This document shows positions 1 to 36,443 of a stretch of 36,443 nt of DNA, in pieces. A program made the translations under genes and the position numbers. A model generated the notes under the pieces. It was not told the DNA's origin, did no database searches, and saw only the letters and a program-made list of their open reading frames with translations. Location: the IMG/VR virus record IMGVR_UViG_3300006810_000150, positions 1-36,443 of that record; one strand, given 5' to 3'. This DNA is from a virus. Positions within the stretch are counted from its first letter, which is position 1. The number at the start of each line of letters is the position of its first letter.

Positions 1-28
1 TAGTACACTATAGAACTAAATCTGTCAA
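1..28 (-). promoter_or_regulatory. Possible sigma70-type promoter at the window edge
   Basis: On the minus strand a perfect TTGACA lies at 23-28, just beyond the terminator at 32-57. A 17-base spacer would put the -10 element at the very edge of the window, where only TACTA is visible. It would start a new transcript leading left out of the window. The -10 match is weak and cut off, so this is tentative. Confidence 0.3.
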
Positions 29-31
29 ACG

Positions 32-57
32 AAAAAACGCCCTTTCAGGCGTTTTTT
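32..57. terminator. Bidirectional rho-independent terminator
   Basis: Six A residues, the arm CGCC, a six-base loop, the arm GGCG and six T residues form a perfect hairpin that works as a terminator on either strand. It sits 38 bases past the stop codon of the deformylase gene, so it most likely ends the minus-strand recombination operon. Confidence 0.8.
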
Positions 58-61
58 GTAT

Positions 62-69
62 TATTTATG
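62..69 (-). promoter_or_regulatory. Late-promoter-like CATAAATA
   Basis: On the minus strand this octamer differs by one base from the T4 late promoter TATAAATA. It lies between the deformylase stop and the terminator, so a transcript started here would run straight into the hairpin. It may be fortuitous. Confidence 0.2.
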
Positions 70-94
70 AAATGTGTGACATTTTTGCAACATA

Positions 95-604
95 CTATCG
101 CGCAATCCGTGACGCACGTTTCCTAACCTTCGTTGCCCTCTTCTGTGCCATATCGAGTTTCAATCTACTGACACGGCGAGTGAAATTGGTGCCTTCCATG
201 TGGTCGTATTCATGTTGGAAGATACGAGCCTCAAGTCCATGCATCGTACACTGAACATGTTCTCCTGTCTCATCCTCAAAACTACACACGATACCCTCTG
301 GTCGTTCTACGAGTAACCAGACACCAGGCCAAGTCAGACAACCCTCATCCATCTTGATTGTTTCCTTGGAATACTCTGTGATGAATGGATTGAAGCAGGC
401 GATAATCTCTTTCTCCTTCACATCGGAATACATCACGAAGGCACGTTCAGAAATACCCACCTGATTCGCAGAGAGTCCAACTCCGTTGTTTCTCTCCATG
501 CAGGCAATCAAATCATCCTTTAGTTTCTGTCTATCCAAGTCTTCACTGCAAACGTTAAGTCTCTGACGCAGTGAAAGGTCATTATTTGGTAGTAGTTCCA
601 TCAT
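95..604 (-). CDS. def: Peptide deformylase
   Basis: This 169-residue protein has all three metal-site motifs of peptide deformylase: GVGLSANQ at residues 41-48, EGCL at 87-90 with the cysteine ligand, and HEYDH at 131-135 with the two histidine ligands and the catalytic glutamate. The enzyme removes the formyl group from the N-terminal methionine of new proteins in the cytoplasm. Deformylases are known in other marine T4-like phages. It is about the usual size for the family. The start overlaps the stop of the upstream methylase-like gene as ATGA, and a second ATG follows directly, so the start may be at 604 or 601. It is the last gene of the 55-47-46 operon before the terminator. Confidence 0.93.
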   Translation of the reverse strand: MMELLPNNDLSLRQRLNVCSEDLDRQKLKDDLIACMERNNGVGLSANQVGISERAFVMYSDVKEKEIIACFNPFITEYSKETIKMDEGCLTWPGVWLLVERPEGIVCSFEDETGEHVQCTMHGLEARIFQHEYDHMEGTNFTRRVSRLKLDMAQKRATKVRKRASRIAR

Positions 605-1122
605 GTTCTCCCATGAAAAATAGTGGCGTAATTCGTATTTGTTTCAAATCTATACCAAGCACAATTGTCTTTGCCTGTCATATTACCAAACCATTTGATT
701 CGTCCAACACTCACAATATTCGAACAGTACTTTATATATTCAGACGATTGTTTGGTGTGCATCCAATCTGCGTCAAACAATAACCATGTGGTCCTCAGTG
801 ACACAAAGTGTTCAATCATTGGGTGCAGTAGTTTTCTATCCCAAGGTGGATTTGTAATAATGAAGTCCGACTCGTATACTTCTTTCTCACCAATATCAGT
901 ATAATTGTTTCTTGCGATACCATGTAACTGTGGTTCGATATCACTCGCCCACATGCAAGTGCCACCAAAGTGTTCTAGGTGTCTGCACAATTGTCCATCA
1001 CCAGCACAAGGTTCTGCAAACGTGAACCCCTTTGGTAAATGGTCGATTAGAGGTTCTACTGCCGCAAATGGTGTGGGGTAGAAGTCTCTAGGTTTTCTTT
1101 CAAAGTCTGAACGTTTACCCAT
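601..1122 (-). CDS. DNA adenine methylase-like SAM methyltransferase
   Basis: The 173-residue protein shows the SAM-binding motif EPCAGDG at residues 37-43 and the catalytic NPPW at 91-94, the pattern of amino-methyltransferases that act on adenine in DNA. The phrase DFYPTP near the N terminus is typical of phage members of this group. I chose the ATG at 1122, which overlaps the end of gene 46 by 8 bases; the reading frame stays open further upstream inside gene 46, but the motif spacing does not need that extension. It may mark phage DNA or protect it from restriction. A BglII-type endonuclease homologue lies one gene upstream, though nothing shows that the two form a pair. The target base and site are unknown. 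Confidence 0.75.
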   Translation of the reverse strand: MGKRSDFERKPRDFYPTPFAAVEPLIDHLPKGFTFAEPCAGDGQLCRHLEHFGGTCMWASDIEPQLHGIARNNYTDIGEKEVYESDFIITNPPWDRKLLHPMIEHFVSLRTTWLLFDADWMHTKQSSEYIKYCSNIVSVGRIKWFGNMTGKDNCAWYRFETNTNYATIFHGRT

Positions 1123-2827
1123 TTGATATATGACTGAAGTTTTTGATCTTCTCAAATCTAATAGTGCTTCGGAACTTGTCTGCAAGTGCATCCTGTTTGT
1201 GACTGATCACAAACACGTTCTCATCACCAAGTGTGTTTAGAATCTTTAGGAACTCATCTGTTCCCGTGCCGTCCAAAGAACTATCGAAGATTTCATCAAG
1301 TATCAACAGGTTCGTATTTGTACTGTTCTTCATCTTTGCAACGGCTCTCCAAGTAAAGAGTAGTGCAAGGTCGATACGCATCTTCTCACCTTCGGAGAAT
1401 GATGCATAGGTAAACTCATCCCGATACCGTGACTTGATAGTTTCGTTGAAGTTCTCATCCAGTGTGAAGTTCACATAGAACTCCATCGAAGTTAGGTAAG
1501 TGTTGATGAGTTTGTTCATGATAGGAAGATACTGTTTGATAATCTTTGTCTTGATACCACTATCCTGTAGCATGTTACGAACTGCATCAGAATACGTCTG
1601 GTCTTCACGCAACTTACTTCTCTGTTCGTCAAGTCCTTTCATCTTTTTGTTTAGACGTTTCAACTTATCATAGTCAGACTTACTCAATTCTTCATCTGCA
1701 AGTTGTGCGACCTCTGTAGATAGTGTGGCATTGAACTTCTCTAGTTGCACGATAGATTGATTATTCTTTGCAACCTGTACTTCGTTCTCTCGTATCTTCT
1801 CTACAATGTCATTGATAACACTCTGTCGATTCTTTGCCTCTGAAATCTTGTCCTCAAGTTCTTCCAATGCAGAAGAGAACTTGTTCACCTCAACCATCTT
1901 GTCTTCAATCATACCAGACTTGAACGCCTCATCAATGTGTTGCTGACAGGTGGGGCAGTCTTCGTTGTTCTCAAAGAACGATACCACACTAGAGTGTGAC
2001 TTGTGTTTCTCACGAAGAGTGGACTTCAGATTATTCAACTTACTCATCGTTGTGACAATCTTATCCTTGTCTGCAATCTCTGTGAGCCAGTTGTCCTTCT
2101 GTTGATTTAGTTTCTCATTCTCAGAGTTACGACTGAATACTTCTTCCTCATTACTTGAAATCAGAAGTGTCTTCTCTTCAATCAACTTGTCCTTATTCTG
2201 TTTCACCTCAGAGATATACTTCTCCTGTAGAGAAATCTTCTCTCTGTTTAGTTCGATGTTGTAGTCCATCTCTCGTATGTCTTCAGAGATGGTCTTCATT
2301 CTCTGTTTGACCAACAGGTTCATCAGTGAGAAGATTTGGATGTCAAGGATTTCCTCAACAACCTCACGGCGGTGCTTTGCCTTCAGCTGCATGAAAGGAA
2401 TGAACGTCGAAGAACCGAGAATAACAACCTGTGTGAAACTCTGGTAGTTCAACTTTAGGATTTGCTGCTCTAGGTACTTCTGATAATCACGGGAATTCGC
2501 ATCCTGATTGTACATCTTACCATTGATGTAAATCTCAAACTTATTTGGTTTGATACCACGAATAACCTTGATTTCTTTCTTACCGATATTGAACTCTACC
2601 TCTACTTCGCAATTACCGTTATTAATTGAGTTAAGTAGTTGGGGTTTATTGATATTGCGAAAAGGCTTACCAAACAAACCAAAACATAGAGCATCAAGAA
2701 TAGTAGACTTACCCGCACCGTTCTCTCCAATAATGAGTGTAGTAGAACTTCTGTCTAACTGTATCTCTGTAAAATTATTACCTGTGGATAGGAAGTTTCG
2801 CCAACGTACATATTTAAAATGAATCAT
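1115..2827 (-). CDS. 46: gp46 recombination endonuclease subunit (SbcC/Rad50-like)
   Basis: This 570-residue ABC-type ATPase has Walker A GENGAGKS at residues 34-41, a long coiled coil interrupted by a zinc hook CPTC at 291-294, the signature FSEGEK at 477-482 and Walker B LLILDE near 507-512. With gp47 it forms the phage Mre11-Rad50-type complex that processes double-strand ends for recombination-dependent replication. The length is close to T4 gp46. The start ATG overlaps the stop of the endonuclease-like gene by 4 bases, so the two are translationally coupled. In most relatives gp46 and gp47 are near neighbours; here one extra gene separates them. Confidence 0.96.
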   Translation of the reverse strand: MIHFKYVRWRNFLSTGNNFTEIQLDRSSTTLIIGENGAGKSTILDALCFGLFGKPFRNINKPQLLNSINNGNCEVEVEFNIGKKEIKVIRGIKPNKFEIYINGKMYNQDANSRDYQKYLEQQILKLNYQSFTQVVILGSSTFIPFMQLKAKHRREVVEEILDIQIFSLMNLLVKQRMKTISEDIREMDYNIELNREKISLQEKYISEVKQNKDKLIEEKTLLISSNEEEVFSRNSENEKLNQQKDNWLTEIADKDKIVTTMSKLNNLKSTLREKHKSHSSVVSFFENNEDCPTCQQHIDEAFKSGMIEDKMVEVNKFSSALEELEDKISEAKNRQSVINDIVEKIRENEVQVAKNNQSIVQLEKFNATLSTEVAQLADEELSKSDYDKLKRLNKKMKGLDEQRSKLREDQTYSDAVRNMLQDSGIKTKIIKQYLPIMNKLINTYLTSMEFYVNFTLDENFNETIKSRYRDEFTYASFSEGEKMRIDLALLFTWRAVAKMKNSTNTNLLILDEIFDSSLDGTGTDEFLKILNTLGDENVFVISHKQDALADKFRSTIRFEKIKNFSHISNG

Positions 2828-3345
2828 ATTGGTAAAACACCCCTTTCTAGAGGTTTCTCATTTTTTAAATTAATTCCAAACAAACAGACAGGAAAATCAA
2901 TGTTCATTCTATTAATACTTCTCATAACGGATGGAAAAGACGGCACACCAGATGACATATTTTTTGCTAAATTCTTAGATGGGATGACTTCAACACCTAA
3001 GTCAATAATATCATTTTCATAACATACCTTAAATTTTGCAAACAAATCATATATAACAAAAGCATATTTTCCAAATTGAATTTCAATTCCAACACGATCT
3101 TTATAAAAATCTACTTCACATTCATCTCCAAAAGGTTTTAGTGAGACATATCCATTTTTATTAAATATATTTTTATAACCTTCATTTATTGATTTTGGAG
3201 AAACTAATTCTCTACCTTTTGATTTTAATTCAAGAGATTTCTTGAAATAAAAGTGTGAAGATAAATCTGTTTCAAGAAAAGATATAATTTTTGAAAGTTT
3301 AATATTCTTATCACAATTTATTAATTCTATATTTTCAATAATCAT
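2824..3345 (-). CDS. BglII-family restriction endonuclease homologue
   Basis: This 173-residue protein resembles the BglII/BstYI family of type II restriction endonucleases. The core around residues 76-105 contains D79, E88 and Q90, giving D-x8-E-x-Q. That matches the D84, E93, Q95 spacing I recall for the BglII active site, and N64 falls where BglII has N69. The hydrophobic strand and helix after it (FGKYAFVIYDLFAKF) fit the family. The gene sits exactly between genes 47 and 46, overlapping each by 4 bases. Sampled lines are 22-23% G+C, against 45% in a line of gene 47, which suggests recent transfer. It could be a mobile free-standing endonuclease, a domesticated nuclease or an anti-host weapon. 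The activity is inferred from motifs only. Confidence 0.7.
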   Translation of the reverse strand: MIIENIELINCDKNIKLSKIISFLETDLSSHFYFKKSLELKSKGRELVSPKSINEGYKNIFNKNGYVSLKPFGDECEVDFYKDRVGIEIQFGKYAFVIYDLFAKFKVCYENDIIDLGVEVIPSKNLAKNMSSGVPSFPSVMRSINRMNIDFPVCLFGINLKNEKPLERGVLPI

Positions 3346-4397
3346 ATTTCTAAATCTTGGGCCTCTGTATAAAGTGACCGCATCGTATTTTTCAATCGGT
3401 CCTTGCTCAGTGTAACGTCCAGTTCATCTATATATTTCTCTAGCAGAGTCATCGTGTCCTCTGTGTTCTCAACAATGTCATCTGATACATTCTCTGCATC
3501 CAGTTCAGAGAAGTCCTCTACAATCTTCACCTCATGTGCGTCAGCCTGTAGGAGTTTGTCTACAAACTTATCGAACTGGTAAAGGTCTTTCTTGTTTACC
3601 ACAATTACCTTTACATACATGTCCTTGAACTTGGACATGTCGTAGTCTGTGTAATCCGTTGTAGTGTCGTCGTAGTAAACCTTCTCAAACAGATGGTATG
3701 GATTTACGATACGTTCTAACTCTCTCGTCTCTGTATCGAAGATATGAAAACCTCTAGGGTCTTCAAAATCGCTCCAGTAAATTTCGTATGGTGTGCCGAG
3801 ATAATAGATTTGTCCATCGTCTGACTTGTGATGAAAGTGTCCACTCATCACGATATCAAATCTACGAAACAGTTCCTTATCGTATGCACCATCGGCAAAG
3901 TGACCTTTGTGCATCTGAAATCCATTTACCTCAAGATGTCCCATTGCAATCTGTGCAGGGGACTTACTCAGTGCAGACATAGACTCTTCGTAGTTGTTTG
4001 CATTGATCCAAGGAATGAACTGAATAGGAACACCATCGAACTCTACAACCTCTGGGCCTGTGTAGATGTTGCACCTGTCTCTACCGACAAGTTCTTCCAT
4101 AGAGTTTACTTCGTTTGTGTTCTTGTAGTAGGTATCATGATTGCCAATGATAATGTGTAAGTCGATACCCAACTCTGCAAAGCGATTGATGAACCGATTA
4201 CGGAAATCATTGGCAATTTTGAAACTGATAAACTTACGTCTATCAACTACATCCCCAAGATGCACACACGTTTTGATACCTCTCTTTTCCAACTCTGGAA
4301 AAAAGATATTATCATAAAACTTATAGAAGTATTCATTCACATTCTGGTTATCGTTACGAGCACCAAAATGTGTGTCAGTCACAAGTGCGATTTTCAA
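3342..4397 (-). CDS. 47: gp47 recombination endonuclease subunit (SbcD/Mre11-like)
   Basis: The 351-residue protein is a calcineurin-type metallophosphatase nuclease with motifs DTH at residues 8-10, GDVVDRR at 48-54, GNHD at 85-88, GHLE at 153-156 and GHFHHK at 186-191. It is the nuclease partner of gp46. The start is a TTG directly after the TAA stop of gene 55 and in the same frame. No other start fits, because the first motif begins at residue 8. An AGAGG sequence about 10 bases upstream, within gene 55, can serve as ribosome binding site. The length matches T4 gp47. Confidence 0.95.
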   Translation of the reverse strand: MKIALVTDTHFGARNDNQNVNEYFYKFYDNIFFPELEKRGIKTCVHLGDVVDRRKFISFKIANDFRNRFINRFAELGIDLHIIIGNHDTYYKNTNEVNSMEELVGRDRCNIYTGPEVVEFDGVPIQFIPWINANNYEESMSALSKSPAQIAMGHLEVNGFQMHKGHFADGAYDKELFRRFDIVMSGHFHHKSDDGQIYYLGTPYEIYWSDFEDPRGFHIFDTETRELERIVNPYHLFEKVYYDDTTTDYTDYDMSKFKDMYVKVIVVNKKDLYQFDKFVDKLLQADAHEVKIVEDFSELDAENVSDDIVENTEDTMTLLEKYIDELDVTLSKDRLKNTMRSLYTEAQDLEI

Positions 4398-4979
4398 TTA
4401 ATCGTATCCTCTAACTGCATCTGTTTCATCCTCATCCATAAAACGCTCTAGACCATTCTTTGTTGTTGACTTCTTCTTTTCTTCTGTCTTTTTATTCTTT
4501 GGTTTGTAGACATCTTCATTAGGAAGATTTTCTATCGCAAAAGAATATGGAATACTGTAAGACCTATCATCGTAGGTCATTGTGGTCCATGACTGATGGT
4601 CTGTCTCTTCAACAATCTTGTTCTTGACATGGGTTTGCTTTTTCTCTTTTTGAATTCTACGCAAAAATGCGTAGTAGATAATTTGGGTGAAGTATGTGAA
4701 AGGATTCTTTGACTTCTCTGGATTGAAGTTTGAAGCATACTGTAGGCAGTTTTCGATGCCATCTGAAATCATCTCATCTTTGTAAGTATAATTAATAAAA
4801 TTAGGACGATAGGAAAGGTGCGTTGCAATCTTTAGAAAACACTCACCGATATAATTCGTAACAGGTGGTCTGTCTTCTCCTGCCTCTTCTGCAAGAGCAC
4901 ACTTCTCTTTCCACTCAACCATTGCTTGGAGAAACACCTTATTATCTACATAATGTTCACCCTTTTGACGTTTAGCCAT
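4398..4979 (-). CDS. 55: gp55 sigma factor for late transcription
   Basis: The 193-residue protein matches T4 gp55, the minimal sigma factor that directs host RNA polymerase to TATAAATA late promoters. The diagnostic part is the sigma region-2-like core at about residues 65-115, including NPFTYFTQIIYYAFLRRIQ. The C-terminal third is lysine-rich and acidic, where T4 gp55 carries its clamp-binding tail. The ribosome binding site AAGGAG lies 5-6 bases before the ATG, and a good sigma70-type promoter lies at 5007-5035. Its presence agrees with the late promoters found elsewhere in this window. Confidence 0.93.
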   Translation of the reverse strand: MAKRQKGEHYVDNKVFLQAMVEWKEKCALAEEAGEDRPPVTNYIGECFLKIATHLSYRPNFINYTYKDEMISDGIENCLQYASNFNPEKSKNPFTYFTQIIYYAFLRRIQKEKKQTHVKNKIVEETDHQSWTTMTYDDRSYSIPYSFAIENLPNEDVYKPKNKKTEEKKKSTTKNGLERFMDEDETDAVRGYD

Positions 4980-5006
4980 AATTACTCCTTAACTAAAACT
5001 TTCACT

Positions 5007-5035
5007 ACAATAACATATGAGTTATTATTTGTCAA
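5007..5035 (-). promoter_or_regulatory. Sigma70-type promoter for gene 55
   Basis: On the minus strand TTGACA (5030-5035) is followed after exactly 17 bases by TATTGT (5007-5012). Transcription would start near 5000, giving a short leader before the ribosome binding site of gene 55. The -35 arm is part of an inverted repeat shared with a divergent promoter. Confidence 0.65.
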
Positions 5036-5055
5036 GTACCCTAAGTGACTTGACA
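5030..5055. repeat. Inverted repeat joining two divergent promoters
   Basis: TGTCAAGT at 5030-5037 and ACTTGACA at 5048-5055 are perfect 8-base inverted arms separated by 10 bases. Each arm contains the -35 hexamer of one of two divergent promoters. The symmetry could be an operator for a dimeric regulator or simply the outcome of back-to-back -35 elements. Confidence 0.6.
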
Positions 5056-5077
5056 TTATCGAAAAAATCAGTATAAT
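5050..5077 (+). promoter_or_regulatory. Consensus sigma70 promoter pointing antisense
   Basis: On the plus strand TTGACA (5050-5055) and TATAAT (5072-5077) are both perfect consensus hexamers with a 16-base spacer. It points into the 3' end of the minus-strand genes at 5094-7015, and no plus-strand gene follows. It could make an antisense RNA over the uvsW operon. Confidence 0.55.
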
Positions 5078-5093
5078 AGACTATGTTGAGTCT

Positions 5094-5489
5094 TCAGTGA
5101 TATACTTTATATTCACTATTATCTAGTTCTTCTAGAAGTTCGCTGTATTCTTCTTGCTCGATTTCTTCTAGTTCCTCATGGGTGGGCTCTTCATGTATCC
5201 ATTCATCGTGAGCCTGCAAACACTTTTCATAATAAACGGATAATCCGGCAGAAGCATTTGCGGTGAGGATAATTTTTGATTTTTCAATTTCAAAATATTT
5301 TTGTTCTGTGAAGGGTTGTACCCATCGAGTCAATGCAAGTGATTCAGACAGTCCATCTCTTCTCATGCGAGGAATCACATTCATAAGCAAAGGATTACAA
5401 ATCTCATAATGTGCGCCATGATCAGTTACTTCACAGATGATGTTTTCACCACTGACTAACTTTACGATCTTGTATTCTGAGTTTATCAT
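5094..5489 (-). CDS. Conserved phage protein with acidic tail, unknown function
   Basis: I do not recognise a named family with confidence. The 131-residue protein begins with a beta-rich part (KIVKLVSGENIICEV and following), reminiscent of small Sm-like barrels predicted in marine T4-like phages. It ends in a strongly acidic tail from about residue 96, with many glutamates. The ATG overlaps the stop of uvsW by 4 bases, so it is translationally coupled to that helicase. The coupling suggests a role in DNA or RNA transactions, but that is inference. The ATG is supported by this overlap. Confidence 0.7.
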   Translation of the reverse strand: MINSEYKIVKLVSGENIICEVTDHGAHYEICNPLLMNVIPRMRRDGLSESLALTRWVQPFTEQKYFEIEKSKIILTANASAGLSVYYEKCLQAHDEWIHEEPTHEELEEIEQEEYSELLEELDNSEYKVYH

Positions 5490-6961
5490 TTGAGTTTTAC
5501 CTTGCTGATTTCATAATCAAACTGTTCACTGTTGTAAATATTTAGTCGTTCTGTAAAATGGTTTAACGTGAAGTTGGGTTGATTACGAAATGTCATATCA
5601 TCAGCAATATCAAAAATCAAAACGGAATCTTTATTTTCCCCCTTACGCAAACCTCGGCCGATTGATTGCAGGACTCTAATTTTACTTTTCGAAGGGGAAG
5701 CGAGCACGATGTTGTTGATATTGCGAATATTGACACCAGTACTAAAAGTCCCGTAACTCGCAATAGTGATAGAGTTCTTTTCATTTTCAACGACAGCCCG
5801 AATGTGTTCTCTTTCTTCGGTACTAGTACTACCGTAGATAAAGAATATCTTTCTCATTTTATCGTCAAAGAAACCATTATCTCTGGCATCAATTACTTTG
5901 TCGTATAACAGTTGTCCTTGATTTTCTACCAACTGAAATAGACAAAGTGTGTTGCCTGGAATGTGAAAAAGAAGATTACTGATAAACTCATTGCGTATTT
6001 CAGATGTGCCAAGATACTTCAGTTCATCTGCATATGTCATTCTCTCACGGATGTTTGGGTGTTTGAGAACTAGACATTTTATCTTTAAGTCTGCCAGTGA
6101 CTTATTATCCATCAACTCCTTCGTTGTCGTAACTCGTTCTACAGGACCAAACAATCCCTCCAACACAAGTCTATGTGTCTCTGTCCCATCAAGTGTTCCT
6201 GTAAAACCAAAACGATGCTTACAACTATGTAGTTTACTCATAATCCCTGTGAGTGACTTTGCCTTAAATAAGTGCGCCTCGTCACCAATCACACAACCGA
6301 AATCATCAAAGTATTTCTTTGGCATCTTGTATAGAGATTGCCAAGTTGATATCACAACATCCTTTGTAACTTTTGTATCATGTCCCTGATAAACTCTTTG
6401 ACAGTATGTGCCTGGTGACCATCCATAATCTTCGAAGTCACTATACATCTGTTCTACCAGTGAGGTTGTAGGAACAAGAATGAGTGTCTTGAGTCCTGCC
6501 ATGTGGTAGTAACGAACCAGTGAGTAGATTATAAGTGATTTACCAGAAGCAGTAGGACTAAGAATAAGGGCACGATCATTTCCCACGGCATGAGAGAAAG
6601 CCTGAATCTGATAATCTCGCACCTTGATGGATTTTCCTTGCGACCTTGGTTTGAGACTTTTGATAAAACCTCTTGCAACTGAATCCACAACATTCCGCTC
6701 ATTTTTTACTCCCTCTTCTAATTCGTATGATACATTGTTATCATCACAATACTTCGTGATGTAGTCAAGTAGTCCAACGTATATCTCACCATTTGCGGGT
6801 GAGAACAATCTTATCTTACCATCCCAAATACGTTTGCGATACATGGGCATGAACTTTGCACCAGGCACTTCAAAGGTAAAGAATTCTGTGAGTTCACGCC
6901 TTGTGGACTCAGACATGTCTTCCAGTATTAGATATACTTCATTTTTTTTAGATATACGCAT
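5486..6961 (-). CDS. uvsW: UvsW RNA-DNA and DNA-DNA helicase
   Basis: This superfamily 2 helicase of 491 residues has Walker A SPTASGKS at about 135-142, a DEAH box at about 227-230 and the helicase C-terminal motifs including QSIGRGLRKG. The N-terminal domain contains FMPMYRKRIWDGKIRLF, matching the DNA-binding domain of T4 UvsW. UvsW unwinds R-loops and branched DNA and switches replication from origin to recombination mode. The ATG at 6961 gives the N terminus expected from T4. The open frame further upstream starts with TTG inside the preceding gene. The start overlaps the upstream oxygenase gene by 14 bases. Confidence 0.95.
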   Translation of the reverse strand: MRISKKNEVYLILEDMSESTRRELTEFFTFEVPGAKFMPMYRKRIWDGKIRLFSPANGEIYVGLLDYITKYCDDNNVSYELEEGVKNERNVVDSVARGFIKSLKPRSQGKSIKVRDYQIQAFSHAVGNDRALILSPTASGKSLIIYSLVRYYHMAGLKTLILVPTTSLVEQMYSDFEDYGWSPGTYCQRVYQGHDTKVTKDVVISTWQSLYKMPKKYFDDFGCVIGDEAHLFKAKSLTGIMSKLHSCKHRFGFTGTLDGTETHRLVLEGLFGPVERVTTTKELMDNKSLADLKIKCLVLKHPNIRERMTYADELKYLGTSEIRNEFISNLLFHIPGNTLCLFQLVENQGQLLYDKVIDARDNGFFDDKMRKIFFIYGSTSTEEREHIRAVVENEKNSITIASYGTFSTGVNIRNINNIVLASPSKSKIRVLQSIGRGLRKGENKDSVLIFDIADDMTFRNQPNFTLNHFTERLNIYNSEQFDYEISKVKLK

Positions 6962-7514
6962 TTTGTAGTGTTCGAGGTTCACCGTAGTGTCCTCTAACCA
7001 ATATGTTCCATGCAATACTTATGCGTTCATTTGGAGTGGGTGGAACCCAATGCATGAGCCATGATGGAAAGAATAATGCAGTGTCTACAACAGAGTTAAA
7101 CTGCAACATACTAGAGTTGTCCCAATCTGGTGTGTTTCTGGGTTTGAAGATTGTTGCAGATGGTCTGGGGTCAAAGAACTGAATAGGAGCACCACTCTGT
7201 AGATAATAGACGCCAGATAGAACGTTATTAGAGTGAGTGTGTGGTGGGTGCGAGTTTCCCTCTGAAAGAAGGTTTCCCCACATATTAGTAATCTCTACGT
7301 CCTCAAACTCGTATCCGCTGTTTGTCAGAATAGTCTTTGATGTCTCTATAATCTTTTCTGCCAGAGGACGGAAATAAGACATGGTATGAAAGTCATCCCC
7401 CTTTCCACCATTCTTGACATAAATCAACATATTCTTCTGGTCAAAAGTACTAATATTCATTTTGACTTCATGAATAGATGTAGGAAAACACTTGTATGTT
7501 TTTACATCAACCAC
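6948..7514 (-). CDS. 2OG-Fe(II) oxygenase, TIGR02466-like
   Basis: The protein resembles the TIGR02466 group of putative 2-oxoglutarate/iron dioxygenases. It starts with CFPTSI and carries HTH in HPPHTHS (H92 and H94), then the distal histidine in FPSWLMHW (H155) and an arginine in NERISIAWN (R164) that can bind 2-oxoglutarate. I chose GTG at 7514, because GGAG lies 9 bases upstream and the conserved CFPTSI follows at once; TTG at 7529 is the alternative. It overlaps the next oxygenase gene upstream and uvsW downstream. Such oxygenases are frequent in marine T4-like phages, but their substrate is unknown. A virion protein or nucleic acid is possible. Confidence 0.8.
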   Translation of the reverse strand: MVDVKTYKCFPTSIHEVKMNISTFDQKNMLIYVKNGGKGDDFHTMSYFRPLAEKIIETSKTILTNSGYEFEDVEITNMWGNLLSEGNSHPPHTHSNNVLSGVYYLQSGAPIQFFDPRPSATIFKPRNTPDWDNSSMLQFNSVVDTALFFPSWLMHWVPPTPNERISIAWNILVRGHYGEPRTLQNAYI

Positions 7515-8044
7515 GATACAATACTCCAACGTGTTCCTTTGGTAACAACCTCTGCTTCGTGTGGATACATAAAGTTTGATGGGAACACTACGGCAGACCT
7601 AGCCTTGGGTTTCATAGTTTTTGTTGCAACTGTGAACTTACCACCTTCGTAGTCATCATTCAGATATAACAGAACTGTTGCGTGTGGATATCCATAGTGT
7701 TGTCCGTGACTGTGGTGGATGCTGTCGTAGTGTTTGGACATGAACCCACCTTCTGAATACCGATTGATACGAAAGTCTGTAAGATGTTGAACAGAGAAAT
7801 ATGGATGGTCTGTCATGTACATATTGATGGCATTTACAAAACATTTCTTGAGAGGTTCATAGAGTTCGTGTGTGTTACGAATCCAGAACTCATCCATGTT
7901 TACTCGTTCATCCGAATTGTCCACTTTACCTGTCTTATTTGCATATGTCGATTTCTGGTAATCTAGGTTTGCGCCCATAATCTCATCGGTCAAATCTTTG
8001 GAAACCATATTCGAATATTCCATAATATATTTTTCAATGTCCAT
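7502..8044 (-). CDS. 2OG-Fe(II) oxygenase, prolyl-4-hydroxylase-like
   Basis: This 180-residue protein has the double-stranded beta-helix iron site: H105 and D107 in FMSKHYD, the distal H162 in MYPHEAE and R172 in KGTRWSIVSW for 2-oxoglutarate. The turn LNDDYEGGKF is typical of prolyl-4-hydroxylase-like enzymes. It starts at ATG 8044, which shares a base with the TAA of uvsY (TAATG), so the two are coupled. Substrate unknown; it may hydroxylate a phage or host protein. Confidence 0.9.
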   Translation of the reverse strand: MDIEKYIMEYSNMVSKDLTDEIMGANLDYQKSTYANKTGKVDNSDERVNMDEFWIRNTHELYEPLKKCFVNAINMYMTDHPYFSVQHLTDFRINRYSEGGFMSKHYDSIHHSHGQHYGYPHATVLLYLNDDYEGGKFTVATKTMKPKARSAVVFPSNFMYPHEAEVVTKGTRWSIVSWLM

Positions 8045-8475
8045 TATACCATCCCAGCCTCAAACTTTTTCCAATCAGTTGCATTGCGAATATCCCATCC
8101 ACGATTGTCAATAGACTTAATGATACCCTTGCAGTAATCTACACAGGTTTCATAATATCCAATCTTGTTCTGTAGGCGTAGAATATCCTCATCTGACTGC
8201 ACATACATTTGCAAGTCAGTTTTCATTACCTTTATGTCAAAGGGTTTTGCAGCATAGACCTTTGCATCTGCCTTACCACCATAATACTCCCACTTCTCAC
8301 GATAGAGTTGCTGATGGTCGGTTCGTGCTTTGATGAGAAGAAGTTCGAAGTCAGATTTAAAATCTAACCACTTCTGTTTGATCAACTGGTTCTTATAGGA
8401 TTCTTGATCAATATGTTCATCATCTATAATTGGAAGGTCTTCTTTTGATATACGCTTCAATTCATCTAAGTTCAT
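8044..8475 (-). CDS. uvsY: UvsY recombination mediator
   Basis: The 143-residue protein aligns by eye along its whole length with T4 UvsY (137 residues): an N-terminal helical part, the central YYGGKAD, the DLQMYVQSDEDILRLQ segment and the C-terminal FEAG. UvsY loads the UvsX recombinase onto single-stranded DNA covered with gp32. A weak ribosome binding site GGAA precedes the ATG. The 145 bases upstream hold a possible structured RNA and a late promoter. UvsX itself is not in the window. Confidence 0.93.
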   Translation of the reverse strand: MNLDELKRISKEDLPIIDDEHIDQESYKNQLIKQKWLDFKSDFELLLIKARTDHQQLYREKWEYYGGKADAKVYAAKPFDIKVMKTDLQMYVQSDEDILRLQNKIGYYETCVDYCKGIIKSIDNRGWDIRNATDWKKFEAGMV

Positions 8476-8489
8476 GTTTATTCCATATT

Positions 8490-8612
8490 AAAAAAAGTGA
8501 GCAGAGTTGATGTAACTCTCTTGGTATATATTGACCCTAGTGAGGCTTGCCGAGTTATCACTAGTTATTAAGTCTCAGATTTAATAAATGTTAAAGTTTA
8601 TCGCATCTGCTC
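8490..8612 (-). ncRNA. Candidate structured RNA upstream of uvsY
   Basis: No gene fits here. Read on the minus strand after the late promoter, the stretch contains GAGCAGA (8606-8612), which can pair with TCTGCTC (8499-8505), and CTAGTGA (8558-8564), which can pair with TCACTAG (8537-8543). A third stem, AGAGTT (8514-8519) with AACTCT (8503-8508), competes with the first for the same bases. Seven U residues (8490-8496) follow, just before the uvsY ribosome binding site. It could be a small RNA with its own end, or a 5' leader that switches between two folds. Folding and conservation were not computed. Confidence 0.4.
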
Positions 8613-8617
8613 GTTTT

Positions 8618-8625
8618 TATTTATA
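8618..8625 (-). promoter_or_regulatory. T4-type late promoter upstream of uvsY leader
   Basis: A perfect TATAAATA on the minus strand overlaps the stop codon of the tail-tube-like gene. Transcription would begin near 8612, exactly at the first stem of the candidate structured RNA, about 140 bases before uvsY. Confidence 0.6.
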
Positions 8626-9208
8626 TACTTTCGATTTCATAGAGTGTGTATGCAAATGATGCACTTGCAACAAGATAATTAACATCTGTTTCTGCTTGAG
8701 TGAATTCTAATGCATCTAATGACGTTGGATACAGATCACGAAAGAAAACGTTTGCAACTGGATTATTCTTGTTTGATAGAATAGTCAGAGTTGCATCTGA
8801 GAACATTGCTCGAACTCCAGTGGCGGGTTGCACATCACCAATGTCTCTACTTGATCCTCTAGTGGCAGTAGGAGTTGCAGATGTCTCTGAACGAAAGTTC
8901 TTGAACTGGTCTGTGTTCTTTGGAAAACCAATAGAAGTAATCCATTCATGAAGTGACAAATAGTTCTCTAGATATTCATCTACAATGAAAGAAAGTGTAA
9001 ATGGGTCATATGTAACCTTATCTCCCATCATAGGAATATCAGTAAGTCTTGTGGGCATAACTGCATTACCCATACTGATAGATGGAATTGATGCTGTCAC
9101 AGTAAAAAACTCCACCTTCGGAAGTTGGTGAATGTTAAACTTAAACTGAGTTGGACTTAGGTAGTCTAACTTATCAGGTTGTCGTTCTATTGTTCTTTGT
9201 GTTGCCAT
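8621..9208 (-). CDS. Tail-tube-like structural protein
   Basis: The 195-residue protein shows the pattern of T4-type tail tube folds: an N-terminal strand (PTQFKFNIHQLP), a segment with ASIPSISMG, then GDKVTYDPFTLSFIVDE and a helix ending in LHEWI. The same arrangement is seen in gp19 of this window. It could be a tube terminator such as gp3 or another tube-like protein; its place next to gene 23 alone does not decide. I chose ATG 9208; the frame extends 16 codons upstream across the promoter and terminator, which is unlikely to be translated. A perfect late promoter lies only 5 bases before this ATG, supporting a late virion role. Confidence 0.65.
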   Translation of the reverse strand: MATQRTIERQPDKLDYLSPTQFKFNIHQLPKVEFFTVTASIPSISMGNAVMPTRLTDIPMMGDKVTYDPFTLSFIVDEYLENYLSLHEWITSIGFPKNTDQFKNFRSETSATPTATRGSSRDIGDVQPATGVRAMFSDATLTILSNKNNPVANVFFRDLYPTSLDALEFTQAETDVNYLVASASFAYTLYEIESI

Positions 9209-9213
9209 GTAAG

Positions 9214-9221
9214 TATTTATA
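9214..9221 (-). promoter_or_regulatory. T4-type late promoter with 5-base gap to ATG
   Basis: A perfect TATAAATA on the minus strand is followed after only 5 bases by the ATG at 9208. T4 late transcripts start about 5-6 bases after the octamer, so the message would have almost no leader. Confidence 0.7.
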
Positions 9222-9223
9222 AG

Positions 9224-9254
9224 AAAAAGGGAGACACCCTTTCGAGTGTCTCCC
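9224..9254 (-). terminator. Terminator after the capsid gene
   Basis: On the minus strand GGGAGACAC (9246-9254) pairs with GTGTCTCCC (9229-9237) across an 8-base loop and is followed by five U residues. It lies 33 bases past the gene 23 stop and immediately before the next late promoter, so it insulates the two units. Confidence 0.9.
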
Positions 9255-9286
9255 AAGTTTGATCACAAACTTTCTTTTTCTTATTA

Positions 9287-10626
9287 TTACATAAGGTTTG
9301 TGACTTTAACGCGACGATACCAAGCGTTGGTGTTTGCGTCGAGTGAAGCGTCAGAGTTGACGGTATCACCAGCAGCAACTGCACCAGCAGCAGCGAATGG
9401 GTTAGCAGCCATGCCGTAGCGTGTCTTGAACCCAATCTTTGGCTGGAAGGAGTTTTCACCAACGGCACGGACCATCTGTAGTGGAACGTATGGGCAATAG
9501 AAGAACCCAGCGTCGTAAGGTGATGTACCCTTATAACCAACAACGTAGTACTGAGAAGCAGCAACGTTAGCGGAATATGGATCAACATAGACCTTGTAAC
9601 GTCCGTTCATTGTACCAGCGAATGTGTTGGCTGTGTCATCAACGTTTAGTGAGTTGTTGAGGGCAGGGGTGTAATCGAAACACCGGCCATCTGTAGGGCA
9701 GAAGCAACGTCTGCTGAACAGATGATCATGTTACCCTTACCGCGACGTGTCTGCTGACCAATTGCGTTAGCATCACGTTCGATCTGGAACATTAGACCCT
9801 TGAACTTCTCAACTGACCAACGACCGTTTGAGTCAGTGTCTAGGTCGAAGATACCAGCAGTAGTTGTGTTAACTGCGGCACCCTTGACAGCGGTCACATA
9901 TAGTGAACGGATGACTTCACGGTTGATTTCAGCAAGAATTTCTGTGCTGAGAATGTTGGAAAGTTCTGTTTCGGCGTCAAGACCGTGGATTGCCTTAAGG
10001 TCTTGTGCGAGTTCCATTGTGTACTCGGCCTTGAGGGCACGGGACACAGCGGTAACGGTTGACTTCTCAATGGAGAAAGCCATCTCACCGAAAGAGTTTG
10101 TGGCGCTATCACCGAGGGCTTCTGCCTGTGATCGTGTCATACCAGTTGCACTAACGTATGTACCAGCGGAAGGTGAGTCGTTAAGAACAGCAGGGTTAGT
10201 CTCTGTTGCACCAACGTCGCCACCACCGATTGTACCAGCAGCGTTCTGGTTTGAGATGTCTGGCATTGCTTCATCAACGAGAGCTTCTGCACCATCCTGT
10301 GAGGTGAATGAAGAACGCATTGCGAAGATTAGACCAGTTGGACCTGTCATTGGCTGAACACCGCAGACATCATAAGCAATGAGGTTTGGCATTGCACGAC
10401 GAACTAGGGAAATTAGAATTGGGTCCCATGTGTCCATCTGTCCACCACCCATGCTGTTGACAGGGGCGGTTTCTGCGAGGAAGCCACGATCCTCACGGAG
10501 AGCCTTCTCTTGGTTCTCTAGGATAATTGTAGTAACAGCGCGCTTGTAAGAATCTTTGATCTCTGGAAGATCAGCGTGATCTAGGACGGGCTGCCACTTT
10601 TCTTGTAGATGTTCTGTCTGAAACAT
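9287..10626 (-). CDS. 23: gp23 major capsid protein, frameshifted in this sequence
   Basis: The N-terminal 326 residues (from 10626) and the C-terminal part (ending at 9287) are in different frames. Together they make one gp23 of about 446 residues. The first frame runs through SALQMAGV and then hits a stop at 9646. The other frame continues with DYTPALNNSLNVDDT and on to NGRYKVYVDPYSANV and IGFKTRYGMAANPFA, all typical of gp23. The break is at the T run of GTTTCGAT (plus strand 9676-9681); one more T would give GVFDYTP and restore the frame. I see no classical slippery site. A sequencing or assembly error is most likely, since this protein forms the capsid shell and cannot be lost. AAGGAG lies before the ATG. 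Confidence 0.9.
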
Positions 10627-10665
10627 TTGTTTCTCCTTATTAATTAATTACATCTAAGTGGTTTA

Positions 10666-11931
10666 TTATGAATTATTGGCGCGAGCCTTAGTCTTTGTGA
10701 TTGCAGTCATGTACTTAGCCATGCTGTCACTAACACTAATGTCCTGTGCTGCGCTGTCATGTACTTCATTATCAATAACTTGTTCTGTGATCACTTCTTC
10801 ACGAACCTTGGGGAAATAGTTCTCCTTGATTGTGTCGAGCTTTGCACGGAATGCATCTTCGTCAACGAAGTCAACATCCTCTACAAGTGACTTGAACTTT
10901 TCAACTTCTGTGTCGGTTAGGTCTTCAGAGACTTCAACGACAACGTGTTCGCGAACAAGTTCACCGTTCTTTTCTTTAAGAGCGATATTCTGTTCAAGAA
11001 CCTCATTTACCTTCTCTTCTAGTTCTGCAATCTTATCAGACTGAGCACCTAGTACGTCATACTTCTCGTCAGGAACGTCGATGTAATGATCCTCGAAAAG
11101 TTGCTTAAGACCAGAGATGAAGTCTTCTGCGATTTCACCCTTGAGTCCACGCTCGATTGCGAGTTCATTTTCCTTTGTCCATTCCTCAACAACGTAGTTA
11201 AGATAGGTATCAATTTTGTCAGTCATCTCATCCTTTGCTTCGTCAAGTTTTGTATCGAACTCATCGACAGTAACCTGATATAGACGGGCGATTTCTTCGC
11301 GGGTCTTGGACTTAACGGCTGCTTCGAAGATTGTGGATGCCTTTGACTTGAAGTCTTCAGAAAGGTCTTCACCTTCCATAAGTGCATCTACGTCTTCCTT
11401 GACGTTGATGGACTTGATCTTCTCTTCAATGGCCATCTTTGCAGCTTCGAGCTTCTTGATCTCTTCCTGCATTTCCTTATCTTCGTCATCATCTTCTTCA
11501 TCTGGGTGCATCGCGGACATGATTTTCCCATATGAAGCTTTGAGGTCTTTTGCCTTCATGGTTTCCATTTTATCATACATCGCCTTCAACATTTCCATCT
11601 TTGTACGGGGGGCGGCGGCTTCTTCAATTACCTCGTCTTCATCACTTTCGTGATCTTCTGAAACCTTTTTGGATTTTTCGGCGGGTTTCGCACCTTTCTG
11701 TTGTGCATCACCAGTAACAGGCTTTGCATTCTTTGCTGCAACGTCTGTTGGGGATGATGCGGCTTCTGGATCGACTACAGGTGCGCCACCATCTTGGACT
11801 TCACCATCGACCTTCTTGCCCTTTTCTGCTGGGACGGCACCCTTTTTCTGGGGGTCACTTTCATTCGCTTCTTCAAGCTCAGCAAGGACTTCCGCCTCCA
11901 ACTCTTCAATTGTTTGTTCTAGTTCTGACAT
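10666..11931 (-). CDS. 22: gp22-like prohead core scaffold protein
   Basis: This 421-residue acidic, helix-rich protein lies between gp21 and gp23, the place of gene 22 in T4. Its end, DSMAKYMTAITKTKARANN, resembles the C terminus of scaffold proteins that contacts the shell. It has long coiled-coil stretches (about 155-215 and 300-330). The N-terminal hundred residues are low-complexity with two copies of a basic motif (QKKGAVPAEKGKKV at 28-41 and QKGAKPAEKSKKV at 78-90). It is longer than T4 gp22 (about 270 residues), mostly because of this N-terminal part. The scaffold is assembled inside the prohead and cut by gp21. AAGGAGG lies before the ATG, and a late promoter is at 11971-11978. Confidence 0.8.
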   Translation of the reverse strand: MSELEQTIEELEAEVLAELEEANESDPQKKGAVPAEKGKKVDGEVQDGGAPVVDPEAASSPTDVAAKNAKPVTGDAQQKGAKPAEKSKKVSEDHESDEDEVIEEAAAPRTKMEMLKAMYDKMETMKAKDLKASYGKIMSAMHPDEEDDDEDKEMQEEIKKLEAAKMAIEEKIKSINVKEDVDALMEGEDLSEDFKSKASTIFEAAVKSKTREEIARLYQVTVDEFDTKLDEAKDEMTDKIDTYLNYVVEEWTKENELAIERGLKGEIAEDFISGLKQLFEDHYIDVPDEKYDVLGAQSDKIAELEEKVNEVLEQNIALKEKNGELVREHVVVEVSEDLTDTEVEKFKSLVEDVDFVDEDAFRAKLDTIKENYFPKVREEVITEQVIDNEVHDSAAQDISVSDSMAKYMTAITKTKARANNS

Positions 11932-11970
11932 AGGATGCCTCCTTTTTGCAGTAATAAAATTACTAATATT

Positions 11971-11978
11971 TATTTATA
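11971..11978 (-). promoter_or_regulatory. T4-type late promoter for gene 22
   Basis: A perfect TATAAATA on the minus strand lies 39 bases before the gene 22 ATG and just past the stop of gene 21. Transcription should start near 11965, leaving a leader that contains AAGGAGG. It can drive genes 22 and 23 up to the terminator at 9224-9254. Confidence 0.85.
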
Positions 11979-11980
11979 AA

Positions 11981-12640
11981 TTATAATCTTTGTAGAAATT
12001 TTGCAAAGGCAAGTGCTTTCCGCGATTCGTCAAGTCTTGCCTGTTTTGCATCAAATTCCCGTTTCATCTCAACCAATTCTGCTTCAAGTAGAGCACCGTT
12101 GTTCCAAACCCACTCCTTACCTTCCATAATACCTTCTACGAAAGCATTTGGAGCGGATGGATCAGCAACGATATCGGCGGCCGTTGCGAGATAGAAGTCA
12201 TCACGAACATAGTTTGCACCATTTTTTTGTTCTAGACTACCCATACCACGCGAGGAAACGCCGAGTTTAGCACCCTCGTCCATGAGATTCTTTACGATTT
12301 CACCCATTGGTGTGGACATGATCTTTGCCTCACCAATAAAGTTCTTACCGTCTTGTTCCAGACTTGTAATCATGTGTGAAACTCTTTCAAGGTTCACGGT
12401 TGGTCCGTCTGGGTGACCTAATTCACCAAAAGCACGATTCTCTTTGATGAAATTCTTGTTGTACTTTGCAACTTCCTTTGCAAGTACCTGTTCTGGATAA
12501 ACACGGCCATTTCGGTTCTTGATATCCGATTGCATGAAGATACCACGAATCTTGTAACTCTTCTTACCGTCTTCTTTTTCTTCGCAGATGTATTCTACTT
12601 CTTCTACTTGTTCTGAGAACAGTTTTACCGTGTTAGACAT
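11981..12640 (-). CDS. 21: gp21 prohead core protease
   Basis: This 219-residue protein is the T4-type prohead protease. The catalytic histidine is in FGELGHPDG (H76) and the serine in GVSSRGMGS (about S129-S130), the herpesvirus-protease-like pair of this family. It matures the prohead by cutting the scaffold and the capsid N terminus. I chose ATG 12640 with AAGGAT 8 bases upstream; the frame upstream begins with TTG inside the nitroreductase-like gene. Length agrees with T4 gp21. Confidence 0.95.
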   Translation of the reverse strand: MSNTVKLFSEQVEEVEYICEEKEDGKKSYKIRGIFMQSDIKNRNGRVYPEQVLAKEVAKYNKNFIKENRAFGELGHPDGPTVNLERVSHMITSLEQDGKNFIGEAKIMSTPMGEIVKNLMDEGAKLGVSSRGMGSLEQKNGANYVRDDFYLATAADIVADPSAPNAFVEGIMEGKEWVWNNGALLEAELVEMKREFDAKQARLDESRKALAFAKFLQRL

Positions 12641-12651
12641 TTTTCTTATCC

Positions 12652-13380
12652 TTATTTCCAAACTTCGTATTGGATTGGTTGTTTCTTCTTAGACCTAAAA
12701 TTGAAATCACGAATGTGGTGCTTTTTACGACTCACACCTTCTTGATGAAAACCAACACCCATAAGAAGAATTGGTCTTCCCTTCAGAAGTGCAGTCTCTT
12801 GTACACCCTCTTCATGAAAACATTGGCAACAACCTGTTCTATATCCCATAAGTGAGGCAACAATGTTTAAATATCCTGCAGCAATACCTACTGCAATATT
12901 TCTGTCTCTTTCAATCTCTTGCATATCCCATTCTGTCAACTCACCATTCTTTAAGAAACTTCTAGTAAGTTCGTTTCTAGGAACAGTATCTTCATGCAAG
13001 TCATCTAAGAAATTATGCTCTTCAAAAATTACTAATAGATTTGCCAAAGTCTGTGGATTTGTTTCTGCAACACGGCCTTCCAATCTTTTTCTTAGATAGA
13101 TTGGTTGTTTGTTTTGTTCACCAGAAGGTAGTTCTGGAGAATCACCGTGAGTACTAAACCCATATGTCAAGTTGTGAATGTCTTCAATAAGTGATCTATC
13201 TTCGATAAAAGTTACCTTATAGAAAGCAATATTTTGTTTACTTGGACAATTTGTTACCGCATGAATCATTGTATCAATGTCTTCTTGTGGAATTCTCTTA
13301 GTCAAGTCCCAATTTCTTTGAGTGTGTTGACTACGAATAACTGCTTTTTCAATCTCTTTATGAGTATGTGAGTTTAACAT
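12652..13380 (-). CDS. Nitroreductase-like flavoprotein
   Basis: The 242-residue protein looks like a nitroreductase-family FMN protein: RSQHTQRNWD at 16-25 is the usual FMN-contacting N-terminal motif, NCPSKQN follows, and the helix with AAGYLNIVASLMGYRTGCCQC fits the family core. Such enzymes reduce small molecules with NAD(P)H. It sits inside the head gene cluster between gp21 and a small structural protein, an unusual place for a metabolic gene. The ATG starts right after the neighbouring gene with almost no spacing, so it is co-transcribed with late head genes. Substrate unknown; the C-terminal part is less typical. Confidence 0.7.
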   Translation of the reverse strand: MLNSHTHKEIEKAVIRSQHTQRNWDLTKRIPQEDIDTMIHAVTNCPSKQNIAFYKVTFIEDRSLIEDIHNLTYGFSTHGDSPELPSGEQNKQPIYLRKRLEGRVAETNPQTLANLLVIFEEHNFLDDLHEDTVPRNELTRSFLKNGELTEWDMQEIERDRNIAVGIAAGYLNIVASLMGYRTGCCQCFHEEGVQETALLKGRPILLMGVGFHQEGVSRKKHHIRDFNFRSKKKQPIQYEVWK

Positions 13381-13391
13381 TATTACTGTCC

Positions 13392-13772
13392 TTATACTAG
13401 GTTATCGTAACCAGCAGATTTTCTTAATTTAATAATCAGAGTTGTTGCGCCAGCACAAGTTGCGAGGATATCACCCGTATAACCAGATGATTTTGGGTTC
13501 TTTGCAAGAACTGGCAGGCCATCAAATCCGCCCAACTTACCGTTACCAACCAGAGCCATTGCAGTATCATCTGTGGTTGCATCAAACTCTAGTAGTAGTG
13601 TACCACCAGTTGTACACCAGTGAACACCTACAATATCTAGTGCAGGGTTTGCGTCATGACCGTCTAGTGCAGATGCATCAACAATAACTGCTTCTGTCTC
13701 TGCACCAGTTGCAACTGCTTTGACTGTCACTTCGAAGTCTTTATCCGATAGAATCTGTGTTGCCCAAGCCAT
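13392..13772 (-). CDS. Small beta-rich phage protein, possibly a virion component
   Basis: I recognise this 126-residue protein only as a type often found beside the portal genes of marine T4-like phages. It is rich in glycine, alanine and threonine, with predicted beta strands (VTVKAVATG, EAVIVDAS, GTLLLEFDAT, TTLIIKLRK) and no catalytic motif. A capsid decoration or head-associated role is plausible from its place between head genes, but this is inference. ATG 13772 is clear. Confidence 0.65.
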   Translation of the reverse strand: MAWATQILSDKDFEVTVKAVATGAETEAVIVDASALDGHDANPALDIVGVHWCTTGGTLLLEFDATTDDTAMALVGNGKLGGFDGLPVLAKNPKSSGYTGDILATCAGATTLIIKLRKSAGYDNLV

Positions 13773-13782
13773 ATCTTAGTCC

Positions 13783-14031
13783 TTAAATGTTTAGCATTTC
13801 TCGTTCAAAGTAAGACATTAGGTCTTTTTCCGACACTTTGAACTGTTTTGAAACGTCTTTTATTGTTTTTTCGAAACTATTTAGGAAATCTGAGGGTTTG
13901 GAATCCATAACACTGAAAATAGAGTCAACAGCGTTCTTCATCTTAGGAGAAAGTTTCCGATACTCCTTAGACTTACGATGCTCATCCTTCTCTAGAACTG
14001 TCTGTTCGTAGATGTCCTCAATCTTCCTCAT
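13783..14031 (-). CDS. Small helical head protein, gp68 candidate
   Basis: The 82-residue protein is helical and charged, between gp67 and gp21. In T4 the order is 20-67-68-21, so the position suggests a gp68-like prohead core protein, although it is shorter than T4 gp68 (about 141 residues) and sequence similarity is not evident by eye. The ATG lies inside the end of gene 67 (14-base overlap) with GAGG-like sequence just before it. Confidence 0.55.
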   Translation of the reverse strand: MRKIEDIYEQTVLEKDEHRKSKEYRKLSPKMKNAVDSIFSVMDSKPSDFLNSFEKTIKDVSKQFKVSEKDLMSYFEREMLNI

Positions 14032-14194
14032 TTACGTCCTCAATAGGTGACTTGACAAAACTGTTTGCAACTTCTCTTCGTTGCATCTCTAGTTTGCTAC
14101 CCACTCTATCTGCCATATCGTTTTGAAAAATTCTCTCTGCCTCAATGTTGTTTCCTGAGACAATTGCGTTTAGTAAATCTTTTGTGGTGTTCAT
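14018..14194 (-). CDS. 67: gp67-like prohead core protein (58 residues)
   Basis: A short gene of 58 codons starts at ATG 14194, overlapping the stop of gene 20 as ATGA, with AAGGAG 7 bases upstream. Its core, LLNAIVSGNNIEAERIF followed by QNDMADRV and VANSFV, matches T4 gp67 (LIEAIKSNDLVAARKLF and onward). The C-terminal end is acidic (EDVNEED), a short version of the acidic tail of T4 gp67 (80 residues). gp67 is a component of the prohead core, located between gene 20 and gene 68 in T4, exactly as here. Confidence 0.85.
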   Translation of the reverse strand: MNTTKDLLNAIVSGNNIEAERIFQNDMADRVGSKLEMQRREVANSFVKSPIEDVNEED

Positions 14195-15843
14195 TGTTCA
14201 TCTCCTTCATCACCAAATGCGTCATCATCAGATGGAATACCGTCTTGTTCTGGGTCTTCGTAATCAGGCATTTCGTCTGGTGCAATAATACCACCAGTAC
14301 CATCCTGTGGATAACGAGTTACACCATCAGAACCATCTGGAATATCGACGCCACCTTCGATTGGGTCCATATCACGTTCTTTTGCAATCTGATCCCGCAT
14401 CTCTGCAATATCTGCATCATTCATGTTCAATACACGTTTGAGAACATACTCTTTTGAGAAGAATGTTCCAATGTATGACTGAATGCTGTCAAGTGTTTGA
14501 ATTCTGTCGTTAAGTAGTTCTGCCTCTTTCAGTTCTGCAAAGTGACCATCTTCTAGGAAGTCAAACTGAATATGTTCTTGCATATTTGGCCAGTCTTCTG
14601 GTGAGATTACTCCCTTCAATAGAAGGTTTGTCTTCAAGAGGTCTACGAAGAGTGGGGTAAACTTCTTACGAATACGTTGTACGAACTTTGTGAATTTAAG
14701 TTCGTCTCTAGTAACTTCAGTTGCTCTTCCGAGAGAGAACCCGTTTTCTGCTTCAAGTCTTGAAATCGGCACGTTAAGTGAACGGTATAGTTTCCGTTGG
14801 AAATATACGATGTCATCAATCTCTCCGAGATTAGAACCGCCGGGAAGTGTGGTAATCTCTGTTCCTCTACCACCTTCTCTTCGTGGCAACCAGAAGTCTT
14901 CCAACATACTCATGTGGTTACGGTCATCTCGTATCTCACCTGTCGTTGCATCGTAAACAAGTTTGTTACGATAACGGTTCATAACGTCTTTTAGATACTG
15001 TTCTGCCTTGACCTTTGGTAGATTACCAACGTCAATATAGAAAATTCTACGTTCTGGCGCACGAGAAATACGATAGATAACCAACGCATCCTCAATCATA
15101 CGCAACTGATTAACAGGTTTGATTGCTTTGTGTAGGTAAGAAAGAACACGACCTGATGAACTGTCGATCAAACCAGAAGGAACATAGCAGATTGCATCCT
15201 TGGAAATACGAATGCCCTGTGATGTTGAGTTTGACATACCGCCAACACCAGAGTATCCCTTTTCATTATACACGAAATACTCGTCTACCTTTTCGATCAT
15301 ATCAACTTGCGTCTTCTGATCTTTGCTCTTCTTTACTTCTCTGACCTTCTTAATCTTCATAGGGTCGATATTACGAACCTGTGTAATACCCCGCCGAGGA
15401 TTATTAACGTCAATAACTTTGTGATAGTAGATGCGACCGTCAACGTACCACCGTCTAAAGATATCATGTCCCTTGACACTGAAATCTAATAGACGAAGGA
15501 TTTCGTTGAACTCGTCACGAATTCTTTTCTTAATCTTCTCTGGATAGGGTAGATTGTCTAGTGTAATTTGTACTGCAACGTCATTCGTATTTGCTACGAT
15601 TGATTCGTTTACGATATCCTCAACTGCGGCATCACACTCAGCCTGCAATGCGATATCTCTGTATCTTCGAATAAGATCAACATCTGATCTTTCACGTCCA
15701 TCTGTGTTGAGTACAGACGATAAAAAACCACCGCCAGCAACGTCAATTGCGCCGTCATCAGGAGTAGGGGTGGTGAATGTCTTTTCACCACCCTCTACTT
15801 CTTTGGTTGCTCTTTGAATTTGGAACCCAAAAAGTTGTGCCAT
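14191..15843 (-). CDS. 20: gp20 portal vertex protein
   Basis: The 550-residue protein is the T4-type portal, which forms the dodecameric ring through which DNA enters the head. Recognisable segments include DLIRRYRDIALQAECDAA, VDGRIYYHKVID, IDPMKIKKVREV and FWLPRREGGRGTEITTLPG. The C terminus is acidic and low in complexity. Length is close to T4 gp20. The ATG has GGAG upstream. An ACTAAATA lies upstream, too far from the late consensus to count as a promoter. Confidence 0.96.
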   Translation of the reverse strand: MAQLFGFQIQRATKEVEGGEKTFTTPTPDDGAIDVAGGGFLSSVLNTDGRERSDVDLIRRYRDIALQAECDAAVEDIVNESIVANTNDVAVQITLDNLPYPEKIKKRIRDEFNEILRLLDFSVKGHDIFRRWYVDGRIYYHKVIDVNNPRRGITQVRNIDPMKIKKVREVKKSKDQKTQVDMIEKVDEYFVYNEKGYSGVGGMSNSTSQGIRISKDAICYVPSGLIDSSSGRVLSYLHKAIKPVNQLRMIEDALVIYRISRAPERRIFYIDVGNLPKVKAEQYLKDVMNRYRNKLVYDATTGEIRDDRNHMSMLEDFWLPRREGGRGTEITTLPGGSNLGEIDDIVYFQRKLYRSLNVPISRLEAENGFSLGRATEVTRDELKFTKFVQRIRKKFTPLFVDLLKTNLLLKGVISPEDWPNMQEHIQFDFLEDGHFAELKEAELLNDRIQTLDSIQSYIGTFFSKEYVLKRVLNMNDADIAEMRDQIAKERDMDPIEGGVDIPDGSDGVTRYPQDGTGGIIAPDEMPDYEDPEQDGIPSDDDAFGDEGDEQ

Positions 15844-15882
15844 AATATCTCCTACTAGTATCTTCTATTTAGTAGGTTTAAA

Positions 15883-16416
15883 TTAGAAGTTCACGCCTGA
15901 AGCTTCAAAGTGTTGATATCTCCATGTTACTTCAAATTCTTCAATCGCATCTGCTGTGTCAGATGTTAATTCGATTGCAGAAATTGTTGTTGGCCATGCA
16001 CTTCTAAAGATATATGTCTTTAGCACTGTATCGTCACGATCAAGTTGTTCCACTGTGAGGTCCGTCTGATAATCAGCAGGAGCAACAACACCAGTGTTAT
16101 TTGCAAGATCGTTGATACCGTTACTCCAACGTTCCATCGCATTACGGATCATGAAGTCTGTGTCATTCATAAACGTAGTCGTCCATGCTTCATCAAACGT
16201 TCTATCACCAGCAATGTAAATCTGCCTACCTCTGAATGGGATTTGAATTTCCCCAAGAGTTTGTGCAGGAAGGTTGGAGGCACGAACTAGAAATGAGGTT
16301 CTACGAACATCAAGTCCAATTGCAATGCCGGGTGGTGGAGTGATCGTTACACGAAACTGGTTCGCACGAGCACCACCACCGATTAGGTTTGCCTTGAAAT
16401 CGTCAATATTAGCCAT
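15883..16416 (-). CDS. 19: gp19 tail tube protein
   Basis: The 177-residue protein matches T4 gp19 (163 residues), with RANQFRVTITPP, NLPAQTLGEIQIPFRGRQI, the conserved AGDRTFDEAWTTTFMND and the C-terminal FEVTWRYQHFE. It stacks as hexameric rings inside the sheath. It lies two bases after gene 18. Confidence 0.96.
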   Translation of the reverse strand: MANIDDFKANLIGGGARANQFRVTITPPPGIAIGLDVRRTSFLVRASNLPAQTLGEIQIPFRGRQIYIAGDRTFDEAWTTTFMNDTDFMIRNAMERWSNGINDLANNTGVVAPADYQTDLTVEQLDRDDTVLKTYIFRSAWPTTISAIELTSDTADAIEEFEVTWRYQHFEASGVNF

Positions 16417-16418
16417 GA

Positions 16419-18422
16419 TTAACCTCCTACCTCACTAAACGATACGCCCGTTCTTACGGCAATAAAGTTCAGTGTAATAAAGTTAATGGAACGAGCAGGC
16501 TTGATGTAAATATCACCAACAAACTCGTTACGGTCAATCACCTCACCAGTGTTGTTTGATGCGTCACAAACTACACGGAAGTCGGTAATACCTCTACGAC
16601 CTTGGACATCACGAAGGAATGGTTCAACTAGGTTACGGAACTGTGCCCGAGTGAACTCATCGTTGAATTCGAAGAGTTGGAACTTAGCAGCAGTTGCGAT
16701 TGCCTTCTCAAGAACCAAGAACAGACGACGCACGTTAATGCGGTCAAATGCACTTGGTTTGGAGAGAGCAGTCTTATCACCAAATAGAACCACACCTTGG
16801 CCTGGGAAGTCCGTTACAGGATTAACTCTTGCACGGTATAGACGATCTCTCTCTGCCTTCGTTGGGTTGAAGGAGAGTTTGATTGCACCACGGACGTTAC
16901 CACGGTTATAACCAGCGGGTGAGAACCAAGGGTCTGCAACACCATCTGTGTATGCACAAAGACCAGCAGTATCACCATTTAGAGGAACGAAGCGATACAC
17001 ATCATTGTACTTGTCGTAAATGTACTTGTATCCACTATCGTAAACCATGTAAGATGATGATGGGCAGAGGTCAAATGCATCAATCACATTGTCTGCCTGT
17101 GTGATGTTAGATGTAACATTCACTGTAGCAGCACGATATGGTGATACGAAACCAACACAGTCTTTTCTCAATTCAACTAGGTCTGTAATCATGGTCACAT
17201 GAGTGTCCTGTCCAGACTTAGTGTCTGCAACAGCAGAACTTGGACCACCTAGAACTAGGTTGATGTCAAGTGATTCTGTGTCTGCAAACTTGTCATATGC
17301 AAGAGCAAGTTCACCAGCGGTTACTGCATAGTCATCTGTACCACTTGTAAGAGTAACCACAACAGGTGCATTGACAGCAGTGTATGCTGAAGTTGTATCC
17401 GTACCCCAGTTTGTACCAGAAGTTGTATGATCCATCCAGTAAATGTAGTTAGACTGACGGAAGATAACATCTGGATAGTAGTTTGAACCACCCTGTGCAG
17501 TCTTTGCGACAGGATTCTTGGACATATTTGGAAATACCTCAAGAATACCGTTTGTGCGGTTACCAGCAACATCTACGTCAAAACCAGTAATGTCACCAGT
17601 TGTGTCATAAACACAAACATGAAGTTCATCACCAGTACCACGACCGTTTGCAGTGGCCCAATCTGATGTGCCTGGGGCAGCATCAAACAGGTCATAGAAA
17701 CGCCAACGTCTGCGAATGAAACTGTTATCAGGAATGATTGCCTTGACACCAGAACCGTTTGGATCGTCTTTTAGACGAACTGTAAGGTCATTTGTAGAAA
17801 TTGCAGTAATTTCGTACTCGTTTCCTTCGTCACCAGTATTAAATGTGAATAGTGTTGCGTCTGAAGATGCATCTGCACTTGAGAAGGAGATAAGATCACC
17901 AACACTAAAGGCAGTGCCGTCATCAACACCGATTGTTGTTGAACCAGCAGCATCTTCACCAGTTGTCTGGTTAGAAGAACCGAGGTTCTCTTCAAATGCA
18001 GTAGCGGATGGGCAGATGGAAACACCAATACCATTTGCCCAAGTACCGGCAGTTCTTGCAGCCCACTCACCGACAGATGCCTGTCCAGTGGAATATGCTG
18101 CAAGATAATGGTCTGTGTCCCGAATAAGGACCGCAGAACCAGTTGCAACAGCGTTTACAATACCTGATTCTGCACGAACTACTCGTAGTGCATCACCGTA
18201 TTGTAGAAAGCTTGATGCAGTAAACCAAAATTCAAAATTTGAACCATTAGGTTTACCGAAAACTTGTACCAATTCCTGTTCAGATGAGATTGCTGTTACA
18301 GTAGAAACTGGTCCTCTTTCAAAAGGACCGGCAATCGCACCAATAGAAGTTGATACAGCGGGAACGACGTTTGTAAGATCAATTTCTCTTACTTGAACGC
18401 CAGGTGAAACTAGAAATCCCAT
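16419..18422 (-). CDS. 18: gp18 contractile tail sheath protein
   Basis: The 667-residue protein is the T4-type sheath protein. It begins with FLVSPGVQVREIDLT, ends with ITLNFIAVRTGVSFSEV, and has the conserved C-terminal domain with NVRRLFLVLEKAI and FNDEFTRAQFRNLVEPFL that makes the sheath-to-sheath contacts. The length is near T4 gp18 (659). AAGGAG precedes the ATG and a perfect late promoter lies 40 bases upstream. Confidence 0.97.
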   Translation of the reverse strand: MGFLVSPGVQVREIDLTNVVPAVSTSIGAIAGPFERGPVSTVTAISSEQELVQVFGKPNGSNFEFWFTASSFLQYGDALRVVRAESGIVNAVATGSAVLIRDTDHYLAAYSTGQASVGEWAARTAGTWANGIGVSICPSATAFEENLGSSNQTTGEDAAGSTTIGVDDGTAFSVGDLISFSSADASSDATLFTFNTGDEGNEYEITAISTNDLTVRLKDDPNGSGVKAIIPDNSFIRRRWRFYDLFDAAPGTSDWATANGRGTGDELHVCVYDTTGDITGFDVDVAGNRTNGILEVFPNMSKNPVAKTAQGGSNYYPDVIFRQSNYIYWMDHTTSGTNWGTDTTSAYTAVNAPVVVTLTSGTDDYAVTAGELALAYDKFADTESLDINLVLGGPSSAVADTKSGQDTHVTMITDLVELRKDCVGFVSPYRAATVNVTSNITQADNVIDAFDLCPSSSYMVYDSGYKYIYDKYNDVYRFVPLNGDTAGLCAYTDGVADPWFSPAGYNRGNVRGAIKLSFNPTKAERDRLYRARVNPVTDFPGQGVVLFGDKTALSKPSAFDRINVRRLFLVLEKAIATAAKFQLFEFNDEFTRAQFRNLVEPFLRDVQGRRGITDFRVVCDASNNTGEVIDRNEFVGDIYIKPARSINFITLNFIAVRTGVSFSEVGG

Positions 18423-18462
18423 TGTTTTACTCCTTAGTTAAAGAGTTGTTATTCTCTGAAAT

Positions 18463-18470
18463 TATTTATA
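18463..18470 (-). promoter_or_regulatory. T4-type late promoter for genes 18 and 19
   Basis: A perfect TATAAATA on the minus strand lies 40 bases before the gene 18 ATG and leaves a leader with AAGGAG. It is divergent from the plus-strand late promoter at 18514-18521. Confidence 0.85.
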
Positions 18471-18513
18471 AAAAAGTCGATTTGCAAACCGTCAATTTAT
18501 AAGTGTTATATCA

Positions 18514-18521
18514 TATAAATA
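18514..18521 (+). promoter_or_regulatory. Plus-strand late promoter with 5-base gap to ATG
   Basis: A perfect TATAAATA on the plus strand is followed by 5 bases and the ATG at 18527, the same spacing as at 9214-9221. It implies a nearly leaderless late transcript. Confidence 0.65.
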
Positions 18522-18526
18522 ACATT

Positions 18527-18826
18527 ATGAATGATCATTACGAGAAATACAAAGAAACCATCAAAAAGGTATCTAGGAGAAACTACCAGAAGCGTAAGAT
18601 ACTTCTGGAAGAGTTTCTGGTCGATAAATCCTGTAGACACTGTGGTGAGTCTGAACATGTGTGTCTCAAGTTCTATCCTCATGATGCAGAGATACGCAAG
18701 GTATCAAAGAGAGTTGGGACAAGTGATGATAGCCGAAAAGAAGTCTTTCATCTCATAGATCAGTCAACTATCCTCTGTTATAACTGTTATATTAAGAAAC
18801 ACCACGATTTAATCGAATTTATTTAA
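18527..18826 (+). CDS. HNH-like small zinc-finger protein
   Basis: The 99-residue protein has two CxxC pairs, C36-C39 (CRHCGE) and C84-C87 (CYNCY), with LKFYPHD between them and a final KKHH. This is the layout of HNH-type zinc folds, but the usual central histidine pair is changed to YPH and the final NCH is NCY, so nuclease activity is doubtful. The N-terminal 30 residues are a basic helix. It is transcribed on the plus strand, opposite to the head and tail genes, from its own late promoter. It may be a DNA- or RNA-binding protein or a degenerate homing endonuclease. Confidence 0.7.
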   Translation: MNDHYEKYKETIKKVSRRNYQKRKILLEEFLVDKSCRHCGESEHVCLKFYPHDAEIRKVSKRVGTSDDSRKEVFHLIDQSTILCYNCYIKKHHDLIEFI

Positions 18827-18859
18827 CTATGTATTAAAAAATAGAATTGGAGAAATGTT

Positions 18860-19462
18860 TTGACAGAAATTACAAAACACAATTTTTGGGATACAATTGA
18901 AGAATGGCGTGATCCTTCAAAGATAACCTTTGAATATTGTGGTAGAACGTCTTTATATACAAAAATGTATAGAGAATGCAAACAATTTGATGGTTGGTCA
19001 CATACATTCGATGGTAAGAATTTCTCAGAAGAACTTAGATACAATCTAACTACTTTATCTGGGGCTCCTATGGAAAGATGGGAATATCTAGTTGAAGTTC
19101 AATTCTCAGAACAGGGTGATGGACTAGCAACAGAGGACATGGACTATTGGTGGACTGTTCCACAAAAAGAAGATTTTCCCACAATATACAAATTCATGTC
19201 AGAAAACCCTGAATTTACAAATCCAGTTCTGAGTAAACTTGGTCCAAACCACCAACTTCTTGCACACAATCATGGGCCAGAACATCAATGGTTATTTAAC
19301 TTGTCAATAAACGAACCTGTAGGATCAAAGTTTGCAATTTATCCAACTGGACCTATTGACTACAAACCTGGCGACATTTACAAGTTATATGTCAATAATG
19401 ATCATGCAGTAGTAAACGGTAATGAAACAAGATATCACTTACTTTTCAGAGGGGGAAGATGA
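18860..19462 (+). CDS. Aspartyl/asparaginyl beta-hydroxylase-like oxygenase
   Basis: The 200-residue protein has the pattern of an Asp/Asn-hydroxylase-type 2OG oxygenase: a histidine-rich motif HNHGPEHQW (136-144), then FAIYPTGPIDYKPGDIY, a distal histidine in NNDHAVVNG (H182) and an arginine in ETRYHLLFRGG (R191). It would hydroxylate a protein or small molecule with iron and 2-oxoglutarate. The start is TTG at 18860, supported by GGAG 7 bases upstream; no ATG fits the frame. It follows the zinc-finger gene by 33 bases and is probably transcribed with it. Its substrate is unknown. Confidence 0.72.
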   Translation: MTEITKHNFWDTIEEWRDPSKITFEYCGRTSLYTKMYRECKQFDGWSHTFDGKNFSEELRYNLTTLSGAPMERWEYLVEVQFSEQGDGLATEDMDYWWTVPQKEDFPTIYKFMSENPEFTNPVLSKLGPNHQLLAHNHGPEHQWLFNLSINEPVGSKFAIYPTGPIDYKPGDIYKLYVNNDHAVVNGNETRYHLLFRGGR

Positions 19463-19470
19463 TAACATCA

Positions 19471-20016
19471 CTATTTTTCATAACCATATCTATCAAAGTC
19501 AGTCTTAAATCTATCATAGACTATGTTCTTCAAATCTTCCGTATAATACTTGTGCCACTCATCGTGTTCTGTTGCGTTGTGTTTGGTATCTGAAAAACTA
19601 AATCCAACAAAATCTTCCATCTCTTCTAAATCAGTCTCCAACTTAAAAGTTCTTATCCCTTGGTCCGTCCAATAATGTTGTGGCCACCACTTATGCCAAA
19701 GACCACCCTGACTTGATATATATTCATCAGAAGAGGTTTCTGGTTGTCTAAGCAAATCTTTACTAACAAACTCCTCGAATGTGTAATCCCATGATTTTAG
19801 TTTGTTGCTCGTAAACAAGAACCAACTTAAATATCTAGAGTATGGGTTTCTAACAATTCCAATCCAAGGTACATTTACCTCTGGAAAGCAATCTGGTGGA
19901 TTATGTCTTGATATGTTGTTAAATTTTTTGTCTGGTTTGTATGGACTACGAATAGAAAAGTTAGTACCACCATTTTTAGGAATATGACAGAATGTCCATT
20001 TATCGGTTTCTATCAT
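19471..20016 (-). CDS. Sulfotransferase family protein
   Basis: The 181-residue protein has the two PAPS-binding elements of sulfotransferases: HIPKNGGTN at 11-19 (5'-phosphosulfate loop) and VRNPYSRYLS at 55-64 (3'-phosphate motif). It would move a sulfate group from PAPS to a sugar, lipid or protein. The ATG at 20016 shares one base with the stop of terminase gene 17 (TGATG), so it is translated with a late gene. Shorter than most cellular members. Confidence 0.83.
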   Translation of the reverse strand: MIETDKWTFCHIPKNGGTNFSIRSPYKPDKKFNNISRHNPPDCFPEVNVPWIGIVRNPYSRYLSWFLFTSNKLKSWDYTFEEFVSKDLLRQPETSSDEYISSQGGLWHKWWPQHYWTDQGIRTFKLETDLEEMEDFVGFSFSDTKHNATEHDEWHKYYTEDLKNIVYDRFKTDFDRYGYEK

Positions 20017-21659
20017 CACCAATCACTCTCATAGTTTCTGACAATAGGTGACCAACGAGTTCCATATTCGTCAACCATCTCACCAATATTCTCGTCTTCT
20101 AGTCCTGTGACTACAAAACCAAACGGAGCCATATCCTGTTCCAGTGCGTCCTGTTGTTCTCGCATCATAGTTCTACGAATGTCATTATCAGTGAGTTCTT
20201 TGAAGTACTGTTGGTCTGTCATCCATGCAAAGATGAAAAGACATGCAACCAAGTCATCGTTACATCCATCGTCTGCTTCATGGGAGTGTCCCTTTACGAT
20301 GAATGTAGACAGTTCGTTGATACAGTCGTAATCTTCTATGATGAGTTTATTGTCCTCTACCAACTGTTTTAGGTTTGAACATCCAATCTTCTTGACTGCC
20401 TTCGTTGTTCTGACACCCAACTGAGCCCTACCACCAGAGAACCCACCACCAAGAACCTGTCCTGCTCGGCCACGCATGGATGCCATAACTAGGTTATCAT
20501 ACTCTAGGTCAAACTGCATTGCGTTTGCGACCTGTTCACCAATGTCATTGACCTCAATCAATACGAATGCTTGATTGTATGCCCTTGCAACATCGTATAT
20601 CTTTGAGGGAAAGATAAGAGGTTTCAGTTCGTTATCTCTAAACTTTGCAACCAACTTGTACGGCATCTGTGTTACATCAAACACACAGAATGCAGAATAG
20701 TCGTTTGCAGTACCTCTAGAAACGTCTGCGGTGAGGACGTAGGTGTGTCCTTGTTGTGGGGGTATGTGAACATCCAACCCTGCGTTAGACTGTTTGGGTT
20801 CTCTGTAAGTCATCACACGAAGTTTGGATGGTGAGATAAGTGTGTCAATAGAACCAAGGAACTCACATTCAAACTCTGTGTTGAACTGCGCCTCTGACGT
20901 ATTCTTGATTGTCTCTGCCTTCCATGCCTCGTCTCGCCCAGGCACCTCTGACCAGTGAACCTCAATAGGAACATATGTATTACGTCCCTCTTCTGCATCC
21001 ACCCACAACTTGTAGAACATGTTCATACCATGTGGTGTAGAAACAATCATCACCTTCGTAGTCTTACCAGATGAAATCGTAGGATACACAGAACTAAAGA
21101 ACTGTTCTGCTACGTTAGCAGGAACGTATGCAAACTCATCAAGGAAAATAATATTATATGAACCACCACGAACAGCACTAGCCGAAGTGGAACTTGCAAG
21201 AATTTTAGAACCATTCTCTAACTCCAAGGAACCCTTGTTCCAACTCATCACTCCCTGTTGCAACCATTTAGGTAAATGTTCGTATGCCAACTGCAAACGA
21301 CCAAGAAGGTCACGAGCAGTTGCGGCCTTGTTCGCAAGGATTGCAACGTTCACACTGTCGTTGAATAGAACGTAATGCAAAAGGTATGAGATAATTGTTG
21401 TAGACTTACCCGACTGTCTAGGAAGTTTGCAGATAGTAAAACGATTATTATGAAACGTTCCTACCATCTCCTTTTGGAAATCATACATCTTAAATGGTAC
21501 AAGTCCCTCGTCAAGAGAAACAATTTTGACGTAGTTCTGAATGAAGTACAGGGGGTCTTCCATGCAGTTCTGGTATTCTTGGAGTTCTTCTTTCGTCCAA
21601 GACTGTGCAACGTTAGCCCGTTTAAGATTTGGGTTTCCTAGATAGACTTGTTCAGTCAT
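20016..21659 (-). CDS. 17: gp17 terminase large subunit
   Basis: The 547-residue packaging motor has Walker A RQSGKST at 81-87, Walker B IFLDEFA at 171-177, the coupling motif VSTPHG near 206-211 and the RNase H-like nuclease aspartate in TADVSRG (D312). It cuts concatemeric DNA and pumps it through the gp20 portal. Close to T4 gp17 (610), slightly shorter. It overlaps gene 16 by 8 bases. Confidence 0.97.
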   Translation of the reverse strand: MTEQVYLGNPNLKRANVAQSWTKEELQEYQNCMEDPLYFIQNYVKIVSLDEGLVPFKMYDFQKEMVGTFHNNRFTICKLPRQSGKSTTIISYLLHYVLFNDSVNVAILANKAATARDLLGRLQLAYEHLPKWLQQGVMSWNKGSLELENGSKILASSTSASAVRGGSYNIIFLDEFAYVPANVAEQFFSSVYPTISSGKTTKVMIVSTPHGMNMFYKLWVDAEEGRNTYVPIEVHWSEVPGRDEAWKAETIKNTSEAQFNTEFECEFLGSIDTLISPSKLRVMTYREPKQSNAGLDVHIPPQQGHTYVLTADVSRGTANDYSAFCVFDVTQMPYKLVAKFRDNELKPLIFPSKIYDVARAYNQAFVLIEVNDIGEQVANAMQFDLEYDNLVMASMRGRAGQVLGGGFSGGRAQLGVRTTKAVKKIGCSNLKQLVEDNKLIIEDYDCINELSTFIVKGHSHEADDGCNDDLVACLFIFAWMTDQQYFKELTDNDIRRTMMREQQDALEQDMAPFGFVVTGLEDENIGEMVDEYGTRWSPIVRNYESDW

Positions 21660-22059
21660 TTCTACCCTTTAACATTTTCTGAAGTTCTGCGGTGCTACCA
21701 ACAAAGAGTGCATTTGTCACGTTCTTTGGTCCGTGATCTGGAACCTCTTTGAGTTTCTTCATCTTTTCTTGAAGATCACCTAGTTTTTCGGTAACGTCTG
21801 CGACCTGTTTGATAAGATTTCCAGCAACCTCGTATGCTCTTGGGTGCTCACTCTCTCTTGCGAGTTCCAGTATTCCATCAATCGCATCTTGACCACGTTC
21901 AACGAGGTTATAAAAGTTTTGCCTCTGATACTCGTAGTCATTGTCTATGTCATCTCCGTGAGAAGGAACAACAACTTCTTTCTTCTCTACAACGACCTCT
22001 TGGGGGACAACTTTATCAATAACTCCAAGTGCCTTTTCAATTTCAATTTCTTTACTCAT
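21652..22059 (-). CDS. 16: gp16 terminase small subunit
   Basis: The 135-residue protein lies before gp17, as in T4, and has the helical, coiled-coil core of small terminases (YNLVERGQDAIDGILELA and DVTEKLGDLQEKMKKLKEV). It binds viral DNA and regulates gp17. I chose ATG 22059, preceded by AGGTGAAG; an in-frame GTG lies two codons upstream. Confidence 0.88.
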   Translation of the reverse strand: MSKEIEIEKALGVIDKVVPQEVVVEKKEVVVPSHGDDIDNDYEYQRQNFYNLVERGQDAIDGILELARESEHPRAYEVAGNLIKQVADVTEKLGDLQEKMKKLKEVPDHGPKNVTNALFVGSTAELQKMLKGRND

Positions 22060-22852
22060 CTTCACCTGTCACTGGATTAAAATTCTTCGCATCCTCAAAG
22101 AATGAGGTTGTCTCATTAAATCCAAAATCATCATCAGCATCAGCACTTGTTGGGTTTGGTGTAACCGTGTATCTCTGTTCTCTCTTAGGTGATTGATCAG
22201 GTAGGTCTGTGTACTGATCAACCTGTACAGTCTTAATAACCTTACTAGAGGTAACAGGACCGTAGAGATGGAACTTAGCAGTAAAAGAGAGAGTGTAGAT
22301 AATGGCTCTACGGTTTGCAAAGTCTCCCTGATAATCGTCTTCGTAACCGATACTGTTTAGAACAACAGGGACATCTCTCTTAATACGCATGTCTGTGTTG
22401 TCATTTAGTGTGATTGTGTAATCAGGTTGAAAGTATGGTAGAATTTGTTCTACAATTTGCAACGCATCATCTGACTGTTTTGAGAGAATGTAGAGTTCAA
22501 AGTCAATATTATATGGGACAGGCATATACTGCGTGTCCAACTGGTCAGAGTTTGCACCCTTCACCTTCTTGAACTTCTGCACACGTTGTAGTTTGCGTGA
22601 TGGGTCATATGTCATACCAGTAATCTCAAACCCAATACGAGGTAGAGTTACAGCGGTCTGATTAGACAAAGATGGATCATCATTCAGACGGACAAGGAAC
22701 TTCTGCCGTGGACCATACGCAAGAGGAACCTTCATAGACTGTTGAATAGTTCCACTGTTGTCCTTACGAACAAGATGAATGTCATTGAAAAGTGAGCCGA
22801 AAGAAACGACTACCTTACGAATGGTTTCATGGTAGAATTGTTGTCCCAACAT
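22052..22852 (-). CDS. 15: gp15 tail completion and sheath stabiliser
   Basis: The 266-residue protein matches T4 gp15 (272): an N terminus with FYHETIRKVVVSFGSLFNDI, then VPLAYGPRQKFLVRL, the highly conserved IVEQILPYFQPDYTITL and IKRDVPVVLNSI. It caps the tail and joins it to the neck. Overlaps gene 16 by 8 bases. Confidence 0.96.
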   Translation of the reverse strand: MLGQQFYHETIRKVVVSFGSLFNDIHLVRKDNSGTIQQSMKVPLAYGPRQKFLVRLNDDPSLSNQTAVTLPRIGFEITGMTYDPSRKLQRVQKFKKVKGANSDQLDTQYMPVPYNIDFELYILSKQSDDALQIVEQILPYFQPDYTITLNDNTDMRIKRDVPVVLNSIGYEDDYQGDFANRRAIIYTLSFTAKFHLYGPVTSSKVIKTVQVDQYTDLPDQSPKREQRYTVTPNPTSADADDDFGFNETTSFFEDAKNFNPVTGEDE

Positions 22853-23745
22853 TACGATACTTCTCCTGCATCACCGAATGGATTTGATTCGCTGAAGTCT
22901 AGGATAGTGTCATCCAATTCATCGAATAGTTCATTCTGATTGACCTTATCTGTCACTTGGTCACCTACTATATAGTCCTCATTGATAAAGTATGATGCAT
23001 CACCAGTATCAGCAGCGTTCTCAAGTAATAATGCACCACTGTCATCTTCAAGTGTGAACTGATAAGTGAGTGCATCCATTGAGTCTGCATCTTCGATTGC
23101 ATCAATTGCAGCAATGTCTGTGTCGAGAACTTCTGAACCATAATCAAATGTGCGACAACGCATTTTGTATACGGGGTTGTTGTCGAGTTGATGAAATGGC
23201 TCATCGTGGTCAACGAAGTTAATCTCAAACAGTTTACCAAGAATGGGATGGAAGATTGCATCACCTTCTTGTGGTCTATCTGCGTCTGTAGAAGATGCCT
23301 CTGAGATTAGATACCCACTCTCGTATGAAGATGGAATGTCAACCTCGTCACTGTCCAGTGTTCCATCCTCAAGTAGAATAGAACCTGTGAGTGTATCTGT
23401 ACCACTCTCAATCGTGAACTGTTTTGTGATGTCTCTAAATCTGCTCTTACTGACAACGAAGGTGACTTCACTGAGGTTCTGCAAACCAAACTGAGTCATC
23501 AACTCTCGTTCACCAGCATACCCACCACCAGAGTTCTCAACATACATCTCAATCTTTGCCTGAGTGTTGAACTTGGATAGAGAGTCTTCACCAAGGAACG
23601 TGTCCTCAGCCACAAGTGTGCGGTCAAGATAATAAACATCATGACCGTAAATCTGAATTGCCTCTGCAATCAAATCTGCATACAGATTTTTTTCTGTAGT
23701 AAGTGCATGTTGATTGCTTGTGTGAAATGCTTTATTGACTGCCAT
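22852..23745 (-). CDS. 14: gp14 neck protein
   Basis: The 297-residue protein is the T4-type neck protein gp14 (256 in T4), with LYADLIAEAIQIYGHDVYYL near the start and LMTQFGLQNLSEVTFVVSK, PQEGDAIFHP and LGKLFEINFVDHDEPFHQL in the core. It is somewhat longer than T4 gp14, with an acidic C terminus. It lies between gp13 and gp15 in the T4 order. Confidence 0.95.
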   Translation of the reverse strand: MAVNKAFHTSNQHALTTEKNLYADLIAEAIQIYGHDVYYLDRTLVAEDTFLGEDSLSKFNTQAKIEMYVENSGGGYAGERELMTQFGLQNLSEVTFVVSKSRFRDITKQFTIESGTDTLTGSILLEDGTLDSDEVDIPSSYESGYLISEASSTDADRPQEGDAIFHPILGKLFEINFVDHDEPFHQLDNNPVYKMRCRTFDYGSEVLDTDIAAIDAIEDADSMDALTYQFTLEDDSGALLLENAADTGDASYFINEDYIVGDQVTDKVNQNELFDELDDTILDFSESNPFGDAGEVS

Positions 23746-23747
23746 GT

Positions 23748-24569
23748 TTATCCAATCATGTAGTTAACTGGTAGTTCGAACGCAAGTTTCATCTCTTCTT
23801 CAAGTTTATTGATTTCTTCTTGTGCTTGGTTATAAATTGTCTCACCATTCATTGTGACACCACCCAGCATCTCTACACCACTAAACTTGGAAAGGTTTGC
23901 ACCCCACTGTCTCTTAATAAGAGCAGTTGCATATCTCTTAAGATACATGTCGTTGTATAGGTCTGTGAATGTGCCGGGATCAAGTTTACGATAACAATCA
24001 ATAATAATATAATCAACGTCAGCAGTTACCTTATTCTCCCAATCCATGTCAATATACAAACGGTTTTGATGTTGATTAAAACGAAGTGGTGTCTCCCCAA
24101 CAAGAATATGTTCTAGTAGGTCTAGGTTATCCATAGCCATCTGATACTGAATAACAGATGTAGATGAGAGGTCAAACAAATCATTTAGTCGTAACTGATA
24201 ACGTAGATCGAACATACTTGAACCACCACCTGTATCACTAAATGGAAAAACTTGCATTACTGCAAGTACTGAATCGGGAACAGGAATCCAGTTCTTACCT
24301 TCGTACCACACGGCAGTTGTTGAACCATCAACATCAGTTACAGTTGATAGTGTCTCGTTAGACCTTGCCCGTGTAACGTCTGCGGTTGTGATAAGATGTT
24401 TAAGATACATCCTCTCACATCCATCGTAGTGATACTCTGCAAAGAATTGTAGTGCCTCGTCAATACGGTCATCAACTTGGTCATCTGACACGTTAATGTC
24501 GATAACCCCATATCCAAGGTTCCGTAGACAATAATTCTTGAAATCTGCTCTGGTAGAAGGTATGGCCAT
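23748..24569 (-). CDS. 13: gp13 neck protein
   Basis: The 273-residue protein resembles T4 gp13 (309): FKNYCLRNLGYGVIDINVSD, VDDRIDEALQFFAEYHYDG and LIKRQWGANLSKFSGVEM followed by NGETIYNQAQEEI. It forms the neck ring on the portal with gp14. GGAA-type ribosome binding site before the ATG, and a perfect late promoter 20 bases upstream. Confidence 0.95.
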   Translation of the reverse strand: MAIPSTRADFKNYCLRNLGYGVIDINVSDDQVDDRIDEALQFFAEYHYDGCERMYLKHLITTADVTRARSNETLSTVTDVDGSTTAVWYEGKNWIPVPDSVLAVMQVFPFSDTGGGSSMFDLRYQLRLNDLFDLSSTSVIQYQMAMDNLDLLEHILVGETPLRFNQHQNRLYIDMDWENKVTADVDYIIIDCYRKLDPGTFTDLYNDMYLKRYATALIKRQWGANLSKFSGVEMLGGVTMNGETIYNQAQEEINKLEEEMKLAFELPVNYMIG

Positions 24570-24589
24570 AGGAAGTTCCTTTTTTTATA

Positions 24590-24597
24590 TATTTATA
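24590..24597 (-). promoter_or_regulatory. T4-type late promoter for the neck and terminase genes
   Basis: A perfect TATAAATA on the minus strand overlaps the stop of the acetyltransferase gene and lies 20 bases before gene 13. It can drive 13-14-15-16-17. Confidence 0.8.
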
Positions 24598-25096
24598 AGT
24601 TTTTGATTGCAAGGTAATTAGGACCATACTCCAAATCATCATCTTCCCAGCCTGGAACCCTATGAAATCCCACACCCTCATATGCAATCATTGCAGAAGC
24701 TCTAGGTAACGACCAAATTAAGTCACATTCTTCTCTTTTTGCTTGGTTAATTGTGTGTTCTAACAGAATTGTAGACAATCTATGACCTCTATATTCTGGT
24801 AAAACATAGATTCCCCTAGAACGATATGTCTTCTCACCAGTTCTGAACCCACTGTTCACACCAACAATCTTGTTTGTCTTCTCCTCTTTCATTGCAAAGA
24901 AAGTCGGTTTTGACCAATCGAATATTGACCAATCCTTTGAGATAGATACATTACCGTAATTTTCTAACAATCGTCTATCGTATACAATTGCGTTCAGAGG
25001 TTCTATATCTGTCTTACGATCAGGCCAAAGACCCTCTTTCCAAAAATCATAAATCTCTTCAAATGTGCTTTCAACACATACATAACTATTAATCAT
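24593..25096 (-). CDS. GNAT-family acetyltransferase
   Basis: The 167-residue protein has the acetyl-CoA binding motif of GNAT enzymes, IYVLPEYRGHRLSTILLEH (96-114), with the following helix and the C-terminal strand. It could acetylate a protein, tRNA, sugar or drug. It is upstream of the neck genes, and its ATG is only 14 bases from the divergent sulfotransferase-like gene. Its coding region ends on a late promoter. Confidence 0.87.
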   Translation of the reverse strand: MINSYVCVESTFEEIYDFWKEGLWPDRKTDIEPLNAIVYDRRLLENYGNVSISKDWSIFDWSKPTFFAMKEEKTNKIVGVNSGFRTGEKTYRSRGIYVLPEYRGHRLSTILLEHTINQAKREECDLIWSLPRASAMIAYEGVGFHRVPGWEDDDLEYGPNYLAIKNL

Positions 25097-25110
25097 ACAC
25101 TATATATAAC
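25097..25110. promoter_or_regulatory. Palindromic TATATATA between divergent genes
   Basis: The only 14 bases between two divergent ATGs contain TATATATA (25101-25108), which differs by one base from the late octamer and reads the same on both strands. It lies 2 bases before the plus-strand ATG and 4 before the minus-strand ATG. It may act as a two-way late-type promoter; this is unproven. Confidence 0.35.
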
Positions 25111-25728
25111 ATGAGAATTGGTATGGTGTCTACATCCCGAGCAGGATGTACATATATGAGACGTTATATTTGCAATCGTTACAACCTTAAAGACTCTGGG
25201 TCTTGGTTGAAACATAACTCATATAAAGATATTGAGGATGAGGAATGGACATACGTTCCTCACATACTCAAAGTTTTAGTTCACTACATTCCACTAAAAG
25301 ATAGAAAGACTGTCCTATCAGACTTCGATAAAATCTGGTTGTGGCGTGAGGATAGTGTACGACAGTTTCTTAGTCATGTAACGAGACTGAGAACAGGGGT
25401 GAATCATGTATATGGTGATGAGATGCCTGTCATTGGTGACAGAACGCTCGTCGCCTATCGTTCAGAGTTTGACAGATTTATGCATCGTCAGAAACAGTTC
25501 TGGGAGTTGTATTACGAACTAGGTTTCAAGAAGAATGAACCACTGATAAAGTTTGAAGATTTTGTGGAAGACCCCAATAGTATTTGCAAAATGTTAGAGG
25601 ATTGGTTTTATATGGAGTTTGGTTTTAATTTTGATTTACCAGACCAGGCTCTACCAAGAAGAATTGACATAGACTATGCAACAAAGTATACTAACTACGA
25701 AGAGGTTGTGGAGTGGTTTAATGAATAA
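25111..25728 (+). CDS. Sulfotransferase-like protein A
   Basis: The 205-residue protein has a P-loop-like start VSTSRAGCTYMRRYI (6-20), similar to the PAPS-binding loop of sulfotransferases, and a later WLWREDSVRQFLSHVT in place of the 3'-phosphate motif. It ends in YTNYEEVVEWFNE. It is on the plus strand, opposite to the neck genes, and overlaps the next gene by 8 bases. I infer transfer of a sulfate or related group, but the match is weaker than for the protein at 19471-20016. Confidence 0.65.
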   Translation: MRIGMVSTSRAGCTYMRRYICNRYNLKDSGSWLKHNSYKDIEDEEWTYVPHILKVLVHYIPLKDRKTVLSDFDKIWLWREDSVRQFLSHVTRLRTGVNHVYGDEMPVIGDRTLVAYRSEFDRFMHRQKQFWELYYELGFKKNEPLIKFEDFVEDPNSICKMLEDWFYMEFGFNFDLPDQALPRRIDIDYATKYTNYEEVVEWFNE

Positions 25729-26416
25729 CTATTGTTTGGTTTGCACACCACGATCAGGATCATATTATGTTCTTTTTCATTTAGCAAAAGAAAGAAACCT
25801 TATCAGTGGGAAAGAGTGGTATGGTAGAATGAAAAAAGTTCATTACGATGAGAACTTGCGAACAAGTCCTATCACCATTGACTACACTGTAAACGAACAT
25901 TTATTGACCAATCACGAAATTGAAAAACGTAGGATGTGGCTTAGTGGTAGAGACAATTTTATAATAAAATGTATGCCACACCAATTGTCTAATACTATAG
26001 AAAATAGAAATATATCAACAGAAGATAGAATAACAATTGCTGTTGATATACTGTCAGATTACAAATTAATATGGCTAACAAATAAGAACAAGATTTCTCA
26101 ATTCTGTTTTAGGTTCATAGCACAAGAGACAAGCAGAAAAGATTACAAAGGCACTAACAGAGAATACTCTGATTATGATGTAGATAAAAGAAAAACACCA
26201 CCACCAAAATCTTTTACAGCAACAAAAAAAGAATTTAATAGGTTTATGAAAATAGAAGAATTCTTTAATGGTGTTCGTTTACATTTTCCTGATTGTGAAG
26301 AAATTATATACGAAGACTTTATAAAAGATAAAGATATCATACCCAACCCCGACTATACAAAAATTATGACAAACTACGATGAGATATGTGAATGGTTTAC
26401 GACTTACTCGACATGA
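25721..26416 (+). CDS. Sulfotransferase-like protein B
   Basis: This 231-residue protein opens with CTPRSGSYYVLFHLA, a clear sulfotransferase phosphosulfate loop (PRSGS). The ATG at 25721 overlaps the previous stop by 8 bases and has GGAG upstream. Near its end, MTNYDEICEWF repeats the C-terminal motif of protein A (TNYEEVVEWF), so the two look like old tandem copies. Sampled lines are AT-rich (16 and 19 G/C of 60). The last residues TTYST run into the start of the kinase gene, suggesting a rearranged junction. Confidence 0.7.
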   Translation: MNNYCLVCTPRSGSYYVLFHLAKERNLISGKEWYGRMKKVHYDENLRTSPITIDYTVNEHLLTNHEIEKRRMWLSGRDNFIIKCMPHQLSNTIENRNISTEDRITIAVDILSDYKLIWLTNKNKISQFCFRFIAQETSRKDYKGTNREYSDYDVDKRKTPPPKSFTATKKEFNRFMKIEEFFNGVRLHFPDCEEIIYEDFIKDKDIIPNPDYTKIMTNYDEICEWFTTYST

Positions 26417-26952
26417 TGACAGGTGAGTGGATCGAAGGTGAGACACTTACAAGAGACAACTACGGTGAAAACTTTATTCGTCAACTTGCAGACTTTATGG
26501 CTGAGGTCCACACTACAAAAGTACCTAACGATAGAGTAGTTGATATCAAAGGCGTTGTTTGTGGATTAAAACAAGTTGATAGTTTTGTTCACGATTGTTT
26601 GGTAGATTGGAACACCACTCTTCGATACAATCTAAATCAGTCTGTATTCCTGCATGGAGACATTTGGGCAGAAAACGTGATAGTAGAAGACGGAAATCTA
26701 AAAGGACTAATTGATTGGGAACACTGTGCATACGGTGATCCACACTGGGATTTTAGAATGATACGTCGATGGATAGGGTGGGATGGTCTTGACAAACTTC
26801 TGTTCCTATACAATGCAAGTACAGGACACAAATGCAAACGAGAGTACATAGAGATGCTTGATAAAATATCTCTATGTAACTCTCGTCAGATTAGGGGTTT
26901 TGAAGAGAACGTATTCTGTGAATACATTCGCAACTGGCCAAGAAATATTTAA
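26392..26952 (+). CDS. APH/choline-kinase-like protein, N-lobe truncated
   Basis: The 186-residue protein carries the catalytic motifs of aminoglycoside and choline kinases: FLHGDIWAENV with HGD at 88-90 and N95, then LIDWEHCAYGDPHWDF with D108. In full-length relatives these lie about 190 residues in, so roughly 100 residues of the ATP-binding N lobe are missing. Start at 26392, or at ATG 26413, which overlaps the previous stop as ATGA. It could be an inactive remnant or rely on another protein. It ends head-to-head with the minus-strand gene at 26949, the two stops overlapping in TTTAA. Confidence 0.72.
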   Translation: MVYDLLDMMTGEWIEGETLTRDNYGENFIRQLADFMAEVHTTKVPNDRVVDIKGVVCGLKQVDSFVHDCLVDWNTTLRYNLNQSVFLHGDIWAENVIVEDGNLKGLIDWEHCAYGDPHWDFRMIRRWIGWDGLDKLLFLYNASTGHKCKREYIEMLDKISLCNSRQIRGFEENVFCEYIRNWPRNI

Positions 26953-27251
26953 ACGTTAAATTCAGCCTCTCTGGTAATATTATGTTCAACAAAATATAAA
27001 GTTCTAGGATTGATATAATCACTGATTACAGTACTGTCTGCGTTAAATTCAGCTAGTGATGACTCTGAGTCCCATTCGAAAAGAATAGTTCTGGTTAATC
27101 CATCATCACTATCTGTAAAAGTTGAACTTATTATCTTACCAGTATCGATATATTGAGATTGTAAATACGAATTAAAATCAGTCTCTCGTGCCACATACCA
27201 ATCACTATCTGTACTTGTTCTAGTGTAGGTAACTCTTGTTCTATAACTCAT
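26949..27251 (-). CDS. Small phage protein of unknown function
   Basis: I do not recognise this 100-residue protein. It begins MSYRTRVTYTRTSTDSDWYV and is rich in Thr, Ser, Asp and beta-strand patterns (GLTRTILFEWDSE), which fits a small structural protein. An 11-codon reading frame at 32449-32484 begins with a similar MAYRVTSVTNT. GGGGA precedes the ATG. It is the last gene of the accessory block on the minus strand. Confidence 0.65.
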   Translation of the reverse strand: MSYRTRVTYTRTSTDSDWYVARETDFNSYLQSQYIDTGKIISSTFTDSDDGLTRTILFEWDSESSLAEFNADSTVISDYINPRTLYFVEHNITREAEFNV

Positions 27252-27316
27252 ATGTTTTTCCCCAATACTTAAGGTGGTGGAACATTAAAAGGCCACCGAA
27301 AAATATTTAACCACTT

Positions 27317-27322
27317 ATTATA
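27317..27322 (-). promoter_or_regulatory. Possible extended -10 promoter
   Basis: On the minus strand TGGTATAAT forms an extended -10 just past the dctP-like stop, about 65 bases before the small gene at 26949-27251. No good -35 is seen. The stretch 27252-27326 also has a GGTGG/CCACC hairpin (27272-27296) without a U run. Confidence 0.3.
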
Positions 27323-27326
27323 CCAC

Positions 27327-28286
27327 TTAGTGTTTTGTACTTCTTTCGTTTAACATTGCATCCACTAAGCCGGGTGTAAAGTAATCCTTATACATTTCGT
27401 ATACTGGAGCACTAATCTCCTTAAACTTAGCAATTTCCTCTGCACTCATCTTTACAATTTCGACCTTCTCATCTGCTAACTGACCTTGAATACGAGGTTC
27501 ATCAGCAACAGAGTGACGCCGTTCCATGCGTGATGCCTTAAATGCAGCATCTGCCATGATCTTCTTTGTATCTTCATCGAACTGGTCCATCCAATCCTTG
27601 TTAGCAATAATGCTTGTCAAGAAAAGACTGTGACCTGTATCGTTGACATACTTAAAGTCTTTATGATGATCAAGAGGAAGAACACGAACAAATGTTGACT
27701 CACCAGCTTCAATCTCACCACGTTTTGCATATTCACCCATTTCTTCAAGAGTGATATGTTCATGTGGATTTGCACCAAGCAACTTAAACATATCAATTGC
27801 TACAGGTGATCGACTTGTGCGTACTTCCTTACCCTTCCAATCATCAACGTTAGGAGCACGGAAGTTTGCAGGAACAATGCGATATCCACCACTGTATGTG
27901 AAACCCATTGCCCGTGTGTTAGAAGACTTCTCAATACTTGCAAGAAGTGATGTTCCAATCTCTCCTTCTAGAACACGATCAGCGTGATCATGATCTTCAA
28001 ACAAGAAAGGTAAGTCTAGAGCATGTAGGTCTTTATTGTAGTCTGCAAGCCATGTTGTGTAAATATGACTCATCTCAATAGTACCATTGTCTAGTAGTTC
28101 CATTAAGTCTGCCTTGGTAATACGCTTACCATCGTTATACTTGTTGGTATAATCAGTTAGACTAAGAATTTCTACCTCAAAGGCACCATCAGTTCTTTGA
28201 TTTACCTCATCAGCAAAACACTCAGCAACTGCAACGAAATAATCAATGGGTTCGTGTGCAATTACCCACTTCACTTTATGTGACAT
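27327..28286 (-). CDS. dctP: DctP-family TRAP solute-binding protein without signal peptide
   Basis: The 319-residue protein is a clear DctP-family binding protein: ALDLPFLFEDHDHADRVLEG (89-108), then YSGGYRIVPANFRAPNVDDW, the arginine in WKGKEVRTSRSPV that in the family contacts the carboxylate, and FKLLGANPHEHITLEEM. It begins MSHKVKWVIAHEP without any signal peptide. An in-frame TAG seven codons upstream and a strong GGAGG before the ATG rule out a longer N terminus. It may thus stay in the cytoplasm or enter the virion. It has its own late promoter 36 bases upstream. Confidence 0.88.
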   Translation of the reverse strand: MSHKVKWVIAHEPIDYFVAVAECFADEVNQRTDGAFEVEILSLTDYTNKYNDGKRITKADLMELLDNGTIEMSHIYTTWLADYNKDLHALDLPFLFEDHDHADRVLEGEIGTSLLASIEKSSNTRAMGFTYSGGYRIVPANFRAPNVDDWKGKEVRTSRSPVAIDMFKLLGANPHEHITLEEMGEYAKRGEIEAGESTFVRVLPLDHHKDFKYVNDTGHSLFLTSIIANKDWMDQFDEDTKKIMADAAFKASRMERRHSVADEPRIQGQLADEKVEIVKMSAEEIAKFKEISAPVYEMYKDYFTPGLVDAMLNERSTKH

Positions 28287-28322
28287 TTTATGACCTCCTA
28301 GATTCTGCTAGATGTTTGATAC

Positions 28323-28330
28323 TATTTATA
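28323..28330 (-). promoter_or_regulatory. T4-type late promoter for the signal-less dctP
   Basis: A perfect TATAAATA on the minus strand lies 36 bases before the ATG at 28286 and is followed by a GGAGG ribosome binding site. Confidence 0.85.
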
Positions 28331-28334
28331 CTAA

Positions 28335-29423
28335 TTACTTCTTTGGACCCCAATAATGATCCGCTGCATAATTGTATGGTGTGAATGCAACGTTCTTGTA
28401 TGGAACAACCTTTGCTGCCCATGCTCTCTGTGATTCAAGAACCTTCTTAAACCAAGGGTTCTTTGCACTTTCTTCCTTGAACATCTGATCAATAGTTGCA
28501 AGTTCTGCCCGAAGAACATCAGGTGGTGTCTGCATAACCTTAACACCATGCTCCTTAATCATTCTTGCAAGAGCCTGACCGTTCTCTGACTGCACCCAAG
28601 TCAACCAATGTAGATATGACTCGTATGCGGCAGAACGAATTGCAGTCTGTTGAGACTTTGTAAGAGAACGCCAAACTGCTCCATTGATGAGTAGATCACC
28701 AGTATTGGAATGTTCATGCAGTGAGTTTAGGTAGTAGTACTTCCATAGTGTAGGAAATCCTAGACGTTCATCTTCTAGACCACCCACAAACTCTGCACAG
28801 TTAATGACACCCTTCTGACCAGCAGCAAGGATTTCACCACCAGGCATACCGATTGTCTGCATACCCATACGAGCATAAAGTTCTACGTTAATACCTGTCT
28901 GACGACACTTAAAGTTCTTAAGGTCTGCAAGGTCTTTGATAGGACGATGAAACCACCCAAGAGGTTGGTTCTGTGTTGGCATAGAAGGAATGGCAACAAC
29001 GTCAAGTTTAAGTTGGTTCTGATAGAAGTCATTGTACATCTCAAGACCACCACCGTGGAACATCCAACCAAGGAAGTCAATACCATCCATACCGAATGGA
29101 CCACCTAGAGGCGAATTGAAAAGACCAAGGGTCTTATCCTTACCCACCCAATAATAACTCTGTGTCCATGCACCATCAACTGCACCAGATGCAGTTGCAT
29201 CTAGAACTTGGAATGGTGGAACCAATGCACCAGAGGGCTTGATTTCCATCTTAACTGCACCATCAGTTAGAGTGAAAACTCTGTCTGCAATAAACTGTGC
29301 TTGTTCGTTGAAGGTAGAGATTGCGCCATAGGAACTCGCAACCTTAATGACTGTCTGATCCTTTGCATGGGCAGAACCCATAGCAAGGAGTGAAACCGCG
29401 AGTGCGGCAAGATACTTCTTCAT
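28335..29423 (-). CDS. dctP: TRAP transporter periplasmic binding protein DctP
   Basis: The 362-residue protein begins with a standard signal peptide (MKKYLAALAVSLLAMGSAHA, cleavage after AHA at residue 20). It resembles the larger DctP type seen with mannitol/chloroaromatic- and 2-oxo-acid-type TRAP systems such as TakP: CAEFVGGLEDERLGF, LWKYYYLNSLHEHS and LINGAVWRSLTKSQQTAI. It captures a carboxylate in the periplasm and passes it to DctQM. Exact substrate cannot be told. GAGGAG precedes the ATG. The promoter TATAAATA lies inside the upstream dctM gene. Confidence 0.93.
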   Translation of the reverse strand: MKKYLAALAVSLLAMGSAHAKDQTVIKVASSYGAISTFNEQAQFIADRVFTLTDGAVKMEIKPSGALVPPFQVLDATASGAVDGAWTQSYYWVGKDKTLGLFNSPLGGPFGMDGIDFLGWMFHGGGLEMYNDFYQNQLKLDVVAIPSMPTQNQPLGWFHRPIKDLADLKNFKCRQTGINVELYARMGMQTIGMPGGEILAAGQKGVINCAEFVGGLEDERLGFPTLWKYYYLNSLHEHSNTGDLLINGAVWRSLTKSQQTAIRSAAYESYLHWLTWVQSENGQALARMIKEHGVKVMQTPPDVLRAELATIDQMFKEESAKNPWFKKVLESQRAWAAKVVPYKNVAFTPYNYAADHYWGPKK

Positions 29424-29439
29424 GATTTACTCCTCATTG

Positions 29440-30750
29440 TTACTTAATCATATTGTCAAAAGAAGGAAAAGTAATCTCTCCTTCGATTTTATTTATAACG
29501 CCTGAATTATCGGTTTTCAAGTATTCTGGAAACCAAGTTGCAATACCCGGCGCAATGAAAAGTATTACAACTGCTAAAATTTGTATCCACATAAAAGGTA
29601 TCATGGATTTGAATATCATACCCAAGTCCCACTGGGGAACTACCTGTTTCAGATAGTAACTAGTTAGTGCAACTGGTGGAGTGAGGTATGCAGTCTGTAT
29701 AACAATGCCTAGACAGACTGCGAACCACAACATATCTACACCTGACGATACGAGAACAGGGAGAAAGATTGGTAGAAAAACAAGAACAACCACTGGCCAC
29801 TCAAACGGCCAACCTAATAGATGACAGAGAACAAGAATACACCCAACTAATGCCCATGATGGTATAGGTAGTGCGTTAAGTGCATCTACGATGATCGTGT
29901 CCCCACCAAGTGCAGTAAAGACTGCACCAAATATCATTGATGCAAGTGCAAGTAACATAACAACTGAAGTAGTGTCACATGTCTTTATTAATGCATCTTT
30001 GAGATACAACTTGCCATTCATCAGTGCAAGTCCCATTGCACCAAACGCACCGAAGGCGGCCGCCTCCGTTGATGTTGCAAGTCCAAATAACATTGACCCA
30101 ATGACCAGAGCAATGAGGACTGCAAGGGGTATGACACCAATCAACACTCTAACGTACTGTGGTTTCTCATCACTCTTAGGTCTAGGATGAAACAGACAAT
30201 ACACAACGTACATCGCAGCAATCATTAGGCCCGGCACTAGAGATGCAGCATACAAATCTACAATGTTGATGTTCATGGTTGGTGCCATGACAATCAAAGG
30301 GACAGATGGGGGAATAACAATCATAGAACCACCCCCTGCAATAACACCAGCAGTAAGTTTGGGATCGTATCCCAATCTCATCATGTGTGGGGCAGCCATG
30401 ATACCCAACAAAGTAACAGATGCACCAACAACACCAGTTGCGAGACTAATAAGAACTGCAATGATAATAACAACAATGTATAAGTTACCCACCACTGTCT
30501 TGAGACTATCAAAGAGTTTGTCCACTAACCCTGCACGTTCACAGATATACCCCATGAAGATAAACATGGGGATTGCCATCCAAATCTGATTTGACAGACC
30601 CCCAAGCAAATTGTAGTAGACAAGTCCAAAAACGTTGTCTCCCATTGCAACGTATCCAAAACCAAATGCAAGGAATAACAACGTAAATGCAACGGGGATA
30701 CCAACGAAGATTCCTGCAATCATTGTGCATAACATTACAATTGCCATCAT
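29440..30750 (-). CDS. dctM: TRAP transporter large permease DctM
   Basis: The 436-residue membrane protein has the many hydrophobic segments (about 12) of DctM, with the family signatures GASVTLLGIMAAPHMMRLGY and IAGGGSMIVIPPSVPLIVMA (ion- and substrate-path motifs) in the first half, and the matching second half near LLGWPFEWPVVVLVFLPIFL. It is the transport subunit that drives uptake with sodium or proton gradients. Full length for the family, so not degraded. The ATG overlaps the dctQ stop (ATGATG). Confidence 0.95.
   Translation of the reverse strand: MMAIVMLCTMIAGIFVGIPVAFTLLFLAFGFGYVAMGDNVFGLVYYNLLGGLSNQIWMAIPMFIFMGYICERAGLVDKLFDSLKTVVGNLYIVVIIIAVLISLATGVVGASVTLLGIMAAPHMMRLGYDPKLTAGVIAGGGSMIVIPPSVPLIVMAPTMNINIVDLYAASLVPGLMIAAMYVVYCLFHPRPKSDEKPQYVRVLIGVIPLAVLIALVIGSMLFGLATSTEAAAFGAFGAMGLALMNGKLYLKDALIKTCDTTSVVMLLALASMIFGAVFTALGGDTIIVDALNALPIPSWALVGCILVLCHLLGWPFEWPVVVLVFLPIFLPVLVSSGVDMLWFAVCLGIVIQTAYLTPPVALTSYYLKQVVPQWDLGMIFKSMIPFMWIQILAVVILFIAPGIATWFPEYLKTDNSGVINKIEGEITFPSFDNMIK
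29490..29497 (-). promoter_or_regulatory. T4-type late promoter inside the end of dctM
   Basis: A perfect TATAAATA on the minus strand lies within the last 20 codons of dctM, 66 bases before the dctP ATG at 29423. It would give separate late expression of dctP above the level of the permease genes. Confidence 0.7.
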
Positions 30751-31199
30751 CGTAGATTACTCACACACTCACGAACCTTTAGAACTCCTTGATATAACAG
30801 TAGAAGTAGTCCAAGGGTCACACCAATCTTCATGGGCCAGATAACGAGTTGCAACATTGTATCACTTGATCTCTCGTTCATAAGAATAGACTTGTATGTA
30901 TCCATTGCAGAAACATACGCAAGGATACCAAAAGCAGGGAAGAACATTAGGTATCCCACGAGGTCAATGATATTTTTTGTGCGTTTAGAGAAGTTTTTGA
31001 AGTATATGTCACTTCTTATGTGAGCATCATTTGCCATACTGTAACTTGCACCCAACATGACTAGGATTGCATACAGTTGCCATGACACATCGACTGCGAA
31101 ATCAAATCGCAAGTCAAAGAAGTATCTACCAAGAACATTGATAACAATCAACACTACTATCGCAAGGGTGAACCATGCGTAGTAATTCACAAGTTTCAT
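30747..31199 (-). CDS. dctQ: TRAP transporter small permease DctQ
   Basis: The 150-residue protein has four predicted membrane helices (about 4-26, 42-62, 80-105, 118-142) and the usual layout of DctQ, with NVLGRYFFDLRFDFAVDVSWQL between the first two. It supports DctM in the membrane. The ATG at 31199 shares a base with the TGA of the preceding asparagine-synthase-like gene, so it is translated with it. The upstream GTG at 31217 is less likely. Confidence 0.9.
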   Translation of the reverse strand: MKLVNYYAWFTLAIVVLIVINVLGRYFFDLRFDFAVDVSWQLYAILVMLGASYSMANDAHIRSDIYFKNFSKRTKNIIDLVGYLMFFPAFGILAYVSAMDTYKSILMNERSSDTMLQLVIWPMKIGVTLGLLLLLYQGVLKVRECVSNLR

Positions 31200-32443
31200 C
31201 ACAGTTGTTTTTTCCACTCATCCCATACTGGTTTATAATATATATCCCACCTGTCATACAAGTTTATTTCTGGATCATATCCAAATCCATAGTCTTCACC
31301 AGTGAAAACTTCTTTGTGATAGGAGCCATCACTCATTATCAAAGAGTTTATAAATTGACGAGAATACGATTCTCTTGAATCAACACCTATCTCTTCACGC
31401 ATTGGATATGTATCAGGAAAACTCATATACTTAGTTTTGTTGTCTCGATATTCTGTATTCCCATCATAATCAAATATAAAATCTTTTGCTGGACCCTTGT
31501 ATGATTTATAATCACCCCTATGTTTTAGATCGTGGTTAACAATACTCCATTTTTGTATTTCTGGAAAATTGTAAAAACCAATAATATTATAATATCTAGA
31601 AGCATTCTTCAATTCTCTGTGTGGTGTAAGATCATTCCACTGCCACTTACAGGAGAAGGCAACCCACCAAATAAAATCAAAGGGATTGCGTATTTCTACA
31701 GGAGATGCTGAAATGTGCCATTCACAAAATTCTATAAATTTATTTTGTGTTTTCTTATCGGCATCCCGAAAATTATATCTAGTATCCTCATACTTAAATA
31801 TATCTGTCCAATGACTTTCTGTTTTATTCATGTGTTCTTTGATTGCAAAGGAACCCCACACAGGATCACCGGGCTCACCTGTTACATTGATAGAACCATC
31901 CGTAAAGTTTGGTTCAAAATCAAATATGGTTTCCATATTATTGGATTGAAACTTGAGGTCATCTATTTTTTGGAGTAATGACCAAAAGTGTGGATTTTCT
32001 TCTATACAGGGTTGACCATAGTAAATCGTAAGTTCGTGTTCTGGTTTCTTTGTCCGTAGAAATGCAACAAGTGCAGCAGTAGAGTCGATACCACCAGACC
32101 ACCATAAACGGACAGGTCTATTCATGTTCCAAATTTCTTCTGCTCTTTCAAGTAGAACTTGTTCTATAGTTTTATTCCAACTAGGCTCTACTTCTGGTAT
32201 TGGTTCAAAATGAAAATTCAAATAGTTTAGATTTCTATTTGTCCTGTCCATAGAAAAACCACAGTTGGCCAACCAACCAAAAGAACCAATATAATTATCA
32301 AACCACTCACCTAATTGCATAGGATGTTTGGTTAAAAAATCTGCATATAGGGGATTGTTACGTCCAATATCCAAAGGATCGTGATACTTCAACCAAAGAC
32401 CAAGTGAATTGCCTTTAGTTGCAATAACTTTCAAATTGTTCAT
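31199..32443 (-). CDS. Asparagine-synthase-like PP-loop protein C
   Basis: The 414-residue protein has the PP-loop SGGIDS at 116-121 within a Rossmann-like ATP-binding domain, as in the synthetase part of asparagine synthetase, but no glutaminase domain. It shares with its two neighbours the order of motifs: PP loop, then GEPGDPVWGS, then HDLKHRGDY and AKDFIFDYDGNTEYRDNKTK. PP-loop enzymes of this group adenylate a carboxyl group and transfer an amine. Substrate unknown. It is tied to the transporter by the overlap with dctQ. An 11-codon frame lies before it. Confidence 0.78.
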   Translation of the reverse strand: MNNLKVIATKGNSLGLWLKYHDPLDIGRNNPLYADFLTKHPMQLGEWFDNYIGSFGWLANCGFSMDRTNRNLNYLNFHFEPIPEVEPSWNKTIEQVLLERAEEIWNMNRPVRLWWSGGIDSTAALVAFLRTKKPEHELTIYYGQPCIEENPHFWSLLQKIDDLKFQSNNMETIFDFEPNFTDGSINVTGEPGDPVWGSFAIKEHMNKTESHWTDIFKYEDTRYNFRDADKKTQNKFIEFCEWHISASPVEIRNPFDFIWWVAFSCKWQWNDLTPHRELKNASRYYNIIGFYNFPEIQKWSIVNHDLKHRGDYKSYKGPAKDFIFDYDGNTEYRDNKTKYMSFPDTYPMREEIGVDSRESYSRQFINSLIMSDGSYHKEVFTGEDYGFGYDPEINLYDRWDIYYKPVWDEWKKQL

Positions 32444-32448
32444 AATTA

Positions 32449-32484
32449 TTAGGTATTGGTTACGGAAGTAACTCTATAGGCCAT
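32449..32484 (-). CDS. Eleven-codon leader reading frame
   Basis: The minus strand has AGGAG, six bases, then ATG and the frame MAYRVTSVTNT, ending in TAA 5 bases before the next gene's ATG. Its ribosome binding site is better than that of the next gene. A late-promoter-like CATAAATA lies upstream. The first residues resemble the start of the protein at 26949-27251 (MSYRTRVTYT), so it could be a remnant of such a gene or a leader peptide that feeds ribosomes into the synthase-like gene. Confidence 0.4.
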   Translation of the reverse strand: MAYRVTSVTNT

Positions 32485-32500
32485 TTTATTCTCCTGATAT

Positions 32501-32508
32501 TATTTATG
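32501..32508 (-). promoter_or_regulatory. Late-promoter-like CATAAATA
   Basis: One base off TATAAATA on the minus strand, overlapping the stop of the gene at 32504. Transcription would begin near 32496, just before the AGGAG of the 11-codon frame, and lead into the synthase-like and dctQM genes. Confidence 0.45.
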
Positions 32509-33622
32509 TAGTTGCAATATAACGAGTCCAATCATATTCATAAAAGTTTTCCCTATTAATGATACTCCCATCATCTGTTATTGCAATAACTCGTAAAAAA
32601 TTTTGTTTAAATTTTACCTTATTAGATTTTACAAAACGCATTCTGAACTCACTTACTCCCTTTTTCATGTCATAAGATATGTCTTTATTTTTAGTAAAAT
32701 CATAGACAAAATCTCTCAGGGGCATTTTACATTTGAGATAATGTTTTTGACTTTCAGCATCATCATTGTATCCAGCATTAAGATGCCAAACATTTTTATG
32801 TCCCCAACCCTCATGAGTTAAATCATAATACACCATCTCATTAGATAACACTTTATTGATAGCAAACTTCTCAATCTCAGGATGATGAAAAAAAGACTTT
32901 TGATTATCTACATCTATTTTATCACCTTGATAATTAGAAATAAATCTGAAGATACGGTTGCAAGAAACAAATCTTCTTTTTGTATTCCACTGATTAAATA
33001 AATTGGTATCCGTATTTTCAAATGTTGTCAGAGTTCCTTTAGCACCAAAGAGAGGATCAGCCTCTGAACCAGCAACAAAAACATGCTGATCTGGTTTTGC
33101 TAAACTATATGTATTGGACAACGTTTCCGTTTCATCTAGCACATAATCAATTCTTCCCCTAATAATTTTATCAAACAAATATGGAGTTTCTGGTGGTCCA
33201 CCCATAATAACACGAAGTTGTTTGTGTAACCCAAGTTCGTTAAATGCAATTAACATTAAGTTACTGTCTAAACCACCAGACCAAAATAAATCTATAGTCT
33301 TTCCTTTGTCTGCAATGGACTTTGCACTTTCAAATACACATTCTGAAAATAATTTTTGTGGCCATTCTTGAAATGGTATCCATTTAATATTTGGAGTTGT
33401 GTTATAATATAAATTAATTTTTCTTTCACGATCAATAAGATGTTGATATGATGCAACTCTTGTTCCATAAGAGTTCATCCCACCTTCCCACTGAATTTGT
33501 TTTTCTTTTAACGTGGTGTTATTAAATTTATCAACAAGGTCTGGAGCATTATCCATTAACCATTTTTTCATCATAACATTGAAATCATAATTCCACCAAA
33601 CTAATTCATTTTTTACATTCAT
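32504..33622 (-). CDS. Asparagine-synthase-like PP-loop protein B
   Basis: The 372-residue protein has the PP-loop SGGLDS at 115-120, then AGSEADPLFGAKG, HEGWGHKN and RDFVYDFTKNKDISYDMKKG, in the same order as in proteins A and C. Its long N terminus (about 110 residues) is not a recognisable glutaminase. The gene is AT-rich (13 of 60 bases G/C in the line from 32581), unlike the structural genes. It overlaps the end of protein A by 17 bases. Likely a duplicated and diverged copy. Confidence 0.75.
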   Translation of the reverse strand: MNVKNELVWWNYDFNVMMKKWLMDNAPDLVDKFNNTTLKEKQIQWEGGMNSYGTRVASYQHLIDRERKINLYYNTTPNIKWIPFQEWPQKLFSECVFESAKSIADKGKTIDLFWSGGLDSNLMLIAFNELGLHKQLRVIMGGPPETPYLFDKIIRGRIDYVLDETETLSNTYSLAKPDQHVFVAGSEADPLFGAKGTLTTFENTDTNLFNQWNTKRRFVSCNRIFRFISNYQGDKIDVDNQKSFFHHPEIEKFAINKVLSNEMVYYDLTHEGWGHKNVWHLNAGYNDDAESQKHYLKCKMPLRDFVYDFTKNKDISYDMKKGVSEFRMRFVKSNKVKFKQNFLRVIAITDDGSIINRENFYEYDWTRYIATT

Positions 33623-34643
33623 TTAAAATGTCCTCTGGAATAACATCATCACGCCTCCAGAGTTTTCCGTTGTCTAATAACAACTTTGGTCGTCTGTTAC
33701 TTTTGTAACGTGTTAACCAAAAATTATCATCAAAGAGTTTCAGTATGGATGGTTCTTTAGTTTTATTAATTTGATACTCTTTATCACCTGTAAAATTATA
33801 TATGAAATCTTTTGCCGGTTGTTTGTATGATAACCAAGTATTTTGATGTTTTAGATGATGGTAGTGCATGGACCACTTTTGAAAATCTTCTGTGTTAAAA
33901 AAACTATAGTGTTTATGAACATCTTCCCCATCATTCTGAAAATAAAATACAGGAATGACTCTATCTAAAAATGTCCACTTAAAACAAAAACTAATCCACC
34001 AGTAGATATCAAAAACGGTTCTAATTTCAATAGGACACTTTTCTATATGCATCTCTAACAGACTAGAGATTCTATACCTACTAGGTTTTTCTATAGGCAC
34101 ATTCCATAAGTTCTCAAAATATAAAATACTATCCCACGGATCATTCATCATGTCTTCATACTTCTTAACAGAGTCGGTTCCAAAGATAGGATCAGCACAT
34201 TCACCAGAAACAAATGTTACGTCTTGTTTTAGATAATGCGGATCAAAATAATCTACACTAGAAGAAAGAAATGGGTCTGAGAACTCCTTAACTGTTTCAT
34301 ACAGAGCAGGAAACTCGTCTATAGACTGTTGAGAGTACCTAACACACAACTCTCCGTCACTAGGCATTGTCTCTCGCAACGACAGAAACACAACACTACT
34401 GTCAATACCACCTGACCAAAATACTGTTATTGGTTTACCATAACTCCACAACTCTTCGGCTCTAGAAATGCAACATTCATCCCATGACTTTGCATCTGAG
34501 ATTTCTTGAGGTATAGGATCATACTTCCAGTTAAACTCGTTTAGTGTGCCTGTACGATCAACAGGCATCCAACACGCAACTATGTTTCCAAGTCGTTCTA
34601 AATCTTTTTCACCAGATGGTTCATACCATATTACTTTTGCCAT
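33606..34643 (-). CDS. Asparagine-synthase-like PP-loop protein A
   Basis: The 345-residue protein has SGGIDS at 77-82, SGECADPIFGTDS in the middle, HHLKHQNTW and then AKDFIYNFTGDKEYQINKTK. The last is nearly the same as in protein C. No glutaminase domain. I chose ATG 34643; the frame opens upstream with TTG inside the cytidylyltransferase-like gene. The start overlaps that gene's end by 23 bases, so it belongs to the same operon. Function as in the other two: likely ATP-dependent amide or amine formation on an unknown carboxylate. Confidence 0.78.
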   Translation of the reverse strand: MAKVIWYEPSGEKDLERLGNIVACWMPVDRTGTLNEFNWKYDPIPQEISDAKSWDECCISRAEELWSYGKPITVFWSGGIDSSVVFLSLRETMPSDGELCVRYSQQSIDEFPALYETVKEFSDPFLSSSVDYFDPHYLKQDVTFVSGECADPIFGTDSVKKYEDMMNDPWDSILYFENLWNVPIEKPSRYRISSLLEMHIEKCPIEIRTVFDIYWWISFCFKWTFLDRVIPVFYFQNDGEDVHKHYSFFNTEDFQKWSMHYHHLKHQNTWLSYKQPAKDFIYNFTGDKEYQINKTKEPSILKLFDDNFWLTRYKSNRRPKLLLDNGKLWRRDDVIPEDILNECKK

Positions 34644-34962
34644 TTCGTATCTCTGTTGCAGAAATCTTTTCAATTTCTTCACCAAGATGTTCCTGTTCAA
34701 TCTTATACCCAACGTCTCTGCCGTATGTAATGTTTACAATATTCGGAACAGTCATTATAATATAATCTCGGTCATACTCATACCCATGAGTTTTTAAGTC
34801 TGCAATAACATCAGATTGATCAAACCAACCCTCACCAGTATCTCTTACCATAATAGCAACCTGACCTGTCTTTGCATGAGATTTCTTAAAAAGTTCTCTA
34901 TGTCCTTCGTGCCAAGGTTGATATCTCCCCAACATCTGCACAGTGGGTTTTTGTCTATCCAT
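34621..34962 (-). CDS. Cytidylyltransferase-like nucleotidyltransferase
   Basis: The 113-residue protein has GRYQPWHEGH (12-21), the HxGH-type nucleotide-binding motif of cytidylyl- and adenylyltransferases, and ISATEIR near the C terminus, the second motif of the family. It activates a small molecule by joining it to CMP or AMP. ATG 34962 follows AGGTGG by about 10 bases and overlaps the kinase gene by 8. The protein is short but has both motifs. Confidence 0.85.
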   Translation of the reverse strand: MDRQKPTVQMLGRYQPWHEGHRELFKKSHAKTGQVAIMVRDTGEGWFDQSDVIADLKTHGYEYDRDYIIMTVPNIVNITYGRDVGYKIEQEHLGEEIEKISATEIRNGKSNMV

Positions 34963-35377
34963 TTTTCTGTATCCACCTTTCAACAACCTCAAGTAGTTGT
35001 TTATCTGTATCATCAAACCACCCACTCACATGATAATCACATGTTGGTGGTTTTTCGAACATTGCATTCGTATCTTCAAATCTTCCTTTATCTATCGTGT
35101 CCATCCATACTGTAAAATCTGGTGCAAACTCTAGTCTTGTTTTCTCAGTAGGACAAACAAAGTCTGCAACGGCAATCCTACCTGACATAACCACGCCATC
35201 TGCAAGGTGACGCATTCTTAAGGATTGCCTCATTCTTCCTTCGGGTGTGAAGTCCCAATCGTCGTAATGTGTTCTAACTTTGTCTGCGTTTATCCAGACA
35301 CCATCAATTAGTTTTGCAAAAGGTTCTGCAAGTGTAGACTTACCAGAACCAGGCAAACCAAATATTAATACTTTCAT
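34955..35377 (-). CDS. APS-kinase-like P-loop kinase
   Basis: The 140-residue protein has the P-loop GLPGSGKST (7-15) and INADKVRTHYDDWDF, RMRQSLRMRHLAD and ADFVCPTEKTR, as in phage adenylylsulfate-kinase-like proteins. True CysC makes PAPS, the donor for sulfotransferases, of which three candidates are in this window. Other small kinases share these motifs, so the substrate is uncertain. The start follows the glycosyltransferase stop with no gap (TAAATG). Confidence 0.78.
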   Translation of the reverse strand: MKVLIFGLPGSGKSTLAEPFAKLIDGVWINADKVRTHYDDWDFTPEGRMRQSLRMRHLADGVVMSGRIAVADFVCPTEKTRLEFAPDFTVWMDTIDKGRFEDTNAMFEKPPTCDYHVSGWFDDTDKQLLEVVERWIQKNG

Positions 35378-36073
35378 TTATACAAAATTCCTATAGTCTT
35401 TCCATTCATGTGGTTTGTTTAGTCGATTGGTAAAATGTACATACTTAATGTCTGGGTGAAATTCTCCACCCATGTATATGTAGTCATTACCTGTGAGTTC
35501 TTCATACTTCTGTGTCATCTTATAGTTCCATCGGTTGACACTGCCAGAAACTACATCATCACTGACAACCCATCGTGTGAACCATTCATTTGGTAATACC
35601 ACAAGGTCTAACTGTTCTTTAACACTATCCTCTACGAAATACTGTTCTCCGTTCACTGGTCCTGTTGTTGTTCCGTTCTCAATGTAAAACTTCTGCCAGT
35701 AATGAATGTCACTCATAAACTTGTCGTAGATATATTGACAGTCCTTCGGATAGTATTTGAAGAACCCACCGTTGATACGATACTCATCGGCATCGTTTCT
35801 CCACCATCCCGGCATCGCAACAAACTGTCCTCGTTGAATCGGGTAGTCAAAGATTTTCTCATAGTCGTTGATAAGAAGAACATCAATGTCCATCACACAG
35901 ATGGGTTCGTCTGTCTCCAGCTGCATACCCCACATCTTATTCCACTGTAGAGTTACCTTCTCATGGTACGGCTCTCGTATCCAGATGATGTTATGCTTCG
36001 ATAACTTTTTCTCTAGGTATTCTTCGTATTCTGGACCGTACTTATCACCGATACGAACTGCTACGATATCCAT
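35378..36073 (-). CDS. Glycosyltransferase-like protein (GT-A type)
   Basis: The 231-residue protein resembles small nucleotide-sugar transferases: VMDIDVLLIND with a DxD at 62-64 for metal and sugar nucleotide binding, later RINGGFFKYYPKD and GEQYFVEDSV, and a final HFTNRLNKPHEWKDY. It could add a sugar to a virion or host structure. ATG 36073 preferred over an upstream GTG at 36085. It overlaps the end of the previous gene by 13 bases. Confidence 0.65.
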   Translation of the reverse strand: MDIVAVRIGDKYGPEYEEYLEKKLSKHNIIWIREPYHEKVTLQWNKMWGMQLETDEPICVMDIDVLLINDYEKIFDYPIQRGQFVAMPGWWRNDADEYRINGGFFKYYPKDCQYIYDKFMSDIHYWQKFYIENGTTTGPVNGEQYFVEDSVKEQLDLVVLPNEWFTRWVVSDDVVSGSVNRWNYKMTQKYEELTGNDYIYMGGEFHPDIKYVHFTNRLNKPHEWKDYRNFV

Positions 36074-36438
36074 CGTCTGTCCCACTGTTTAGTTGGTTTA
36101 GTCCCTTGAAACCAACACTGTTTTGCATATGATAATGTCTCATGTAATTTATAGTATGAGTTGACAAGTTTATCGAGAGTGTTATAAGCATGACACACAT
36201 GATAACTAAAGATGTTACTGGTATCAAAGAATACAACCTTATCCTTAACAACCTCTTTTATTCTATCGTAGTCCGCATTGATTAAGTCCATCAACCAGTA
36301 TTCTATATCACATCGGTCGTACATCTCTGCCTGCATTTGACGTAACTCTTCGAAGTCACCCATTGCCTTTGCTCTTTCATGTGCAGGAGCATTACCAATA
36401 TTATCAACAAAATTTTTATTTGAGATATTCTTTAACAT
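36061..36438 (-). CDS. Conserved phage protein, possibly cut by the window edge
   Basis: I do not recognise a named family. The 125 visible residues include YWLMDLINADYDRI, VVFFDTSNIFSYHVCHAYNT and a final GTKPTKQWDRRWIS. The frame is open to the window edge, so the ATG at 36438 may be internal and the part shown may be the C-terminal end of a longer protein. The phrase FFDTSNIFSYH resembles the end of SAM-methyltransferase-like folds, which is only a hint. It overlaps the glycosyltransferase-like gene by 13 bases. Confidence 0.55.
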   Translation of the reverse strand: MLKNISNKNFVDNIGNAPAHERAKAMGDFEELRQMQAEMYDRCDIEYWLMDLINADYDRIKEVVKDKVVFFDTSNIFSYHVCHAYNTLDKLVNSYYKLHETLSYAKQCWFQGTKPTKQWDRRWIS

Positions 36439-36443
36439 GTATA

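Follow-up and report, generated by a model that had tools for sequence, protein, structure and literature searches.

The window studied here, a 36,443-nt IMG/VR virus record read on one strand, carries on its minus strand a complete set of TRAP transporter genes. Three asparagine-synthetase-like PP-loop genes are followed by dctQ, dctM, dctP1 and dctP2, and then by a gene for a small 100-aa protein (Table 1). From the last PP-loop gene onward the spacings are -19, -4, 16, 48 and 75 nt, the second of these being the 4-nt overlap of dctQ and dctM, and the small terminal gene possibly lies on the same transcript as dctP2. Ribosome sites (GAGG / GGAGG) precede dctP1 and dctP2, and dctQ has an alternative in-frame ATG start at 31199, the boundary adopted in the first-pass annotation. 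Scans for promoters and terminators gave no excess over shuffled sequence.

Table 1. Genes of the TRAP locus in the window, in order of transcription
Feature	Position	Strand	Evidence and remarks
PP-loop enzyme paralogue (SGGIDS)	33606..34712	-	Asn_synthase PF00733 0.0013, just under cut-off; cluster c14
PP-loop enzyme paralogue (SGGLDS)	32504..33622	-	same cluster c14
Asparagine-synthetase-like PP-loop ATP enzyme, directly upstream in same operon	31199..32443	-	SGGIDS PP-loop; phrog_1550 QueC-like 8e-5
dctQ, small TRAP permease subunit	30747..31217	-	PF04290 2.1e-20, positions 1-129 of 132; GTG start
dctM, large TRAP permease subunit	29440..30750	-	PF06808 7e-54, positions 1-412 of 413
dctP1, TakP-like periplasmic receptor, signal peptide MKKYLAALAVSLLAMGSAHAK	28335..29423	-	PF03480 2e-30
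dctP2, DctP-fold protein without signal peptide	27327..28286	-	PF03480 3e-43
Small 100-aa protein downstream of dctP2	26949..27251	-	75-nt gap; no family match

The Pfam matches of dctQ, dctM, dctP1 and dctP2 all exceed the curated cut-offs and are near full length. Hydropathy gives 10 segments in DctM and three strong segments in DctQ, and the closest solved TRAP large permease to DctM is 7qha_B (9.4e-24). The N-terminus of DctP1 is signal-peptide-like, as in its phage relatives; signal peptides were called throughout from sequence, start position and hydropathy, without a dedicated predictor. These results bear out the first-pass annotation in describing dctQ, dctM and a signal-peptide-bearing dctP as intact and full length within one minus-strand operon, and the family motifs, membrane segments and overlaps that it had reported were seen again. 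The further DctP-family gene that it placed after dctP1 is also present, with a different reading, discussed below.

The setting, as previously supposed, is that of a T4-like phage, here a marine one. On the same strand, downstream of the TRAP genes, come T4-like neck, TerL, sheath, portal, scaffold and major head genes, followed by helicase and gp46/47-like SbcCD nuclease genes, and the TerL of the window is 71% identical to that of Methylophilales phage Melnitz and 68% identical to that of Pelagibacter phage HTVC008M. Positions 21256-36443, spanning both sides of the TRAP genes, recur in a second IMG/VR record (L003/L035, contig 3300025759_007029) at 99.95% identity, and positions 20104-28777 recur in a third (L034) at 99.93%, both without gaps. 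Misassembly, for which the first-pass annotation had allowed, is ruled out by this gap-free reproduction of one or both junctions at 99.9% in two other IMG/VR records. The structural operon also contains three genes on the opposite strand (25111-26952, plus), one of them encoding an APH-type kinase (PF01636, 1.9e-15) and the other two sulfotransferase-like proteins as judged by eye. At 34621-35377 (minus), two overlapping ORFs correspond to positions 3-102 and 124-226 of phrog_10255, a phage kinase/nucleotidyltransferase family that is split or frameshifted here.

The cassette is shared by many viral contigs. DctP1 relatives (76-100% identity; 16 distinct proteins) were found on 25 of them, so that confinement of the homologues to bacterial contigs, which the first-pass annotation had named as a refuting outcome, does not apply; DctM was found directly on 14 viral contigs, and the Q-M-P gene order is kept across cassettes. 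A TerL match is present on 13 of the 25 DctP1 records, and a T4-like major head protein on the large contigs G582, G590, G588 and G577. The 228-kb contig L011/L032 gave no match with the two hallmark profiles (TerL and T4-like head), and its identity as a phage therefore rests on IMG/VR and on its gene content. The cassette occupies at least five genomic positions: before the neck genes (window, L004-L006, L009 and L014), between head-side and tail-side structural genes (L007, L008, L012 and L013), beside TerL (L010), directly after gp43-UvsX-gp41-like replication genes for a DNA polymerase, a RecA/UvsX-like protein and a DnaB-like helicase (L026), and adjoining cold-shock and DctP2 genes (L019-L031). 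Moreover, the phages of G582 (L022) and G588 (L031) share with the window only 31-32% identity in TerL and 32-33% in the head protein, in contrast to 76-78% in DctP1 and 64-65% in DctM. This contrast, together with the changing position, indicates, as far as can be judged from sequence, that the cassette has moved between phages, although the conservation of DctP1 and DctM could partly reflect slow evolution instead of transfer. Among close pairs, dN/dS is 0.06-0.11 for DctP1, 0.05-0.15 for DctM and 0.05-0.18 for DctQ; the three genes are under purifying selection. They are candidate auxiliary metabolic genes, being metabolic genes of host origin that selection has maintained in a verified phage genome.

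The 50,697 named phage records contained no such cassette and only DctPs of about 25% identity, which were set aside as their records look like bacterial contamination. TRAP genes are not mentioned in the main texts of the publications describing the closest phages in culture (Melnitz, PMC9004378; pelagimyophages, PMC7029224) or of ocean and Baltic virus surveys, and in the main texts of the open-access literature we found no description of a phage TRAP cassette or of the DctP2 family. Other transport genes were seen in the same contigs. L010 carries between TerL and the tail sheath (14025-16290, minus) a second phage TRAP system, apparently of the TAXI type, with a DctM-family permease (PF06808, 7.7e-55) and an NMT1/TAXI-like receptor. 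On the 228-kb contig, which also bears a TRAP cassette, a TctA permease (PF01970, 2.6e-26) followed by a TctC-like receptor forms a tripartite tricarboxylate transporter (L032:12460-14594, plus), and a run of five related fatty-acid-desaturase-family genes lies just upstream of the TRAP cassette (L032:3279-7419, plus; the one tested matched PF00487 at 8.6e-17).

A maximum-likelihood phylogeny of 54 receptors unites all 16 phage DctP1 proteins in a single clade with support 100/100. The clade has a stem of 0.97 changes per site and is nested in a TakP-like group of alphaproteobacterial and burkholderial sequences. The nearest bacterial sequences are 50-52% identical among the matches listed and the genome draws, and none in approximately 960 proteobacterial genomes was closer than ~52%; this sampling consisted of a contig scan, for which the phage alignment was combined with TakP and 7ug8, and of the genome draws, and marine donors may be missing from it. 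A contig scan with the phage-only DctP1 alignment, which holds phage-specific patterns, retrieved no matches. Recent capture from a host was rejected because no sequence above ~52% was found among the bacteria sampled. As far as the sampling shows, the cassette would have been taken once from a proteobacterial TakP-like operon. Single genomes do occasionally carry captured host genes, and the TRAP genes could in principle be such passengers, or products of misassembly, with no role in infection. Nevertheless, the repeated junctions, the 16 distinct proteins on 25 viral contigs, the low dN/dS and the long phage-only stem make this explanation very improbable, and we regard it as largely refuted.

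Regarding the substrate, the best PDB matches of DctP1 are TakP (2hzk, 2.7e-45) and the ketoacid-binding protein 7ug8 (3.5e-45). In TakP, Arg177 and Tyr100 are reported to hold pyruvate, while Glu214, Gln156 and Glu240, along with the Trp215 main chain, hold the cation; 2-oxo acids somewhat longer than pyruvate are preferred, and 2-oxoglutarate is not bound (Gonin et al. 2007, PMC1839085). Tyr100, Gln156, Arg177, Glu214 and Glu240 correspond to Y91, Q153, R174, E211 and E237 of DctP1, which are invariant in 12 diverse phage proteins; Trp215, which contributes a main-chain carbonyl, is replaced by Phe, a point against the assignment. DctP1 is thus predicted to be TakP-like and not C4-dicarboxylate-like, and since all the TakP side chains for the cation and the 2-oxo acid are conserved, a pyruvate-like 2-oxo monocarboxylate is the best guess for its substrate. 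The carboxylate uptake proposed in the first-pass annotation is accordingly retained in a narrower form, that of 2-oxo monocarboxylates, and loses any C4-dicarboxylate sense. 2OG-oxygenase-like genes, read by eye, appear in the neighbourhoods of the cassette and made 2-oxoglutarate a tempting candidate, which was set aside on account of the TakP specificity.

A working transporter for another carboxylate, be it lactate, a different short oxo or hydroxy acid or a compound on which the neighbouring AsnB-like enzymes act, is a possibility that we take seriously while considering it distinctly less probable. Indeed, the lactate binder 2zzv / TTHA0766 was also returned in the PDB search with DctP1, and, with related contigs counted as separate, a PP-loop gene is nearby at 17 of 24 TRAP loci, DctP2 at 11 and either at 20, which hints at a dedicated pathway. 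This co-occurrence of TRAP, PP-loop and DctP2 genes is not proof of a shared pathway, as both partners are common in the same phages. Against another substrate stand the five conserved side chains and the fact that both of the best structural matches are ketoacid receptors.

DctP2 presents a different picture. A clear ribosome site precedes its start codon, a TAG occurs in frame eight codons before the ATG, and the polypeptide opens directly with the first beta strand (MSHKVKWVIAHEP). Scanning viral contigs with an alignment gave at least 516 DctP2-related loci, from which the best 80 of 516 were kept. All of the 100 full-length relatives start 1-5 residues before the first strand, none with a hydrophobic leader, and signal-like N-termini are present in nearly all the bacterial relatives found. 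These bacterial relatives are remote: the best one (289 genomes) reached an E-value of 8e-31 with 32% identity, and among 274 genomes none reached 1e-25. DctP2 may have had a single origin, the tree giving 1-2 changes and leaving the divergent types L008/L019/L081 and L110 unplaced. Structure prediction gave DctP2 the entire DctP fold (pLDDT 96, pTM 0.91; 8t9t, E 1.1e-26). Arg156, which corresponds in position to the arginine that usually binds the carboxylate, is retained by 32 of 36 diverse members. A degenerate DctP2 was rejected, dN/dS among close pairs being 0.11-0.19.

The TRAP receptors IseP, SiaP and DctP, with TM-scores of about 0.84-0.88 (best) and ~20% identity, share this full fold. 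In contrast to them, the phage proteins have no signal peptide, are often paired with AsnB-like enzymes and mostly occur without nearby permease genes. DctP2 might instead serve this or a host TRAP transporter as another periplasmic receptor, reaching the periplasm by a route that needs no classical signal or arriving with the virion. Its complete fold, its best matches to TRAP receptors and its position next to the transporter in the window speak for this; many homologues, moreover, lie within tail-fibre regions, making carriage in the virion conceivable. Nevertheless, a signal peptide was found in none of 100 relatives, only 11 of 94 DctP2-bearing loci carry a TRAP cassette, most of the relatives examined have no TRAP genes nearby, and the structure-database matches place DctP1 and DctP2 in separate DctP subfamilies. 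This second-receptor role is therefore unlikely, and the two binding proteins of the first-pass annotation are reduced, on present sequence evidence, to one. From the fold, the location signal and the neighbourhood, we infer that DctP2 is a cytoplasmic carboxylate-binding protein, of a large and apparently undescribed family. Annotation of its relatives does exist, since two short predicted structures in BFVD that look like members automatically received the name 'TRAP receptor'; for the DctP2 family, the automated label 'TRAP transporter receptor' would mislead. Close to DctP2 genes, signal-peptide-bearing TctC/Bug receptors with no permease in view were also seen (cluster c97; L038:4289-5197 and about eight other loci).

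The PP-loop enzymes are frequent companions of DctP2: an immediate same-strand AsnB-like neighbour accompanies 60 of 104 DctP2 genes, related contigs again being counted separately, in more than one arrangement, and many phages have the pair within the tail-fibre region, with a radical-SAM gene close by. SGGxDS is kept in all 40 PP-loop enzymes examined and the family consensus has a GDQLFG-like motif. These are features of asparagine synthetase B and of carbapenam and beta-lactam synthetases, the best fold matches of the enzyme directly upstream of dctQ; for the family member modelled, the closest folds were carbapenam synthetase and asparagine synthetase. These matches are weak (Foldseek E about 3e-4), with poorly modelled ends, and, unlike asparagine synthetase B, the enzyme has no recognisable glutaminase domain. 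In the tail-fibre regions, small proteins with CNCNC-type Cys/Asn repeats lie a few genes from the radical SAM of cluster c80 (cluster c99; L068:6600-6974 and 15 other loci), and together they could form a modified-peptide or fibre-modification cassette.

Taken together, the phage probably encodes a working TRAP transporter, DctQMP1, importing a 2-oxo monocarboxylate, with DctP2 as a separate cytoplasmic carboxylate binder associated with AsnB-like enzymes. DctP1 would be exported to the periplasm during infection, bind pyruvate, 2-oxobutyrate or a similar 2-oxo monocarboxylate together with a cation, and hand it to DctQM for import driven by an ion gradient. During phage replication this would supplement the carbon and amino-acid precursors that the host takes up by itself. 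The cassette, once acquired from the proteobacterial TakP-like operon, would later have passed between phages. DctP2 would stay in the cytoplasm, keep its carboxylate-binding-type pocket and most likely act on an intracellular carboxylate together with the neighbouring asparagine-synthetase-like ATP enzymes, not with the transporter. A role of the transporter during infection is likely, given a complete TRAP system with its periplasmic receptor, the purifying selection and its presence on many phage contigs. More tentatively, phages may have turned the TRAP receptor fold into cytoplasmic DctP2, feeding or holding a carboxylate for an AsnB-like ligase in a small-molecule or virion-modifying pathway, to which some marine phages would have added the complete TRAP importer as a supply.

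The closest known system is TakPQM, the alpha-keto acid TRAP transporter of Rhodobacter sphaeroides (TakP PDB 2hzk/2hzl), which has the same three-part layout and side-chain ligands that are all conserved in DctP1. In contrast to TakPQM, the phage cassette is phage-borne, is only ~30% identical, has the order Q-M-P instead of P-Q-M and forms its own long-branched clade. To our knowledge, most transport genes reported from phages to date encode solitary receptors, PstS being an example, or scattered components of ABC systems. Cyanophage PstS and other phage solute-binding proteins (PMC3686209) are likewise phage-supplied periplasmic receptors able to raise host uptake. However, PstS is a lone receptor for the host ABC transporter, whereas here both permease subunits are included and the transporter is predicted to be ion-driven. 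If a complete importer of receptor and permease has moved among distant phages, lytic phages would be equipping their hosts with a nutrient entry route of their own, one whose substrate can be tested. The DctP2 family, with at least 516 viral DctP-fold loci and no export signal in any member examined, would run counter to the periplasmic location that is the rule for TRAP receptors.
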